In this document: positions 1-60,933 of the stretch, one piece after another | How positions within the stretch are numbered: the first letter of the stretch is position 1 | How the letters are laid out: the number at the start of each line of letters is the position of its first letter | DNA from: a virus | Direction: 5' to 3' (one strand) | Virus record (IMG/VR): IMGVR_UViG_3300032156_000007 | Span: 1 to 60,933 of that record | Length of the DNA stretch: 60,933 nucleotides | Program-made: the position numbers and the translations under genes | Notes under the pieces: generated by a model | Told to the model about the DNA's origin: nothing | Seen by the model: the letters and a program-made list of their open reading frames with translations, nothing else | Database searches by the model: none

Positions 1-630
1 CCACGACGCCGGGTTGTCCGCCTTGAGCAGGTCCCTGATGGTCCTCCCTCCCAGCGGAGGCCTCGGGTAGTCGAGCTGCCGGGCGAATTCGGCCTTGGCG
101 TACGCGAGCTGGGCCTCGGGGACACCGGGCTTCGCACCCATGTCCGCAAACAGCTGCGCGAGCGCGAGCGCCGTCTTGTTCGGGTTAGCCACCTCGACAC
201 CCATGCAGATGTCGACGATCCACTTCTTGCTGGCAGAATTGCTGGGGTCAAGGGCCGCTCCACCCACCCAGAACTTCCCCTCTCTAATCTGGAAGCCGAA
301 CCGAGAGAAAACCTGGTGACCTCCGATAGCCCCCAAGCACACCTGATCGAACAGGGTGTGATACCCGTGGTAGCCGTTCTCCACAGGGATCGACTTGAAG
401 CTCTCCAGGAGCTTCTGGAGCCGGCCGCTGGTGAAGGTCCACTGTAGGAACCCCCAGGTCACCCCGGTGCCGTCGTACATGACGACGGTGTCGTGGTTGC
501 CCTCACAGCGCGCGACCACGCCGAGGACCTTCGTCCAGGGCCCCCAGGGCTGCGCGGGGTTGAACCCGACGGATCCGATGACCCGGGGGCCACCTCCGTC
601 CTTCCACTTGACCCACTGTGCTTTCGGCAT
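1..630 (-). CDS. lysozyme-like protein, partial (3' end off the left edge)
   Basis: The reading frame is open from ATG at 630 to the left edge, giving 210 codons with no stop. A GGGGAGG ribosome binding site lies 5 bases before the start, and the start follows the upstream gene by 2 bases. Around residues 44-68 a Cys-Glu-Gly-Asn-His segment is followed by MYDGTGVTWGFLQWT. A Glu followed after about 20 residues by a Gly-aromatic-x-Gln turn is the usual arrangement in lysozyme-like peptidoglycan hydrolases, so a muramidase or transglycosylase fold is plausible, perhaps the endolysin or a virion lysin. There is no signal peptide. The fold assignment rests on motif shape only, and the truncated C-terminus prevents domain completion. 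Confidence 0.5.
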   Translation of the reverse strand, partial: MPKAQWVKWKDGGGPRVIGSVGFNPAQPWGPWTKVLGVVARCEGNHDTVVMYDGTGVTWGFLQWTFTSGRLQKLLESFKSIPVENGYHGYHTLFDQVCLGAIGGHQVFSRFGFQIREGKFWVGGAALDPSNSASKKWIVDICMGVEVANPNKTALALAQLFADMGAKPGVPEAQLAYAKAEFARQLDYPRPPLGGRTIRDLLKADNPASW

Positions 631-632
631 GT

Positions 633-1733
633 CTACCTCCCCTTCTTCTTCGACCGAGAAGCCTTCTTGACGTTGTGCGCCTTGGCCTTGTGGGGCCCGA
701 GGCCCTTCGAACTCTTCGCCACGAACCCGCAGACGTCGCAAACAAGGCTCTTCGAGATGTCGTTGGCCTTCTGGATGTCGTCTTCTGCCTGCTCGACAGC
801 CGGATCGGATTCCCCGTTCATCAGGTCGAAAGCGCGCTTCAAATGAGCCCCTTCTTGATCCTGAAGAGCCTGAGCCTTCATCTCAGGTACGGACCGAAGC
901 GTGTGCGCCGCCTTCGGGGCGGCCTCAGCCTCCTTGGCATGGAGACCCAAGGACGCCTCCGACTCCTCTTTGGGGTTATACCCATTCCGGGCCCCTGCCT
1001 TGTATGCCTTGAACCTCTCCTGGAGGTTGGCGTACTTCCCGTTCGAAGAGATCACCTTCACCCACTCCTTGAGCGCGCTGTAGGTCCTCGGCAGTGTGTA
1101 GTCCGCCTTCTCGCCCTCACCAGGCTCGTCCTTCCCGAACAGCGCGTTCCGGATGAGCTGCTTCTTCGACTCCTCGTCGAACACGTTCTCCTTCAACCAC
1201 ATGAGAACGCCGTAGACGGGGTCCACCTCGTTGAAACGAGCCTCGGCGACCTCCAGGCTCCTGTGGTGGAAGTCGATCTGCGTGAGGAGTGCCTCGTGCT
1301 CCTCCGAGAAGGCCTCCACGACCTTGTTGAAGGTCATGATCTCGAAGGCCTCCCTGCCCGGTGAAGGGTGGACGACGTTGGGGTCCACCGGGGGCATCGT
1401 GATCTCTTCAAGCTCGGGGATTGGTACCACATCGAAAGAATGGGTTGCTTGCTGGAGCTTGTACCCCTTCGGAGCCTTCTTTCCGAGCCACAACTGCATC
1501 GGGGGGTTCGGCTTGAGGAGGAACCTCTTGAGGTCGACCGAGTTCTTGATGACCTCGAAGGGAAAGTCCAGCCGCAACCAGTCGTCTCCCCGAGGTATCA
1601 GAAAGCTCAAGGGCCTTCCTTCCCGCTCCAGCATCATGCTGATCTGGCCCTTGAAAACGTTCCGAATGAACACCGGGCGCTCCTTGGAGAAGAACTTGTC
1701 CACCTCCCGCGCCGTCAACCTTTGCGTCTTCAT
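633..1733 (-). CDS. zinc-finger protein sharing an N-terminal domain with the RRXRR protein
   Basis: This 366-residue protein starts at ATG 1733 behind a GGGAGGATC ribosome binding site. Residues about 12-82 (FFSKERPVFIRN to PPMQLW) align with residues about 68-140 of the protein at 56704-57549. Shared positions include LIPR, the I-K-x-SVDL block and a PP-hydrophobic end. The C-terminus carries one C2H2-type finger, Cys-x2-Cys-x12-His-x4-His, followed by a basic KKASRSKKKGR tail that suggests nucleic-acid contact. The middle is charged and helical. It lies between DNA polymerase and the lysozyme-like gene at the 3' end of the replication operon. The function is not recognised. The zinc finger and the paralogous domain are seen in the sequence; any role is inference. 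Confidence 0.85.
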   Translation of the reverse strand: MKTQRLTAREVDKFFSKERPVFIRNVFKGQISMMLEREGRPLSFLIPRGDDWLRLDFPFEVIKNSVDLKRFLLKPNPPMQLWLGKKAPKGYKLQQATHSFDVVPIPELEEITMPPVDPNVVHPSPGREAFEIMTFNKVVEAFSEEHEALLTQIDFHHRSLEVAEARFNEVDPVYGVLMWLKENVFDEESKKQLIRNALFGKDEPGEGEKADYTLPRTYSALKEWVKVISSNGKYANLQERFKAYKAGARNGYNPKEESEASLGLHAKEAEAAPKAAHTLRSVPEMKAQALQDQEGAHLKRAFDLMNGESDPAVEQAEDDIQKANDISKSLVCDVCGFVAKSSKGLGPHKAKAHNVKKASRSKKKGR

Positions 1734-1755
1734 CTCGATCCTCCCTCAGGCGTCC

Positions 1756-3972
1756 TCACGCCTCTTCTTTGTGTTTGTACCTGTCACTCCAGCGCTGAAC
1801 GATCTCCGTATCGACCGTCAGTGGCACCCTGAACTGCGTGACCTCCCGCAGCCGGGTCGTCATGCAGTCGTCCATGAGGCGGCTCACCTGCTCGACGCAC
1901 TCGACGTGCGAGTGGACCACCAGTTCGTCGTGGATATGAAGGATCGGAGCAGCCTTCAAGCCGTGCTTGATGATCTCCCGGCTGATCCAGATCAATGACA
2001 ACGACGCCATGTCGACCGCGGAGCCTTGGATGGGGCTGTTCACGGACTGGCGGAGTGCCCTGTTGACGATGCTCTGCGCCCGAAGCACCTCGTGGTTGAT
2101 GACACAGGACCGAACGTATTGGCAGCTCCTACAGGAGCTAAACGTGTTCCCCTTCTTCGACTTGAGATGATCCTGCAACACGTCTACGGGCATCGGGTAG
2201 AGTTCTTCCAGAGGGATGCCCAGCCACTTCGGATACGGACCATCCTTCTTGTAGCACGGAGGACGTTTCTCCCACGAGGGGCCCGGTACACCGTTCGGAA
2301 TCAGGGTGGCCGCCTCTGGGAGATGCCGCCTGCGACCAAAGATGTTCCGAACGTAGCCGTACCTCTTGACAAACTCATGGGTATCGTCGATCCACTGCTT
2401 CAGCACCGGGGCCGCGCCGAAGTAGTCCTCCCAGATCAGCTTGTGGGCCTCCTCCTGTGAGATCCCGAGGCTCTCGGCAAGAGCTTTCTCGCTCTGCCCG
2501 TACGCGATGCCGAAGTTGATAGTCTTGGCATGAGAGCGCTCCTTGGAGTACAGGTCCTTCACCTGGTTGACCTCGCAGGGGAGGTTCCAGATCTTCTTCG
2601 CCATCGCGGCGTGCATGTCGTAGCCGTTGTTGAAGCCATCCACCCAGACCGGCTCTCCCGAGATGTGCGCGATGACCTTCAGTTCGATCTGAGAGAAGTC
2701 CTTGAAGACCATCCGGTGCGCGTCGTCCGTGCACCACATCGACTTCACGACGAGGCCGCCGTTCTCGGGGCGCGGCAACGTCGTCAAGTTGGGGTCCCTC
2801 AGCTTCAGGCGACCAGTCTTCGAGTCCATCCAGTATTCCGGGTGGACCCAGCCAATGTAGCCCTGATTCGTGATCTCGACGACCTTGTTCAGCGCCGGCT
2901 CGGCGTAGAGGTTGTGGATCTGCTGCGCGCGGCGGAACTCCAGGAGCGGTTCCCGGATCGGATGCTCCAAGCCCCTCACGAAGTCCATGTCCGTGCTCCA
3001 CGAACCGTCCGCGGTGTGCTTCCCTGGCAGCCCCATCACCTCGAAGAGCTGCTTGCCGAGCTGCTCCGGGGAACTCACCTTGAACTTCGCCCCGCAGATC
3101 TCCTGGATACGCCTAGTGTTGACCTCAATGATCTGCTCCTGCTCAGCCTTCACCTGCTGTGCCCGATGAAGGTCCAGAGGCACTCCGTGAAGCTCCATGA
3201 GCATCAACGTGTGTTGCAGGGGGATGATCAGGTTGTCGTTCAACGCAATGAGTTCCTCAGCCTCCAGCAGCGGCATGAACACGTACTTCAGCGACAGAGT
3301 CAGATCGGCGTCGGCGCAGCCGTAGGGGTAGAGGACGTTCAACGGGACTTTGGAGTAGCGCAACATCTGAGGATCGTAGAACCTCAGCGCTTGGGCGAGA
3401 TCGCCCTTGAACTGGCTCGCCGCGGTGTCTAGGTACGCATCCGAGATGCCCAGCTTGGTCACCTTACCCTCGGCGCTGAAGTCGGATTTCAAGGCGTGCG
3501 AGGAGGTCACGCAGTCTTCATCCAAAAGCGTGTGTGCGAGCATCGTGTCGAACGCCAGGCTCCGGGTGTAGATCTTCATGAGGTTCGCGAGCTGCCGAAC
3601 GTCGAACTTGCCATTCTGCGCCACCTTGGGGGTAGGGCTTTCGAGAATCTCCTTGAGAAGGTCCTCTACATGAACCTGCCGAGAGCCCCAGAAAGGCGAA
3701 TCGTCCGAACGGCTCAACGGAATGTAGGCCGCGTTGCCCGGGGTCCAGGGACGAACGATTTCCGTCCGCCCCCAAGAGAAAGAGATGCCGCACACCTTGT
3801 GTGGGTAGTTCCTCGGTATCTTGTCCTTCATCGACTTGGAGGTGGGGTAGTTGGTCTCGATGTCGAAGGAGAACTCCTTCGAGTCGAACAGCACCGAAGC
3901 CAGCCACGAGAACTTCTTGGGGCTGTCGATCAAGTGATAGGTCTTCGGGACCTCGATGTTCGAAAAGAACAT
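1756..3972 (-). CDS. polA: family A DNA polymerase with 3'-5' exonuclease domain
   Basis: This 738-residue replicative polymerase has an exonuclease domain at the N-terminus (FSFDIETN near residue 36) and a polymerase domain. Motif A is DFSQIELKVIAHIS (about 420-433), motif B is RSHAKTINFGIAYGQS (about 477-493) and motif C is IHDELVVHS (about 677-686). The carboxylates and the O-helix Lys are intact. There is no 5' nuclease domain; that activity is encoded separately at 15090-16637. Between motif B and the NSPIQGSAVDM helix there is an insert with four cysteines, including Cys-x2-Cys-x5-Cys near residues 606-617, which is not usual for the family and may bind metal. The start is one base past the upstream stop (TAG-C-ATG), so translation is probably coupled. 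Confidence 0.97.
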   Translation of the reverse strand: MFFSNIEVPKTYHLIDSPKKFSWLASVLFDSKEFSFDIETNYPTSKSMKDKIPRNYPHKVCGISFSWGRTEIVRPWTPGNAAYIPLSRSDDSPFWGSRQVHVEDLLKEILESPTPKVAQNGKFDVRQLANLMKIYTRSLAFDTMLAHTLLDEDCVTSSHALKSDFSAEGKVTKLGISDAYLDTAASQFKGDLAQALRFYDPQMLRYSKVPLNVLYPYGCADADLTLSLKYVFMPLLEAEELIALNDNLIIPLQHTLMLMELHGVPLDLHRAQQVKAEQEQIIEVNTRRIQEICGAKFKVSSPEQLGKQLFEVMGLPGKHTADGSWSTDMDFVRGLEHPIREPLLEFRRAQQIHNLYAEPALNKVVEITNQGYIGWVHPEYWMDSKTGRLKLRDPNLTTLPRPENGGLVVKSMWCTDDAHRMVFKDFSQIELKVIAHISGEPVWVDGFNNGYDMHAAMAKKIWNLPCEVNQVKDLYSKERSHAKTINFGIAYGQSEKALAESLGISQEEAHKLIWEDYFGAAPVLKQWIDDTHEFVKRYGYVRNIFGRRRHLPEAATLIPNGVPGPSWEKRPPCYKKDGPYPKWLGIPLEELYPMPVDVLQDHLKSKKGNTFSSCRSCQYVRSCVINHEVLRAQSIVNRALRQSVNSPIQGSAVDMASLSLIWISREIIKHGLKAAPILHIHDELVVHSHVECVEQVSRLMDDCMTTRLREVTQFRVPLTVDTEIVQRWSDRYKHKEEA

Positions 3973-3973
3973 G

Positions 3974-4546
3974 CTACCACCTGCGGCTTTCCACGGGAGA
4001 GTGGCTTCCCCAGTGTTCCTGGAAATAGATCCACGCGCGCATCAAGACGGTAACGAGACTTCGGAGATCCCGCTGCTGGATGAAGAAGTCCCGCACCCGG
4101 GCACCGTTGTTCGTGAACTCCCTCCAACAGCAGACATGGAATACTTGCGTCCCGTTGTCGTCCGAAAGAAGCAGCTCTCCGATGACGGAGCCGCTCTTGA
4201 ATTCCTTGACGGTTTCGTACTTCGCTTTGAAATCCTCCGAAGTCCCTTCGAGGAACCGGATGACACGCTGTGGCTGCTCCAACGGCATGGGTGGCCCACA
4301 GTCCGCGTCCCGGATCTCCTTGTGCCTGTCCGAGATGTAGGTCATGGCCTCCATGATCGCGACAACCAGGTGCGGGATGCTGGGAATCCGTACCAGCGGG
4401 GAGAGGTACCGAGTGGTGCCCTCGACGCATTCCGACGCGCACACCACGTCGAAGAACGTCTTCTGGGAGGGCTCCACCGTCTTTTGGTAGATCTCAACCA
4501 GTGCGCTCGTGTCCCCGAATTCAGAGACTCTGAAAGACTTTGTCAC
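3974..4546 (-). CDS. hypothetical protein of the replication operon
   Basis: This 190-residue protein starts at GTG 4546, which overlaps the upstream stop as GTGA, behind a GGAAGG ribosome binding site. It ends one base before the polymerase start. The sequence is soluble and mixed alpha/beta, with scattered cysteines but no metal-ligand pattern that I can name. No signal peptide, membrane segment or known motif is visible. The tight coupling to the polymerase gene suggests a role in replication or nucleotide metabolism, but no function can be assigned. Confidence 0.85.
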   Translation of the reverse strand: MTKSFRVSEFGDTSALVEIYQKTVEPSQKTFFDVVCASECVEGTTRYLSPLVRIPSIPHLVVAIMEAMTYISDRHKEIRDADCGPPMPLEQPQRVIRFLEGTSEDFKAKYETVKEFKSGSVIGELLLSDDNGTQVFHVCCWREFTNNGARVRDFFIQQRDLRSLVTVLMRAWIYFQEHWGSHSPVESRRW

Positions 4547-5283
4547 GGGGCCTTCCCTATACGCTCCTTCAGCTGAAGGACGTCCTCCCTCTTCAAGAAG
4601 GTAGCTCCGGACTTCTGAACCGTAACGAGGTTTCCCCGGCGCACATGGCCCATGACGTTCATGTACGAACAGCCGAAGATCTCTGCCGCAGTCTTCATCG
4701 TCACCAGGCCCTCAGCCTCCAGGACGTCCTTGTCGATGAGCACTTCCGGCCGCACCGGCTTTCTCTCGACCGGCGGAGGTTCAGGCAGGTCCAGGTCAGT
4801 CTGGACGCGGTCCTTGATGGGTTGCTCGGCGATCTCTTCAGGCTTCGCTTCTTCCAACATCATCTTGCGCGACGTCACGAGATCGTACAGCTCCGCGTAG
4901 GTCAGCTCGCTGATGTTGTGCTTGATCCACTTCACGAGAGTGGTCTTCTTCGTCACCCCGATGCCCAAACGAGTGGCATAGGTCGCCAGGCAGAAATGAT
5001 GCACATGGCAGGTGACTGTGCAGGGCCTCCCATCGACGCCACCGCAGGACTTGCAGGTGCCCCCTCCAGGAACCTTCGCCCGAACGCTGCAAATGTGGCT
5101 GTCCAGCTTGGGATCGGAAAAGCACTCTCGTCCGAGGACCTCGTCACCGAGACGCGCAGAGTAGTGGCGGTTGATCTCCAGAAGGAGATCCGAGTCCAGA
5201 ACAATTTTCTGCCCAAGAACCACGGACTCCGCAGGCTGCTCTTTCTTCGCCTTCGCCTTCGGTTTTGCTTTCGCCTTCACCAT
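4543..5283 (-). CDS. cysteine-rich protein with C-terminal excisionase-like HTH
   Basis: The likely start is ATG 5283, because AAGGTGG lies 5 bases upstream; a GTG at 5292 in frame is less well placed. The product has 246 residues. It opens with a Lys/Ala tail (VKAKAKPKAKAKKEQ), followed by a cysteine/histidine cluster (CKSCGG, then PCTVTCHVHHFC) that looks like a zinc site. After a proline-rich linker, the C-terminal 50 residues (GLVTMKTAAEIFGCSYMNVM, then a KSGATFLKREDVLQL strand-helix) match a MerR/excisionase-type helix-turn-helix. It is probably a DNA-binding accessory protein of the replication operon. The partner and target are unknown. Confidence 0.85.
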   Translation of the reverse strand: MVKAKAKPKAKAKKEQPAESVVLGQKIVLDSDLLLEINRHYSARLGDEVLGRECFSDPKLDSHICSVRAKVPGGGTCKSCGGVDGRPCTVTCHVHHFCLATYATRLGIGVTKKTTLVKWIKHNISELTYAELYDLVTSRKMMLEEAKPEEIAEQPIKDRVQTDLDLPEPPPVERKPVRPEVLIDKDVLEAEGLVTMKTAAEIFGCSYMNVMGHVRRGNLVTVQKSGATFLKREDVLQLKERIGKAP

Positions 5284-5298
5284 GAGCGCCACCTTTCG

Positions 5299-6453
5299 TT
5301 ACGCAGGAGCCTTCAAGAGGAACGTCACGTCCCTCCCGAACTCGTCTTGCAGGACGAGCAGCGAGTTGTTGATCCGGTCGATGAGAACCAGGTTACCTTC
5401 GTAGCTCTTGAGAGCCAGTAGTGCCTGGCTCTTGTTTACCCTGAAGGGCTCCAGGTCTGTCGGGCCCCTCGAAAGGGTCTCCACCAGTTCCGAGACCTCG
5501 CACCCGTCGTGAGTCCTCGCACTGATCTTGAACACTGGGTTGCCGGAAGTCGCTGAGAGACCGTCGATCTGCATCAGGAGCATCGACTCCTCGGTCCCGA
5601 CCACAGCGGCTACCAAATCGAGTACCTCAGAGAGCCGTTTCTGGCTGAACGTGTAGATCCGCCCTTCGCGAGCGACCTGCTCCAGGCTGTTCGGCAGCAA
5701 ACGGAAATCGTACACATAGGATGACGGGATCGCGTCGTGCAGGGTCGGCATGTAGAACTGCACCCCGCTGCTCAACACCGCACCGACCTTGGTCGGGGCC
5801 ACCATGAACGTCGTAATCGATCCAAACGAAGACGACGACTTCGACCACTTCGAAATCGCAGAAATCGCGGAGCAGAACTCGTCCGAAACGACGATGCGAA
5901 CATCCCCAAAAGCCTGCTTGTTGCAGGAGCACATCCGGTAGGAGTAGTTCCCGATCTTGACCACCCGGCACATCCCCGGAGCGGTGTTGTCGATCAGGAT
6001 CCCCGGGGCCTGCTTGTTCGCACCGACAGCGCCCTCGCAGATCGACAGCGCCCTCGTCAGCTCTTCGACTTGGGGACCGGACACCGTGAGCATCTCAGGG
6101 AACTTGTAGTGCTTGGTGTACTGCACCGTCGGGAACTTCACTGAGATGTTGTCCTCGGAGATGATGAGCTGCTCCTTGGAGGGCTTGAACAGGATCTGGC
6201 TCCCCGCATACAGCTTCTTCCACAGAGACAAGAACTTCCCCGACTCAACCCCGAAACTGAAGGACTTCCCGCCGGTCGCGTTGAGGGACACGATGACGGA
6301 AGCGGTGACGGTCTGCGAGAACATGCTGAAAACCGAACCGTCGTAGGACAGGTAGACGTAGTCGTTCTTCGGGTTACACTTCTCCAGGGCTCGACAAAAG
6401 TCGGTCATCAAGTGGTAGTCGACAACAAAGCCGTTGTTCTGAACCGTGATCAC
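5299..6453 (-). CDS. putative DNA polymerase sliding clamp
   Basis: This 384-residue protein starts at GTG 6453, overlapping the sigma-like gene's stop as GTGA. Its length is close to bacterial beta clamps (about 370). The sequence is an alternation of short beta strands and amphipathic helices in three similar-sized thirds. It ends VLQDEFGRDVTFLLKAPA, which resembles the last strand and tail of DnaN. The position between the sigma-like factor and the polymerase fits a processivity clamp. No signature motif is strong enough to prove this from sequence alone; a diverged clamp-like transcription co-activator (as gp45 acts in T4) would fit equally. No clamp loader is seen in the window. Confidence 0.5.
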   Translation of the reverse strand: MITVQNNGFVVDYHLMTDFCRALEKCNPKNDYVYLSYDGSVFSMFSQTVTASVIVSLNATGGKSFSFGVESGKFLSLWKKLYAGSQILFKPSKEQLIISEDNISVKFPTVQYTKHYKFPEMLTVSGPQVEELTRALSICEGAVGANKQAPGILIDNTAPGMCRVVKIGNYSYRMCSCNKQAFGDVRIVVSDEFCSAISAISKWSKSSSSFGSITTFMVAPTKVGAVLSSGVQFYMPTLHDAIPSSYVYDFRLLPNSLEQVAREGRIYTFSQKRLSEVLDLVAAVVGTEESMLLMQIDGLSATSGNPVFKISARTHDGCEVSELVETLSRGPTDLEPFRVNKSQALLALKSYEGNLVLIDRINNSLLVLQDEFGRDVTFLLKAPA

Positions 6454-7208
6454 AGCTCGCTCGCTTTCAGGTAGATGGGCTGCAACGACTCGTCCTGGAT
6501 AAAAGAACGCTCCATACAGTGATAGGCTTGGAGGATCTCCACCTTGGCGGCACGAACACTATTCACGGTCATTCGGAGGCTCATCGCCAGGTAGGAGTCC
6601 TCCGCGAAGACCCCTTCCAAGAAAAGATCAAAGACCCGACGCGCCGGCTCAGAGAGCTGCGGAACAATCTCATGGTACATCTGAGCCGCCGAGAAGAGGC
6701 TCTCAGGATCGACAGAGAATCGTGCTTGCATGTCAACAAACTCATCAGTGGTCTCCAAAGAGACCACCTCGGTCGAAACATCCCGCTTGTGCATGAGAGA
6801 CCCACGTAAAATGTCAACGCACTGCTGCTGGATCTTCTTGTAGAGGAAGCTGAAGAACTTGGCCCTCCGCACTTCAGTGGCCTCCGACCGCTCCACCTTC
6901 AGAGACTTCCGAATCTTGTTCAACTTCGGGGTCTCCAGGAGAAGAAGGCCCTCTTCCACCCCACGACATTGATACAAGGACTTGCGGTACTTGTAGACGG
7001 GAGCCCGGTAGAAATCACACGCGGCGGAGAACACGCAGAGCACCTCTCCAAGAATGTCCTCCTCTGAGGCTTTCGTTGCCTCAGCGACCTGGATCACCGC
7101 TTTGAAAACGAAAGGAGCCATCTTGCAGAAGGCCTGCGCCTGCTCGGAGTTGTCCCGCTTCAGAGCTTCGGTGATGACCCGAAGTCGTTTTCCCAGAGTG
7201 CTCTTCAA
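6450..7208 (-). CDS. sigma-70-family-like transcription factor
   Basis: The frame is open further upstream, but that part is shadow of the primase gene. The likely start is TTG 7208, which overlaps the primase stop (TTGA) with GGAG about 9 bases upstream. The product has 252 residues. Residues about 48-70 (EEDILGEVLCVFSAACDFY) and 117-136 (KFFSFLYKKIQQQCVDILRG) resemble sigma region 2. Residues about 184-230 (QLSEPARRVFDLFLEGVF, then a YLAMSLRMTVNSVRAAKVEI helix-turn-helix) resemble region 4. It would bind host RNA polymerase and direct it to phage promoters. A matched pair of non-housekeeping promoter motifs lies upstream of the late genes at 49934 and 56652. Confidence 0.7.
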   Translation of the reverse strand: MKSTLGKRLRVITEALKRDNSEQAQAFCKMAPFVFKAVIQVAEATKASEEDILGEVLCVFSAACDFYRAPVYKYRKSLYQCRGVEEGLLLLETPKLNKIRKSLKVERSEATEVRRAKFFSFLYKKIQQQCVDILRGSLMHKRDVSTEVVSLETTDEFVDMQARFSVDPESLFSAAQMYHEIVPQLSEPARRVFDLFLEGVFAEDSYLAMSLRMTVNSVRAAKVEILQAYHCMERSFIQDESLQPIYLKASEL

Positions 7209-8140
7209 GACAACGTCTCCGTCAGCTCTTGGAACCGGTCGTACGCCAAGGACCCGGGGTCCTCCGCCTTCTCCAGATGGATCAGTTGAGCATCGAGCCC
7301 AAAAGCCGCCAGCTCGTTCGCCACCTTCAAGCCCAGATCGATCTCCTTGCCGTCCTTCACGAACCGCGCGTCCCCGTCCAGGCACACAACAGGCTGCAAG
7401 GAGTGGCAGATGCAGAGATCCCGTATTCTGTTGAGCTGGGACGCAGAGGCCTTGCTCGTGAAGAGCCCCACGGCCTGGGCCCCGAAGCTCGACAGCTTCC
7501 AGACGTCGCTCGCGCCCTCCACAATCCAGAGGTGCTTGCTGGTCGGCCCTACCAGCCACCCACCGTAGAGAATGGTCTGCGCTGCGGAGCCGCTCGGCAT
7601 CTTCCACCGCTGCGGAGCCGAAGGAGCGAGGTACCGAACCTGGAAGGTGACGTAGGCCTCGTTGAGGTCGTAGACAGGTGCAACGATGGAGTCCGAGATG
7701 GTGATGCCGGCGCTCATCCCACCGACCCCGTACCAGAGGTGGTACCTGGACACAATATCAGGTCCAAGGCCACGGTCGACGAGGTACTTGATGGACCTGA
7801 TCGGCTCGATCATCGGCGGCTGCGGGAAGTCGGAAACCCAGTACTTCTTCGTCTCGCCCTTCTTCTCGGCGAACAGCTCTTCGAGGTCTGGAGTCACGTT
7901 CGTGAGGCGGAGGTCCTTGTAGACCTGCGCCCACGACTCGATGTGCTCCATCAGCTTGTAGAAGTAGGCGAACGAACCGCGGATACCGCACTTGGGGGAC
8001 CCGCACACGAAAACGCCGTCCTCTCGGATCGAGAAGGAGGGGGAATTGTCGTTATGAAACGGACACCTAGTATGGATCTGTCCCGACGAGTTGAACGCCA
8101 TTCCAGGCAGTCGAGAAAGGATGTACTCTCTTGAGTCCAA
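7205..8140 (-). CDS. DnaG-type DNA primase
   Basis: This 311-residue protein starts at TTG 8140, preceded by AGGTG at 5 bases. The N-terminal CHC2 zinc site is Cys26-Pro-Phe-His29 with Cys46 and Cys51, followed by the usual GSF turn. The Toprim domain has IVEGASDVWKL near residue 208 and VVCLDGDA near 258, so the catalytic Glu and the D-x-D pair are present. It makes RNA primers and should work with the helicase at 8206-9564. It is shorter than cellular DnaG (about 600) and lacks a separate C-terminal helicase-binding domain, as is common in phages. A promoter with TTGACA and TATAGA boxes lies just upstream and makes it the first gene of the 8.1 kb-to-left transcript. Confidence 0.92.
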   Translation of the reverse strand: MDSREYILSRLPGMAFNSSGQIHTRCPFHNDNSPSFSIREDGVFVCGSPKCGIRGSFAYFYKLMEHIESWAQVYKDLRLTNVTPDLEELFAEKKGETKKYWVSDFPQPPMIEPIRSIKYLVDRGLGPDIVSRYHLWYGVGGMSAGITISDSIVAPVYDLNEAYVTFQVRYLAPSAPQRWKMPSGSAAQTILYGGWLVGPTSKHLWIVEGASDVWKLSSFGAQAVGLFTSKASASQLNRIRDLCICHSLQPVVCLDGDARFVKDGKEIDLGLKVANELAAFGLDAQLIHLEKAEDPGSLAYDRFQELTETLS

Positions 8141-8186
8141 TCACTCACCTAAAAGGTCACGTAGAAGTCACATATCGAAGGCTGAA

Positions 8187-8216
8187 TCTATATCACAGCC
8201 ACTCCTCATTTGTCAA
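8187..8216 (-). promoter_or_regulatory. sigma-70-type promoter for the primase-sigma-clamp-polymerase operon
   Basis: Reading the minus strand, TTGACA occupies 8216-8211 and TATAGA occupies 8192-8187, with an 18-base spacer. Transcription would begin near 8180, about 40 bases before the primase start. The -35 box overlaps the last codons of the helicase gene, so this is an internal operon promoter. Confidence 0.6.
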
Positions 8217-9564
8217 CGACGAAGGGGTTGATCTTGGCAGCGTGCTCCCACAGCCGGTGCAGCTCCCTGGAGATGGACATCCGCGCCAGATCGGCATCGA
8301 GAACGATCTCAGGGATCGTGATCGATCCGTCTCGCGCGAACTGCGGGCTCAGGATGATGATCCCCTCGTCGCGCTCGTCATCCGTCTGATCGATAGCTAT
8401 ACAAAGGTCCAGTGCCCTGGAGATGTCGATGCTCAGGCCGCGGTGCTCCAGGGAGAGACGGTCAGCCTTCACGCCGGCCATGTTCGCCTGGCTCGCCTCG
8501 AAGATGGCAACATTGAACTTCTCCGCGTGCCTCTTCAGGTCCCAGACGATCTGCTTCTGCTCACGCCGCTCCTCGCCCTTGAACCGGACGCTGGGAGCGA
8601 TGATGTTCAAGTAGTCCCAGATCTCGACATCCGGAGACCACCCTTCTTGATCGCGGAAGCGCTCGACCTCGACCTCGACCTCAGCCACGGTGGTCTCCTC
8701 CGCGGTCGCCTTCACGATCTTCAGCCGGTTGCTCCAGGTCTTCATCCAGGAGAACGTGCGGTCGAGATTGTCCTTCTCCTCCTGGGTGAGCAGCAGGTTC
8801 GAGATGCGCTGGTAGTTCAACTCGCTGAACATCGCGTCGTACCTGCCCATCGTCATCTCCTCGGAGTTCTCGTAGGTGACGTGGAGCACGTTGAAGCCTT
8901 GGAGCAGGAGCGCGTAGCCCATGGCGTTCAAGAAGATCGACTTGTACCTCTTGAAAGGCGCGATGAAGTCGCACACCATCGGGGCCTTGATAACGAACTG
9001 CACGTCGAGACCGCGGATGCCTGTCATCAGTCGCGGGTTCAGATTAGGGTTGTCTCGCGATACCCTCCGACGGGACATGCGTTCAGGGTAGTTGTCAACG
9101 TAGTCGACGACTCTGAGCTTGCGGCCTTGGATGACATTTCTGGCCTCCAGAACGCCCTTCCCAAGGGCTTCCAGGAGGTAGTCCACCCGCGAGGTCTGCG
9201 AGAAGCCCTCGAAAGCTGCGCGCGACGTCGAGTTGATGATACAGAACGAAATGTAGGCCCTGAACTTCGCGGACGCATCCTCCAGAAATGTGAGCGGGCG
9301 CGTGTACAAATGCCACATCTGGGCACGGTACTTCACCAGCTCCTCGGGGTCTTTGACCGAGAGCATCTCCTGGTCGAGGAAGTCCCACACAAGAGGCTTC
9401 CACTTCCGTTCCTTCAGGAGCTTCACCAGCCACTTGTAGGATGGGATCTGGAAGTGCTCGGGCTCCACGACCGCCAGGACGTCAGGATCGACCAGGCCAG
9501 GCTTCTGAACCACGGCGGCGAGGAACTCGGCCTCGATGTTGACATCGATCTTCAAGTCGGCCAC
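8206..9564 (-). CDS. DnaB-like replicative helicase with degenerate Walker A
   Basis: This 452-residue protein starts at GTG 9564, overlapping the end of the loader gene by 13 bases. The N-terminal region (EAEFLAAVVQKPGLVDPDVL) resembles the DnaB N-terminal helical domain. The RecA-like core shows LLQGFNVLHVTYENSEEMTM and the Walker B region DVEIWDYLNIIAP (about 308-318). The P-loop, about residues 202-213, reads APFKRYKSIFL where family members have a G-x4-G-K-S/T loop. Lys-Ser is kept, but both glycines are replaced (Ala and Tyr). Position next to loader and primase supports a replicative helicase. Whether ATP binding is normal is uncertain. Confidence 0.85.
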   Translation of the reverse strand: MADLKIDVNIEAEFLAAVVQKPGLVDPDVLAVVEPEHFQIPSYKWLVKLLKERKWKPLVWDFLDQEMLSVKDPEELVKYRAQMWHLYTRPLTFLEDASAKFRAYISFCIINSTSRAAFEGFSQTSRVDYLLEALGKGVLEARNVIQGRKLRVVDYVDNYPERMSRRRVSRDNPNLNPRLMTGIRGLDVQFVIKAPMVCDFIAPFKRYKSIFLNAMGYALLLQGFNVLHVTYENSEEMTMGRYDAMFSELNYQRISNLLLTQEEKDNLDRTFSWMKTWSNRLKIVKATAEETTVAEVEVEVERFRDQEGWSPDVEIWDYLNIIAPSVRFKGEERREQKQIVWDLKRHAEKFNVAIFEASQANMAGVKADRLSLEHRGLSIDISRALDLCIAIDQTDDERDEGIIILSPQFARDGSITIPEIVLDADLARMSISRELHRLWEHAAKINPFVVDK

Positions 9565-10298
9565 CCGCTCTGGTCGCCTTGCTGCAACCGGTAGTCCTCG
9601 CCGCCACCGACCTCGATCTGACGCAGGGAGCGTCCACCGATCACACCGTCAGGCCGGATCTCCAGCACGGAGTCGAGCACCCCCTCGTAGAAAGACGAGA
9701 GGCTGCTCGGCGAATAGTTCGAAGTGAAGATCGTCGGGAGCCTGTAGTCCTGCCGGAAGTGCATGATCCGGTGCATCATCGTGAGCGCGATGTCCTTCTT
9801 CCACTGCGCGCTCCGCGACTCCGTACCGAGGTCGTCGACCACCAGGATCGTCGACTTCCAGGTCTCGTCATCCCAGCCCCGGCGCTCCTTCTCGCACATC
9901 TCGTGCATGTTCTCGAAAGCGTAGGTACGGCTGGGGCTGTAGTTCTCGGTCTTCGACAGCTCCCACAGGAGCACGTACACGAGGTAGTGCGCCAGAGTCG
10001 TCTTCCCGCGGCCATTCTCCTTCGAGAACAGGTACAGACCGAGACCCCGAGACAACACCTCGAAGGGGTTGTTCACGAAGTAGGTCAGCTCGGTGGTACC
10101 CTGCTCGATGAGGGGCCACCGGTACTCCGGAGAACTCACGAGGTCCAGGGTCGACTCGTGGAAACCCCCGCGGGTCATCCGGTTGTACACCCGGAACTTG
10201 ATGGCGCAGGTGCACAGGTCGTCACCGACATAGCCGGTGCCGGAGCACACAGGGCAGCTGCCCTGGATCCGCGCCTTCAATGGTGATCCGTCGCTCAT
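9552..10298 (-). CDS. DnaC-like helicase loader (AAA+ ATPase)
   Basis: The start is ATG 10298, overlapping the Nudix gene's stop as ATGA; the frame upstream of it is shadow. The product has 248 residues. Near the N-terminus, CPVCSGTGYVGDDLCTC (about 14-30) is the CxxC...CxC zinc-site pattern seen in many phage and firmicute loaders. Walker A is KENGRGKTTL (about 91-101), Walker B is ILVVDDLGTE (about 149-157), and a sensor-1-type IFTSNYS follows. It would load the adjacent DnaB-like helicase onto DNA, and the gene order loader-helicase-primase supports this. Confidence 0.88.
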   Translation of the reverse strand: MSDGSPLKARIQGSCPVCSGTGYVGDDLCTCAIKFRVYNRMTRGGFHESTLDLVSSPEYRWPLIEQGTTELTYFVNNPFEVLSRGLGLYLFSKENGRGKTTLAHYLVYVLLWELSKTENYSPSRTYAFENMHEMCEKERRGWDDETWKSTILVVDDLGTESRSAQWKKDIALTMMHRIMHFRQDYRLPTIFTSNYSPSSLSSFYEGVLDSVLEIRPDGVIGGRSLRQIEVGGGEDYRLQQGDQSGWPT

Positions 10299-10990
10299 TC
10301 TTCTGAGAGGTCCCTCAGCGAGATCGAGCACCCGACCGCGCCAGCTTCGAGCGCCCTCAACGATTTCCTCGACCAGCCCTCCAAGCGATCTTCCAGAGCC
10401 CGCAGCTCCTCGGGCATCATCCACGTCAGGTTCTTGCCCTCGGAAATCATCTGGAAGAGCTTCGCGATCTCCGGCTTGACTTCAGCGTGCAGAACCATCC
10501 CAACGTGGACCCGCCCGACCTCGTCGGAGTCGTCGTACAGAATCCCCTTGATCATCAGCCGGTCGTACACTGTCCAGCTGGCCGGAAACCGACGGTTGTT
10601 CTCCAGGGTGCACAGCTCCTCATCGATCTCCCGCATAGCCGCGAAGAACACGACCCTCTTCCAGTTACTCTGGCTGTCCTCCGGATTGATGTGCCCGCCG
10701 ACGCCTATCGAGAACTTCTTGTTCAGCCGAGCCTCGTTCCCGCCCGAGCGCTCGTAGGTGAGGTAGCGCCCTTCAGAGGTGATCACCGTGTAGGGAATGA
10801 CCTGCTTGTGCGTCGTGTCAGTCTCCGCCGAGGTGCGCGGTACGAAACAGGCCTTTCCCAGGGTAACCCAGAAGCAACGGATGCTGTTATCACACTGCGC
10901 GAACCCTGCGAACTCGGGCTTCGGAGGGAACTGCAACCCTTGAACAAAGGCCAAAGCCACTTCGGGAACGACCCAGACCTCTTCGCTCAT
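10295..10990 (-). CDS. Nudix-like hydrolase
   Basis: The start is ATG 10990, overlapping the upstream stop as ATGA. The product has 231 residues. Residues about 95-130 contain SIGVGGHINPED followed, after an insertion, by AAMREIDEEL. This is a Nudix box (G-x5-E ... R-E-x2-E-E) with a longer than usual middle. The Glu pair that binds the metal is present. Nudix enzymes cleave nucleoside diphosphates linked to another group; the substrate here is unknown, with nucleotide-pool or cap-type clean-up being possible in a replication operon. Confidence 0.75.
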   Translation of the reverse strand: MSEEVWVVPEVALAFVQGLQFPPKPEFAGFAQCDNSIRCFWVTLGKACFVPRTSAETDTTHKQVIPYTVITSEGRYLTYERSGGNEARLNKKFSIGVGGHINPEDSQSNWKRVVFFAAMREIDEELCTLENNRRFPASWTVYDRLMIKGILYDDSDEVGRVHVGMVLHAEVKPEIAKLFQMISEGKNLTWMMPEELRALEDRLEGWSRKSLRALEAGAVGCSISLRDLSEE

Positions 10991-12144
10991 GGCTTCCTCC
11001 AATGGATGTCTTTCAGCCCCGTGTACTTCGAGATGTTGGTCCCACCCTCGTTCCAGAGCCCCAGGTACAAGCCCCACTTCGAATACTCCTCCCAGGTGGG
11101 CTCCGCGGACAACAACCGAGGATCGTCCCACTGCTTCTGGAAGAACTGGAAGTTCGAGGGCACGCAGCAGATGTTCAGGTACTTGTTCTGGGCGTAGTGC
11201 CGGCGTCCCCGGCGCTGGGTGCCATCTTCGCGGTAGTAGTACCCGTCCGCGGTGATGCACGCGATCTTCGAAGCGTCGTCAGCATCCTCCGAGGAGGGTC
11301 TCCAGCCCTTCGGCAGGCAGTTGTCCTTGAACTGGCACCCCGTAGAGAGACCAAGGAACCTGCGAAGGTCCCTCCAAGGGTCCCGCTGCATGGCCTTGAT
11401 GGACTCCAAGTCGGGATCGAAACCGTTGGTGTTCAGAATCATGGAGATCAGAACCGTCGCGCCAGGGTCCTTCCGGTTCAAGAACTCTGCGCAGCGAGTG
11501 TACTTCACCTGGAGCCACTCGGCGGGTTCCACCCCGAGGCCTTTCAGGGCTGAAACCTTGTCCAGTACGCGGTGGTAGAGCACCAGGTACTTGGTGGGCG
11601 AGCCCTTCGCGCCTCTGGGGACCTGATCGGTGGCTACGAAACCGTTCAAAGGCAACCCAAGGTCACGCTTCCCCTGGACCTGGAGGTTGACGAACTCCAT
11701 CATGAAGGTGGCGACCGTGTCGAAGGCCTCTCTGGAGCCGGCGGCAGCCCGGAGCTTCCGAAACCAGCTCAGTCTGCTGTTCTGAAAGACCAGGAGGGTC
11801 GGACGCTCCCACAGCTCGTACGCCGTCGTCAAGAACAGCAAGGTGAGGTAGCTCTTCCAGTTGATGCCCTCCTCTTCCATCAAGTGGAAGAAGCTCCGGA
11901 AGCTCTCCTTGCGGAAGCGCAGGAGCCTGTAAGGATCCTGGTCGTGCCAAGGCCTCATGAGCCCTGTGTAGCCCCGGTACGTCCAGATCTGCCGCGAGAG
12001 GTCGATGAGTTCCGCGTAAAAAGGCTCCGGATCCAGCTGATTTTCACTATTGAAATAAATCGGCTTCAGGTGTTGGTCTTCCGGCTGGGGTATGGACCCC
12101 CCTGTCAACTCCGCCTTGACCATCTGGTTCAGAAAGTCGTTCAT
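10987..12144 (-). CDS. hypothetical protein of the replication operon
   Basis: This 385-residue soluble protein has its start (ATG 12144) and stop overlapping both neighbours by four bases, so it is translationally coupled between the SNF2 helicase and the Nudix protein. It is rich in aromatic residues and helices. Near the C-terminus there are several cysteines (GCQFKDNC, IACITADGYYY, NICCVPSNF) without a clear ligand spacing. I recognise no family. Its context suggests DNA or nucleotide metabolism, without proof. Confidence 0.85.
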   Translation of the reverse strand: MNDFLNQMVKAELTGGSIPQPEDQHLKPIYFNSENQLDPEPFYAELIDLSRQIWTYRGYTGLMRPWHDQDPYRLLRFRKESFRSFFHLMEEEGINWKSYLTLLFLTTAYELWERPTLLVFQNSRLSWFRKLRAAAGSREAFDTVATFMMEFVNLQVQGKRDLGLPLNGFVATDQVPRGAKGSPTKYLVLYHRVLDKVSALKGLGVEPAEWLQVKYTRCAEFLNRKDPGATVLISMILNTNGFDPDLESIKAMQRDPWRDLRRFLGLSTGCQFKDNCLPKGWRPSSEDADDASKIACITADGYYYREDGTQRRGRRHYAQNKYLNICCVPSNFQFFQKQWDDPRLLSAEPTWEEYSKWGLYLGLWNEGGTNISKYTGLKDIHWRKP

Positions 12145-13952
12145 GCCACCTTCCCGAGATACCGCAGTATGTCAGATCTACCGAGACGGATCAACTTTTC
12201 ATCCGAGACAGTCACGGCATCGACAAGGTTCTGTTTTCGTATGGAATTTTCCCGGATCAGCACATCTATCGAGTTGACCACATCCAAGAAAATGACCGTA
12301 GCAGGCTTGGACCGAATGAAATCCAAACGAGTTCTCTTTTCAGCGGCAACTCGACGATGAATTCGGTCCAGAGACTGCTTCAAATGAGTAAATGAGTGGG
12401 GTCTGTCCAAATAAATGGCGGTACGAGCCCTCGCCAGGAAGTCGACCCCGGTGCCGGCCTTCGCCGGGATGCAGACAGCCACCCGGGGGCGCTCGGAGTC
12501 TTCGAACTGCTGCTTGATGCGCGCGAGTGCAACGTTATCCACACCCCCGTATATCTTCACAGCTCCGTAAAGGTTGTTGTAGCGTTCGTACAGCAGGTCG
12601 ACCGCGGGGCGGAACTCCGTCCAGAGCACGACCTTGGCCTCCGGATCGGCCAAGACCTCTTCCAGGAGGGTGTCGCACTCCGAGTACTTCGCCGAGTCAC
12701 CCTTCTCATCCAGAATCGAGGGGTGGTTCATGAGCTGGCGGAGCCTGAGCATCCGATTAGAGCTGAACAGCTGTTCCATGTTGATCTGGCTGTCCTGTGG
12801 AAGGTCCCGAATGACCTCTCCGCAGAGTGCCTGATAGAGCTTGAGCTGCCGGCCTTCGAGCACAACATCGCGGATCATGAAGACGCGGTCCGGGAATCCA
12901 ACCATGTCCTCCTTGGAACGCCGGATGGAGACCGCCTCCAGAAGCTCCTTCAGCTCGTCGAGGTTCTTGTAGCCGGTGACCTTGAGGTGCTTACCCTTCT
13001 CACCGTACGAGACCTCCTGCTTCACGACGAAGTGGTCCTCGAAGCGCGTGATGTGCGGAATGTAGTCGTACGAGAGCACCTTCAGCGCCACGTAGGCGTT
13101 CAGGGGGCTCTCGCTGATCGGGGTTCCAGTCATGATGATGGCCCGGGGCCGCTTTCCTGCTCGGTCCCGGGTGTCGTTCAAAAGCGATAGAACACATTGC
13201 GTTCTTTTCGTATCCAGATTCTTAAATTGGTGAAATTCGTCAACAATTATCATGTCCCACGTCATGCCCATGATGAGGTTCAGGATCATGCCCCCGACGC
13301 TGGAGTTCTTCGCCCCGATGATGTTCTCGGGGTGGGTCATCATGATGTCCCAAGGCGTATTCATGTTCGCCTTGATGAACTCCAGCGCCTGCTGCCGGCC
13401 ACTCGGTACCGGAAGCCCCTTCAGGTGCGTATGCTCCTGGATCTCTTGAGCGAAGCCGATCTGGACCGTGTAGGGGCTGACGAGGAGGGTTCTCCGAATC
13501 GCGGATCCCAGAAATACAACGGATGCCAATGCTTCCATGGATTTTCCGATACCCATTTCGTCAAAGATCCCCACTCTTCGATTATTTGCAGCGTATGCAA
13601 CAGCCGTGTACTGATCCTCGTAAGGAGGCGTCTTCAACTTGGGGGTCAAGATGGAGCGGACGTGCTCGTTGTTGACCCCCTTCTTGATCTGTTCGTTTCT
13701 CTCCCTCTGAGAGTGAATCCACGAGACGAACTGGAAGGCATCTTCGGTGACGTTCCTGCCCTCGACCAGCCCGCTGTAGTCCAGGGCGCGTCGGAGCCTC
13801 TGGAGGTCGTTGTAGGAGATCGACCAGGTGCAGTCGTCGATGGCCCTGGCGGACAGCAGGGACTGGATAATCAGGCACATGTTCGTGTACGCCGGATGGC
13901 GCATGTCCAGCTGCGCGCAGATCTTGCGGTCCTTGAGAAGGATCGTGATCAA
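12141..13952 (-). CDS. SNF2-type superfamily 2 helicase/translocase
   Basis: This 603-residue protein starts at TTG 13952, four bases after AGGAGG and overlapping the upstream stop as TTGA. Motif I is DEMGIGKS (131-138), motif II is IIVDEFHQFKN, motif III is IMTGTPISES, and motifs V/VI run through GTGVDFLARA to DRIHRRV. The order and spacing match SNF2-like double-stranded DNA translocases. The N-terminal 110 residues are not recognised. Phage members are often assigned to recombination, repair or remodelling of bound proteins during replication. The intact ATPase motifs indicate an active enzyme. Confidence 0.92.
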   Translation of the reverse strand: MITILLKDRKICAQLDMRHPAYTNMCLIIQSLLSARAIDDCTWSISYNDLQRLRRALDYSGLVEGRNVTEDAFQFVSWIHSQRERNEQIKKGVNNEHVRSILTPKLKTPPYEDQYTAVAYAANNRRVGIFDEMGIGKSMEALASVVFLGSAIRRTLLVSPYTVQIGFAQEIQEHTHLKGLPVPSGRQQALEFIKANMNTPWDIMMTHPENIIGAKNSSVGGMILNLIMGMTWDMIIVDEFHQFKNLDTKRTQCVLSLLNDTRDRAGKRPRAIIMTGTPISESPLNAYVALKVLSYDYIPHITRFEDHFVVKQEVSYGEKGKHLKVTGYKNLDELKELLEAVSIRRSKEDMVGFPDRVFMIRDVVLEGRQLKLYQALCGEVIRDLPQDSQINMEQLFSSNRMLRLRQLMNHPSILDEKGDSAKYSECDTLLEEVLADPEAKVVLWTEFRPAVDLLYERYNNLYGAVKIYGGVDNVALARIKQQFEDSERPRVAVCIPAKAGTGVDFLARARTAIYLDRPHSFTHLKQSLDRIHRRVAAEKRTRLDFIRSKPATVIFLDVVNSIDVLIRENSIRKQNLVDAVTVSDEKLIRLGRSDILRYLGKVA

Positions 13953-14383
13953 AAGTCCTCCTGCTCCATGAAGTCTTCGAGTTCCGCGGCCCGCTTGTCC
14001 TGCTCCGACACGGACGCGATCTCCACGAGCCGGCCCTTCAGCAACGGGTACCCGCGGTGGCCGACCCCTGGCACCACGATCTCACGGACAGAGGCGTTCT
14101 CCCGCACCGAGTACAGGGTGTCGAAGGTACGCTTCTCATCGGTGCCGACCTTCGCGATGGAGGTCTTGACGGAAAGTCGGATAGTATCCTCATTTCCGAC
14201 ATGACCCTGCCAGAGGTACCACAGCGACCCCTTCGCGGACTCCGCCTTGGAGGTGATGTAACGACCACCCTCCTTGAGAGTCGTCCAGGAGCACTCGACG
14301 TCGTTCACCCAGACCTGGACGAGCTGCCCGTCCCGGCTGCGGTTCGAGATCTTGCGGTACCCTATCTGGGCGATGATCTTCAT
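13949..14383 (-). CDS. hypothetical protein of the replication operon
   Basis: This 144-residue protein lies between the TSCPD protein and the SNF2 helicase with four-base overlaps on both sides. It is predicted mostly beta, with a charged C-terminal helix ending AAELEDFMEQEDF. Such an acidic tail after a beta domain is reminiscent of single-stranded-DNA-binding proteins (WVNDVECSWTTLKEGGRYIT could be OB-fold strands), but I see no diagnostic motif, so this is only a suggestion. Confidence 0.82.
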   Translation of the reverse strand: MKIIAQIGYRKISNRSRDGQLVQVWVNDVECSWTTLKEGGRYITSKAESAKGSLWYLWQGHVGNEDTIRLSVKTSIAKVGTDEKRTFDTLYSVRENASVREIVVPGVGHRGYPLLKGRLVEIASVSEQDKRAAELEDFMEQEDF

Positions 14384-15093
14384 CGTTTCGCATCAACCTC
14401 TTGCACGAGCTTCATCCACTCCTGGTCCTCGGAGTGCTCTGGCTCCGAGAGCTTCTCCTTCTTGGTCGGCGGCAGGTTGTACTCCATCCACCGCATCACG
14501 AGGTCCGGCACCGACTTGGAGATGGGCACCCCTGTGAGCGTGGTGATCCCCTTGGGAGAGAACTCACGGGCCTTGAACTTGTTGTAGAGCTTCACCGGGT
14601 GGACACCGAACTGGAGCAGCATCGAGATGGCGATGGCCCAGCAGTTCGCGAAGCCGTTCATCTCGTGACCGGACTTGCCCATCTCTATGAACACCTCACC
14701 GGGGGTGCCGTCGTCGTACACGCTCACGGTGAAGTAGCCCTCCACGTTGACGATCTCCCCGTCATCAGACTGGCTCGCCAGGCTGAACTTGCAGGTGCGG
14801 CTCTTCCGCTCGTCCGCCAAGTGGTAGCGAACCGGATTCGGCTTCCCCTGAGGGGAGGTGCCGTAGGGGGGCGGGCTGTAGTCTACAGGAACCGCCTCAG
14901 GTGGAGGCTCTCCCACTTTCACGTCAGAAGCTACCACCACCGCAGTAACAAGCTCCGCGGCGGGCTCCGCCTCCTTCTTCTCTGGAGGGGGCCAAAGTCT
15001 GACCTCATCACGGTTGGCAGGTTCCTCTTTGATGAGCATGGAACCGCTGTTCCAGATGTTGGTACCTTTGGGGGATTCTGAAGGTTCTGTCAT
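14380..15093 (-). CDS. stand-alone TSCPD-domain protein (ribonucleotide-reductase C-terminal-like)
   Basis: The start is ATG 15093, overlapping the nuclease-glycosylase stop as ATGA; the frame above it is shadow. The product has 237 residues. After a low-complexity Pro/Glu-rich half, residues about 95-215 match the TSCPD domain found at the C-terminus of class II (B12-dependent) ribonucleotide reductase. It shows GYFTVSVYDDGTPGEVFIEM, then ANCWAIAISMLLQFGV, a YNKFKAREFSPKG block and a final DLVMRWMEY. No reductase catalytic domain is present in the window. It may act in trans with a phage or host NrdJ. I am fairly sure of the domain and unsure of the role. Confidence 0.82.
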   Translation of the reverse strand: MTEPSESPKGTNIWNSGSMLIKEEPANRDEVRLWPPPEKKEAEPAAELVTAVVVASDVKVGEPPPEAVPVDYSPPPYGTSPQGKPNPVRYHLADERKSRTCKFSLASQSDDGEIVNVEGYFTVSVYDDGTPGEVFIEMGKSGHEMNGFANCWAIAISMLLQFGVHPVKLYNKFKAREFSPKGITTLTGVPISKSVPDLVMRWMEYNLPPTKKEKLSEPEHSEDQEWMKLVQEVDAKR

Positions 15094-16637
15094 CTTGTCG
15101 TCCTTTTCGCTAAGAAGTCGTGAACCACCGTGGCAGCGTACCCCACGTCTCGGTCGTTCTGGGTCGACCGACACGCGGCCGACGGGTGCAGGCTGATGGC
15201 GACGTAGGCCTCAACAGGCCCTATGAGACCTTCAGGATTTTCCAGGATCTCTCCGCAGTGCTTCGTGACCCTACTCCTGTACGGAGTTACAGCCATCATC
15301 GCCTCGTTGCCGAAGGCGATGATCAGCTTGGGCTTCAAGAGGTCGATTTCGGCTCTCAGGTACGGCAGGCACGCCTTGATCTCAGGGTAGGTCGGTGGAC
15401 GGTCGTCCTGGGAGTAGCACTTGCAGGTGTTCGTGATCCAGCACTCCCGCCGGTCGATGCCGGCCTCCTCCAGGAACTGGTTCAAACGGCCTCCGGCAGG
15501 TGCCCCGGGGAAGAACGGCTGGCCGTACCGCCGCTCCTGAAGCCCGGGGTTCCTCCCGAGGATCATGATCTGCCGGTCGGACGAGCCCTCAGGGTAGGTC
15601 GGGCCCTCCGGATCGCAGTCCTGCCTCAAAGGGCACCGGTTGCACTGCGAGATCGCCAAGTCGACCTCTCCCAGAGAGGCCCAGGACCGATTCTGGCCGC
15701 TGTTCTGCTCCATGCACGCCACCATGCCCGTCAGGTCCGAAGAATAGGCTGGGAGCCGCCCTGCGTTCGTGAGGAACGTAGGCCCGATCCGCTCCGACAA
15801 CACCTGCGACCGAAAAGCGTCCCTCGACAGCGGAACCGTGAGGCTTTCGACGAGGAGCTGGTGCTCTTCCTCCGAGAGGCACTCGGCAGCCTCTCGCAAG
15901 GTCGGCAGCTTCACGAGCCTGTACATCTCCGCGACGAATTCACCCTCAGGGAGGATCCGGGCGGTCGTCTTCCGCTTCTCCAAGAACTCCACATTCTCAG
16001 GGCTCAGGATCTCCCCGAGGCTGCCGAACTTCTTCAACAGCTTGGCCGCGGTCTTCTCTCCGACCTGCTTCACCCCGGGAAGGTTGTCGGAGGGGTCCCC
16101 GACGAGAGCCTTGAAGTCGGCGATCCTGTCCGGAGGCACGCCGAGGTCCTCCTCGACGACTCCCGGGGTGACGAGGAGCTGGCGCTGAGAGTCCCAAACG
16201 TTCAACTTGAAATCGACGAGCTGCCACAGGTCCCGGTCACCGGTCACGAGCACGATGTGCCAATCCCCCGGAAGGCTCTTGAAGTGGTCCGACAGCCAAG
16301 CAAGCGTGTCGTCCGCTTCGACACCGGAGACCAGCACCTGACGAACCCCCACCGAGGTCAGGTAACGCTGCACGAGGATCCCCTGCTCATTGAGAGCTTC
16401 GAGATCCAGGTCGCTGTCCCTCTTCTGCTGGAGGCGATGGGCCTTGTACTCCTCGTACAGCTCGCTGCGCCACCGAGACTTTCCACGGTCCCAGCAGACG
16501 ATCACATCGTCGGGTGCGAACTGGCTCAAGACCTCGAAGATGTAGGTCAGGATCTTGTTCGCGACCATCTCCATGGGACTGGAGTGCGCAGCGCGCCAGA
16601 GGAAAGGATTTCCATCTATAAGTAAAACTCTAGGCAT
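15090..16637 (-). CDS. fusion of 5'-3' exonuclease and family 4 uracil-DNA glycosylase
   Basis: The start is ATG 16637 (MPRVLLIDGN); the frame upstream is non-coding. The product has 515 residues. The N-terminal part is a Pol I-type 5' nuclease: acidic residues in VLLIDGN, CWDRG, GVEADDTLAWL and VTGDRDLWQLV, then a helix-hairpin-helix (GDPSDNLPGVKQVGEKTAAK). From about residue 325 the protein is a family 4 uracil-DNA glycosylase. It has the iron-sulfur ligands Cys-x2-Cys (QCNRCPL) and the later Cys pair in NTCKC...KACLPYL, the active-site block GRNPGLQERRYGQPFFPG, and a C-terminal LHPS. The fusion would combine primer or flap removal with uracil excision. It supplies the 5' nuclease missing from the phage polymerase. 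Confidence 0.92.
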   Translation of the reverse strand: MPRVLLIDGNPFLWRAAHSSPMEMVANKILTYIFEVLSQFAPDDVIVCWDRGKSRWRSELYEEYKAHRLQQKRDSDLDLEALNEQGILVQRYLTSVGVRQVLVSGVEADDTLAWLSDHFKSLPGDWHIVLVTGDRDLWQLVDFKLNVWDSQRQLLVTPGVVEEDLGVPPDRIADFKALVGDPSDNLPGVKQVGEKTAAKLLKKFGSLGEILSPENVEFLEKRKTTARILPEGEFVAEMYRLVKLPTLREAAECLSEEEHQLLVESLTVPLSRDAFRSQVLSERIGPTFLTNAGRLPAYSSDLTGMVACMEQNSGQNRSWASLGEVDLAISQCNRCPLRQDCDPEGPTYPEGSSDRQIMILGRNPGLQERRYGQPFFPGAPAGGRLNQFLEEAGIDRRECWITNTCKCYSQDDRPPTYPEIKACLPYLRAEIDLLKPKLIIAFGNEAMMAVTPYRSRVTKHCGEILENPEGLIGPVEAYVAISLHPSAACRSTQNDRDVGYAATVVHDFLAKRTTR

Positions 16638-16668
16638 GCTGAATCCTGTCAACCGGAAAAAAGCCCAC

Positions 16669-16697
16669 TTGACAAATTCCGACAGAATGATTAGACT
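16669..16697 (+). promoter_or_regulatory. promoter of tnpB
   Basis: TTGACA at 16669-16674 is followed by TAGACT at 16692-16697, a 17-base spacer. The start point would fall near 16704, only a few bases before the ATG at 16708, so the message would be leaderless or nearly so. A reverse-complement TGTCAA at 16648-16653 forms an imperfect inverted repeat with this -35 box and may be part of the element's left end. Confidence 0.45.
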
Positions 16698-16707
16698 TGG
16701 GGATGTG

Positions 16708-17910
16708 ATGGAAATAGCGAGAACAGTCAAAATCAAAATCAACCTGCCCCGAGAAGCTGCTGTTCGAACACTTAATACTTGGACCGAAGCCTGCAACCTC
16801 GTGAGCAGGATCGCTTTTGAAAACGGCTGTTTGTCGAATGCCATTCGACTTCAAAAATTGGCTTACAGACCCGCTAAGGAAGTCGGTTTGTCTGCCCAAC
16901 TTGCTGGCTCCTGCATACGACATGTCGCCAGTGAGTATGTGGCCATCCGTTCTAACAAGCGCAGCCCCAAAGCCCCTTGCCAATTCCGAAAACAAGCCGT
17001 CATACTGCAAGGAGGGACACGCGGGCGCGACGTCTCCCTGCGCGCATCCGGACTCTCTATCTGGACGGTCGACGGGCGCTTCAAAGCAGTCCCTTTCCAG
17101 GGACCGCCCGACCTCGAAGACAAGTTGAACAACTGGAATCTTGGGGATGGTCGCCTCTCGGTGTCCAGGAAGCACGTCTTCCTGACCCTCAGCTTCAAAA
17201 AGGAGGTTGAACCAAGAACAGCCCCGAACGACGCCGTCATCGGCGTAGACCGCGGCATCAACGTCCTCGCCTGCGCCACAGATGGCAAACGCCACTGGAT
17301 GCGCAAGGGTGGGCACACCAAGCATCTTCGTGATCGATACTCGAATGTTCGCGCGTCTCTCCAAAAGAGAAAGGCAGAGCACCCGACGCGCTCCGTCGCT
17401 AAGGTCCTCAAACGGCTGTCTGGCCGAGAGGCGCGATTCATGCGAGCAGTTAATCACGAAGTCAGCAAGGCGGTGGTCACCTTCGCCGAGAGGACAGGAT
17501 GCCCTGTGATCGCCATCGAAGACCTCGAAGGTATCCGGAATCGCCGGCTCCGCAAAGTTCAACGCCGAGAAATTGGACGTTGGGCCTACGGTCAGCTCCG
17601 AAAGTTCATCACCTACAAAGCTGAAGGGCTCGGAATGGTAGTAGTGGGGATCGACCCCCGGTACACCAGCCAGGGGTGCTCTCGATGCGGTCACACTGAA
17701 GCCTCCAACCGCCAAGGCAACCTCTTCCTCTGCAAGGCCTGCGGGCACAGCCTTCATGCTGATCTCAACGCCGCGCACAACATCCGGTTGCGCGGTATCC
17801 TCGCTCGGCAAGCTCTGAGCGAGGATGGGGCGAGTCATGCGCCCCCTAAGTTCGCTCCAACGATCCGGTCTGGAAAACCGGGGAGGAGACGGACAAGCCG
17901 TCAGTTGTAG
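16708..17910 (+). CDS. tnpB: RNA-guided nuclease TnpB (IS605 OrfB family)
   Basis: The likely start is ATG 16708 (MEIARTVKIKINL); the frame upstream overlaps the neighbour and the promoter. The product has 400 residues, a normal length. The RuvC residues are all present: Asp in VIGVDRGINVLA, Glu in VIAIEDLEGI and Asp in HADLNAAHNI. Between the last two lies the zinc ribbon CSRCGH...CKACGH. It is therefore probably an active nuclease that uses an RNA made from the 3' end of its own gene and the flank. It is the only plus-strand gene and interrupts the spacing between the zinc-finger gene and the exonuclease-glycosylase gene. Confidence 0.95.
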   Translation: MEIARTVKIKINLPREAAVRTLNTWTEACNLVSRIAFENGCLSNAIRLQKLAYRPAKEVGLSAQLAGSCIRHVASEYVAIRSNKRSPKAPCQFRKQAVILQGGTRGRDVSLRASGLSIWTVDGRFKAVPFQGPPDLEDKLNNWNLGDGRLSVSRKHVFLTLSFKKEVEPRTAPNDAVIGVDRGINVLACATDGKRHWMRKGGHTKHLRDRYSNVRASLQKRKAEHPTRSVAKVLKRLSGREARFMRAVNHEVSKAVVTFAERTGCPVIAIEDLEGIRNRRLRKVQRREIGRWAYGQLRKFITYKAEGLGMVVVGIDPRYTSQGCSRCGHTEASNRQGNLFLCKACGHSLHADLNAAHNIRLRGILARQALSEDGASHAPPKFAPTIRSGKPGRRRTSRQL

Positions 17911-17946
17911 CTGATAGCGCATGACAAGAACGGGTTCCCACGCCTC
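17800..17946 (+). ncRNA. candidate omega RNA (TnpB guide RNA scaffold)
   Basis: The last 90 bases of tnpB hold three consecutive hairpins. GGGGCG/CGCCCC is at 17827-17845, CCGGT/ACCGG at 17865-17881 and GACGG/CCGTC at 17888-17902. This is where omega RNAs of TnpB elements lie. The guide would begin at the unresolved right end, close to 17940, and continue into the phage gene whose 3' end is at 17947. No expression evidence is available. Confidence 0.4.
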
Positions 17947-19140
17947 CTACAACTTCCGGATCGACAGCTTCTTCTGCGGCTCGCCTTCCATCTTCGCGAG
18001 GAGCTTCTGAACCTCTTCCAGCTTCACGGCTCCCGGGGCGTTCCCGGCAGCAACGGACTCCTTGAAGCGTGCCCACTTCAACCTGTCGATCTTCAGAGTC
18101 AGGAGGTCGTCGTTCCCAGACTCCTGGCACCACTCGATGAGTGAGGCCTCGTCCTGGAAGGAGGACTCGAAGTCGTCCGAGAGCTGAACCACGAAGCCCT
18201 CAGCCTCCAGGCAGCCCTCGGAACCGTACTTCTGGATGCAGTCCGCGAAGTGCTTCGTGTAGGCGGAGCTGTAGGACTCGAAATCTCTTTGGGCAAGACT
18301 GAAAGCCTCTTGCTTCTCAAGATAGCTGGAGGCCATGAGCTTGAACTCGGCCTTATCACGCCTCTTTTTCTGCTCAGCCTCTTCGACCCTCTTGCTCTCC
18401 TCCATCGCGAGTCTCTTCGCCTCTTCGGCTGCGAGCCGCTGGCGCTCCTGCTCTTCCTGCTCGGCACGCACCTTCTCCGGATCCTCGACGGGCTCGGACT
18501 GCGCAGCGGTGCCCGGGATCGGCGGAGGACCGGCCGGTGGCACCGGAAACACCGAAGGGGCGACCTTCAGGATGTTCACGGCACCGGAGAGCGCGTAGGC
18601 CTGCTGGACGGACCAAACCGAAGGATCCCCTTCGGCCCGGCAGAGGAGCATCACGTCCCCCGCGGACAGGGCCTTGCTGAGAACCTCCACCACCAGGTGC
18701 GAGACCGCCACACTGGTCCACGCGCCTGTGACGGCATCCTGCCGCCACGTCGGTCCTTCGAGCTGCAAGAGGGAGCCCACCGGAAGGTCCGCCTGAGGTG
18801 CCGGAGGCGTCCCTGGAGGGGTAGCCGGGGGGACCGCCGCCACTTCCGACACCTGAGCAGCAGCTTCGGAAGCGGAAGCCTTCGACTTCCCCACCCGGGA
18901 CGGCGGGGGTGTGGACTCGGGGACCTCCGGAGGCGGATCGGCCGCAGGAGGAGTCGAAGACTCGGCCACGGAAGCGTCCACAGGGCCGTCCGTGGGCTTC
19001 TTCTTCCCCGAGTGCTTCGCCGTCATGTGGGTTTTCAAGTATCGTGCACTTGTGAAATTGTCCTTCCCACAGATGCTGCACTTGAAGATTTCTGGATCCG
19101 GGCACCCCACGAGATCACCAGTGTTGGCTTCGTCCGACAT
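17947..19140 (-). CDS. C2H2 zinc-finger and coiled-coil protein
   Basis: The start is ATG 19140 with GGAGG five bases upstream; the frame above it is not needed. The product has 397 residues. A single C2H2 finger occupies residues 21-43 (CSICGKDNF, then HMTAKH). A long Pro/Ala/Ser-rich linker follows, then a compact segment, then a strongly charged coiled coil (EDPEKVRAEQEEQERQRLAA and onward) and a helical C-terminus. The layout suggests a nucleic-acid tether joined to an oligomerising rod. No family is recognised. It lies upstream of the replication operon, separated from it by the TnpB element. Confidence 0.85.
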   Translation of the reverse strand: MSDEANTGDLVGCPDPEIFKCSICGKDNFTSARYLKTHMTAKHSGKKKPTDGPVDASVAESSTPPAADPPPEVPESTPPPSRVGKSKASASEAAAQVSEVAAVPPATPPGTPPAPQADLPVGSLLQLEGPTWRQDAVTGAWTSVAVSHLVVEVLSKALSAGDVMLLCRAEGDPSVWSVQQAYALSGAVNILKVAPSVFPVPPAGPPPIPGTAAQSEPVEDPEKVRAEQEEQERQRLAAEEAKRLAMEESKRVEEAEQKKRRDKAEFKLMASSYLEKQEAFSLAQRDFESYSSAYTKHFADCIQKYGSEGCLEAEGFVVQLSDDFESSFQDEASLIEWCQESGNDDLLTLKIDRLKWARFKESVAAGNAPGAVKLEEVQKLLAKMEGEPQKKLSIRKL

Positions 19141-19303
19141 CGAATCCTCCAGCGGCCAAATAGCCGAAAACGCACCAGAATTTCCTAGCGCGGGTTTGAT
19201 GTGGTTGTCCTGCACCGCCTTAAAAGCACGTACAATGCGAAACAACCCACCTTACGCTATAGGGCAGAGTTCTGTCAACAGGAAAGGAGGAGGAAAAGAT
19301 CGT
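19141..19303 (-). other. 163-base gap with a TTGACA box
   Basis: On the minus strand a perfect TTGACA lies at 19278-19273, but the nearest TATA-like box (TATAGC) is only 11 bases downstream, so the promoter is incomplete by eye. A ribosome binding site for the zinc-finger gene is at its end. I see no RNA gene or terminator with a T-tract. Confidence 0.3.
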
Positions 19304-19846
19304 CTAGGCGCAGTAATCGTCGGCACCGGAGACCACGATGCACTCACTTGGGCAGTTCTCTATGTCTTCAAGGAAGACACACTCGCCGGTATCGAGGTCA
19401 CACTCTCCGGTACCCTCGACCCATATGCGTAGAGCTGGGATACTCTCCGGGTAGCACTCGTTGTCGGGGGGATCATCACACACGACACCATCGCAAATAC
19501 TGTCCATGCAGTAATCGTCCCCGGGGGCCTCGATGCATTCGTAACCGCACGCAATCGTCTCGTATTCGTACTCGCAGGCATCCTCGATGCACGACGAAGA
19601 TCCGGTGTACTCGAAGAGGTTCCCCTCCTCGTCACAGGTGTCCGGAGGTGGGTCCGTGCACCCGTCGGCGCAGTCCGTATCGTAGACCTCGTCGGTGTCC
19701 GTGTCGGAATCGGCATCCGAGTCGGAGTCGATGTCCGAATCGGAATCCCCTCCATCGACCCCCGCGTCCTCCTCGAAGAGAGGAGAACCATCTTCTGCAC
19801 AGCCGGCGAACAGAACCAGAGCCATGACCAACAGCATCTTCTTCAT
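19304..19846 (-). CDS. Cys-rich Asp/Ser-repeat lipoprotein
   Basis: The start is ATG 19846, six bases after AGGGAGG. The product has 180 residues. The signal peptide MKKMLLVMALVLFAGC ends in a lipobox (LFAGC), so the mature protein should be lipid-anchored in the envelope. A run of alternating Asp/Ser/Thr (residues about 35-56) follows. The rest is cysteine-rich, including CDGVVCDDPPDNEC and a GECDLDTGECVF block. Repeats of this form are typical of secreted proteins of Myxococcota and relatives. It has its own promoter and looks like an accessory gene acquired from a host; a surface role such as receptor masking or superinfection exclusion is only a guess. Confidence 0.85.
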   Translation of the reverse strand: MKKMLLVMALVLFAGCAEDGSPLFEEDAGVDGGDSDSDIDSDSDADSDTDTDEVYDTDCADGCTDPPPDTCDEEGNLFEYTGSSSCIEDACEYEYETIACGYECIEAPGDDYCMDSICDGVVCDDPPDNECYPESIPALRIWVEGTGECDLDTGECVFLEDIENCPSECIVVSGADDYCA

Positions 19847-19889
19847 CTCGGGCCTCCCTTTGTTCAGCCAAGTCCCTCCTGGCACCTAT

Positions 19890-19917
19890 ATCATAACCAT
19901 GGCTGTGGGACTGTCAA
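19890..19917 (-). promoter_or_regulatory. promoter of the lipoprotein gene
   Basis: On the minus strand TTGACA is at 19917-19912 and TATGAT at 19895-19890, a 16-base spacer (an alternative TGATAT gives 18). The lipoprotein start is about 45 bases downstream. The -35 box lies in the gap after the regulator gene, so the lipoprotein can be expressed independently. Confidence 0.5.
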
Positions 19918-19927
19918 GTGGGGAAAA

Positions 19928-20386
19928 TCACGGTGTGGGGGAGGCGTCTTCAGACTTCGACTCTCGTCTTGTAGCCCCCAACTGGGCAGCAGCGAGCTGC
20001 TGGATTCCGGAGGCAACCATGTTGACCACGAAAGCGTTTTTCGAGAGGCCACCGCGGCGGGAGAAGTCCACGATCATGTTGTGAAGGGGTCCTGGGAAGC
20101 TGATGAGGAGCTTCTTGGGGGTGTCGGGGGTGTAGGCTCTCCCCGTGGGGCTCCAGTGGCGCGTTCCGTGCTTCGTCCGGTCCTCCACGACCCCGTGCTC
20201 TCGGAGGCACCGCAGGTTGTTTCCCACCTTCGACAGGGAGTAGTTGATGCCGTGCTGCATCATGATGACCTTCTGGACCATCTCGGTGGACACCCAGTCG
20301 TGCTCCACACGGAGCGCCTCCAGTGCGGCGAGAATCCGCTCGCGCAGCAGGTCACGAATCTCCGTCGTCGTAGCCGCAGAAACCAT
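19928..20386 (-). CDS. two-domain DNA-binding regulator (winged helix + ribbon-helix-helix)
   Basis: This 152-residue protein starts at ATG 20386 behind CCAGGAGGCC. Residues about 5-85 look like a winged helix: a helical start, MVQKVIMMQHGINYSLSKVG, LRCLREHGVVED, then a wing (KHGTRHWSPTGRAY). Residues about 92-130 (KKLLISFPGPLHNMIVDFSR, then GLSKNAFVVNMVASGI) look like a ribbon-helix-helix dimerising DNA-binding domain. It has its own promoter and lies just upstream of the lipoprotein, which it may control. It may also control its own promoter. Confidence 0.8.
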   Translation of the reverse strand: MVSAATTTEIRDLLRERILAALEALRVEHDWVSTEMVQKVIMMQHGINYSLSKVGNNLRCLREHGVVEDRTKHGTRHWSPTGRAYTPDTPKKLLISFPGPLHNMIVDFSRRGGLSKNAFVVNMVASGIQQLAAAQLGATRRESKSEDASPTP

Positions 20387-20426
20387 TTAGGCCTCCTGGT
20401 CTCCACAATGGAGATCCAACACGTAC

Positions 20427-20455
20427 TATATAGCAAAGGAGGATCGAGATGTCAA
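20427..20455 (-). promoter_or_regulatory. promoter of the wHTH/RHH regulator
   Basis: On the minus strand TTGACA is at 20455-20450 and TATATA at 20432-20427, with the ideal 17-base spacer. Transcription would start near 20420, some 35 bases before the regulator gene. The box lies just after the fibre gene's stop, so it separates the late tail operon from the accessory genes. Confidence 0.6.
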
Positions 20456-20473
20456 CGAGGTTCTAAACCACAC

Positions 20474-23400
20474 TTACGGCTCGCCAACCCAGGCGAAGGG
20501 GCTGGTCATACCACCCTTGCCGTGGTAGCTCACAAAATTGCACTCGACGTCGTGCGCGTAAACACAGATGCCCCAAACCGGCCCCGGGAAAGAGGCATCA
20601 TGCATTGGCATATAAACACGCGCACGAGAGGTGCCAAATCCTGTCTGCCCCTGATACGGATACGCATGTATCGCATTTCCAGTGAAGTACGCTCGACTAA
20701 CGAAATTCGAGGCTTCGTCCCCCCAAGTATAGGAGACATAGATCACGTAAGGTGCGAGCGCAGGAGCAACCCCGCCAAACCCCACAGCCTCTTCATTAAA
20801 GGAGTAGGTCCAAGGACCTACCTGCTGAGTACACGAAGTGTAAAAAGTGTTCCCTGTGATGGTGGCGCTGAGCTGATCACCACCCGCGTGATCAAAATCT
20901 CCATGATGCGTAATGAACAGGGAGTGCAACGGCGTCTCGGTCGTGCCCTCCTGTTCGAACCTGTCATCGAACATGCAGCCCTTAACCGTAAGGGTGCTCT
21001 TCACCCCGGTATCTTCGTGTCCTGCATTGTAGTAAACCAAGTAAGCCCTTGGCGCTGAGCCAGCCCCACCTTCAACCGTCTCTACCGACGCGAACATTTT
21101 GCAGCCTTCAATGAAAACATCCCGACAGTAGAACAAACGGATGCACGCACTGCCGCCAAAAACGTCCTGAGGGGCACCTACGCCGAATAAAAAGAGAGTG
21201 CAATCCTGAATTGTGATGCCGTTGCTAGGGGGATCACTATCTCCACCCACAGCGATGCAGTGAGAGCCATCACCAGCGTAGAGAAGCTCATTATGCGCAT
21301 CGACCCTGATCGTGTTCCCCCGAACCACAGTATCCCTCTGAGGGTGCAGAAGGTAAAGACCAAGACCCGTAGAATAAATGACGTTGTTCGCTATCAAAGT
21401 GAACAACAGGGGGGAAACGTAGGCACCAATCTTCCTCCCGAACAAGACATTATCCGAGATAATGAGGTTGTTGCCGACCGCGAAAAGAGCCTGGCCCTCC
21501 GCAGTGTCAGAACCGTCAATATAAATCGAGTTCCCACTAATTACACCGTGAGACAGAGCCTTCAAATCAGCAATTCCGTAAATGAAGGTCGAAAGGTTGG
21601 CAGGGTGCACTGTAAAGAACACCTGATTCCTACAGATGGACACGAGGTCCAAATAGTTTGCAGCACCCTCCACGCAGATGCCGTGAACGGCCCCCGACGT
21701 AGAGACCAGAGTGGTCATCATGTTGTCGTTGATCTCGAAGGACTTCGCCGGCCCAGAACCAACGTCGATGTCGAGCCAGACCGCGTAGACGTTCCCGTTG
21801 GAGCCCAGTCCGGCTACGACGTTGCGCGACACGGACACGCCTTGCAGAGCAGAATCCGCAGCCTGCAAGTCCGAGGAAATGCCGATCCCCACGAGGTTGC
21901 CGCCCATGAAGAGCCCTCCATTGAGGCCCTTCACCATCGTGTAGATGGTGTTGTCGTTGATGTTCAACCCGTAAGCGGCGTTGAGAGCACCGAACGAATT
22001 GATCACCACGTCGATGCCAACATGCCCTATCAGGGTGAGCTTGTTGCCCGAGAGCGTCACGTCGTAGCACTCCCCCCGCTGGAGAATGCCGCCACCGAGG
22101 GTGTTGAGGTAGTTGTTCGTCACCGAAGACGCGGTCATGTCCTCGATGTACAGCCCCACGGCGTACTGCGCAGTAGGAATCGAGTACCCCGAAATCACGT
22201 TCCCACCGACATCGGCCATCCAGATGTCGTAGAGGTGAATCCCGATGACCGAATTCACCGCACCCGTGGCGTTGCCGATGCGGATGTAGTTGTTCTTGAT
22301 GGCGATCTCCCTGGACTGGAAGGGTGCTACAGAGGCCACCCTGATCCCACCAGAGAACGAGAAGATCAAGTCGCCGGAGTCAGGGACCACGATCACGTTG
22401 TCGGAGATCACCGAGCCCGTGAGGTTGTAGATCTGAATCGCGGCCAGTGTGTAGACCGGAACGGCGAAGATCTTGTTCCCTGTGATGGTCCAGGCGTTGT
22501 ACCCGTTCGTCGCAGTCGCCCACGCCGCGAACAGGAGCACACACCCGGCGAGGGTGTTGTTCTTGATCGTGACGAAGTCCATCTGGGTGGCAGCGCCCGG
22601 GTTCGCTCGGAGGAAAGGACCCCCGCGGGAGCCCACGAGGCAGTTCTCAACGGTCGTGTAGTCACTCAGGCTGATGAGTGGAACCGAGTTGTCGTTGTAG
22701 AAGCTGAGGTCCGACACCTTGCAGCCCTTGCTCAACAGCCAGGACCCTTCGGGGTCGATGACACCGGAAGCCCTGACCAGGCACTTCGCTGGTGTGTTGA
22801 ATCCTCGCGTCCCGCGAACGTTCACGTACTCGGGCTGGGTGATCTGGAAGCCGATCTCCGCGATGCCGGTCACCGTGACGGTCACCGAGCCCCCGTTCTC
22901 TGTACCTGCGATACCAGTGTACATCGAGTACCGGGCGTACTCGAACGCCGTGAACAGGTTGTCGTACGCCGCCTGGGAGTGAACCACCGCGGTGGCGGAG
23001 ATTCTGGAGGCCACGGACCAGGGATCGTCCACTCGGTTCACGTTCTGCGTGAAGTCGACGATCCTCAGAGGATCGATGTCGGTCGCATCGGTCACCAAAT
23101 AGTAGAGCAGGACGCCCCGCTCGGGAGCATCCGTGGGATCCGAATAGTGGTACGCCGAGGAGACCGAAGGAACGTTCTGCGTGAACCCCAGGACATACCT
23201 CATCGCCGCCTGGAGGTCTCCACCGAAGGTCCCCGTGACGTTGGCGATCTGGTAGACGCCGGCCATGTCCACCCAGATCAGCTGCACCGCACTCGGTGTC
23301 GCAATGAGGTTCTGCGTAGACTTCACCGAGATCCGCTGACCCCGACAGTAGAAGGACCCGCCGTTCACGGAGATGTTGAAGCCCGCACCCCCATAGGTGT

Positions 23401-25213
23401 ACTGGAACTCGTTGTACACGCCGTTCCTGCGAAGAAGGGCACCGGACCTGCCCAACTCGTTGTTCGGCAAGTACGCCAGATCGTCCAGGGCCCACGTCGC
23501 CATGTTCTCGGTCCCGGTGTTGCCCCAGATGCGCTTGTCGACGGCATTCCGGTTGGCGGCCACGGGGTGGTACCCGAGAACCCACTTCACCGAAGCGGCG
23601 TCCCACCAATACAGGACGGCCCCGATCTGCATGAACTGGTTCGACCCGTCCGTCAGGGACGCGAAGACCGTGATGGTGTCCGAGACCGTGCCAGGAAGCA
23701 ACGGCAGAGCTTCATCGGGATTGGGACTGGGGTTGGTGTTCACCCAGAGATCGATCCAGTGCTCGCCATCCGCAGCGTACAGTCGTATCGCCTGCGAAGG
23801 GTCCGACAGCGGAGTGAAGGTAACCGGCTTCCCACCATCCCACGTAAACACCCTCGGAGTGAAAGGACCTGGTGTCGTCGTGCACGTCAGGGCGTAGCTC
23901 CCGAAGGGGTAGTTCGGGCTCATGTCGACGATCCAGGTGCCCGTCACCAAGCGCCCCGCGGGGTAGGCCGCCTTCTGATGGCACTCCACGGTCGCTTCGT
24001 CCGAGACGCAGATCTCGTAGAAGTAGGCCGACTGCACGACCGGCGGAAGGATCGGCACCGACAAGAACTGGTCGATGTCGTTCAGCTTGATGCCGTTGAT
24101 GTAGTAGAGGTCCCCACCTGTGGGAGGGACCAGGTTGAAGGTATCCGCTCCCGGGTTGTTGAGCACCGTGATCTGGAACAAAGACGGCGCGGAGCCCCTC
24201 CAGATGCCGTTGCAGTGGAGGACATCCTGGTGCTCGTCGAGCAGAGAGAACGACTCTCCCGAGAAGTCGTCCAGAGAGTTCCCGTGAGGATTCTGTGGGC
24301 TGACCACGCCCGTGCCAATGTAGTTCCTGTGGAGGTGATCTTCCGCGCTCAGCCGCGGCATCTCCTGGAAGTACAGGTTGAAGATCGTGATGGTCTCCGT
24401 GAGAGTCGTAACGACCGTGAAAACCGGAAGAACAGCCAACGCGACCTTGACCACGATGGACTCGCCGGCACCATCGAGCAGCGTGTAGTTCCCGTCCGCG
24501 GGGATCGGCACCATAGCGCCGGCACCGTTCGAAGTGGACCAGGTGAGCTGATACGTCGGAGGTGTTCCCGGGGTGAAGTTGTACGTCAAGGTTCCGGCCC
24601 CGAGAGGGCTCCCCGCGGACGCCGAAAGGATGTCCACGCCAAGGACCACCGCGCACTTCCGCGGGACCGTGTACATGATGTTGTTGAAGGTACGAGGGCT
24701 CTCGATGCTGCTGGGAGTCAACGCAACGCCCACACCATTCGCAGTGATCTTCGCGAAGAAGATGATCCGATCCTGCGCGTCGTTCGCCAGGTTCTCATCC
24801 GAGGCCGGGAGCAGCGCGTACTGCGCCGCGCTGTAGATGCGAACCCTCCACGCCATCTCCGACCGGGTGAAGTACCTCTCCCCGTCACTCTCGTGGGGCT
24901 GACGGTAGGAGTCCGCCTCCGTGTACACGAGGCACACGTAGTTCACGACGCCCACGGCGTAGTCCGCGAGCGCGATGCTGTAGTACGGGCTGTCCGTCTC
25001 GATGTACTCGCCGTTCGGAGCGAACCCCGAAGCCTGCATGACGTCGATGCGGGTGTTGTCGAGCAGATTCACCGTGACCAGCCCGCCGCTGAAGACGCCG
25101 CGGCAGGTCCAGTCGACACGGTTTCGAAGGATCTCTTGAGCCTTGGTCAGCTCCGTTCGACGAAGAGCAACCTGATCAACAGTCACGCCGTCCGGGAACC
25201 TGGAGCCACGCAT
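20474..25213 (-). CDS. tail fibre/spike with parallel beta-helix
   Basis: The 1579-residue product is the largest in the window. The N-terminal part (RGSRFPDGVTVDQVALRRTE and onward) looks like a virion-attachment region of large fibre proteins. A module near 24395-24595 (residues about 205-275) resembles a repeated beta module of the adjacent protein at 25715-29314. From about residue 760 to 1480 the sequence repeats short strands with asparagine turns (NNTLAGCVLLF, GNKIFAVPV, SDNVIVVP), the pattern of a right-handed parallel beta-helix as in tailspikes and pectate lyases. It probably binds or cleaves the host surface polysaccharide. Catalytic residues cannot be named. It is the last gene of the tail operon. 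Confidence 0.88.
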   Translation of the reverse strand: MRGSRFPDGVTVDQVALRRTELTKAQEILRNRVDWTCRGVFSGGLVTVNLLDNTRIDVMQASGFAPNGEYIETDSPYYSIALADYAVGVVNYVCLVYTEADSYRQPHESDGERYFTRSEMAWRVRIYSAAQYALLPASDENLANDAQDRIIFFAKITANGVGVALTPSSIESPRTFNNIMYTVPRKCAVVLGVDILSASAGSPLGAGTLTYNFTPGTPPTYQLTWSTSNGAGAMVPIPADGNYTLLDGAGESIVVKVALAVLPVFTVVTTLTETITIFNLYFQEMPRLSAEDHLHRNYIGTGVVSPQNPHGNSLDDFSGESFSLLDEHQDVLHCNGIWRGSAPSLFQITVLNNPGADTFNLVPPTGGDLYYINGIKLNDIDQFLSVPILPPVVQSAYFYEICVSDEATVECHQKAAYPAGRLVTGTWIVDMSPNYPFGSYALTCTTTPGPFTPRVFTWDGGKPVTFTPLSDPSQAIRLYAADGEHWIDLWVNTNPSPNPDEALPLLPGTVSDTITVFASLTDGSNQFMQIGAVLYWWDAASVKWVLGYHPVAANRNAVDKRIWGNTGTENMATWALDDLAYLPNNELGRSGALLRRNGVYNEFQYTYGGAGFNISVNGGSFYCRGQRISVKSTQNLIATPSAVQLIWVDMAGVYQIANVTGTFGGDLQAAMRYVLGFTQNVPSVSSAYHYSDPTDAPERGVLLYYLVTDATDIDPLRIVDFTQNVNRVDDPWSVASRISATAVVHSQAAYDNLFTAFEYARYSMYTGIAGTENGGSVTVTVTGIAEIGFQITQPEYVNVRGTRGFNTPAKCLVRASGVIDPEGSWLLSKGCKVSDLSFYNDNSVPLISLSDYTTVENCLVGSRGGPFLRANPGAATQMDFVTIKNNTLAGCVLLFAAWATATNGYNAWTITGNKIFAVPVYTLAAIQIYNLTGSVISDNVIVVPDSGDLIFSFSGGIRVASVAPFQSREIAIKNNYIRIGNATGAVNSVIGIHLYDIWMADVGGNVISGYSIPTAQYAVGLYIEDMTASSVTNNYLNTLGGGILQRGECYDVTLSGNKLTLIGHVGIDVVINSFGALNAAYGLNINDNTIYTMVKGLNGGLFMGGNLVGIGISSDLQAADSALQGVSVSRNVVAGLGSNGNVYAVWLDIDVGSGPAKSFEINDNMMTTLVSTSGAVHGICVEGAANYLDLVSICRNQVFFTVHPANLSTFIYGIADLKALSHGVISGNSIYIDGSDTAEGQALFAVGNNLIISDNVLFGRKIGAYVSPLLFTLIANNVIYSTGLGLYLLHPQRDTVVRGNTIRVDAHNELLYAGDGSHCIAVGGDSDPPSNGITIQDCTLFLFGVGAPQDVFGGSACIRLFYCRDVFIEGCKMFASVETVEGGAGSAPRAYLVYYNAGHEDTGVKSTLTVKGCMFDDRFEQEGTTETPLHSLFITHHGDFDHAGGDQLSATITGNTFYTSCTQQVGPWTYSFNEEAVGFGGVAPALAPYVIYVSYTWGDEASNFVSRAYFTGNAIHAYPYQGQTGFGTSRARVYMPMHDASFPGPVWGICVYAHDVECNFVSYHGKGGMTSPFAWVGEP

Positions 25214-25239
25214 CGGAACCTCCTACGGTTAGCCTCGTG

Positions 25240-25722
25240 CTACCACCAGGCCCATCGGTCGTTCGGGCCATCTTTCCACGAGGTCCTCGGTATTTTTACC
25301 GGTTGTCCTGCGCACTTGCGAGCCTCCACTTCGAAACGATTGTCGTAATACGAATGGAGTTCTTTCTTGAAAATGTACAAGCGCACGCATTCAAGAATGT
25401 ACACCAACGGGAATAGGATTCCTAAAAGGTACCACTGGTGGCAATGCGCAACCTCGTGAGCCAAGGTCCGCCTCCAGCGCTTGCCCACCACGTCCTTAAT
25501 GAAGACGTTGTTCCCCACAGAGAAGCCGGCCCAGCCGCGGCCCTCCATGGTCTTCTTCTGGAACCAACCCCAGTTCTTCAGATCCCAGACAAATGTCCAG
25601 TCCTCCTGAACCTCGATGGACTCCACCTGCCAGGTCAGAAGCAGGAACAGGCCGAGCAGCCACCCGAAGACGGACATCGGAGCCGCCCAGAAGAACCCGA
25701 GAATGCACTTCGCTTTAGACAT
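25240..25722 (-). CDS. membrane protein with HExxH metallopeptidase motif
   Basis: The likely start is ATG 25722, overlapping the end of the upstream gene by 8 bases. The product has 160 residues. A hydrophobic segment covers residues 9-31 and a second covers 98-116. Between them TLAHEVAHCHQW gives the zinc motif His89-Glu90-x2-His93, and Glu133 in RFEVEARK is well placed as third ligand. It could be a small membrane-bound zinc peptidase. It sits between two large tail structural genes, where a peptidase is not expected. Activity is inferred from the motif only. Confidence 0.75.
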   Translation of the reverse strand: MSKAKCILGFFWAAPMSVFGWLLGLFLLLTWQVESIEVQEDWTFVWDLKNWGWFQKKTMEGRGWAGFSVGNNVFIKDVVGKRWRRTLAHEVAHCHQWYLLGILFPLVYILECVRLYIFKKELHSYYDNRFEVEARKCAGQPVKIPRTSWKDGPNDRWAWW

Positions 25723-28700
25723 TCGTGAGCCCTTGGAGGTACGGTGTCGCACCATGAATGTGGAGACCCTTGAGCACCACGGACCGAATCCTGAAGTCCC
25801 GCAGGTCCCTGATGCTGCTCACAGACAAGCGGAGCTGGTGAACGACATGTCCGCCAGCAGGCTGGTGCACCGTGACGTTCTGGTTTCGAGAGATCTCGGA
25901 CCAGGAGGCCGCCAGGCACCCTGGAGAGTTCACGCCTGAACGGTGCTCGAACTTCACCGTCAAGCTGCTCTTCGGGTAGATGCGCTGCTCGCCATGCGTC
26001 AAAAAATACTGCGCTCCGTCAACAAAGCCTGTGGGATCCAGCTCCACAGTGAAAGGATCGATGAACCTCCAATTGATGGGCGAAACCTCCACCCGCCCCT
26101 CAACGGCCTCGTAGTAGAGCGCAGAATTCGTCTTCACCATGTCCGACCGCCGGGGCAGTCCTGCTCGACCAAGCTCCCGACTGAAGTACACGGGCACGGT
26201 GTTCTGCAAGGAAACGGGGTCGTGCTCCATGCGATCCCAGAGCATGTAGTCGGCCAGCCACATGTAGTCCTGGAACAGCGACCCGAGGTCGATCAGCGGC
26301 GTGGTGATCTGGAACAGAGGGTTGTAGTTGATCGAGTACACCGCTGCGGGGTTGTAGTCCGCGGGGTTGATGATCAGCACCTGATTCGAGCTGTTGAACT
26401 GCCAAAGATTATTCGGAACAGGAAGGTCACCCTCGAACAGAATCGCTTCGGTCTGGTCCTGGTCGGATTCGTAGAGCAGTGACGCCGTGTGTGGTGGAAT
26501 TCCCGCAAAAGCGAGCAGCTCACCCGCCACCGGAAGTATCGTTGGTGTGAGGTACGAGTAGCGAAAGGGCATCGCCGGGTAGATGTCGAGATTGATCAGG
26601 GTTGCCAGTGTGAAATCGACTTCCGAGATCGACCCTTTCAGGTTGATCGGAACCCCTCCCGAGTCGTACTCGGTCGCATCGAAGATGTCGATGGACTCGT
26701 GCGCCGGAGAGATCCAACGGGTGACTCCCTGATCTGTGCTGATGTCCGAGATCGCAACGATCTTCGAAGACACCGCGGCCGGAGGAGTTCCAGTCAAAAT
26801 AGGTAGCGCCGAGATCACAACATCGATGTCGAGGAAGGTACCATCCGGAGATGCCACTGTGTAAGGGCCGTCGCTCAAAACAACGATCCAGCCAAGACCC
26901 ACGCCCCAGGCTCCCGAGGACGAACCCCACCGCAGCCTTTGGCTGGGGCCCGCGCTGTTGTACTCGTACTCAAAGGTTCCATTCCCGGCCGGAGTATCCA
27001 TGGAGACCTTGGTGATGAGCACGCCTGCGAAGGGACTGTTCCGATCCGCCTCCTTGTGCTGCAACCCCAAGAACTTCTGCTCGACCGTAGTCAACGGTTC
27101 TGGAGACCACAAGTAGACCAGCTCACCGAAGAACTGCCGGTGTCGGCTACGCGCCACCGTCGTATCTCCCAGAGCACGAGACGTGATGTACTTGACGTCG
27201 ACATGTGGAGCGTCCACGGAAAACGAGATCCCTGGAACACCCTGCGCAGCTCGGATGCGAACCCAGACGTTGTCCGCGGTCACCTCCGCCGGGATGATGG
27301 CCGAGAACTCCAGGTAGGTCGGATCCTCCAGCCCCGCGCCGGCCGCGTCCGCAGCCACGATGACAGGAACGCCGGCAACCCACGTAGCCCCCGCATCGAA
27401 GGTGAAGCTGAGGTCTACGGAAACCAGACTCGCCGTGTGGCTCAGGAACCACGCCGAGAACTTCACCTCGAAGCCTTCGTAGTCGTACAGAAGGCCTGGG
27501 TTCTTCTGTGGATACAGCCCGCCCTTGTCGGGCTGGGGGTTGGGGTACTGGAGCACACGACCGTACAGCTCGACGTCGGAGGCCGCAGCGTCGGAGTACA
27601 GGTAGCGGAACGCCGTGCAGGGCTTGTAGTCGCTCTCACGGTCCGTATCCACCATAGAGGGCTGGAAGACCCCTGTAGCGCCCGCGTTCCACGCCCCTAC
27701 CCACCACCAGTCCGGAGCCTCGGGATTCGCCGGAGAGGCATCTCCGGTGACGGCAACAACGTCCCAGATGGGGGCCGCCGGGAGCAAGGACTCCGTGATG
27801 TACACGTACAGCCCTTCCGTCTCCATGACGCGCTTCGCGGTGCGACTGTAGTTCACCGAGAACAAGAGCGGCTGCGTAATAAACACCGCTCCATAAGTCG
27901 GGATGTCCTCGATGATGCAGTGGATCTCCAAGGTGTTCCCGAGAGCGTCCGTGAGGATGTACACCCCGTCGTCAGTAAGCGTGACCCACCCGAGCAGCGG
28001 GGGCCAAGAACCTCCGGGAGATGCCCACCGCAGCCTCTGCGTCGGTGGGGAAACCGCGCCGTTGTACTCGTACTCCAAGACAGAGTCCGTCGCGATGTCG
28101 ATGGGCCCCGTGATCTTCCGAAACGTCACCCCATCGAGGACACCGGACTCTGCGAACACCAAGTCACCGGGATCATTCCCGAACAACTCCAACGCGGCGT
28201 TACGAGGTCCGGGCTCGATCCGAATCCAGTCCGCCGCGTAGGAGAGCATGAGCTTCAGGTTGTAGGAGGAGGCCACAACGACGCCCATCCCGAGAGGCCC
28301 GTTGATGAACGCAACAAGTTGTGCCACCGTCGGCGCAGGGTACCCCGGGCACAGGCTCAAGTCGATGACCACTGTGCCAGCGCCGATGTTCAAGTACAGC
28401 ATACGCTTCGTCAAGCTGAGCAGGAACGGCCCCGCAAGACCCAAGATGAAGGGATCCACAAGAGACGGGGGCCCGGGAATAAAGAGGTCTCCCTCAGTCG
28501 CCGGAACCCACGGACCTGGTCCGAAGCTACCCCAGCGAATCGACTTCGTGGGGGGATCATATTGAATCGCTCCCGAGAAGGGACCTTCGAGAACATCGGA
28601 CTCCACACTCTTGAGCGTCACCCCGGAGATACCCCCTCCGAAGAACGCCAGGTCACAAGACCTCTTCAGGAAGCGATGGTTCGCGAGCATAGACTGGTCG

Positions 28701-29314
28701 AGCACCCAGTTCGGACCCCAGAACCGGCGCGCGTAACCGAAAGGGGGCACCTGAGTGATGGCGGCAACAGCGGATTCAACACCACGGACTTTCCCACCGT
28801 AGTCCCTGAAAGCGTTCCGCATCTCGTGGAGCATCCACCTGTAGGAATCGAGATCCTGGCCGTAGATGTTGTAGATCTCCAGACCCTGACCGAAATGATC
28901 CTCGATGCCGTTGACACCCACGCGCTCGATAGCAAGATCGTTCTGGGTCTCCTGCCAGTCGTCATCGATGCTCTCGAAAGCCTCCGCGTACGAAATCAGC
29001 CAGATGGCGTACTCGCGAGTCGTGAGCCAGCTGCTCAGAGAGGTCCCCAAGGTCAAGTTGGTCAGGTAGATCTCGTTGTCACCGAGAGCCAGATGCCGGC
29101 TGAAGACCACGTTCCCTTCGCTGTCGGAGGTGACCGTTCCCTCGTACACCTCGTTGATCTTGAGACTGTACACGGTGTCCGGATAGTCGGCCTTCAAGCG
29201 GATGTCCGTATTGCCTTGACGATAGGGAATCACCGTCCCGCGAGACTCGTAGAAAGGCCCGCTGATGATCGACTTGATTAGGTCCGCGTAGCGGTTGACA
29301 CCCACCAAGGCCAT
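25715..29314 (-). CDS. large baseplate/tail structural protein with repeated beta modules
   Basis: The start is ATG 29314 (MALVGVNRYADLI); the upstream part of the frame is shadow. The product has 1199 residues. It is largely beta and contains at least two good copies and one partial copy of a roughly 60-residue module at 27900-28100, 26800-26990 and 28490-28590. The pattern is an aromatic YEYN start, an LRW strand, then G-x-W, a DGxYxL strand and a final Ile/Val-rich strand ending in LP or IP. A similar module occurs in the beta-helix fibre. It is probably a virion tail-tip or fibre-network component. No named family is recognised. Confidence 0.82.
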   Translation of the reverse strand: MALVGVNRYADLIKSIISGPFYESRGTVIPYRQGNTDIRLKADYPDTVYSLKINEVYEGTVTSDSEGNVVFSRHLALGDNEIYLTNLTLGTSLSSWLTTREYAIWLISYAEAFESIDDDWQETQNDLAIERVGVNGIEDHFGQGLEIYNIYGQDLDSYRWMLHEMRNAFRDYGGKVRGVESAVAAITQVPPFGYARRFWGPNWVLDQSMLANHRFLKRSCDLAFFGGGISGVTLKSVESDVLEGPFSGAIQYDPPTKSIRWGSFGPGPWVPATEGDLFIPGPPSLVDPFILGLAGPFLLSLTKRMLYLNIGAGTVVIDLSLCPGYPAPTVAQLVAFINGPLGMGVVVASSYNLKLMLSYAADWIRIEPGPRNAALELFGNDPGDLVFAESGVLDGVTFRKITGPIDIATDSVLEYEYNGAVSPPTQRLRWASPGGSWPPLLGWVTLTDDGVYILTDALGNTLEIHCIIEDIPTYGAVFITQPLLFSVNYSRTAKRVMETEGLYVYITESLLPAAPIWDVVAVTGDASPANPEAPDWWWVGAWNAGATGVFQPSMVDTDRESDYKPCTAFRYLYSDAAASDVELYGRVLQYPNPQPDKGGLYPQKNPGLLYDYEGFEVKFSAWFLSHTASLVSVDLSFTFDAGATWVAGVPVIVAADAAGAGLEDPTYLEFSAIIPAEVTADNVWVRIRAAQGVPGISFSVDAPHVDVKYITSRALGDTTVARSRHRQFFGELVYLWSPEPLTTVEQKFLGLQHKEADRNSPFAGVLITKVSMDTPAGNGTFEYEYNSAGPSQRLRWGSSSGAWGVGLGWIVVLSDGPYTVASPDGTFLDIDVVISALPILTGTPPAAVSSKIVAISDISTDQGVTRWISPAHESIDIFDATEYDSGGVPINLKGSISEVDFTLATLINLDIYPAMPFRYSYLTPTILPVAGELLAFAGIPPHTASLLYESDQDQTEAILFEGDLPVPNNLWQFNSSNQVLIINPADYNPAAVYSINYNPLFQITTPLIDLGSLFQDYMWLADYMLWDRMEHDPVSLQNTVPVYFSRELGRAGLPRRSDMVKTNSALYYEAVEGRVEVSPINWRFIDPFTVELDPTGFVDGAQYFLTHGEQRIYPKSSLTVKFEHRSGVNSPGCLAASWSEISRNQNVTVHQPAGGHVVHQLRLSVSSIRDLRDFRIRSVVLKGLHIHGATPYLQGLTNV

Positions 29315-29315
29315 G

Positions 29316-30314
29316 TCAGTATCCTTCCCCGAGACCTTTGGTCTCACCGTCAGGAGTCGCGAGCTGAGCGTCGTTGATGAGCGACAACTCCAAGCCCGCC
29401 TGGGTGCTGGCAATGGATTTCATGCCGTACACGTAGTAGTATTTGTATGCGCTCGGGCTCGCGACCACGCTGTTCGCAACCACAGAGACATCAACAGAAC
29501 CTTCGTACGCAGCAAACTGCCATGTCACATCCCGGCTCGCAGTCACGCGCCCCCGCATCCTCCGGTCGCCAACGACCACAGTGTCGTGCACGGGCTGGTT
29601 CTGAAAAACAGCGAAGGGGCGGTAGTAGAACCACTCGACCCGGGTGACGCTGGCATCGTACGAAGCTGCCAAGTTCCTAGAGGACATCCGGAAGTACGCC
29701 GGAGTCGACAGGAATCCGGGCAGACGGCAGACGACCGAGCCATTCGCGATGAAGTAGAGATCCGAGTTGTACCTCAGGATCTTGAAAACAGAGAGCCCCG
29801 TCGTCCACGACAACGGGCTCTTCAGCTCGTCCGACTTCACCCCACCCACCCAGGCCTCGCAGTAGAGCTTCAAGACGCCGAACTTGTCCAGACGCACGTA
29901 CATCTCCGCGTAGTTCGTGGCGTTGATCCATAGAGTCAAAGCGAAGACGTCGACATCAGACAACGGCAAGGACGCCGGGTTGGAGATAACCACCCGAGCT
30001 TCTCCTTGCGTGGAGCCCCACAACATCACAGACTCGATCCCCGCGGTAGAGCCTGGAACCGCTCCGGTGAACAGCTCCAGGTGGTAGGCCCCCGTCGAAA
30101 CGGACCCTCCTACGGACACGTCTAGCCACTTCACAGGATCCAAAACCAAGCCCGTGAAATAATCGTCCCACTGACGGGGATCGAATCCTGTTCCCGTGAT
30201 GACGAAGGCGTTCCCCCCCGGAGCGGGACCTTCAATAGGGTTCACCGCACTGATCGTGGTGTCGGGCCCGTAGAGAACGCCCGTGCCGTACTTGAACAGT
30301 GAGTAGTAACCCAT
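29316..30314 (-). CDS. tail structural protein with TIG-like and lectin-like regions
   Basis: The start is ATG 30314 (MGYYSLFKYGTGVLYGPD), 11 bases after the J-like gene. The product has 332 residues. Residues about 22-50 (ISAVNPIEGPAPGGNAFVIT) have the Pro-x2-Gly-Pro-x2-Gly-Gly strand pattern of an IPT/TIG immunoglobulin-like fold. The following 170 residues form a beta-sandwich-like stretch (ALTLWINATNYAEMYVRL, LKLYCEAWVGG) that resembles laminin-G/concanavalin folds. It likely decorates the baseplate or links fibres and may bind glycans. The folds are inferred from pattern only. Confidence 0.78.
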   Translation of the reverse strand: MGYYSLFKYGTGVLYGPDTTISAVNPIEGPAPGGNAFVITGTGFDPRQWDDYFTGLVLDPVKWLDVSVGGSVSTGAYHLELFTGAVPGSTAGIESVMLWGSTQGEARVVISNPASLPLSDVDVFALTLWINATNYAEMYVRLDKFGVLKLYCEAWVGGVKSDELKSPLSWTTGLSVFKILRYNSDLYFIANGSVVCRLPGFLSTPAYFRMSSRNLAASYDASVTRVEWFYYRPFAVFQNQPVHDTVVVGDRRMRGRVTASRDVTWQFAAYEGSVDVSVVANSVVASPSAYKYYYVYGMKSIASTQAGLELSLINDAQLATPDGETKGLGEGY

Positions 30315-30325
30315 GGCACCGCCCT

Positions 30326-31756
30326 CTACGACACGAGGCTGATGATGAGATCCGCCGCTTCCAAGTAGGCGTAGTCCATCGGACCAATCAGGATGTCCCC
30401 CACCCCGGTCCCACCCTTGACCGCCAAGGTGACGTACACCCAATTGTCCACACCGCTAACGGACGCGACCTGAGCGTCGATGTCGAACTCCTCAACATCC
30501 ATCCCAAGTTTCAACGAATTGATGTATGTGAGAACCTTGTCCCTAACGGAACCCAGAATAGTAGTCGGGTTGCCAGAACCAACCTTCAATTCTGCCTCAA
30601 CGACAATGCTCTTTTTCTGAGCCCAGCGATACAGCACATCGGAACCCATGACGAGGTACACGGGCTGTTTATACAGCGCCGTAACGATATTGATCATCGC
30701 GTTGTATTGGTATACAATTCTCAAAGGAGCATTCAAAGCAGGGGCTGCCCCTCCGATGAGGAACCGGATCCCATCTCGGCCCCGGTTGCTGTAGGCGTAG
30801 ATCCCCTCCCCGGTCACAACCTCGTAGTCGACCCCTTCGGTATAGTAGGTGGGCCCACTGGAGACAGCCGTAACCGAGATGAGCGGTTGCTTGGGAAGAG
30901 GAACCAGCTCACGCACACCTCGGTAGTAGGTGTCGTAGGTATCAGTAGCTGGAGCTGTAGACTTGATCCAGACATCTGACGCTCCCGCATCTTCAGATTG
31001 ACGCTCCAAGTTTGGATCAGCCCCATAGACAACGTGGCTGTCTTCAATATTGCTCATCAAGTTCAATGCAAACGCTTTGAGTCCTGTAGGAGTGGCCTCC
31101 TGATTTCCTGTAATACGAGTCTGATACCGAATCGCCAGGTCAGAGTTCGTCTCCAACCCACGGCCTGTCGTAGTAGCTGACTTGTTCGTAACGTACTCGA
31201 AATCTGGAAACGACCGACGAAACTGGGTGATCGTGTAGGCCCCAACCATGGTGTTTCCGCCAGCAACCACGCTCACCGCGGCAACATCGATCTCGTACCG
31301 TTGAGTCTGAACATTGTAGTACGATGACGGGGACACGGTCAATGGGCCGTACATAGTCTTCGTCTCGATTGTCCGGAAATTGACAACCTGTCCAGTCTTC
31401 GGGTCCGTTTTAGTTGCCAACGGAAAATTCAAAGGGACTGTAATATCCGCAGAAGGAGGAAGCAATCGAGAAAAAGTAACGACCGTATAGGAGGGGGAGC
31501 CCGTCCACCTAACCACGTTCTCGTTATAAACAAAAGCATCCAGATCCTCAGGATTGAAGGTCCCTGCATTCTGCATGCTCAACAGTTGGCTGAGATACAC
31601 GATGTTATCGTGAATACCCTTCATGACCTCGGACGGCGGGGTGATGTACAGGTCTCTGATCGGACCGATGTAAGTGTCAATAGTCTCATCACGAGACGCA
31701 ATTCCGTTAGAAATAAGGTCCTCGAACTGGGCTACGGTTCTTCGCTGAATGACCAT
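30326..31756 (-). CDS. baseplate J-like protein
   Basis: This 476-residue protein starts at ATG 31756 behind GAGGT. Its length and strand order match the baseplate J/gp47 family, the wedge protein that joins the hub to the baseplate periphery. Recognisable features are the N-terminal helix with GPIRDLYITPPSEVM, the central PLNFPLATKTDPKTGQVVNF strands, and the GVEDSHVVYGADPN-like middle (NIEDSHVVYGADPNLERQ). The gp25-like gene lies just upstream, the usual order. Confidence 0.8.
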   Translation of the reverse strand: MVIQRRTVAQFEDLISNGIASRDETIDTYIGPIRDLYITPPSEVMKGIHDNIVYLSQLLSMQNAGTFNPEDLDAFVYNENVVRWTGSPSYTVVTFSRLLPPSADITVPLNFPLATKTDPKTGQVVNFRTIETKTMYGPLTVSPSSYYNVQTQRYEIDVAAVSVVAGGNTMVGAYTITQFRRSFPDFEYVTNKSATTTGRGLETNSDLAIRYQTRITGNQEATPTGLKAFALNLMSNIEDSHVVYGADPNLERQSEDAGASDVWIKSTAPATDTYDTYYRGVRELVPLPKQPLISVTAVSSGPTYYTEGVDYEVVTGEGIYAYSNRGRDGIRFLIGGAAPALNAPLRIVYQYNAMINIVTALYKQPVYLVMGSDVLYRWAQKKSIVVEAELKVGSGNPTTILGSVRDKVLTYINSLKLGMDVEEFDIDAQVASVSGVDNWVYVTLAVKGGTGVGDILIGPMDYAYLEAADLIISLVS

Positions 31757-31759
31757 GGT

Positions 31760-32194
31760 CTACCTCGTCGTCCCGCCCAAGGCGAAGTTCGGCAGGTTCC
31801 CTACCGAGAAGAAGTCCACACGCCACCTGAAAACCCGAGGATCGGTCGTGTCCCCCCAGATCTGAACCGGAGAAAAATCATCCAAAAGTTCTTTAAAGGT
31901 GCGCCGACTATATTGGAAGTTACGTTGCACGTATCGATAACGGTCCAGAGCATCTTTCACAAGCATCTGAAACTGGAACATCAGCGGCGTGGATCCCACT
32001 GGCGAAGGCTCTCCGTCAGTGGAACGACCAACAGCCTGCCTAAGGCTGGCCCCCAAACCACTTGGCCGTATATCCGTAGTCAAGATCATCCGACACTCTT
32101 GTTTGAGCTTATCAAGATCCGTAACTCTGTCGTAACCGTTGTTCGAAAATTTCCGAACCACATCCCCATTCACTACTTTTAGGGTCCAGCTCAT
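31760..32194 (-). CDS. gp25/GpW-like baseplate wedge protein
   Basis: This 144-residue protein lies between the spike region and the J-like gene, where T4 gp25-like lysozyme-fold wedge proteins normally are. Residues such as DLDKLKQECRMILTTDIRPS and the helical FQMLVKDALDRYRYVQR agree with the family pattern of a conserved start, an Arg turn and a helix. The size fits. Assignment is from context plus weak sequence pattern. Confidence 0.6.
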   Translation of the reverse strand: MSWTLKVVNGDVVRKFSNNGYDRVTDLDKLKQECRMILTTDIRPSGLGASLRQAVGRSTDGEPSPVGSTPLMFQFQMLVKDALDRYRYVQRNFQYSRRTFKELLDDFSPVQIWGDTTDPRVFRWRVDFFSVGNLPNFALGGTTR

Positions 32195-32195
32195 C

Positions 32196-32696
32196 TTACG
32201 GCACCACCGATGCTGCTTCCATCTTGGCCCAATATATCGCGTCGTCGATGGACTCTACCAGTGCGACCAACTCGTTCTTGATCCCCTCCCAGTACTGAAA
32301 GAGGACCTCTACTTCGTCCATGAAGGATAGCACATTTTTGTAGCGTTCCCTATAGATGCTCAGAGCCGCTACAGAGAGGTCAAAAATCTGCAACGCAGGG
32401 TCCGTAATGAGCTGGTAAAACTCCGGGCACAGCTCCTTAAAAGGCCCTCCGGGTATGGCCGTCAGCGCGTTTCTGATCGTGTCAATGATGGCTTGAACGA
32501 TGGCCCAAGCTGCCTCCTCGATGGCCTTCAGGATGTCGAGTTGGGAGAGTAAGGCTTTCAAGAGCTGGACCTGGAGGTCGATGAACTGGATGATCGCGAG
32601 TAGTATCGCCTTCAGAGCCTCCAGAAGAGGAGCGACTTGGGCGTACAGCCACTCCAGGATGCACTTCGCGATGGTTCCGCCTACAGTGAAGGCCAT
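32196..32696 (-). CDS. hypothetical helical protein of the baseplate region
   Basis: This 166-residue protein is almost wholly helical. Its first half is rich in Ala/Leu/Ile amphipathic heptads (APLLEALKAILLAIIQFIDL) and includes no charged-flanked membrane signature strong enough to call a transmembrane segment. It lies between the spike protein and the gp25-like protein. No family is recognised; a baseplate or hub assembly factor is possible. Confidence 0.75.
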   Translation of the reverse strand: MAFTVGGTIAKCILEWLYAQVAPLLEALKAILLAIIQFIDLQVQLLKALLSQLDILKAIEEAAWAIVQAIIDTIRNALTAIPGGPFKELCPEFYQLITDPALQIFDLSVAALSIYRERYKNVLSFMDEVEVLFQYWEGIKNELVALVESIDDAIYWAKMEAASVVP

Positions 32697-32703
32697 GTTT
32701 CAC

Positions 32704-34173
32704 CTACAACGTCATCGACTTCGTCGACAACGATCCACTCAAAGCGGCAGCAAGAGCCGTTGCCGCAGCCGCCAGGGCCGTGAACTGAGCAGTCCCCGGT
32801 AGGAACACCGGGATCGCTGCCAGGGCCGTAAAAGCCGTGCTGGAGGCCGCAAGGTACGCCGCCAGCGCCGCGTTGAACGTCGTCCCCTTGATCAAGGGCT
32901 CGGACGCTCCGATCCCGAGCAGCATCAATGGAGAGTCCAGAGTCAAGGGACCGCCCACGCACGACATCACGCAAGGGCTCGCCCCCAGGGAGATCGAGGG
33001 GGCCGCCAGCGCGATGGACGCCGCCTTCAGGGTCATCGCCGCCGCGGCCGTCAGGTCCATCGTAGCGCCCGCAGTGGCACTCCAGGCTCCGGCCACCGTG
33101 AAGTCCATCTTCCCACCCACCTTCAGGCTGTAGTCGATTCCGACGTCCAAGGCGTACGTCGTAGTGGTTTTCCAGTTGACCATCGTGTTCAGAACGGTCC
33201 AGGTCGAGGCCGGCGTGAACCACTGGAGCCCTACGGCCGTCTTGGCTGACACACCCCAGTTCCCCAGGTTGTCGGTCATCTCCATCCACATGGGAACCAT
33301 GCCCGAGGCGTCATCCATGACCTCCCGGAGGATCCTGACTCCGGTGCCTGTGAGAGCTACCGCGAGATCCGGAGAGAAGGTCGCTGGAGGCACGATCTGT
33401 GCCGTCAGGTCGTCGACCACCTCACCTTCAGAGGTGCGCACCATGATCTGACCCGCAGGGAATGGGATCGTTGCTCTCTTAACGTAGTGAGTGTGCTCCT
33501 GTGCCACGCTGCCGAACATCACGTCATAGACTGGCATCTCCGAAGTATCAACAGGAGTCAAAAGACGCTTCACAGAGCCCGACCTCGACTCCGAGGCCCC
33601 ACCGTAGCGCTGATGGATGAGATCCGACTGGAGGGTCACTTCGTTCCGGGGCTTGTCCAGTGTGATCGAGTGCGATCCGGCTGTCAGTGAGATGCGGTCA
33701 CCCATGTAAAACGCGCAGCCCCTCGCGCTCTTGAAACTCCAGTCTCCTGGACGGAGACGCTTACCCGAAGCATCACCCCAGCCGATCCCCCCACGGTCCT
33801 CGGTGCTGTCGTCAAGACGCTTCATAACGCGAAAGTCCACAGTGCTGTATCCAAGGGCGTGAGCCTTACCCTTGGTATCGAACGCCACAAGGATGACGTC
33901 ATCCAGCTGCGGACAATAAACACCCCAGGAAAATCTCAAATAATTTTTATCAGTATCACCCTCCTGCGTAGGAGCAGAAAATCCTATGAGGGGGATAGGT
34001 ATCGTACGAGGATCTCCACCATCAAGAAACACTACACCAACGGTACCCTCCTCCAGATGCAAATCCTTCACCTGCACCTTGTGTATTGTAGAGTAATACT
34101 CCCGGTGTAGACGACGGTCTTCCAGAATCGAAGAAGTAGCCGGATTCGTATTTATACGCCCACAACCACCCAT
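32704..34173 (-). CDS. baseplate central spike protein (GpV/gp5-like)
   Basis: This 489-residue protein has an N-terminal OB-like region (TIHKVQVKDLHLEEGTVGVV to IPLIGFSAP), followed by RFSWGVYCPQLDDVILVAF and a GSHSITLDKPRNEVTLQS block. That block is the classic start of the beta-helical needle in GpV/VgrG-type spikes. Short beta repeats with Gly and Ala follow (KVGGKMDFTVAGAWSATAGA). It would form the membrane-piercing tip under the tail tube. The C-terminal 60 residues are alanine-rich helix. Confidence 0.78.
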   Translation of the reverse strand: MGGCGRINTNPATSSILEDRRLHREYYSTIHKVQVKDLHLEEGTVGVVFLDGGDPRTIPIPLIGFSAPTQEGDTDKNYLRFSWGVYCPQLDDVILVAFDTKGKAHALGYSTVDFRVMKRLDDSTEDRGGIGWGDASGKRLRPGDWSFKSARGCAFYMGDRISLTAGSHSITLDKPRNEVTLQSDLIHQRYGGASESRSGSVKRLLTPVDTSEMPVYDVMFGSVAQEHTHYVKRATIPFPAGQIMVRTSEGEVVDDLTAQIVPPATFSPDLAVALTGTGVRILREVMDDASGMVPMWMEMTDNLGNWGVSAKTAVGLQWFTPASTWTVLNTMVNWKTTTTYALDVGIDYSLKVGGKMDFTVAGAWSATAGATMDLTAAAAMTLKAASIALAAPSISLGASPCVMSCVGGPLTLDSPLMLLGIGASEPLIKGTTFNAALAAYLAASSTAFTALAAIPVFLPGTAQFTALAAAATALAAALSGSLSTKSMTL

Positions 34174-34180
34174 GACAACC

Positions 34181-36739
34181 TCAGTAGAAAGCGTCCGGAT
34201 CCTTAGGAGCCGACTGCTTCGAAATATAGGGTTTTTTACTTGTCAGTAAGGCCGCATAACTGAAAGGCATATCCCCTCCAAAATGACGGAACACCTCCAT
34301 CCTGTTTCCTCCGGGCTGAAGCTCTCCCTTCCACCCACGAGCGTAATTCACGTTGACCGCAGTGTCACAAGAGCTGTTGACAGCAATGCTATGCTGGCAG
34401 CTCACGATGTTCGCCACGTAGTTCCTCTGCCTCCAGTATAGAGGTCGGTTCACCATCAATCCGAAGTGCGGCAGGATCTGTATATTCAAGGACCTTGCCT
34501 CGGAGTTAGACCTACGGAGATCGATAGCGGCGAAGACCGCAGCCGCCTCATCGGTCACCACCTCCGTCCAAGGGCTCTTCTCAGAGGCAGGTCGGAAACC
34601 CAAGAGACCGGCCAGCTCGGGGGCTATCACGAACTGGGTATGCCGCGTGTCTCGGTTGTTCAGATCTTGTCCCTGTTTCGCGATATTCCCTGGGGTACAC
34701 CTCGCTACGGTTTTTAAACCGCTGTCACTCACTGCGTTGCTGAAGCCGTAGGTCTCATGCTTGTCTATAGTGAAATATGCCCCGTAGTTCATCTCCCCAC
34801 CGTCGGTCAGGGAGGCATAACGAGTGGAGCCCGACTCAAAGGCATGCTCGGATCCGTAGCCCTCAGTGAGAAGACTGAGGTCCGAAGACATCTGCATCAT
34901 CTCGTAGATCTGGTCTTCCGTGTATTTGGTACTACCCTCAGCCCACCCCTGCAAGTTCTCCCGCGCAGTCTGAATCGCGGATTCGATGTCCGCGTTGCTA
35001 ACGGTAGCCCCTTCGTAATCGAACATCCAAGGGTCGAAATCGTAGAAAGGCATCTCGAAGACGAGATCACCCTTGGGAGTGGCGTAGAAGCAGAACTGGA
35101 TCTGATCCGCTGCATCGTACAGAAAAGTAAGACGATCCTTGAACTCGGAGTGCAAGCCGCCCCCGGCCCCGGCCATCATCTCATTCAGAACTCCCGAAGC
35201 AGTACCCATTGCCAGCCCCGAGGGCGCGACATAGAATACACGGCCCCCGCCAACGGGGTAGTCCTCTTCGTGCTGCCCAATCTGAGTGATAATGTCGTAA
35301 GGTGTCGTCATCTGCGACTTGTAGGCCTGGGCGGCTGCGGTCTTCCCCATGATCTCCGGATCCTTAGAAGTGACTCGATGGTGGATGTAATCGTTCAGTT
35401 TCCGGAGTTCGGCAACATCGAGATGCTCACCACCCATAGATTCTTCCAAGGACCACCCAAGACGGGCGGCCTCCAGCATCGTGGGAGGAGGACTTCCAAG
35501 GAATATAGCATGAACGCCGTACTTCTCGTTCTTCCTCTTGAACATCGCCTCTCCGCGAGGATTACAGATCGGCGGAAGATTAGCGCCAGTAAGCCGATTG
35601 AGCTTATAACCCTCCAGATACTGCTTCAAGAGCTTCGTATTCTCTGTGGGGCTCAACGCCGCGATCTCATCGGCGCTCATACCAGTTGCGGTATTCATCA
35701 AGTAGATGTTACCTTCCGCGGTACTCATGAACGCAAGGGCGTAATCAGTCATCTCGGAAAGGGTTCCCCTATAGGAGTCCAGACCGAAGAAGAGGAGTTC
35801 CAAAATCTCATACACGGAGAAATAAGCAAACAGCTCCTGATATGGCACCCAGTTTATGGAACCAACGTTCTGGAAAATCGGGAACAGAGCGGCCATCGCA
35901 GGATCAAGAACCGCATCGACATTCATCTGGAAGAAGGAGTACCGCGCCAGCTTGGACACGTCAGTACCCGAGATAGTAACAACAGACTCCTGGTTCACCC
36001 CGCGGTCCTCCACAAAACCATCCACGAAGCCAGCGAACATCCAATACCAAACAGTGGGACTAAATGGATCCCTGAACGCGATCCTGATGGGGTCATTGGG
36101 ATGGAAAATGCAATCGCCTTCAGTGAGGGGATACACATACCGCGCAGTGGTGTCCCCCTCGAAGACGTTTTGGTACATAGGATCGTCTTTTTTGTCCGCA
36201 TAGAGTTCATCCCATTTCGGAATGATAACACTGGACTTCTTGGCAAGGACTACCGGCTTGATGGTCGCAGGCACGGATCCGTACGTCCAGTTGTTTCCGC
36301 CCTGCGCGGTTTTCAATTTTTTATAAAAGTCATCTACCACCCCGGCCATCTCCGCCGATTGCTCAGAATTCATGTACTTCTGCATATACTTGTACACTTC
36401 AGCAGGATCTTCACCAGCATTGTCCGCCTGAAAACGTTGCGTGCTCATATAAGCAGTCTGGTTCTGTCCCAGGGTAGTCGCCAGCCAGTCTCGACTACTG
36501 GCGATCACCGTCATGTCCATGTGGTCCAAGATGTACTTGTCACCCATGTTAGCCAGAGCGATAGTGCACGTCCCCGGGGACCGATCCATGCTTCCACCGG
36601 ATTGATTCACCCTGACTTCAATGACGTCCCCGGACACTTCTTGCCCATAGATGAAAACACGAAAAGCCGGGAACGCTGCACGGTAGATCCCTTCCTGGGA
36701 TGAGGTTCCAGTAGCCTGATTTTTCAATATACCGTCCAT
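34181..36739 (-). CDS. large baseplate hub-like protein
   Basis: This 852-residue protein starts at ATG 36739. It opens with a strand-rich segment (FPAFRVFIYGQEVSGDVIEV, then VNQSGGSMDRSPGTCTIALA) typical of hub proteins that cap the tail tube and bind the spike. A further strand region describes DPIRIAFRDPFSPTVWYWMFAG (residues about 222-243, about 20 residues of the pattern are clear). The C-terminal third resembles hub domain folds (LNIQILPHFGLMVNRPLYWR). Its position next to the spike gene supports a hub role. It is about twice the size of T4 gp27. Confidence 0.6.
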   Translation of the reverse strand: MDGILKNQATGTSSQEGIYRAAFPAFRVFIYGQEVSGDVIEVRVNQSGGSMDRSPGTCTIALANMGDKYILDHMDMTVIASSRDWLATTLGQNQTAYMSTQRFQADNAGEDPAEVYKYMQKYMNSEQSAEMAGVVDDFYKKLKTAQGGNNWTYGSVPATIKPVVLAKKSSVIIPKWDELYADKKDDPMYQNVFEGDTTARYVYPLTEGDCIFHPNDPIRIAFRDPFSPTVWYWMFAGFVDGFVEDRGVNQESVVTISGTDVSKLARYSFFQMNVDAVLDPAMAALFPIFQNVGSINWVPYQELFAYFSVYEILELLFFGLDSYRGTLSEMTDYALAFMSTAEGNIYLMNTATGMSADEIAALSPTENTKLLKQYLEGYKLNRLTGANLPPICNPRGEAMFKRKNEKYGVHAIFLGSPPPTMLEAARLGWSLEESMGGEHLDVAELRKLNDYIHHRVTSKDPEIMGKTAAAQAYKSQMTTPYDIITQIGQHEEDYPVGGGRVFYVAPSGLAMGTASGVLNEMMAGAGGGLHSEFKDRLTFLYDAADQIQFCFYATPKGDLVFEMPFYDFDPWMFDYEGATVSNADIESAIQTARENLQGWAEGSTKYTEDQIYEMMQMSSDLSLLTEGYGSEHAFESGSTRYASLTDGGEMNYGAYFTIDKHETYGFSNAVSDSGLKTVARCTPGNIAKQGQDLNNRDTRHTQFVIAPELAGLLGFRPASEKSPWTEVVTDEAAAVFAAIDLRRSNSEARSLNIQILPHFGLMVNRPLYWRQRNYVANIVSCQHSIAVNSSCDTAVNVNYARGWKGELQPGGNRMEVFRHFGGDMPFSYAALLTSKKPYISKQSAPKDPDAFY

Positions 36740-36750
36740 CTAGGTCTCCG

Positions 36751-37515
36751 CTACTCAAGCTCATTGAAGAATTGGGTCCCCAACGAGAGTGAAATGTACC
36801 TAAAAATATCATCCATGGATGGCATCGTCTCCGTCGCCACGAAGCTGAACGAGTAGTTCTTACTAAACGGGTTGGACGCATCGTCCGTGAATTCCAAAAC
36901 CCGGTCAAAATACCCAATGAATGTAATCATGGCGTTACCTAAGATAGGGCTCGTATACATAAAGTAGGACTTATTCGGAATTCCGGAAAACGGATCTATC
37001 ACGGGTTCCCGCGTCATGCTGTATAGATTCCAGAAGTTCAGCAACTTCGAAGCACCCGCCAAAGTCTCTACATCAAGGCCCTCCTGCTTCGTCTGCGATT
37101 TCAAAAAGTCACGGAGCCTCTTGGTCTGCTTGGAGACCACACTGTTTCGTTGCATCCCCGTCCTGATATTTATGTTCCCCGTACTTCCCGAGAACGCTAT
37201 ATTGATAACGTCGTTGTTCCGACCCTTCGCATTGGTCCAGTGAAAAAACACCGCGCCAGACTGAGTGTCCCTCCTGGTGATCCTCTTGTTCTGCGTAAAG
37301 GTCACCGTCTCGGGGTTCATCTTCATACGCACAGGATCGATGTCGTTCCGAGTCCTGTGATCCGAACTGAAGACAAAAGGAACCCGGTAAGACACATCCT
37401 CGTAGGGATTAAGAATTCGCTCAAGTATACGCTCAGCAGAAGGGGCTTGGATCCCATTGCTAGTACCGAAGGCCTCCATCATGTTCTTCCAAAATTGTTG
37501 CTTCGTAATAGCCAT
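36751..37515 (-). CDS. baseplate/tail protein (conserved myovirus type)
   Basis: The likely start is ATG 37515, with AGGTG six bases upstream; a TTG at 37530 is an alternative. The product has 254 residues. It contains RMKMNPETVTFTQNKRITRR, VINIAFSGSTGNINI and SPILGNAMITFIGYFDRVLE. This pattern (an NP-x-T-x2-x-x-NKRI motif, then a GSTG strand) is common to tail proteins encoded between tape measure and hub in large myoviruses. Its exact place in the baseplate is not known to me. Confidence 0.65.
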   Translation of the reverse strand: MAITKQQFWKNMMEAFGTSNGIQAPSAERILERILNPYEDVSYRVPFVFSSDHRTRNDIDPVRMKMNPETVTFTQNKRITRRDTQSGAVFFHWTNAKGRNNDVINIAFSGSTGNINIRTGMQRNSVVSKQTKRLRDFLKSQTKQEGLDVETLAGASKLLNFWNLYSMTREPVIDPFSGIPNKSYFMYTSPILGNAMITFIGYFDRVLEFTDDASNPFSKNYSFSFVATETMPSMDDIFRYISLSLGTQFFNELE

Positions 37516-37548
37516 GTATACACCTATCAAACCCCGCCGGAGGCAGGG

Positions 37549-40284
37549 CTATTGAAATACGGCTTCGCCCTCAACCCGTTTCCCCGTCTCTTTGTCCCAC
37601 ATACCTCCTGCGATGGGGACAACCAGACCTCGGCCCTTTTTCCAACCAGATCCGCTTTCATGCCCACTACCTGTGGGGCGGTGGATGAACCTCGTAGCCC
37701 CCTTCGTCCAGTCTCCAGTACCCTTATCCCCACGAAGAATGCTACGCGCGAAGTCTATGGTCTCCGGATCCGGACGGGCTCCTGAAGCAAAATTCCTTCT
37801 GCCGGCCTTCCCGTACTTCTTGTTCCCAGCATCGCTCGCTCCCCAGCCCTTCTCGGCAGTAATGGCCTTCGCGAGCTTACCCCCTCCACCCTTTTTGAGG
37901 CCACCTACGCGGTTCAACGCAGTCCAAGCGATACCCAGCTGTTCCTTTCTACGGTCATCTCGGTACCTGCCGGACTCGCTCTGAATCATCCGTGCCAGAG
38001 CCTCCACGTCCTCACTGGTAAAAGAGCCCTCTTTGGACAATTGCATACTAGAGAACGTCCCTGGAGCGCCTCCGTAACCGCTGATATTGGTGAAATCGAA
38101 CCCGCACCGAGGACAATTTCCCGAGATGAGGATATTGATGCTCCCCTCGGCATCCACACTCTGCACCTGAAGATGCAAACCCCCACCGACCCATTTGTCA
38201 CCCCAGTCCTGAACAGAACCTGCCTTGGTGCCCTTCGCACCTTTAGGAGACGAAGCCCCAGGAACAGGTCGAGGGGGTACGATGTCCTGAGTGAAAGGCG
38301 ACCCCTTCTCCAGATCCGCAGCAGGGATGTTGATACCCCCCAAGACTGGGGTACCACCACCTTTAGGAGATTTGGACAGAGAGCTAGACCCGTACGGATC
38401 GTAGTCCCAAGCCTTCTTCAGGGCCTGCAACGAGGGCCCCATGATGTCGCTCGCCATGCCCTTGGCGGAGGCAATCATCTGGTCGAGGCCGCGTCCCATC
38501 TTTGCTTTGTTCTTCCCCTGGTTGCCCAAAAGGTCTTCAATATCTTGCGCCAGTTCCCTTTGTGCCGTGGTATCATGAGTAATGGCATTGACAATGAACT
38601 GCGGCATGGCCTTGAGGTATGCAATGAGGTATGCCAAAGCGGTTATGATGTATCCCATCAGCCCCTGACCAAAGTTAGCCAAGCCCTTCAACCACTTGTT
38701 CATCATGAGTTCAAACTTGCTTCTTTTCTCTGCCTCCGTATGAAAAGAGTTCTTCAGAATAGTGATGTTATCCTTCGTTGCTCGCGCGGCCTCAACCATA
38801 TTTCCTTCGCGAGCGTGCTTCCCAATAGTAGCGATCAAGCGGGCCCCCTCAAACCCCAGGCCCATAGAGGCTTCCATGAAGTACCGGGCTGCATCTTCAT
38901 CTTCCCCAGTAGCCTTCATCGCCATGTCGTAAATGGTAGTCACAATGTGAACGACCTCATTTGTGTCCTCCCCATCAAGAACACGCAAGAAGGCGTCCAT
39001 CATCTTCTGTCTCGCTTCCAAGCCCTTCCCGTACCCCAAACGCTCTCCCAGGGCGACCTTCCAGTTGTCACCCATCTTTGCCACGCCACCAGCGAACTGT
39101 TGGAGACCAACGGCCGCCTGCTTCCCGGCAAACTGCTTGGGCACCCCCATCTTCGAGAAGGCATCCGTAACGTGCACATAGATGTCCACTACGTTATCAA
39201 TATTATAGCCCATCCGAGCCAACTCGGAACTAGCGTCCTCGACATTCTTCACGAACTGCATGGCACCCACACCAGAGTCCCGACCGACCATGTACATGCG
39301 GAGAAGGGAATCCTTCGCCTCATCAGCCGTCTTCCCATAATCCGCCATCATGCCGACCATCCGCTTCGCGCTCTCCCCGCCCGGAAGTTCAAACATCTTA
39401 TCCAAGGCAAGAGTCACCGTCACCGCGTTCGATTCCACATCCTTGAAGACTGACTTCATCGGAGACATCATCTGGGAGACGCTGAAGCCTCCGTCAACGA
39501 ACGCCTGCGCGGTAGCCTGGATTTCTTCACGTTGGATGCCCAAGAATCTCTGGAAGGTTTCTTGAATCGCAGACAACCGGGAAGTACCTTTTGCGAGCGC
39601 TCCCTTGACGCCGTCATCGTATGCTGCAATGAGAATATTTTTCATCTCTCCCGACTGAGCACGAACACGATCCCTATCCATGTACCCGTAAGCCATGATG
39701 CCAATGAATCCCGCCACGATAGCCGCGGGCTTGGGTATCTTCAACTTCGACATCATCCCGCCGATCCTACCCTTGACAGTCCTCACTTCTGAGGTGAGGT
39801 ACCTCCCGATAGGACCACGCTTTTTTTTCTTCCCCTTGGATCCTTTGGAAACGACCCCTCCTTGAGTCGTACCACCTCCAAGGCCGCCCCCAACGCCCTC
39901 GCCATCGTCACCCTCAGAGGGTGCAGTAGCCTCTGCCACCGCGGCCTCTGCCCTCTTGGAGAGGCTCTCAAAGCCCTGCTCGGCACCAGTTATCGCCCCC
40001 CGCATCCCCTCGAACACGGAATCGAACTCTGCTGAAAGACCGCTGAACTTACCTGCTATGGAACTGATGTACTCCTCGCTGGCTCCGATGGCTTTCGCGC
40101 CTTCCAGCAATCGAGGATCACCCGATATTTCGTCAATAGTTGCCTTGAAGCCCTCTCGCAAGCTGTCCAACAGCGAATCGAAGGACTCGGTGTTGGCACG
40201 AGACATATCTGTAATTGCAGCACCAAGATCCGTAAATCTGGTACGGGCCTCTTCGAGCTGCTGGATGTCAACCAATCCACTCAT
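37549..40284 (-). CDS. tape-measure paralogue 3 with SleB-type cell-wall hydrolase domain
   Basis: This 911-residue protein shares a core of about 230 residues (near 39010-39690) with the two genes upstream, including GYMDRDRVRAQSGEM, GIQREEIQATAQAFVDGGF, ALDKMF and KQFAGKQAAVGLQ. A Gly/Ser-rich linker with one CPRC follows. The C-terminal part, from about residue 750 (LARMIQSESGRYRDD, then LGIAWTALNRVGG), matches the cell-wall hydrolase family of SleB, with the Glu in SES as likely catalytic residue. It would measure tail length and open peptidoglycan during DNA entry. It is the only one of the three copies with the hydrolase. Confidence 0.85.
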   Translation of the reverse strand: MSGLVDIQQLEEARTRFTDLGAAITDMSRANTESFDSLLDSLREGFKATIDEISGDPRLLEGAKAIGASEEYISSIAGKFSGLSAEFDSVFEGMRGAITGAEQGFESLSKRAEAAVAEATAPSEGDDGEGVGGGLGGGTTQGGVVSKGSKGKKKKRGPIGRYLTSEVRTVKGRIGGMMSKLKIPKPAAIVAGFIGIMAYGYMDRDRVRAQSGEMKNILIAAYDDGVKGALAKGTSRLSAIQETFQRFLGIQREEIQATAQAFVDGGFSVSQMMSPMKSVFKDVESNAVTVTLALDKMFELPGGESAKRMVGMMADYGKTADEAKDSLLRMYMVGRDSGVGAMQFVKNVEDASSELARMGYNIDNVVDIYVHVTDAFSKMGVPKQFAGKQAAVGLQQFAGGVAKMGDNWKVALGERLGYGKGLEARQKMMDAFLRVLDGEDTNEVVHIVTTIYDMAMKATGEDEDAARYFMEASMGLGFEGARLIATIGKHAREGNMVEAARATKDNITILKNSFHTEAEKRSKFELMMNKWLKGLANFGQGLMGYIITALAYLIAYLKAMPQFIVNAITHDTTAQRELAQDIEDLLGNQGKNKAKMGRGLDQMIASAKGMASDIMGPSLQALKKAWDYDPYGSSSLSKSPKGGGTPVLGGINIPAADLEKGSPFTQDIVPPRPVPGASSPKGAKGTKAGSVQDWGDKWVGGGLHLQVQSVDAEGSINILISGNCPRCGFDFTNISGYGGAPGTFSSMQLSKEGSFTSEDVEALARMIQSESGRYRDDRRKEQLGIAWTALNRVGGLKKGGGGKLAKAITAEKGWGASDAGNKKYGKAGRRNFASGARPDPETIDFARSILRGDKGTGDWTKGATRFIHRPTGSGHESGSGWKKGRGLVVPIAGGMWDKETGKRVEGEAVFQ

Positions 40285-40285
40285 G

Positions 40286-42580
40286 CTATGGTGTCCCCAT
40301 CCTTGGATTCAACGTCGGGTACTGCTCCACCTGAGACTGTAACACAGCATTTCCCAAATCTTCTGTAGATATTGGGGGCTGGGCCGGATTGATCACTGGG
40401 CCGGAAGAGGCCCCCACCGCAGGCTGTGCGGTGCGTTCTCGCGCTTTCGGATCATCCGCTCCTACGTTCCTGGTGACCAATACATTGGACAATGCGGTCG
40501 CCACTGCCCCGCCGAGAATACCCGTCGCGGAGACCAACTTGAAGTGCTTCTCCGCAGGTCCTTGCAGACCTGTCCCCTCCAGCAACTCCTCCTCATGACG
40601 AAATCTCTTCTCCTGTTCGGCTTCGGGATCTCCAAAAACACCACCCCACGAGTCCTTAGGATCGGTCTTCATCCCTCCAGGCAGTGGTGGCGGAGGGGGT
40701 GCCTTGGGATCCCAGCGCATAGCTCCAATAGCGGGAGCGAGAGAGTCCCCAAACTCCTTCCCTAAGGCCGTCAGAACTCCATCCGTACCCTTCAACATCA
40801 GGTCCCACCCATCGGCCATATTTTTAAAAACCTGACGATTCGCGTAATACATTTTCAACTTGAGTCCATAAGCAGTGCGGCCCCCCGAGCCCTCTTCACC
40901 CTGAATCATCATAGACTTCAATCCGAGTATGCAAGCCGCGATGAGAGAAACCAATATCGCCATAAGACCAACCCCGATGTTCGACATGGAAGTAACCAGC
41001 TCACGACGGGTCTTAAACAACTCGGAAACCATCTTTCCTTCCGTAGTAAAGGCCTGCTTCAGATTAGCGCGAGCCTCCTTCGACATACTTTCCAGGGTAT
41101 CACCCTTCTCTAAGATCCCCAAGGTATCGACCAAGATCGCCGCCGAACGGTTACTCGTTCGTAGGTTCTGCTGCACGGCCAAGATCGCCTTACTTCTTTC
41201 AGGAGTCGTTCTCTTAATAACCAGAGTCCCGTAAGAACGAATGAGAGACTCCAAAAAGCTCTCGTCCTTCCCGGAAGAAATCCTACGAAGACCGTCACTG
41301 AACCGAATAAGAAGCTCATGTGCATTCGATTCAGTATCTTTGAAAATGTCTCTCGCCAAGGCCACTTTCATTTGGTCATCCATCTTCGTGAACGCCGTCA
41401 TGAGGTCCACAGCGACCCCCTCCACCTCACGGCCGGCGTACTGGGACTCCAAGCCCATGCTCGCGTAGTGTCCTAACAACTTCTCCACGAAAGAACCAAC
41501 GGTCTCTGCGTTGATGCCCATATTTGAGAGAGGATCCGCAGCAGCCATGACGATACGAGTAAAATTACTGACCCCTATGGAACTCCGCTCTCCCGCAGCG
41601 GTCATCTTTACGGTCAGATCCGCCGCAGAGTTGAGTGACATCCCGTAATCACGAACTAGGGTTACGATGTTCTCCATCGATTCCGATGTAGAAAAGTTGT
41701 AATGTTTTCCCAACCCAAGAGAGAGGGTAATAACGTTGTGCCCTACACGCCCCAGACCCTTATCGTAGCGCCTCAAAGCGTCAGTAGCAGAAAATCCATT
41801 GTCTACCATCACCTTGGCAGCAGCCTGGACCTCTTTACGACCCACACCCCAGTACCACTGCGCCCGCTCACCCCAATTCGCAAACCAACGAGTAGCCTTC
41901 CGTCCCGCAGCAGACATGACACTGTCTACACTGCCCTCGAAAATGTTAGCCATCTCCCCCATCTCGGCACGACGTCGATTATGCTCCGTGTATCCGAGAG
42001 CAATAGAACCTATAACAGCACCAAGAAATCCTGAAGAAAGCTGACCAGGGATGTTACTCAAGATACTCTTAATTTTGTCCTTGGTCTTCTTCATCTCCTT
42101 TTCAACAAACTCAATCAGCCTGGAAGTTCTCTTCTTATGCCTCTTGACCATCTCCTCGGCAGAGGTAACAGAAATGTAGATTCTGGATTCCGCACCATCG
42201 AGCTTCTGCTCTGCTTTCCGAGGATCTATTCCAGCTAAAGAAGACTCCTGAACCTGCTGCACCGCCGCCGATGCGGTGTCCGCAGCGCCAGCCCCCTCTT
42301 CGGAAGGTCCAATATTCTCAAAAACCCCTTTGAGGTCACCGACACTACGAACAGCACCATCAATAGCACCCTTGATGCGCTCAGCCTCCGCAGAAAAAGC
42401 AACAGCAGGAGAGGGCATAGAAGTAGGAACGGATGCAGACGCCAAGGAGCCCAGAGAGACCTTCATGTCACGGCCCAGGAGTTGTACTGCCGAGCCCAGG
42501 TCCGTGTACGTGCGGTGTACAGAATCAACCTGGTCACTCAGGTCCGCAAGATCCAGGTCTATCAAAAAAGAGTTCTCCAT
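40286..42580 (-). CDS. tape-measure paralogue 2
   Basis: This 764-residue, mainly helical protein has a core near 41340-42000 that aligns with the flanking genes: GYTEHNRRRAEMGEMANIF, YWGVGRKEVQAAAKVMVDNG, LGKHYNFSTSESMENIV, GHYASMGLESQYAGREVEG. Hydrophobic segments such as GVGLMAILVSLIAACILGL are typical of tape-measure proteins, which fill the tail lumen and pass into the host envelope. It begins seven bases after the upstream copy. The C-terminus is proline-rich and has no hydrolase domain. Confidence 0.85.
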   Translation of the reverse strand: MENSFLIDLDLADLSDQVDSVHRTYTDLGSAVQLLGRDMKVSLGSLASASVPTSMPSPAVAFSAEAERIKGAIDGAVRSVGDLKGVFENIGPSEEGAGAADTASAAVQQVQESSLAGIDPRKAEQKLDGAESRIYISVTSAEEMVKRHKKRTSRLIEFVEKEMKKTKDKIKSILSNIPGQLSSGFLGAVIGSIALGYTEHNRRRAEMGEMANIFEGSVDSVMSAAGRKATRWFANWGERAQWYWGVGRKEVQAAAKVMVDNGFSATDALRRYDKGLGRVGHNVITLSLGLGKHYNFSTSESMENIVTLVRDYGMSLNSAADLTVKMTAAGERSSIGVSNFTRIVMAAADPLSNMGINAETVGSFVEKLLGHYASMGLESQYAGREVEGVAVDLMTAFTKMDDQMKVALARDIFKDTESNAHELLIRFSDGLRRISSGKDESFLESLIRSYGTLVIKRTTPERSKAILAVQQNLRTSNRSAAILVDTLGILEKGDTLESMSKEARANLKQAFTTEGKMVSELFKTRRELVTSMSNIGVGLMAILVSLIAACILGLKSMMIQGEEGSGGRTAYGLKLKMYYANRQVFKNMADGWDLMLKGTDGVLTALGKEFGDSLAPAIGAMRWDPKAPPPPPLPGGMKTDPKDSWGGVFGDPEAEQEKRFRHEEELLEGTGLQGPAEKHFKLVSATGILGGAVATALSNVLVTRNVGADDPKARERTAQPAVGASSGPVINPAQPPISTEDLGNAVLQSQVEQYPTLNPRMGTP

Positions 42581-42587
42581 ATGTTCC

Positions 42588-44954
42588 CTAAGGAGGAGGT
42601 ACCCTCTGCGCCTCCGCTTTGTTAGACGCTGTTTTTATAAGACCTCCATCAACCTTGGCATTCGCGCCACCAACATTCTCAGGCATCTCTGTCTGGTAGT
42701 CATCATACTCTGGTGAAGCATTTTCTTTAGCCCTACCCTTATACCGGGCCTTCTCAACAGCGGCGAGCTTATCGGGAAGATCCTCAGCCGCCACGGCAGC
42801 GTCCTCCCAGGAATCATGAGAATCCAGAATAGCTTGTTCCGGATTTTCATTAAGAGATCTCCCAAAAGAAGAAGAATTAAGATCATACAACTTGCGAAGA
42901 AACCAAGCCTTCACATGTGCGTACCCTTGCGCTGCTTGTATATCTAGCTGCCTCTTGAACTCTTCATCCGTAAACATCTGCAAAAAGTCATCCTTCAGCT
43001 CTTTGAGAGCAGCTTTCGCCTCTGCTGCGGAGGTTATAGTCTTAACGCCACCCTCCGATGGAGCGTCCCATTTGAGGACATCAATTATGGGTTGAAGATC
43101 GTTCTTGAACTCCGTCTTCATCGCCGCAGCAGCATCTTTAAGACCGGTGTTGGCCGCATCAATTCCGGCACTCATACTAACACCCAACTTGTCGTATTGA
43201 GCCCTAATATCCACAAGAAACTTTTTGTCGCCGCCGGGTAAAGCAGCGGCAATAATCTCCGGAAGATACTTGATGCTGAGTACAATGGCCCCTACCAAAC
43301 CTGCCAAGACCTTCAGGAGGCCCTGACCAATGGCAGAGATCGCATTAGTAAGATCTCTTGTCAGCTTCGCAAGATCAGAAATCTTCTCACTCTCAGTAGA
43401 AAGAGCGTTTTTGATGAGCCCTTGCTGCTCGACAGAAAGCTCCGATAACTTATTGCCCTTCGCCAACTCGGTAGTCGCATCGTACAAGCCGGCAGCGGTC
43501 CTGTTATCACCAATCTTGGACTCTATGAGGCGGATCGCCTGCGCCCGGGTCTTGCCTCCTTGAGAGGCCCACTCCCTCAGAGAAAGAAGTGTCCGAGTAA
43601 CGAAGTCCTCGCTGCCGGACTGACGCGCCCTCTTGAAGCCGTCCTCCCATTTCTGCCTAGCATCCACACCTGTCAGCTCGGGAAACATCCTCTGAGCTAT
43701 CATGGCTTTCATGGAAGGGTCCATCCCCGCGATCCCTTGTGAGATCCCGTTGATGAAATTAGTTGCCTGGTTTCCTGCATACTGGGGGCTGAGACCCATC
43801 TTCTCGTAGTGCTTCTGGATGGTGCCCATGATACCGGCAACCTCGGCCACATCAACACCGTACTGCTGCATGGCAGAAGCCCCAGAAATGACGGCATCGG
43901 TGAACTTGCTGATGCCCATGGCACTCTTCTGACCAGCAAACGCGATCCTAGAATACTTGTCCGTCGCCTCCTGCAAGCTGTCTCCCAGGGACGTAGTGAT
44001 CTTGATGATGTTGCTGATAGAGGTCCCAGTATCCTGATTGAAATGCTTATCCAACGCGATGGACATAATACCGACATGCTGGCCCGCAGCACCCAGGGAT
44101 GAATTGAACGTAGCCATGATCTCGTGGGCCTTGTAACCGGCGTCGACCATGGCCTTCAGAACACCTTGGGTTTCCTCACGGGCGATTCCGTAGTACCACT
44201 GCGCAGTCTCCTGGAATTGGGAAAACCACGATGTTACCTTTCTAGACGCATCGGAAGATACAGCTTCTCCCGAAGCCTCTATAACATTCAGCATCTCCCC
44301 TTTCTGTGCCTTGAGACGGTCCCGCTCCGTAACCCCCAGAACCATCGCTGCAAGGAGCCCAGATACTATGCCCCCACCCAGAATCCCTCCAGGAACGTGG
44401 CTTGCGATCTCCTGCGCCTTGCCCGCAGCTGCTTCCAGCTCGGACTCCAAATACTTTTTGACACGGTTCACATCCTCTTCAGACTTCTTATCCGTGTCAG
44501 CGACAACTCGAATAACGTTCTCAGCGTTCTCTTGGGCAATCTCAACGGAAGCACCTGCAAACGCAGCACCTTCCAGCATGACAACCACCTGGCTCTGAGC
44601 CTGCTCCATCGCCGCCCCGGAGGAACCCGACGCCGGGCCCCCAGAAGCCTTCATCCGAGACACTTCACTGGCGATCTTAATGCCGTGCTGAGAAACGGTA
44701 TTCAGCATCTCCGAAAAAGATCCAGTGCCCTCCTTTATGTGCTGGATGGAACGCTCCATCTGCGGATTCAACGAACCGATCATCGTGGTGACGCTCGACG
44801 CCCGGGTCTGCAACGTGTTGAGATCCCCCGAAACCGCAGAAACAAGGGCCCGCAACGACCCGCCAAAAGCCGTGTAGGACTTAGTCGCCTCCGAGATCTG
44901 GTCTCGGAACTTGTCGAAGTCCCACCGCAACAAATATGATTCTACCTGAACCAT
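42588..44954 (-). CDS. tape-measure paralogue 1
   Basis: This 788-residue, mainly helical protein directly follows the tail-assembly chaperone genes, the standard tape-measure position. Its core near 43680-44330 (GVTERDRLKAQKGEMLNVI, YGIAREETQGVLKAMVDAG, ALDKHFNQDTGTSISNIIK, EKMGLSPQYAGNQATNFING) is shared with the two following genes. A hydrophobic stretch ILSIKYLPEIIAAALPGG-like (VLSIKYLPEIIAAALPGG) follows the core. It lacks a lytic domain. Confidence 0.87.
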   Translation of the reverse strand: MVQVESYLLRWDFDKFRDQISEATKSYTAFGGSLRALVSAVSGDLNTLQTRASSVTTMIGSLNPQMERSIQHIKEGTGSFSEMLNTVSQHGIKIASEVSRMKASGGPASGSSGAAMEQAQSQVVVMLEGAAFAGASVEIAQENAENVIRVVADTDKKSEEDVNRVKKYLESELEAAAGKAQEIASHVPGGILGGGIVSGLLAAMVLGVTERDRLKAQKGEMLNVIEASGEAVSSDASRKVTSWFSQFQETAQWYYGIAREETQGVLKAMVDAGYKAHEIMATFNSSLGAAGQHVGIMSIALDKHFNQDTGTSISNIIKITTSLGDSLQEATDKYSRIAFAGQKSAMGISKFTDAVISGASAMQQYGVDVAEVAGIMGTIQKHYEKMGLSPQYAGNQATNFINGISQGIAGMDPSMKAMIAQRMFPELTGVDARQKWEDGFKRARQSGSEDFVTRTLLSLREWASQGGKTRAQAIRLIESKIGDNRTAAGLYDATTELAKGNKLSELSVEQQGLIKNALSTESEKISDLAKLTRDLTNAISAIGQGLLKVLAGLVGAIVLSIKYLPEIIAAALPGGDKKFLVDIRAQYDKLGVSMSAGIDAANTGLKDAAAAMKTEFKNDLQPIIDVLKWDAPSEGGVKTITSAAEAKAALKELKDDFLQMFTDEEFKRQLDIQAAQGYAHVKAWFLRKLYDLNSSSFGRSLNENPEQAILDSHDSWEDAAVAAEDLPDKLAAVEKARYKGRAKENASPEYDDYQTEMPENVGGANAKVDGGLIKTASNKAEAQRVPPP

Positions 44955-44957
44955 GCT

Positions 44958-45788
44958 CTACTTCATCACATCCAGAGTCACCACGGGACGATCATCTACC
45001 TTAGGAGTGGGCTTGCTCAGGCCTAGATCCACCTCTTCCAACTCCGGCGCTCCTTGAGGTTCAAGAACCTTCTTGCCATACTGGTTTTTTATATCTGAAC
45101 GAACCCTCCCAATAGTTCTTGCACTCTTCTCCACAAGGGGATCATCTCCAAGATCATCCTTGGATAACACGAGGTTCTCCAAGAGCATCTGCGTGTCGCG
45201 TCCGCCCCAATTCATGGCCTTGAGGAGGTCTTCCGGAGCGTTTTCGAACTCAACATCCCCCTCGTCCTTCATGAACGCTTCCAGCGCCTCAGGGGTCAGC
45301 TCCGCGACTCCGGTATTAACAGTCACTCCGTCCTTGCGAGCAACATCAGCGACTTCCAGCTGCTGAAGAACTTCCTGCTGGTTGATGTACTCTTCCGTCC
45401 TACTTTTTATCGCTGCCAGGACATTATCGTTTCCGATAAGAAGCACGAGAGGCAGACACTCCTCATCCCCCGGAAGACGTAGCCTTCCAGTTCTTTCGTC
45501 TTCGACCGGAAGCAAGTTCAAACCCAGCATGGAGACCACTTGCTTCCTCACAGCCTCAGAAATAGTCCGGATGTCGTCATAGCGTTGCTTCTCCTGAAGG
45601 TTCATCGACTCCAGCTCAAAAATCCACTGGGTATCGTTCATTCCTTTCAGCCGAGGATCCCCTAACGGGATCATCCTCTTGGTCAGGACCTTCGCCTTGA
45701 TCCTGAGCTTTGCTACTAGCCTTCTCCAGATGGGGTAGATTCGGTCCCAGTGGGCTTCTCGCCCTTCTCCGAACCCACCCCTGAGGAT
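44958..45788 (-). CDS. tail-assembly chaperone, frameshifted extension (T part)
   Basis: This reading frame has no start codon with a usable ribosome binding site; the first ATG, at 45674, has none well placed. It is entered by a -1 slip at the A-heptamer 45794-45788 of the upstream gene. The fused product would be 151 residues of the G part plus 276 residues here, about 427 in all. The sequence is charged and helical (NLQEKQRYDDIRTISEAVRK). In tailed phages the G-T fusion guides tail-tube assembly on the tape measure and is not in the virion. The tape-measure gene follows immediately, as expected. Confidence 0.8.
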   Translation of the reverse strand: MLRGGFGEGREAHWDRIYPIWRRLVAKLRIKAKVLTKRMIPLGDPRLKGMNDTQWIFELESMNLQEKQRYDDIRTISEAVRKQVVSMLGLNLLPVEDERTGRLRLPGDEECLPLVLLIGNDNVLAAIKSRTEEYINQQEVLQQLEVADVARKDGVTVNTGVAELTPEALEAFMKDEGDVEFENAPEDLLKAMNWGGRDTQMLLENLVLSKDDLGDDPLVEKSARTIGRVRSDIKNQYGKKVLEPQGAPELEEVDLGLSKPTPKVDDRPVVTLDVMK

Positions 45789-46240
45789 TTTTTTATGTTG
45801 CCCTGGGCGGCCTCCCTGCGTTCTTCCAGAGCCTTCCAGTATTTCCACAGGTCTTCCAGCATCTCCGGAGGCCTCGCGCCCAGCCACTCCATCATGTGCT
45901 CGGCAGAAAAATACTTCTGCGTGAAGGTGCCTTTGCTCTCCACAAGACGGAGAAGGTTCCGCCCCTCTTCGGTCTCCTCCCATTGAGAACGGAAGAACTC
46001 GAAAATGGGGACACCATCGACCTCGCGAATACCGATAGAGAGCGTCGGGAGCCTCCAGGAGGTGACGGTGGACAACCCGCTGCCCATGTTGATGAAGCCA
46101 TTCCTCCAGTTGGACTCCTCCTCGTTCAGAAGACGAATTCGGAATTTCCGGCCCTTCCAGGTAAACACCTCCTCCAGGCACTCACCGTCGAGTTCCTTCG
46201 CGAGGTCGTCCAAGATTCTTTTCGGATTGTCCGTCGACAT
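45716..46240 (-). CDS. tail-assembly chaperone (G part)
   Basis: This 174-residue protein lies between the tail tube and the tape measure, the conserved place of tail chaperones. It has an N-terminal strand-rich domain (EVFTWKGRKFRIRLLNEEES) and helical second half. Codons ATA-AAA-AAA near residue 149 form the A-AAA-AAA slippery site; without slipping, translation ends 26 codons later at TAG 45716. Most ribosomes should make this short form, and a minority the fusion. Confidence 0.85.
   Translation of the reverse strand: MSTDNPKRILDDLAKELDGECLEEVFTWKGRKFRIRLLNEEESNWRNGFINMGSGLSTVTSWRLPTLSIGIREVDGVPIFEFFRSQWEETEEGRNLLRLVESKGTFTQKYFSAEHMMEWLGARPPEMLEDLWKYWKALEERREAAQGNIKKSSGVGSEKGEKPTGTESTPSGEG
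45788..45794 (-). promoter_or_regulatory. programmed -1 ribosomal frameshift site
   Basis: On the minus strand seven A residues are read in frame 0 as A-AAA-AAA, an ideal X-XXY-YYZ slippery heptamer. After slipping back one base, the next codons continue the open frame that ends at 44958. The arrangement agrees with the known frameshift between tail-chaperone genes of tailed phages. A following stem was not confirmed by eye. Confidence 0.8.
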
Positions 46241-46295
46241 GGCGCTTTCGCTCCCTTCTCCCGGGGTTTCCGGGGTGTTTTGTCGATGACGAACT

Positions 46296-46901
46296 CTACA
46301 TCAACCGTCGCATCTTTACATACACTAAAGTGGCATTAACGAGTATTAAACGATCTCCTTGGGCTTGCATTACCCGTCCGAGACTCGTAAACCAGCAGCC
46401 CGTGTACCAATTCTTCTCAACCGTGACTTCCTGGCCCGCTCCGGCACGACCAATGTCGATCCCTTCAAGCTCGTTCGCAGTTCCAAGGCCCAAGGCCTTG
46501 CCGAACTTCTTCGATCCGATCTTATCCAACAACGAAGAAGTTGTGACCAACTCCATGCCCGGAATCAGAGGCTTTTCCTTCGTTCCGAACTTGATCCACT
46601 TCTCTTCGATGTCGATGGGGTTGTGCTGATCCGTCAGGGCCCACAAGGGCTTCGGCATCCCCCAGATCTCTTCCATCTTCTGGGTGTAGAGATCATACCG
46701 AGTCACCTGGAGGGTCTGTGTGGTCGCCACTCCCGGGACGGCCTCAATGGGCGCTCCGGTCCCGACCGCATTGATCTCGAACTTGAGCTTAACGTCACGA
46801 GCCTGACTTGGGCTCCAATTCTGAATCCTCCCTATGGTCACGTCCGCTGCACGGAGCGTTATAGCATGACTTGTTCGGAGTTCAGTGCGTGGTACAGGCA
46901 T
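46296..46901 (-). CDS. tail tube protein, larger paralogue
   Basis: This 201-residue protein is homologous along its length with the next gene upstream. The shared start is MPVP-x-T-x-x-RTSHAI, followed by IGRIQNW, VTRYDLYTQKMEEIWG, CWFTSLGRVMQAQGDR and a final LVNATLVYV. Relative to that paralogue it has an insertion of about 50 residues around residues 115-165 (SLLDKIGSKKFGKALGLGTA). The size and position between sheath and chaperone genes identify tail-tube proteins, which form the inner tube through which DNA passes. Confidence 0.85.
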   Translation of the reverse strand: MPVPRTELRTSHAITLRAADVTIGRIQNWSPSQARDVKLKFEINAVGTGAPIEAVPGVATTQTLQVTRYDLYTQKMEEIWGMPKPLWALTDQHNPIDIEEKWIKFGTKEKPLIPGMELVTTSSLLDKIGSKKFGKALGLGTANELEGIDIGRAGAGQEVTVEKNWYTGCWFTSLGRVMQAQGDRLILVNATLVYVKMRRLM

Positions 46902-46906
46902 GGATC

Positions 46907-47353
46907 CTACGTCATCTTTGTACAGGTGACGTACGCCAAGGTGGCGTTGACGAGCACAATCCTGTCACCTTGGGCCTGCATGTTGCGTCCGAGTTGAGAG
47001 AACCAGCAACCGTAGTAAACGAAGCTCTCATTCAGCCCAGGACTCGACCACTTCTCAGTGATTTCTAGGGGGGTGAGCTGATTTGAAAGCATCCACAAGG
47101 CCGCCGAGGTACCCCAAACCTCTTCCATCTTGGAGGTGAACAAGTCGTAGCGGCTCACCTGAATGGTCAGACCCGTGATGTTGCCCGGAACGTTCTCGGT
47201 CACAGTTCCAGAACTCTCAGAACGAAGCTCATACGCTGGCGTAATGGTCTTCGACTGGGTTGGAGCCCACGTCTGGATCTGACCGATAGTGGTTCTACCC
47301 GCGCGAATGGAGATCGCATGGCTAGTACGAATTCCTGTGCTAGGGACTGGCAT
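46907..47353 (-). CDS. tail tube protein, smaller paralogue
   Basis: This 148-residue protein lies directly after the sheath gene, the usual tail-tube position. It has the beta-rich tube pattern (TIGQIQTWAPTQSKTITPAY, VSRYDLFTSKMEEVWG, GRNMQAQGDRIVLVNATLA). It is a close paralogue of the following gene but lacks that gene's insertion, so it is the better candidate for the main tube subunit. Confidence 0.87.
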   Translation of the reverse strand: MPVPSTGIRTSHAISIRAGRTTIGQIQTWAPTQSKTITPAYELRSESSGTVTENVPGNITGLTIQVSRYDLFTSKMEEVWGTSAALWMLSNQLTPLEITEKWSSPGLNESFVYYGCWFSQLGRNMQAQGDRIVLVNATLAYVTCTKMT

Positions 47354-47378
47354 CTGCTATCCTCCTCCCCTACCCCTG

Positions 47379-49886
47379 CTAGGCGGGGCTGAAGAACGGG
47401 TTGTCGACCGAGTACTCACCGAAGAACCGCTTGGCCGGATACTTCAGGTTGTACCAGTACTTGAAGTAGAAGGTCCTGGGATCAGTCGTAGACTGATACA
47501 CCACGATGTCCGTCGTGGCGTCGATGTCCCGCGGCAATCCTGACGGGTCGCGGTAGGACGCAATCGAGCCGTTGTTGATGTTCGCCGTGATGCCGAGCAA
47601 GATCCACTTCTTGCAGTCCGAAATGAAGTCGCTCAGATCGTCCGGCACCACACCGATGACGTTGCTCGCGAGCAGCGTGTCGACGGTCTTCGTGACCGCG
47701 TCCTTCTGGGCGCTGGAGGCCGGCTCCTCGAACTGCACCACCTTGGCACCGCCGGCCTCGGTGGAGATCGGATCGAGCATGACCAGCCGGCCGGCATCGA
47801 GCGTGACCACGAGGACGCCCTTGTCCGCCAACGTATGCCGCTCGCCGCGGAGGTACGTCCCGAAGCCCTCGGTCTTGAAGCCGGTGATGAACTTCCCGAT
47901 GAGCGCCGACGAGGGGCTCGGGAGAGCCGTGTAGACCGACGCGACGGCGACCGCGATGTAGGTGCCATCCACGTTGAGATCGATCTCCTGACTCGTATCG
48001 AGCTTGATGGTGCGAGTCGCATCACCCGGAGAGACCAGGAACAGACGCCCGCGGCCCGGAGAGGTGTTGCCCGGCTGCAAGGTCTTGGTCGACCGATAGA
48101 CGAAGGTGTTCGGCGTGTCGGGGTCCCCGACGTCCGTGCCCCGCGCCATGCCGAACCAGCCGCGCCGGTAGTGCTTCTCCAGCATCGACGACTGGTCCGC
48201 GACGTGCAGCATCTGGTACACCGCAGTGTCGAGCGCAGTGTCGATGGTGACGACGTCCGTGACGGTCGAGTACTCCTTCGCAGCATCGAGCGCGGAGTTG
48301 ATCTCCAGCTGCGTCGGCGTGCCGGGGGCCACCGAATCGTTGATCTGGAAGAGGTACACCGAGGAGACGCCGTTCTCGAACGCGATCTCTCCTGCCACGC
48401 AGAGCTTGTTGACCAAGTAGTTCTGCATCGTCAGCTTGGTCGTGTACTGGTAGAGCTGATCCGGATCGTACACACGGTGTCCCGTCGTGTAGTCCGTGGC
48501 CGGGCGGACGTAGTCGTACGTGCAGTAGTAGTTCGTCCCGAACGCCGGTCGCTTCCCGGTGCCCTGGGCCGTGTAGGGCAGCGTGATCGCGCCGAACAGC
48601 GTCGTGAAGGCGTTCGCAGCGGTCGCCCGGAACTGAATCGAGCTGGCGACACCCTTCTCCGGGAGGTAGTTCTCGAAGTCGTCCGGGCACCGGATCCGCA
48701 CCGTGTTGCCCACGACGACCGCCATGTGCGAGAACTCCGGGCCGTACGCACTCGCAATCGAGGCCAGCGCGGCGTTGATGTCCGCGGCCACAATCGCCGG
48801 AGTCGTCGGAGCGCCCGGGGTCAAGGTCACGAGGACCTGGGTGCGGTTGTTGATGGACATCAGGAGCTTGTCGTTGGTGGCCGCCACGATGGTCGGCGGG
48901 AAGGCGACGAAATCCAACGTGGTCGCCGTCGCCTGCAACCAGGTCGTCACATCCCAGTCGACATCGTTGGCGATGCCAACTTCGTAGTCCGTGTTCTTCG
49001 TGTAGTCCACACCGCCCGGGTACGAGCCGAGGTAGTTGATGTCCGACAGAGGGGTCGAGGTGCCGGCATTCGTGAGAGCATCGGTGAGGATGTCGACCGA
49101 CACGTAGTCCAGAGTGTAGACGGCAGACGACGTATACGCCGCGTCGAACACCTGGAGGCGCGTCGGCGCTTGGACGCCGGCACCGACCGTCGGCGTCCAT
49201 GCCGCGGTCGAGATCGTGGACGCTCCGTCGAGCGCCGCGTTCGGGGAGATGAACACCTTCACGTCGGAAGCAGGCTCTGTCGAGGGGGACGTGAGGGTGA
49301 TGATCTCGTTCACCAGGCCCACCGCGTGGGTCGCCACGGCAGCGTAGGTCAGACCGTAGATCAAAAAGAACGGCCCGAGCGCGTTCGCCAGAGCGTAGTT
49401 GATGGAGTCACAAATGTTCGCCGCGGTAGCCGTCGCGGCGGGGACGCCGCAGACCAGAGGCACCAAGGTATCGAAGTTCAGAGTGACGGCCCGCTTCCCG
49501 TCGAGAGCCAATGTGAAGTACGGAGTGCCGGTCGCCAGGGAGACGTCCACCGTCACGCCGGCCCACTCGGTGCCCACCAGACGCGCAGCCAGGAACTGCC
49601 AGTCCGAGAGCCCCAGCGGGTTCCCATTCATGTAGATCTGGGCGCTGTTCCTGGACCTGTTCGAGGTGTTCGCCAAGGTTCCTACGTGAGGAGACCCGAC
49701 GGTCAGCGTCAGCGTCTCGTCGTAGATCTTCCCACGGGTGACCGGCTCGTCCACGCTTCGACGAGTGCGCGGAGCGATGGCGAGGATGCCCAGTGTGCGT
49801 TCGGAGGTGACGGAAACCGCACCAGGGACAATCACTTCCGCGATGTACACGCCTGGATCGACATATTTCGAAATGCTGATTGCCAT
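47379..49886 (-). CDS. contractile tail sheath protein
   Basis: This 835-residue protein starts at ATG 49886, about ten bases after AGGGAGG. The N-terminus (ISKYVDPGVYIAEVIVPGA) is the typical sheath start. The C-terminal domain shows a long helix-strand pattern with DTLLASNVIGVVPDDLSDFI and DIVVYQSTTDPRTFYFKYWY, and ends in a strand that would join neighbouring subunits. It defines the phage as a myovirus. Codon third positions look unusually GC-rich compared with the tape-measure genes, consistent with strong expression. A putative late promoter is 50-80 bases upstream. Confidence 0.93.
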   Translation of the reverse strand: MAISISKYVDPGVYIAEVIVPGAVSVTSERTLGILAIAPRTRRSVDEPVTRGKIYDETLTLTVGSPHVGTLANTSNRSRNSAQIYMNGNPLGLSDWQFLAARLVGTEWAGVTVDVSLATGTPYFTLALDGKRAVTLNFDTLVPLVCGVPAATATAANICDSINYALANALGPFFLIYGLTYAAVATHAVGLVNEIITLTSPSTEPASDVKVFISPNAALDGASTISTAAWTPTVGAGVQAPTRLQVFDAAYTSSAVYTLDYVSVDILTDALTNAGTSTPLSDINYLGSYPGGVDYTKNTDYEVGIANDVDWDVTTWLQATATTLDFVAFPPTIVAATNDKLLMSINNRTQVLVTLTPGAPTTPAIVAADINAALASIASAYGPEFSHMAVVVGNTVRIRCPDDFENYLPEKGVASSIQFRATAANAFTTLFGAITLPYTAQGTGKRPAFGTNYYCTYDYVRPATDYTTGHRVYDPDQLYQYTTKLTMQNYLVNKLCVAGEIAFENGVSSVYLFQINDSVAPGTPTQLEINSALDAAKEYSTVTDVVTIDTALDTAVYQMLHVADQSSMLEKHYRRGWFGMARGTDVGDPDTPNTFVYRSTKTLQPGNTSPGRGRLFLVSPGDATRTIKLDTSQEIDLNVDGTYIAVAVASVYTALPSPSSALIGKFITGFKTEGFGTYLRGERHTLADKGVLVVTLDAGRLVMLDPISTEAGGAKVVQFEEPASSAQKDAVTKTVDTLLASNVIGVVPDDLSDFISDCKKWILLGITANINNGSIASYRDPSGLPRDIDATTDIVVYQSTTDPRTFYFKYWYNLKYPAKRFFGEYSVDNPFFSPA

Positions 49887-49933
49887 CGTAGGAAACCTCC
49901 CTGGAGGTGGTAAAAGGCCTCTGTCGTGAGGCT

Positions 49934-49965
49934 AGTATACCGTGGGCGCTGTCGGATTTTTTAAA
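49934..49965 (-). promoter_or_regulatory. candidate late promoter of the sheath-tube-tail operon
   Basis: On the minus strand TTTAAAAAATC (49965-49955) is followed after exactly 14 bases by GTATACT (49940-49934). The same arrangement occurs at 56652-56683. Neither box has the TTGACA form of the other promoters in the window. It lies in a 102-base gap before the sheath gene and may be read by the phage sigma-like protein. Confidence 0.55.
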
Positions 49966-49988
49966 ACGAAGTCGAAGGAGTGGAGAGC

Positions 49989-51155
49989 CTACCGGTCGAG
50001 CTTCAAATAGTTGACCCCGAAGTAGTCTCCCGTGGGAAAATCTTCCTTGTGGATGAGATTCGAGGACTGGACAAATGTTGCGTTCCCACGGTTTACGGGT
50101 CGGTCAATGAAGTCCGCTGCGAAGACCGGTACAGAGCCCCGAATCGAGTACAGGTAGGACTTCTGCTCCCCGCCCTGACGGGCTCTCTGGTACTCGCCGG
50201 CCCAGGAGAACTTCCGGTCCAACACGATCTGGTACCACTCCGGGGGGTCTATCGAGTCATCCAGGTACGACCGCCCTTGGAACTGGAAGTACTGACGGTC
50301 CGTGTAGAAGGTGAAAAAGGATCTCACGAGGTCAGCAAGCTGTGTCCTCGTGTTCAGATCGTCGGAAACCACGTCCAAGTTGATCGTCATCTTCCCAGCC
50401 ACGCCGTAGCGCTGCGCAGGGGACGCTGGGCCCGATGTGTGATCGGTGTACAGGTCGATCTGCCCCTCGGAGTAGCCGAGAGCCAGGAGGCAGTCAGGCG
50501 TGCCTCCGATGATCTCCAAGCCGTTCTTCGCCCCCGAAGCGCAAGGACCTCCAGACACGATCTGGAGGAACCCATCACCGGACTCCCGGGCCTGCGTGTA
50601 CAGAGCCTGCGCGTTCCAAGCCTGGATGACGTCCTGCACCGTGGCGTTCGCAATGTCCGGAAACAGGAAGTCCTTGAACAGGATGGTCGTTTCGACTGGA
50701 TCACCCGTCAAGCCCAGAGGCCACGTCCGGATCCTGAGCGTCCAGCCATCCTGAAGGTTGAAGGGGCCTTCATTCCCCGCGGTCAGGCGCGGAGCCTGCT
50801 GACCGCTACAAACGATAGTCGAACCCAGACCGAGGACAAACTCCTTGTCATTGGCTGAGGTGATGGCGATCATCGGGTACTTGTCGAGGGTGTTCCCATA
50901 CGACATGATGAGGTTCATCACGGTTTCCATGCTCGACGAGGTGCTGCCGGCACCGATAGCGAACTTCTCGATGGCAGGGAACTCGCCCAGCTTCGCCCGG
51001 ATGTCGTCCGACTTGGACTCGAAGAACCGGTACAGCTCCGCGGCGAAGGCGTCCTTCACCGTCTCGATCAGCTGACCGAAACGCGGCGGGTTGCGGGGGT
51101 CCCGTGGGATGGTCCCACGGTACTCGCGCGGTCCTGAGAAGTCATTTACCGGCAC
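49989..51155 (-). CDS. neck/tail-completion-like structural protein
   Basis: This 388-residue protein lies just upstream of the sheath operon and overlaps the upstream gene by 10 bases. It is of mixed fold with an N-terminal helix (LIETVKDAFAAELYRFFESK) and many strands later. Location between the connector-like genes and the sheath suggests a tail terminator or neck protein, but I do not recognise a family. Several aromatic strands near the C-terminus (RSFFTFYTDRQYFQFQGRSY) resemble those of neck proteins. Confidence 0.75.
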   Translation of the reverse strand: MPVNDFSGPREYRGTIPRDPRNPPRFGQLIETVKDAFAAELYRFFESKSDDIRAKLGEFPAIEKFAIGAGSTSSSMETVMNLIMSYGNTLDKYPMIAITSANDKEFVLGLGSTIVCSGQQAPRLTAGNEGPFNLQDGWTLRIRTWPLGLTGDPVETTILFKDFLFPDIANATVQDVIQAWNAQALYTQARESGDGFLQIVSGGPCASGAKNGLEIIGGTPDCLLALGYSEGQIDLYTDHTSGPASPAQRYGVAGKMTINLDVVSDDLNTRTQLADLVRSFFTFYTDRQYFQFQGRSYLDDSIDPPEWYQIVLDRKFSWAGEYQRARQGGEQKSYLYSIRGSVPVFAADFIDRPVNRGNATFVQSSNLIHKEDFPTGDYFGVNYLKLDR

Positions 51156-51862
51156 GACCTACCCCGTACTTGGTCCAAGAGATCGTCTTGGTAACCCTGC
51201 TCACGCTCCTGGCGTTTTTCATCCTCAATCGTCTTCCAACGAGAACAGGTATCACACAGCTCCCCGGGTGGTAGGTCTTCAACGTCCTGACCACAACCCG
51301 AACAGGATCCCCAACCGGCACCGTACGGATGGGGAGGCCAGTCTTCACGCCCACCCTTCTTACTCTTCAGCTCATCTTCCATCTCCGCCAGGGCGTCGTA
51401 GTAATCCCCATCCGGAAATTCTTCAATATGATCGGACGCGATTTCCTTCGCGACGTCCGGATCGTCCGTGTGCTCCATCTCGACCTTGATGCCCTTCAGG
51501 AGCTGCTCCATCGGGAGGTCCTCGTCGGGAACATCGTCGGCCTTGCCGCCGGGGATCAGGTCCTCCGAGTCCGGATCGTTCGACTCCACGTAGTCCGTGG
51601 CAAGCTCGTACAGAAGGGACTCGATCTCGTCCACCTCGTAGCCGTTCTCCTCGGCCCACTCGTGGACCAGCTCGTCCTCGGGGTTCGGGTTGTCCTTGAG
51701 GAACTCGACCAGCTCCTGCTTGAGGTCCTTGTCCGATCCACCCTTGTCCGAGTCCTTCTCCTCCTCGGGCTCGTCCTTCGCATCTTCCAGGTCCGCGGCC
51801 GACAAGAAAGACGCGAGCCGGCTGAAGCCATCGTCCGTGATCCCTCCAGCGTTGCGTCTCAT
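51146..51862 (-). CDS. acidic protein with DUF5661-like segment and zinc ribbon
   Basis: This 238-residue, very acidic protein has a winged-helix-like segment (DLKQELVEFLKDNPNPEDEL, then YEVDEIESLLYEL). It is followed by QLLKGIKVEMEHTDDPDVAK with HIEEFPDGDYYDAL. This matches the small phage-associated DUF5661 pattern (K-x-EMEHT, then EFPDYY). The C-terminus has CSGCG...LCDTC, probably a zinc ribbon. The role is unknown; the gene lies among neck/connector genes. Confidence 0.75.
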   Translation of the reverse strand: MRRNAGGITDDGFSRLASFLSAADLEDAKDEPEEEKDSDKGGSDKDLKQELVEFLKDNPNPEDELVHEWAEENGYEVDEIESLLYELATDYVESNDPDSEDLIPGGKADDVPDEDLPMEQLLKGIKVEMEHTDDPDVAKEIASDHIEEFPDGDYYDALAEMEDELKSKKGGREDWPPHPYGAGWGSCSGCGQDVEDLPPGELCDTCSRWKTIEDEKRQEREQGYQDDLLDQVRGRSCR

Positions 51863-52356
51863 GGTACCATGCCTCCTGGCGCGTTACCGCCAGCTGCCTT
51901 CTTGAACTCCTGAAGGGCAGCCTCTTGGTACGCATACGCAAGATTGGCTGCCGCGTTATCAAAAGCGTCATAGACCTTTTGTCGAAGCTCCCCAAGAACA
52001 GTGCTGTACATGTCAGCGTAACCCTGTTTCAACCCCTCCCAGACCGCAGGATCTGGAATCGAAAAACCTTCTGCGGAAACGGCTGCGCCCGCCCCGTCGA
52101 TACCCTTCTGGAGACTTGCTTCAATCTCTTGGTTGGAAAGATCGTAAGCACTATCAAGAAGCCCGATCACGTCGTTCTCCAGGGATGCCACGGGAGTGGA
52201 AAAAGCTCGAAGAAGGGCCACACCCGCCGGACCAGAGAGGATGTCCTCCACGGCGTCAGCCGGGCTCCAATCCTCCGGGTTGTAACCTTGCTGCGCCCTC
52301 TTCTGAAGGAACACCGACAATCGCTGAGCTGCCTCTGGGGTGATGCCTTTTTTCAT
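51859..52356 (-). CDS. hypothetical structural-region protein
   Basis: This 165-residue, mostly helical protein (SLENDVIGLLDSAYDLSNQE) ends in AAGGNAPGGMVP and overlaps the following gene by ATGG-type coupling. There is no signal or membrane segment. The location among neck genes suggests a small head- or neck-associated protein. It is not recognised. Confidence 0.75.
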   Translation of the reverse strand: MKKGITPEAAQRLSVFLQKRAQQGYNPEDWSPADAVEDILSGPAGVALLRAFSTPVASLENDVIGLLDSAYDLSNQEIEASLQKGIDGAGAAVSAEGFSIPDPAVWEGLKQGYADMYSTVLGELRQKVYDAFDNAAANLAYAYQEAALQEFKKAAGGNAPGGMVP

Positions 52357-52365
52357 GATCGTCTC

Positions 52366-53394
52366 CTACCACACGAGTTTCATCGGGTCGACGTCGTCGG
52401 TGATGCGCATCTTGAACGTCTGCGACACGAGAATGTACGCCATCGGGTCCGAGTTTTTCCAAGCCGTCGCCATGTACCTATTGCCCGCGCGAGCGCCGTC
52501 GAGCAGCTGCATCAGGACCTCGGGCCCCTTGATCACCTCGCCCATGCTCCCGGCCGGGATCGCAGCGTCGAACATCGACAACCCCGCGGTCCACATCTCC
52601 AGGCCCTCTTCGATGGGCTGGTCTCCGTAGTCCTGCTTGCGGTGACCGGTCGACGGAGGCTCGCGCATGATGAGGATCCAAGGACCCTTCCGGTACACGC
52701 CGTTCACGTCGGGATTCGCCAGAGGGATCGTCGCGTACCGCGCACTGAGCATCTCGAACAACGGCGAGCGCGCCGCGGTCTCGGTACGGGTCAGAGTCGC
52801 CCGGAACCGGATCGTACCCGTCTGCGCAACCTCCGCCGGCAGGTTCGACAGCGCCGCCCAGGCCACCCCAGCGTCGAGCGAGTATTCCACCGTGATGGAG
52901 GAGTAGTCCGACTCCATCAGGTAGCACTGGACACTTGTACCCCACGTAGCCCCGAACACCGTCCTGGAGAAGGGCTTGTCAGCGCTCTCGACAGTCCCCA
53001 CGAGCGCACCGTCGACCAGCTCCAGCTTCGACGACTGGTAGTTCCGGGTGAGGCGGAGGTCCGTGAGCGTGTTGTCCGGGTCCGAGGCCGACATCCACAG
53101 CGTGTTGTACCCGAACTTCAGGTACCCGGGCACCTTGCCGACCCCGTGGCAGGCCATGCACTTCCGGTCCGCCATCCGGTTGATGGTGTTGTAGCAGGCG
53201 CACTCGGGACCGACAGGAGCCTCCTGCCACAGCTCCATGCGGAGGCCGCCGAGGAGGATCTGCTCCTGGAGCAACGCGCGCTCTTTGCCCAGCTGCTGCT
53301 CGGCGAAGACTTGCGCGTGGATGTCCCGGCCCCAGTAGCCGACGGCCATGTTGGAGCCCGGGACCTTGCAGCCGCGCTGTGTGGTCTCAACCAT
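52366..53394 (-). CDS. neck-region protein with four-cysteine site
   Basis: This 342-residue protein starts at ATG 53394, one base after the upstream stop. Residues about 64-85 (CACYNTINRMADRKCMACHG) give a Cys-x-Cys...Cys-x2-Cys arrangement that could bind zinc. Later parts are beta-rich (SSITVEYSLDAGVAWAALSN) and end VSQTFKMRITDDVDPMKLVW. It likely belongs to the neck or head-tail connection. The four-cysteine site near the N-terminus of such a protein is the most distinctive feature; the family is not recognised. Confidence 0.78.
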   Translation of the reverse strand: MVETTQRGCKVPGSNMAVGYWGRDIHAQVFAEQQLGKERALLQEQILLGGLRMELWQEAPVGPECACYNTINRMADRKCMACHGVGKVPGYLKFGYNTLWMSASDPDNTLTDLRLTRNYQSSKLELVDGALVGTVESADKPFSRTVFGATWGTSVQCYLMESDYSSITVEYSLDAGVAWAALSNLPAEVAQTGTIRFRATLTRTETAARSPLFEMLSARYATIPLANPDVNGVYRKGPWILIMREPPSTGHRKQDYGDQPIEEGLEMWTAGLSMFDAAIPAGSMGEVIKGPEVLMQLLDGARAGNRYMATAWKNSDPMAYILVSQTFKMRITDDVDPMKLVW

Positions 53395-53395
53395 G

Positions 53396-53650
53396 CTATG
53401 GCCCCTCGATCAACTCTTGGACGAGCGCCGCAAGAGGATCTGCGGCATCCTCTTCCTGGCCGGCAGAAGGCTCTTTCCGTTGAGACTCGTCCATCGCGAC
53501 TCGGTCCTCATCGAGAGCCTTCGGAGGCTCAAGCCTCTCGGCCTTGGAGATCAGCTCCTGCCACAGACCGTCATCGACGAGACGCGCCAGAGATTCGTTC
53601 TCGGGAGCGGATTCGTCGAAGAGGTCAATCTTGATCTCCCGCTCTACCAT
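53396..53650 (-). CDS. small acidic protein
   Basis: The likely start is ATG 53650, right after the upstream TAG (TAG-C-ATG); the in-frame ATG 53698 would overlap that gene by 47 bases. The product has 84 residues and is acidic, with EREIKIDLFDES at the start and a Leu-rich end (DPLAALVQELIEGP). No family is recognised. It could be a small assembly chaperone. Confidence 0.65.
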   Translation of the reverse strand: MVEREIKIDLFDESAPENESLARLVDDGLWQELISKAERLEPPKALDEDRVAMDESQRKEPSAGQEEDAADPLAALVQELIEGP

Positions 53651-53651
53651 G

Positions 53652-54560
53652 CTACCCAGCCTGCCACATATTGCGAAAAAGGCTTCCCGCGGGAGCACTT
53701 GCCAGCATCATCGAGAAGGCAAAATCCATTCGCATCTCGACAGATATTGTGCCACTGTTTACGAACTTTCTTTTTAGGTTGGGTACCGATTTATCGAGTT
53801 CCGAACTTAACGTATTAAGAAATGCTGCCAATGGAGTCGCGTGCTGAAGGACAAAACTGTGCCCGGAATCCGAGAACTGAGGCACGTCCGTGTCGATAGA
53901 GAAGAGCAGCTGGCTCGTGATCCCCTGGTACAAGGCGGCTCGCAGGAGGATGCTCGCGTACATCTCGATGGGGAAGTAGTCCAACTTCGCCCAGACGGGG
54001 TACGGCTCGTACTCGTTGATCTTAAACAATCCGAGCTTCAAGAAGAGGATCAGCATCCCGTCGGTGTAGCCGATGAAGCAGTACTTCTCCGGGAGGTTCG
54101 GCTTGACGGTCTTGTCGATCAGCAGCCGGAGCGACGGAAGCAGGGACAGGATCCGCGGGGACACCACCTCAACGACCTGGGTGCGGTAGACCTCCTCCGC
54201 GGCGGCGTTCTGCCGAGAGTGCCAGTTGAAGAGCAGCGTCCGCGAATCATCCGTCTCCCGGGGAACCTTGCCGAGATCGATGTAGTACCTGCCGGGAGCG
54301 GCCTTCTTGAGACGAGGCTCCAGCACGCCCATCGGCGGGGGGTAGTACGACTCCTTGTAGATCGACATCCCTCCGACGTCGGTGATCTCCAAGTCGAGAA
54401 CGCCGTTCGGCTCACCCCCCGCTCCCAGAGTGGCGTCGATGTCGACGAGGGCCCCGGTCGAGTCTTGCAGCTCGATGTCCACCCGGCGAATCGAATTCGT
54501 CCGAGCAAGCTCGATCATGCTCGCAACCGAAGGCTGCTCTACTCCCGGCTGGATGATCAC
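53652..54560 (-). CDS. hypothetical structural protein of the neck region
   Basis: This 302-residue protein starts at GTG 54560 behind GGGAG. The first third is beta-rich (RRVDIELQDSTGALVDIDAT, RYYIDLGKV). The rest is helical with hydrophobic segments (GMLILFLKLGLF). It does not look like a portal or terminase. The position is between the decoration-like small protein and the neck genes. It is not recognised. Confidence 0.78.
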   Translation of the reverse strand: MIIQPGVEQPSVASMIELARTNSIRRVDIELQDSTGALVDIDATLGAGGEPNGVLDLEITDVGGMSIYKESYYPPPMGVLEPRLKKAAPGRYYIDLGKVPRETDDSRTLLFNWHSRQNAAAEEVYRTQVVEVVSPRILSLLPSLRLLIDKTVKPNLPEKYCFIGYTDGMLILFLKLGLFKINEYEPYPVWAKLDYFPIEMYASILLRAALYQGITSQLLFSIDTDVPQFSDSGHSFVLQHATPLAAFLNTLSSELDKSVPNLKRKFVNSGTISVEMRMDFAFSMMLASAPAGSLFRNMWQAG

Positions 54561-54563
54561 GGT

Positions 54564-54944
54564 CTAGTCTCCCAGCACCAGCACGAAGACGCGGGCCTCC
54601 TGCGCCCCTGCGATGATCGTCAGCGCAGAGAGGCTCCCCATTGCGATCAGCAGGAAGCCGCCGGCTGACAAGGAGAAGACCTCCACGCCGCCGTTCATCG
54701 TGTACGTGATCGGCTGGTCCGTGCCGATATACAGGAACTTCCCCGTCGCGATGGAGCCGAAGTTCACCACGCGCGTGCCCGCCGCGGGAACCACGTACTC
54801 GAACTGCGCGGTCTCGTTGTAGTTCAGCGAGAACCCCGTCGTCGAGGTAGCCGGCACCGTCGGAGCGCCGATCATCACTGGGTTGTTCGCTCCGCTGGGC
54901 GAGCCCGGGAACGTCATCTTGCCGAGAATGTTGAGAACCGCCAT
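54564..54944 (-). CDS. small beta-rich structural protein
   Basis: This 126-residue protein is rich in small residues and strands (LNYNETAQFEYVVPAAGTRV, FLYIGTDQPITYTMNGG, SALTIIAGAQEARVFVLVLG). The pattern is that of a small jelly-roll-like virion or decoration protein. It directly precedes the neck genes. Function is not established. Confidence 0.75.
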   Translation of the reverse strand: MAVLNILGKMTFPGSPSGANNPVMIGAPTVPATSTTGFSLNYNETAQFEYVVPAAGTRVVNFGSIATGKFLYIGTDQPITYTMNGGVEVFSLSAGGFLLIAMGSLSALTIIAGAQEARVFVLVLGD

Positions 54945-54953
54945 GGGAATCTC

Positions 54954-55403
54954 CTATCGTGTCTTTGCGAGTCCGTAGTTCAGCCCGATGGCAAGCGCAG
55001 CCGTTGCGATCACCCCGACGCTGAACCACAGGACCGGCGACTTGTACCACTTCTTCTCACGCGCGAGCTGCTCCTCGTAGTAGGCCTGCTGCTCCTGCGT
55101 GATCTTCAACTGCTCATCGAACGCCAGCTTCCACTTCGCGCTGATCTGCTCGGTGACGGAGCGCTCGTCCTTCATCAGCAGGTTCAGGTCCTCCATCCGA
55201 GAGACCTTCAGCTCCAGCGCAGCAACCTTCGTCCGGAGCAGCGGAAGCTCTGCGAGGTCCTGGAGCATCTTCGTCGCGACAGGCTCAGGGAACCAGAAGC
55301 CGGTCACACCCTTGTTCACGAGGATGACGCTGCCGCTGTCCTGCGCGTGCGCCGGCAGCGCCGCCAGGAGGACCACGAAGACCGTGAGAATGAACCACCG
55401 CAT
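54954..55403 (-). CDS. exported coiled-coil protein with C-terminal membrane segment (spanin-like)
   Basis: The 149-residue product has a signal peptide of about 21 residues (MRWFILTVFVVLLAALPAHA, cleavage after AHA). A coiled coil follows (residues about 45-110, VAALELKVSRMEDLNLL and onward), and then a C-terminal transmembrane helix (LWFSVGVIATAALAIGL) and a short basic tail. It overlaps the preceding spanin-like gene by one base. Exported coiled coils with a membrane anchor near a holin are typical of spanins, but the lack of a lipobox and the C-terminal anchor are unusual, so its role in lysis is tentative. Confidence 0.75.
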   Translation of the reverse strand: MRWFILTVFVVLLAALPAHAQDSGSVILVNKGVTGFWFPEPVATKMLQDLAELPLLRTKVAALELKVSRMEDLNLLMKDERSVTEQISAKWKLAFDEQLKITQEQQAYYEEQLAREKKWYKSPVLWFSVGVIATAALAIGLNYGLAKTR

Positions 55404-55768
55404 CAGTACCCCAGCTCCTTGAACTTTTTCAGCTTCTCTTCCGCTGAGAGTCTCAAGACTTCCTCACGGGCATCCGCGATCTTCTTATCAAGTTCACTGA
55501 TCTCCGTACTGATTTTCTTGATGTCTTCTTCAGTAGCGGCTTCCCTTGACGCTATGGTGGTCTTCTGAACTTCGAGCTGGCTGATCTCACCCTGCAAGAA
55601 GGCGACCTTCTCCTTGCGCTTCTGGATCTTCTCCGGGATGGGCGGAGGGCCTACCCGCCCCTTCGCGATGCGCGCACCCACGATGAGCGCGACGACCACC
55701 GCCAGGCCGGCGACGACCCACTTCCAGTGGGCTTTCACCCACGCCCAGATCTTCCCCAGGGTCTTCAT
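55403..55768 (-). CDS. inner-membrane spanin-like protein
   Basis: The 121-residue product has a basic N-terminus, then one transmembrane helix (WVVAGLAVVVALIVGARIA, about residues 18-36). A long coiled coil follows (about 46-118, EKIQKRKEKVAFLQGEISQL and onward). This is the topology of Rz-type i-spanins. It overlaps the holin-like gene's stop as ATGA, which fits a lysis cassette. Confidence 0.7.
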   Translation of the reverse strand: MKTLGKIWAWVKAHWKWVVAGLAVVVALIVGARIAKGRVGPPPIPEKIQKRKEKVAFLQGEISQLEVQKTTIASREAATEEDIKKISTEISELDKKIADAREEVLRLSAEEKLKKFKELGY

Positions 55769-56148
55769 TTCACTTCGCCCTCAGGGCCTGCCGGGGGCTC
55801 CATAGCCTCTACCGAAGTGGATGCCGCGTTGCCGGTCTTCATCTCGATCTTCTGCCGCAAGGTGTTGTTGCTCACGAACGTGCGCGTGATGGCACCGTAG
55901 ATCACCGAGGACAACGTCCCCAACGCGCCACCGACCATCAGCTTCGAAGCGAGAGTCTCCTGCGGGAGAAGAAGCCCACCGATCATGCCCAGCATCAGCG
56001 GGAGAAACGGCAGGATCCTCATCCCGAGAGGCATCTGAAGAAAGAACTTCTTGAAGGCGAGCTTCAAGGACTGCACGATTCCGGCGACGATGACCGCCAG
56101 CGCGACGTAAGGACCGTACTCGATCAAGAGGTTGAGAATGTCTTCCAT
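55765..56148 (-). CDS. holin-like membrane protein
   Basis: The 127-residue product has three hydrophobic segments (about residues 12-28, 44-62 and 66-90) and a hydrophilic C-terminus (KTGNAASTSVEAMEPPAGPE). It starts at ATG 56148 behind AAGGAGG. Size and topology agree with holins, and spanin-like genes follow. No dedicated endolysin is next to it. Candidates are the lysozyme-like gene at the left edge and the SleB-type domain in the tape-measure protein. Confidence 0.7.
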   Translation of the reverse strand: MEDILNLLIEYGPYVALAVIVAGIVQSLKLAFKKFFLQMPLGMRILPFLPLMLGMIGGLLLPQETLASKLMVGGALGTLSSVIYGAITRTFVSNNTLRQKIEMKTGNAASTSVEAMEPPAGPEGEVK

Positions 56149-56158
56149 GGAACCCTCC

Positions 56159-56614
56159 TTAGGTGGCCTCGTTCAGCTCCTCGGAGTCGAACATGACCTT
56201 GCAGCGCAAAGTACCGCCGCCGCCTGTGTTGTTGTACAGATGCAGTGCCCTCGCGAGGTTCGCATCCTCGCGAACCGTGGTGCCATCCCTCCACCTGTCC
56301 GGAGGAAGGATGTTCGCGTCCGTGAAAATGCGCCGCGGAAGGGCAGAGCCCCCGGCGAGATTCACGATACCACCCTGCTGTACACCTGTCTCGTAGTTCG
56401 GACCGAACACCACGGCCGGCTGGGCGTAGCCTCCCCCGTAGAAGATCTTGCACACGACGTTGCCGCCGCCAGCGGGAACGAGGGGCCCGTCGTACAGAGG
56501 GGCCACCGTGATGGTCAGGTTCCTCAAGGGGTCGCTGTTGGGAGCATCCGTGATGCGGATTTCTTCTCCGTCCGCCAGCTCGACCTCAACCACCCTATGC
56601 CGCATTCTACCCAT
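56159..56614 (-). CDS. hypothetical structural/decoration-like protein
   Basis: This 151-residue, beta-rich protein starts at ATG 56614 after a GAGGTGATTC site. It contains VVEVELADGEEIRITDAPNS and a GGGGTLRCKVMF end. It is the first gene after the late-promoter motif at 56652-56683 and precedes the holin-like gene. The function is not recognised. Confidence 0.75.
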   Translation of the reverse strand: MGRMRHRVVEVELADGEEIRITDAPNSDPLRNLTITVAPLYDGPLVPAGGGNVVCKIFYGGGYAQPAVVFGPNYETGVQQGGIVNLAGGSALPRRIFTDANILPPDRWRDGTTVREDANLARALHLYNNTGGGGTLRCKVMFDSEELNEAT

Positions 56615-56651
56615 GAATCACCTCGCAAAGTAGACGAGTCCCGTCTGTCTC

Positions 56652-56683
56652 AGAGTACCACGAAACGACTTCGATTTTTTAAA
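56652..56683 (-). promoter_or_regulatory. candidate late promoter of the lysis/structural block
   Basis: On the minus strand TTTAAAAAATC (56683-56673) is followed after exactly 14 bases by GTACTCT (56658-56652). The boxes and spacing repeat those at 49934-49965 almost exactly. It lies between the RRXRR protein's stop and the start of the gene at 56159-56614. Confidence 0.55.
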
Positions 56684-56703
56684 GTGTGAAGAGGGCCGAA
56701 GAA

Positions 56704-57549
56704 CTAGCTCCAGCGCTCTGCGTGGGTCGTCAGCGCCCAGTTCTTCACGGACTTGTAGAAGCCGTGACCCTGGATGTACTCCAAGTCCGCCCGCGTGAGC
56801 GGCTGCCCGGCATCGAGGTCCTTGATCTCCTCCAGCATGGGGCCCGCCGCGAGACGATCCTTCTCGGAGACGTCGTCGCCGACCGAGTTACAGATGCCCA
56901 CGATACGCGCAGTGACCTTGTCCTGCGGATCCGCCGGCTCGTCCTTCCGATCCTCGGCCGTGTCCTCCAGAGTCTTCCGACCGCGGGGCTCGGGCGCTGT
57001 GAAGACGCGCTTGTCCTGGAGGTCCCTCTGGTACTGCTGCGCCTCCGCGATGACCTTGTCGATGGGGGTGTTGTCCGCCTGCGCGATCCGCTCGTAGTAC
57101 GCGAGGTACTCTTCCTCGGTGAGGAGGACGAGGACCGGCGGCTGCCGGTTCACCATCTTGCGCAGGTCGACCGACTCCTTGATGGCCTTGAACGGCACCA
57201 TCTGCGTGAGGTTCAGCGGCTTCTTGTCGCGCGGGATCAGCATCGAGTCGACGCGCCCCGGGGACGTCTCGAACTGGAGCGAGACCTGCGTGTTGCTCTT
57301 GTTCTGGACGTACACGTCCCGCTCCTCGCGGAAGTACTCCGTGAAGTTGGTGATGACTGGAACCCTCGTCGTTGTTGCTTCCATGTTAGCCTCCCTGGGA
57401 TCTCTCGCCAGTTTGATTATGAAAGGGTCGCGGTTTGCCACTCGCGCCCTTCCTGAGTCCACCAATTTTCTTGCCCTGGCGGGATGCGTGTACGACAGGA
57501 TCTCGTCGTTACGACCCAGAACGGGGACTGATCCTGTTGTGCGGTGCAT
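56704..57549 (-). CDS. RRXRR (IscB-type PLMP) domain fused to a phage-specific domain
   Basis: The start at ATG 57549 has GAAGG seven bases upstream, giving 281 residues. A second in-frame ATG (57384, residue 56) has an even better site, AGGGAGG at five bases, so two products are possible. Residues about 8-50 (VPVLGRNDEILSYTHPARAR, then KLVDSGRARVANRDPFIIKL) match the RRXRR/PLMP domain at the N-terminus of IscB and related proteins, with the PLMP core changed to ILSY. No RuvC or HNH follows. Residues about 68-140 are paralogous to the N-terminus of the protein at 633-1733, and a charged helical C-terminus ends the protein. The function is unknown. It sits just downstream of the capsid gene. 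Confidence 0.82.
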   Translation of the reverse strand: MHRTTGSVPVLGRNDEILSYTHPARARKLVDSGRARVANRDPFIIKLARDPREANMEATTTRVPVITNFTEYFREERDVYVQNKSNTQVSLQFETSPGRVDSMLIPRDKKPLNLTQMVPFKAIKESVDLRKMVNRQPPVLVLLTEEEYLAYYERIAQADNTPIDKVIAEAQQYQRDLQDKRVFTAPEPRGRKTLEDTAEDRKDEPADPQDKVTARIVGICNSVGDDVSEKDRLAAGPMLEEIKDLDAGQPLTRADLEYIQGHGFYKSVKNWALTTHAERWS

Positions 57550-57606
57550 CCATGGACCTTCAGGTGTGCCAGGGCTTTCGCCCCCTCTCCCGCCGCAGCG
57601 GGGTTA

Positions 57607-57645
57607 AGTGGTTTGGGCCCCGGGAAAGGTGATTCCCCGGGGCCC
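57607..57645 (-). terminator. strong hairpin after the major capsid gene
   Basis: A near-perfect stem of about 12 base pairs (GGGCCCCGGGAA opposite TTCCCCGGGGCCC, loop of a few bases) begins about 15 bases after the capsid stop. There is no T-tract on the minus strand, so it is not a classical intrinsic terminator; it may be a factor-assisted terminator or protect the 3' end of the capsid message. The rest of the 57550-57659 gap holds no other gene. Confidence 0.5.
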
Positions 57646-57659
57646 TCTCCACGGATGAA

Positions 57660-58895
57660 CTACTTCATCCCCTTCGCGCAGGCGCGAGCGTTCGCGATGC
57701 CGAAGCCGACCATCTCGATGAACGCCCAGCCCTTCACCGTCTCCTGGTGGCTGTACTTGTTGTACGGCTCGGAGAACAGCTCGATGCGGATGCCCATCTC
57801 GCCCATGTAGTCAGCGCCGGTCGTCGCGTAGAAGGTCCCCGGAGGGATGACTTCCTCGACGCCCGTGCCGGCCGCGGTCAGGATCTGCGCGTTGAGCACG
57901 TTGCCGATGTAGCCGGCGAGGATCAGCTCGCGCTCGGTCACCGGGTCGACTGCCGCCGACATCGTCTTCACGATGTCGCTCAGCTCGGACCTGGAGATCA
58001 GGAAGTTCTCGACCATCAAGCGGTGCCGCTCGACCTGGAAGCGAACGTCCTCGAACGCGCCGATGCCCAGCGTGGCGAACGTGGTCACGGCGTTGATCGT
58101 CTGCGCCGCCTCGTCGATGAGGCCGACGGCGGCCTGGTCCTCTTTCAGCTCGATCTCCTGCCGCGCGGTGTCCTGGGCCCTGTCGAGGACATCGAAGTTC
58201 ATCTGGTAGATGTCCATGATGTCGACCGACGGGAACGAAGTGACCTTCCACTCCGGCGGAGTGATCCACTTCGTCTTGATCCGGGACTCGTTGCTCTGGC
58301 CGTCCTGACCGACCACCCAGGCCGTCGAACGGATGTCCACCGGGATCCTGAACAGCTCGGCCTGCGCCAGCTTGCGGACCCGGTACACCTTCCGCGCGAA
58401 GCCCTCGTAGTCGAGGATGACCTTGATCGGGAGCGCCAGCTCCTGGCCGACCAGGTGGAACCCCTGGTTGGTCGGATCCGTGAGAGCCGCCGCGAGGATG
58501 TCGCGCCGGGCCTCTTTGGAGATGTTCGACTCGGTCTCGGGCTTGTAGAACGACAGGGCCTTCGCGTTGCGCTTGGTCACGCCGTTCATCAGCTCGTTGA
58601 TCTGGGTGAGGGCGTCCCGGCGATCCCAGGCGTTGACCTCACCGCGCTTGTCGAACATGCGCCGGTCGGTACGATCCTTCGTCGCGTGCCGCGTCGAGTG
58701 GGCATCGTGCCGCTGCGGGTTGAACGTGCCGTTGCCCTCGAACAGGCGCTCGTCCTGGCGGGAGGCGAACCTCCCCTTCGGCCGAACCGCCATGCCCTTG
58801 GACTGCGGGGTCTGGGCGCTGCCTTCCGCTCTCCGAGCCGACTGCGCGGAGACGGGACGGCGATCCGAACTGATCGAACGATATGGATTCGTCAT
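57660..58895 (-). CDS. major capsid protein (HK97 fold)
   Basis: The start is ATG 58895 behind AAAGGAG; the frame above it is shadow. The product has 411 residues. The N-terminal 100 residues are Arg/Gln-rich and low in structure (RPVSAQSARRAEGSAQTPQS), like a scaffold or delta domain that may be removed on maturation. The rest has the HK97 pattern: a long helix (LIDEAAQTINAVTTFATLG), SRSELSDIVKTMSAAVDP, then a strand-rich end (GIRIELFSEPYNKYSHQETV) finishing with IEMVGFGIANARACAKG. It is the main building block of the head. Confidence 0.85.
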   Translation of the reverse strand: MTNPYRSISSDRRPVSAQSARRAEGSAQTPQSKGMAVRPKGRFASRQDERLFEGNGTFNPQRHDAHSTRHATKDRTDRRMFDKRGEVNAWDRRDALTQINELMNGVTKRNAKALSFYKPETESNISKEARRDILAAALTDPTNQGFHLVGQELALPIKVILDYEGFARKVYRVRKLAQAELFRIPVDIRSTAWVVGQDGQSNESRIKTKWITPPEWKVTSFPSVDIMDIYQMNFDVLDRAQDTARQEIELKEDQAAVGLIDEAAQTINAVTTFATLGIGAFEDVRFQVERHRLMVENFLISRSELSDIVKTMSAAVDPVTERELILAGYIGNVLNAQILTAAGTGVEEVIPPGTFYATTGADYMGEMGIRIELFSEPYNKYSHQETVKGWAFIEMVGFGIANARACAKGMK

Positions 58896-58911
58896 TTTTC
58901 CGCTCCTTTCT

Positions 58912-59703
58912 TTACGGCGCAGTCCTGCCGCCAGCGTACTGCACACCCATGAACGGGTCCGCGGCGGTCGGGAGTTGGAAGACACGACCAACGTACGGAG
59001 TGCCGAGCGCGCCGTCGTTGGACACAAAGCCCTGGAGGAGGTTCGCAGAGTCACCCGCGTACAGAGGCTGATTCACGGCGTAGGTCCGCGAGGCATCGTA
59101 CTGGGTGGTGAAGATCAGCGACCAGTCGTTGATGACCGTGATCTTGTTGTCCTGGATGGAGACGTCGTCGGTGAAGTTCCAGAAGTTGCGCCCCTCGAAC
59201 TTCATCTCGCTCTGGGTCACCTCGTACTGGTAGGTGACGCCGACGTACGCGCCCGCCGGGATGGTGGAGCCGGCCGTCCGCTGGACCTGGCCGTTGATGT
59301 AGGTGACGGTGTAGTCGTTGAGCGCGCCTTCGATGTAGGCCGCGCCCGTGCTCAGGTTGAACACGCGCACGCCGCCGACACCGCCCGCCGCCGACCAGAG
59401 GTTGGCGTGGGCCAGGTTGGTCGGCAGGACACCGACCAGCTGGATCTGCTCTCCGACGACCGCCGCCCACAGCGTGCTCGTCTTGTTGTACTTCGCGAAC
59501 CCGAACGGGTTCGTCGCGCCGCCGTTTCCACAGATCTCGATCTCTTGGGCTGCGTTCAACTGAACGAGCATCCCAGCTCGAAATGTGGTCCCGATGGCAG
59601 CGACGTACGTGCCCAGGTTGCGAGTGTAGACCGAACGCATCAGGTCGATACCCATCGCGCGGGTACTGACTCTGAATGCGTCCATCCGAGGTGAAAATAC
59701 CAT
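58912..59703 (-). CDS. capsid-associated, decoration-like protein
   Basis: This 263-residue, beta-rich protein lies immediately upstream of the major capsid gene. It contains MRSVYTRNLGTYVAAIGTTF, strands such as NDYTVTYINGQVQRTAG, and an end VGRVFQLPTAADPFMGVQYA. The position and fold suggest a head decoration or stabilising protein. I do not recognise a named family. Confidence 0.75.
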   Translation of the reverse strand: MVFSPRMDAFRVSTRAMGIDLMRSVYTRNLGTYVAAIGTTFRAGMLVQLNAAQEIEICGNGGATNPFGFAKYNKTSTLWAAVVGEQIQLVGVLPTNLAHANLWSAAGGVGGVRVFNLSTGAAYIEGALNDYTVTYINGQVQRTAGSTIPAGAYVGVTYQYEVTQSEMKFEGRNFWNFTDDVSIQDNKITVINDWSLIFTTQYDASRTYAVNQPLYAGDSANLLQGFVSNDGALGTPYVGRVFQLPTAADPFMGVQYAGGRTAP

Positions 59704-59740
59704 TTTCTAACCCTCTTTCTCGCTCTGTTGCCTCACTGCG

Positions 59741-60933
59741 CTACCCACGGCCCAATCTCTCCAGCCTACGACCCAGGAGAGTGCCGCCGCCGAGGGCTCC
59801 GCGCAGATCAGCTGTTTTTGAAATTTCAGGACCGGTTGCAGGGGTCCCATGCGTGACTTCGAAATTCCCCTCCACTGCCGCCCGCCTCTTCGAAACGGAG
59901 CGGTTGCGGAAAGAAGACGTTTTGGAGCCCGCGAGGCCGGCCGAAACCGAAACCGGCGCGAGCTTGGCGAGATCGGACTCGGCATCCGCCAGATACCGAT
60001 CATCCTTCTGCATGAGGTCGGCCGCCTTCGTGAGCAGGGCGTCGAGGAACGCCTTGTGGCCCTCGACAGCGATCAGCTCCGTCAGCTCCACCGCGGCGGC
60101 GACGTCCATGCCCGTGTAGCGCTGGCCGTCCGAGAACTCGATGCTGCCGCTGTTGTCCGCGAGGACGTCGACCGCGGCGGCCTTGAACGGGTGCTCCTCG
60201 TGGTTGAGCAGCATCCGAGTCGCGGCGAGGCGCATCGCCCGGGTGAACCGGCGGATGAACGCCTCCTTCTCCGCGGCGACCTTCTTCGCCATCCGCGTGG
60301 CGTACAGCTTCTGGAAGTGCGTCTGCGCGTTGCGGATCACGTTGTCCCCGCCGTCGATGACGCGACCCTCCGGAGTACCGTGCTGCTCCGTCGCGTTGGT
60401 CTCGGCGTCGTCGCCCGTGTTGAAGGTGGGCTTGGACGGCTTGTGGTCCTTCGTGACGTTCTCCGCCTGGTCCAGGATGTCCCCGCCCTGCCGGCGCTTC
60501 ATCTTGATGAGCGCAGCGCGGGCGAGCGCCTTGCGGCGACCCGCCAGAACATCCGGCTGCTCGATGGAGGGCTTCTCGCGCGTGACGACCTCGGGATCCT
60601 TGGTCAGAGAGTCCAGCTCACCCTCGGGCTTCTCGCGGTTCACGTTCTCCGCGCCGTCGGTGATGCCCTTGGTCTTCGGCTCGACGGTCTCGACGCTGTT
60701 CAGCTCGACGCCGTCATCGATGCCGGCCGAACGGATGATCTTCGCGTTGCAGAACTTCGCGGCCTTCATGAACCCCTCGTACACGATCTTGCCGTAGACG
60801 CGGTTCGCGAGGCGGCGCAGCTCTTCCGCGTTGCCCCGGATCGCTTCCGACGGGACGGCGTGGAAGATCGGACCGAAGTCGATGTGGCTGGCGACGATGG
60901 TGCCGGACGGCGTCGTGTGGACGCGCACCTTCT
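59741..60933 (-). CDS. capsid-region protein, partial (5' end off the right edge)
   Basis: The frame is open to the right edge; a GTG at 60928 is probably internal because the codons before it are also open. At least 395 residues are visible. The sequence is charged, with long helices and few aromatics (RRLANRVYGKIVYEGFMKAA, KEAFIRRFTRAMRLAATRML), and ends in an Arg/Gly-rich tail. Its place upstream of the capsid genes suggests a scaffold, a protease-scaffold or a minor head protein. No catalytic triad is obvious in the part seen. Confidence 0.75.
   Translation of the reverse strand, partial: KVRVHTTPSGTIVASHIDFGPIFHAVPSEAIRGNAEELRRLANRVYGKIVYEGFMKAAKFCNAKIIRSAGIDDGVELNSVETVEPKTKGITDGAENVNREKPEGELDSLTKDPEVVTREKPSIEQPDVLAGRRKALARAALIKMKRRQGGDILDQAENVTKDHKPSKPTFNTGDDAETNATEQHGTPEGRVIDGGDNVIRNAQTHFQKLYATRMAKKVAAEKEAFIRRFTRAMRLAATRMLLNHEEHPFKAAAVDVLADNSGSIEFSDGQRYTGMDVAAAVELTELIAVEGHKAFLDALLTKAADLMQKDDRYLADAESDLAKLAPVSVSAGLAGSKTSSFRNRSVSKRRAAVEGNFEVTHGTPATGPEISKTADLRGALGGGTLLGRRLERLGRG

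Follow-up and report, generated by a model that had tools for sequence, protein, structure and literature searches.

Three tandem paralogous genes for predicted tape measures, one with a putative hydrolase domain, in an uncultured contractile-tailed virus

The ruler that sets tail length is normally made of several copies of one protein. Published tape-measure structures differ in being trimers or hexamers: the diffocin tape measure CD1366 (817 aa) forms a homotrimeric coiled coil along the whole tube (PMC11329794), and that of cyanophage A-1(L) is a six-fold bundle ending in three helices (PMC10966104). Muralytic domains fused to tape measures have been described for TM4 and phiIPLA35 (as cited in PMC3556154 and PMC11329794) and for phiCbK. 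Tape measures, oligomeric bundles, and fused hydrolases are each already known. Here, we describe a locus with three paralogous tape-measure genes in a 60,933-base uncultured virus record from IMG/VR; the whole of this stretch is called the window.

The locus and its three paralogous products

We read the gene order on the minus strand, on which all genes of the locus lie. As transcribed, it begins with a contractile tail sheath (47379..49886; 51% identical to its homologue in the related genome L016, which itself matches annotated sheaths), two tail-tube paralogues (46907..47353 and 46296..46901, both called from phrog_985 and synteny), and two tail assembly chaperone-like genes, the first of 174 aa (45716..46240; homologues at 60% and 37% in L005 and L006) and the second just before the tape measures (44958..45674; homologues in the same two genomes). 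The three tape-measure genes follow, and then a tail tube initiator (36751..37530), called from a PF23980 match below the cut-off (E 0.0048), phrog_1011, and its conserved neighborhood, and a baseplate hub candidate (34181..36739), called from its position and its homologues in L005, L006, and Rctr197k. Copy 1 (42588..44954, 788 aa) and copy 2 (40286..42580, 764 aa) have no hydrolase, and copy 3 (37549..40284, 911 aa) has a putative one at its C-terminus. All three are complete open reading frames with no internal stops, separated by 1–7 bases, and the tandem, near-abutting arrangement described in an earlier note on this DNA was exact in its coordinates. The triplet is not an assembly artefact, because the same triplet recurs in eight other distinct viral genomes.

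Several features of the neighboring genes were also recorded. The chaperone pair consists of two separate genes, like the two-gene form of Bacillus phage 0305phi8-36 (PMC2147016); a possible frameshift was checked, and the second gene starts at an ATG of its own (45674), past the point where the first one ends and without overlap. Two tail-tube paralogues are also present in L016, L036, L059, and L052 and one in L006, L019, and L037, with no evident link to tape-measure number. The sheath of L005 (4385-7525, 1046 aa) is about 200 residues longer than those of its relatives, with an apparent internal insertion. Elsewhere in the window, a 5'-3' exonuclease (PF02739, PF01367) and a uracil-DNA glycosylase domain (PF03167) are fused in a single minus-strand reading frame (15090-16844), a combination that looks unusual.

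The three products are clearly paralogous, as the earlier note had held subject to a pairwise comparison: BLASTP gave E 6e-75 for copies 1 and 2 (31% identity over 497 residues), 1e-39 for copies 1 and 3, and 2e-38 for copies 2 and 3, all far above chance, and the cores were homologous in every pair. A shared core thus stood, but its length of about 230 residues did not: the common region covers about 420–500 residues and includes both flanking hydrophobic helices and the domain between them, with a core identity of about 25–32% among the three. In copy 1 it spans residues about 190–575 (43230..44387), comprising hydrophobic helix 1, a globular helical domain, and hydrophobic helix 2; the counterparts lie at 40877..42046 in copy 2 and 38572..39738 in copy 3. 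Every copy keeps the core, the second hydrophobic helix, and the N-terminal length, and in clade I, the phylogenetic group that includes the window (see below), the first hydrophobic helix of copy 3 tends to be weaker.

These genes are placed between the tail chaperones and the tube initiator and hub. Matches to Pfam TMP_3 were below the cut-off (E 0.0009 for copy 1 and 0.051 for copy 3), and PhageMin_Tail was found in 3 of 32 family members (best E 0.00049). The AlphaFold model of copy 1 (pLDDT 71) has long N-terminal helices, a hydrophobic helix, a globular helical domain (residues about 235–522), and a second hydrophobic helix (527–571). Its named matches in BFVD were mostly viral tape measures or minor tail proteins (best E 2e-8), with low TM-scores of about 0.2–0.35, and PDB fold searches with the same model returned nothing beyond common helical arrangements. 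Together with the gene order, the BFVD matches point to tape measures. We regard this assignment, which the earlier note had also made, as a secure call from synteny, the weak TMP_3 matches, and the predicted fold of copy 1.

The C-terminus of copy 3 (37552..38115) contains a GNCPRCG module (Cys724) followed by a SleB/Hydrolase_2-like domain with Glu770 as the putative catalytic residue. A direct Pfam scan found no hydrolase there; the region matched, at E 2e-21, a profile of relatives carrying PF07486 (Hydrolase_2), of which two members score above the Pfam cut-off and two below. Glu770 is invariant in eight homologues. The model of the domain is of low confidence (pLDDT 63.6) and has no PDB match. 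In copies 1 and 2, the Pfam scan detected no hydrolase of any kind. From these profile comparisons, copy 3 is the sole copy in the window with a SleB-like C-terminal domain, which upholds the earlier claim that only the last copy bears one. The module ahead of the hydrolase (residues 696–730, window about 38095–38200) ends in GNCPRCG and is kept across clade I; its CxxC is a possible metal site.

Copy number and the enzyme-bearing copy among relatives

We searched for relatives of the locus. A tblastn search with the three copies against 50,697 phage records gave no matches, and the only clear relative among these records is Rctr197k (KX853510), with one gene. No encoded relative turned up when bacterial and archaeal genome contigs were scanned with a profile. 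In IMG/VR, scans with profiles of the tape measures and of the sheath, together with Rctr197k, yielded 24 distinct genomes with a countable locus; these relatives are uncultured large contractile-tailed viruses with genomes of up to 212 kb. Three copies occur in nine genomes (the window, L005, L006, L008, L010, L018, L019, L020, and L021) and two in ten (L015, L016, L037, L043, L044, L048, L052, L061, L065, and L067). The remaining five have one copy (L036, which is Rctr197k, L059, L064, L066, and L069), with position as the sole basis for L069, and position together with a weak core-profile match as the basis for L064 and L066. No genome of the 24 had more than three. Many records are fragments, so an extra copy elsewhere in a genome is possible; when entire records were searched, the counts for the two- and three-copy genomes, L036, and L059 did not change. 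The number three is not universal: two copies are found in close relatives, and one in those farther away.

In a 52-sequence tree, the hydrolase chain (copy 3 and the chain labeled b) of clade I separated from the other chain (a, copy 1, and copy 2), and copies 1 and 2 were sisters (support 94/90). In clade II (L006, L019, and L021), the three copies grouped together (91/90), with copies 2 and 3 as sisters (99/95); in this clade, the tube initiator gene lies between tape measures 1 and 2, not after the last. A further two-copy case is clade III (L061 and L065). A single shared triplication was rejected, since forcing copy 1 or copy 2 into one clade gave p 4e-5 and 3e-5 in the 52-row tree and 1e-9 and 3e-47 in the 32-row tree. 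A third copy must therefore have had at least two independent origins, one in clade I and one in clade II. Within clade I, gain in the three-copy line and loss in the two-copy lines were not told apart (p 0.24–0.30), and a separation of A from B older than clades I and II gave p 0.19.

Copy 2 has orthologues in L005, L008, L010, L018, and L020, and copy 3 in every clade I genome. In clade I, the trees of the individual paralogues agree almost completely, indicating that the set was inherited together. Tandem duplication is common, and the copies might be passive duplicates without separate function, but full-length orthologues are kept in fixed order across deep divergence (core identity with the window of 55–69% in L008 and about 35–40% in L037), and we consider this reading very improbable.

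Exactly one copy bears a hydrolase in each of the 19 multi-copy genomes, some calls being weak, and five enzyme families fill this slot: SleB, M15, SLT, glucosaminidase, and M23. Hydrolase_2/SleB was found in L016 and L037 and below threshold in L052 and L067; the window, L005, L008, L010, L015, L018, L020, and L044 are SleB-like by profile. Peptidase M15 occurs in L043 and L048, glucosaminidase in L019 and L021, SLT in L006 (weak, E 0.0097), and M23 in L065 and, weakly, in L061 (E 0.0058). No hydrolase was detectable in the remaining copies of these genomes or in the single-copy proteins. The divided labor suspected in the earlier note, with the lytic domain on one copy, is thus a conserved rule across the multi-copy genomes. 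L048 carries M15 whereas its closest relative L044 is SleB-like, and the CPxCG module ahead of the enzyme is kept, indicating that the enzyme was exchanged while the module stayed. Clades I and II carry the enzyme on the last gene. Clade III carries it on the first, and there the M23-type paralogue lies at 14441-17371 in L061 and 14436-17339 in L065.

Chain length and the assembly of the three chains

Measured from the N-terminus up to hydrophobic helix 2, chains have a mean length of 510 residues in one-copy, 536 in two-copy, and 537 in three-copy genomes, whereas the summed length is 690, 1717, and 2466 residues, respectively. Because the length per chain stays constant while gene number goes from one to three, a parallel bundle is favored over three proteins stacked end to end along the tube with additive lengths. 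Of the physical options raised in the earlier note, the bundle therefore gained and the end-to-end composite lost ground. Long tails are frequent among large genomes such as these, and the sum of 2463 aa is within the range of long single tape measures, e.g., phiCbK gp95 (1964 aa, PMC3556154). However, the chain is just as long in one-gene relatives whose sheath, tube, and hub are homologous; stacking would thus make tails with homologous sheath and tube differ about 3.5-fold, whereas parallel chains would make all of them similar. A full-length N-terminal region and hydrophobic helices are also present in every copy, and we judge stacking improbable. The tape measures that have been studied run as parallel sets of three or six chains. 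The expected tail would be about 370 nm if lengths were summed (0.15 nm per residue) versus about 110–135 nm for one chain.

We therefore favor, with a probability of roughly 0.6, the reading that the three proteins assemble into a single hetero-oligomeric tape measure in which one type of chain bears the enzyme. The three chains, A, B, and C, would lie parallel and in register, filling the tail tube, as ABC if trimeric and A2B2C2 if six-fold. Every chain would bring its own long coiled coil at the N-terminus, its globular helical domain, and the hydrophobic helices of an injection pore. Only the C chain would continue, at the tail tip, as a peptidoglycan hydrolase that clears the wall after sheath contraction. 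Such an assembly may have started as a single-gene oligomer in which duplication let one chain specialize as enzyme carrier, and a later duplication may have diversified the non-enzyme chains (AAA to AAB to ABC). It is plausible that a narrow lumen or tip takes one folded enzyme better than three. More tentatively, and at somewhat less than even odds, the product may be an obligate heterotrimer reached at least twice by duplication from a homo-oligomer, the broken three-fold equivalence of the lumen allowing exactly one cell-wall hydrolase per trimer. We infer co-assembly of the three chains, as well as their stoichiometry, register, and timing of action.

Some observations weigh against the bundle. 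The constant length could reflect shared ancestry alone, two-copy genomes mean that three distinct chains are not obligatory, and clade III has its enzyme on the first gene instead of the last. Residual chain lengths within a genome were not correlated between chains (r −0.33, n = 14), which gives no positive sign of fine register.

Alternatively, one copy may be the length ruler, and the other two may sit inside the tube or tip, without any part in setting length, as proteins that are ejected to serve as pilot, pore, or enzyme. Such a division would suit core identities down to about 25–32% and a clade I copy 3 with a weaker first hydrophobic helix and an enzyme, and other phages do eject accessory proteins. 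An accessory protein, however, would not have to preserve the core, the second hydrophobic helix, and the N-terminal length that all copies share, and the stop at three copies, seen twice, would be left unexplained; we hold this arrangement to be unlikely, if the best of the alternatives. Paralogues on separate genes could also assemble separately, each copy being its own ruler in mixed virion populations or in tails for different hosts. But the nearly equal lengths would make the mixed tails alike in length, two of the three tail types would lack an enzyme, and the clade I copies are inherited as a set, which makes separate homo-oligomers less probable even than stacking. With one, two, or three equal-length chain types at hand, the choice between trimer and hexamer, on which published structures disagree, becomes testable.

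Comparison with known tape measures

In the open-access literature, with most subscription papers and preprints outside the search, we found no description of several paralogous tape measures in one tail; mentions of two tape measures that we checked concerned chaperones or comparisons of two phages. Nor did we find described, in the open-access literature, the repeated gain of a third copy or one slot with exchangeable hydrolases. The locus is of interest as a protein ruler evolving from a homo-oligomer to a probable hetero-oligomer, and as a fixed tail-tip slot into which unrelated cell-wall hydrolases appear to be swapped.

In layout, with a globular helical domain and a hydrophobic segment beside a coiled coil, the proteins described here resemble diffocin CD1366, in which the globular domain and transmembrane helices are likewise predictions, and their chains would also run parallel in the tube (PMC11329794); CD1366 is a homotrimer from one gene, whereas the present locus has three paralogues, of which one bears a putative hydrolase. 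Cyanophages A-1(L) and Pam3 share the contractile tail and the helical bundle in the lumen, which is predicted here, but theirs is a six-fold bundle ending in three helices and encoded by one gene (PMC10966104). Rctr197k (KX853510), the closest deposited relative, shares the order of sheath, hub, and tape measure, each homologous to its counterpart here, but its single tape-measure gene (669 aa) has no detectable hydrolase. As in TM4, phiIPLA35, and phiCbK, each of which to our knowledge has a single tape measure, a putative hydrolase is fused to a tape measure; unlike in those phages, only a single member of a paralogous set bears it, and the family of enzyme that fills this slot is exchanged.
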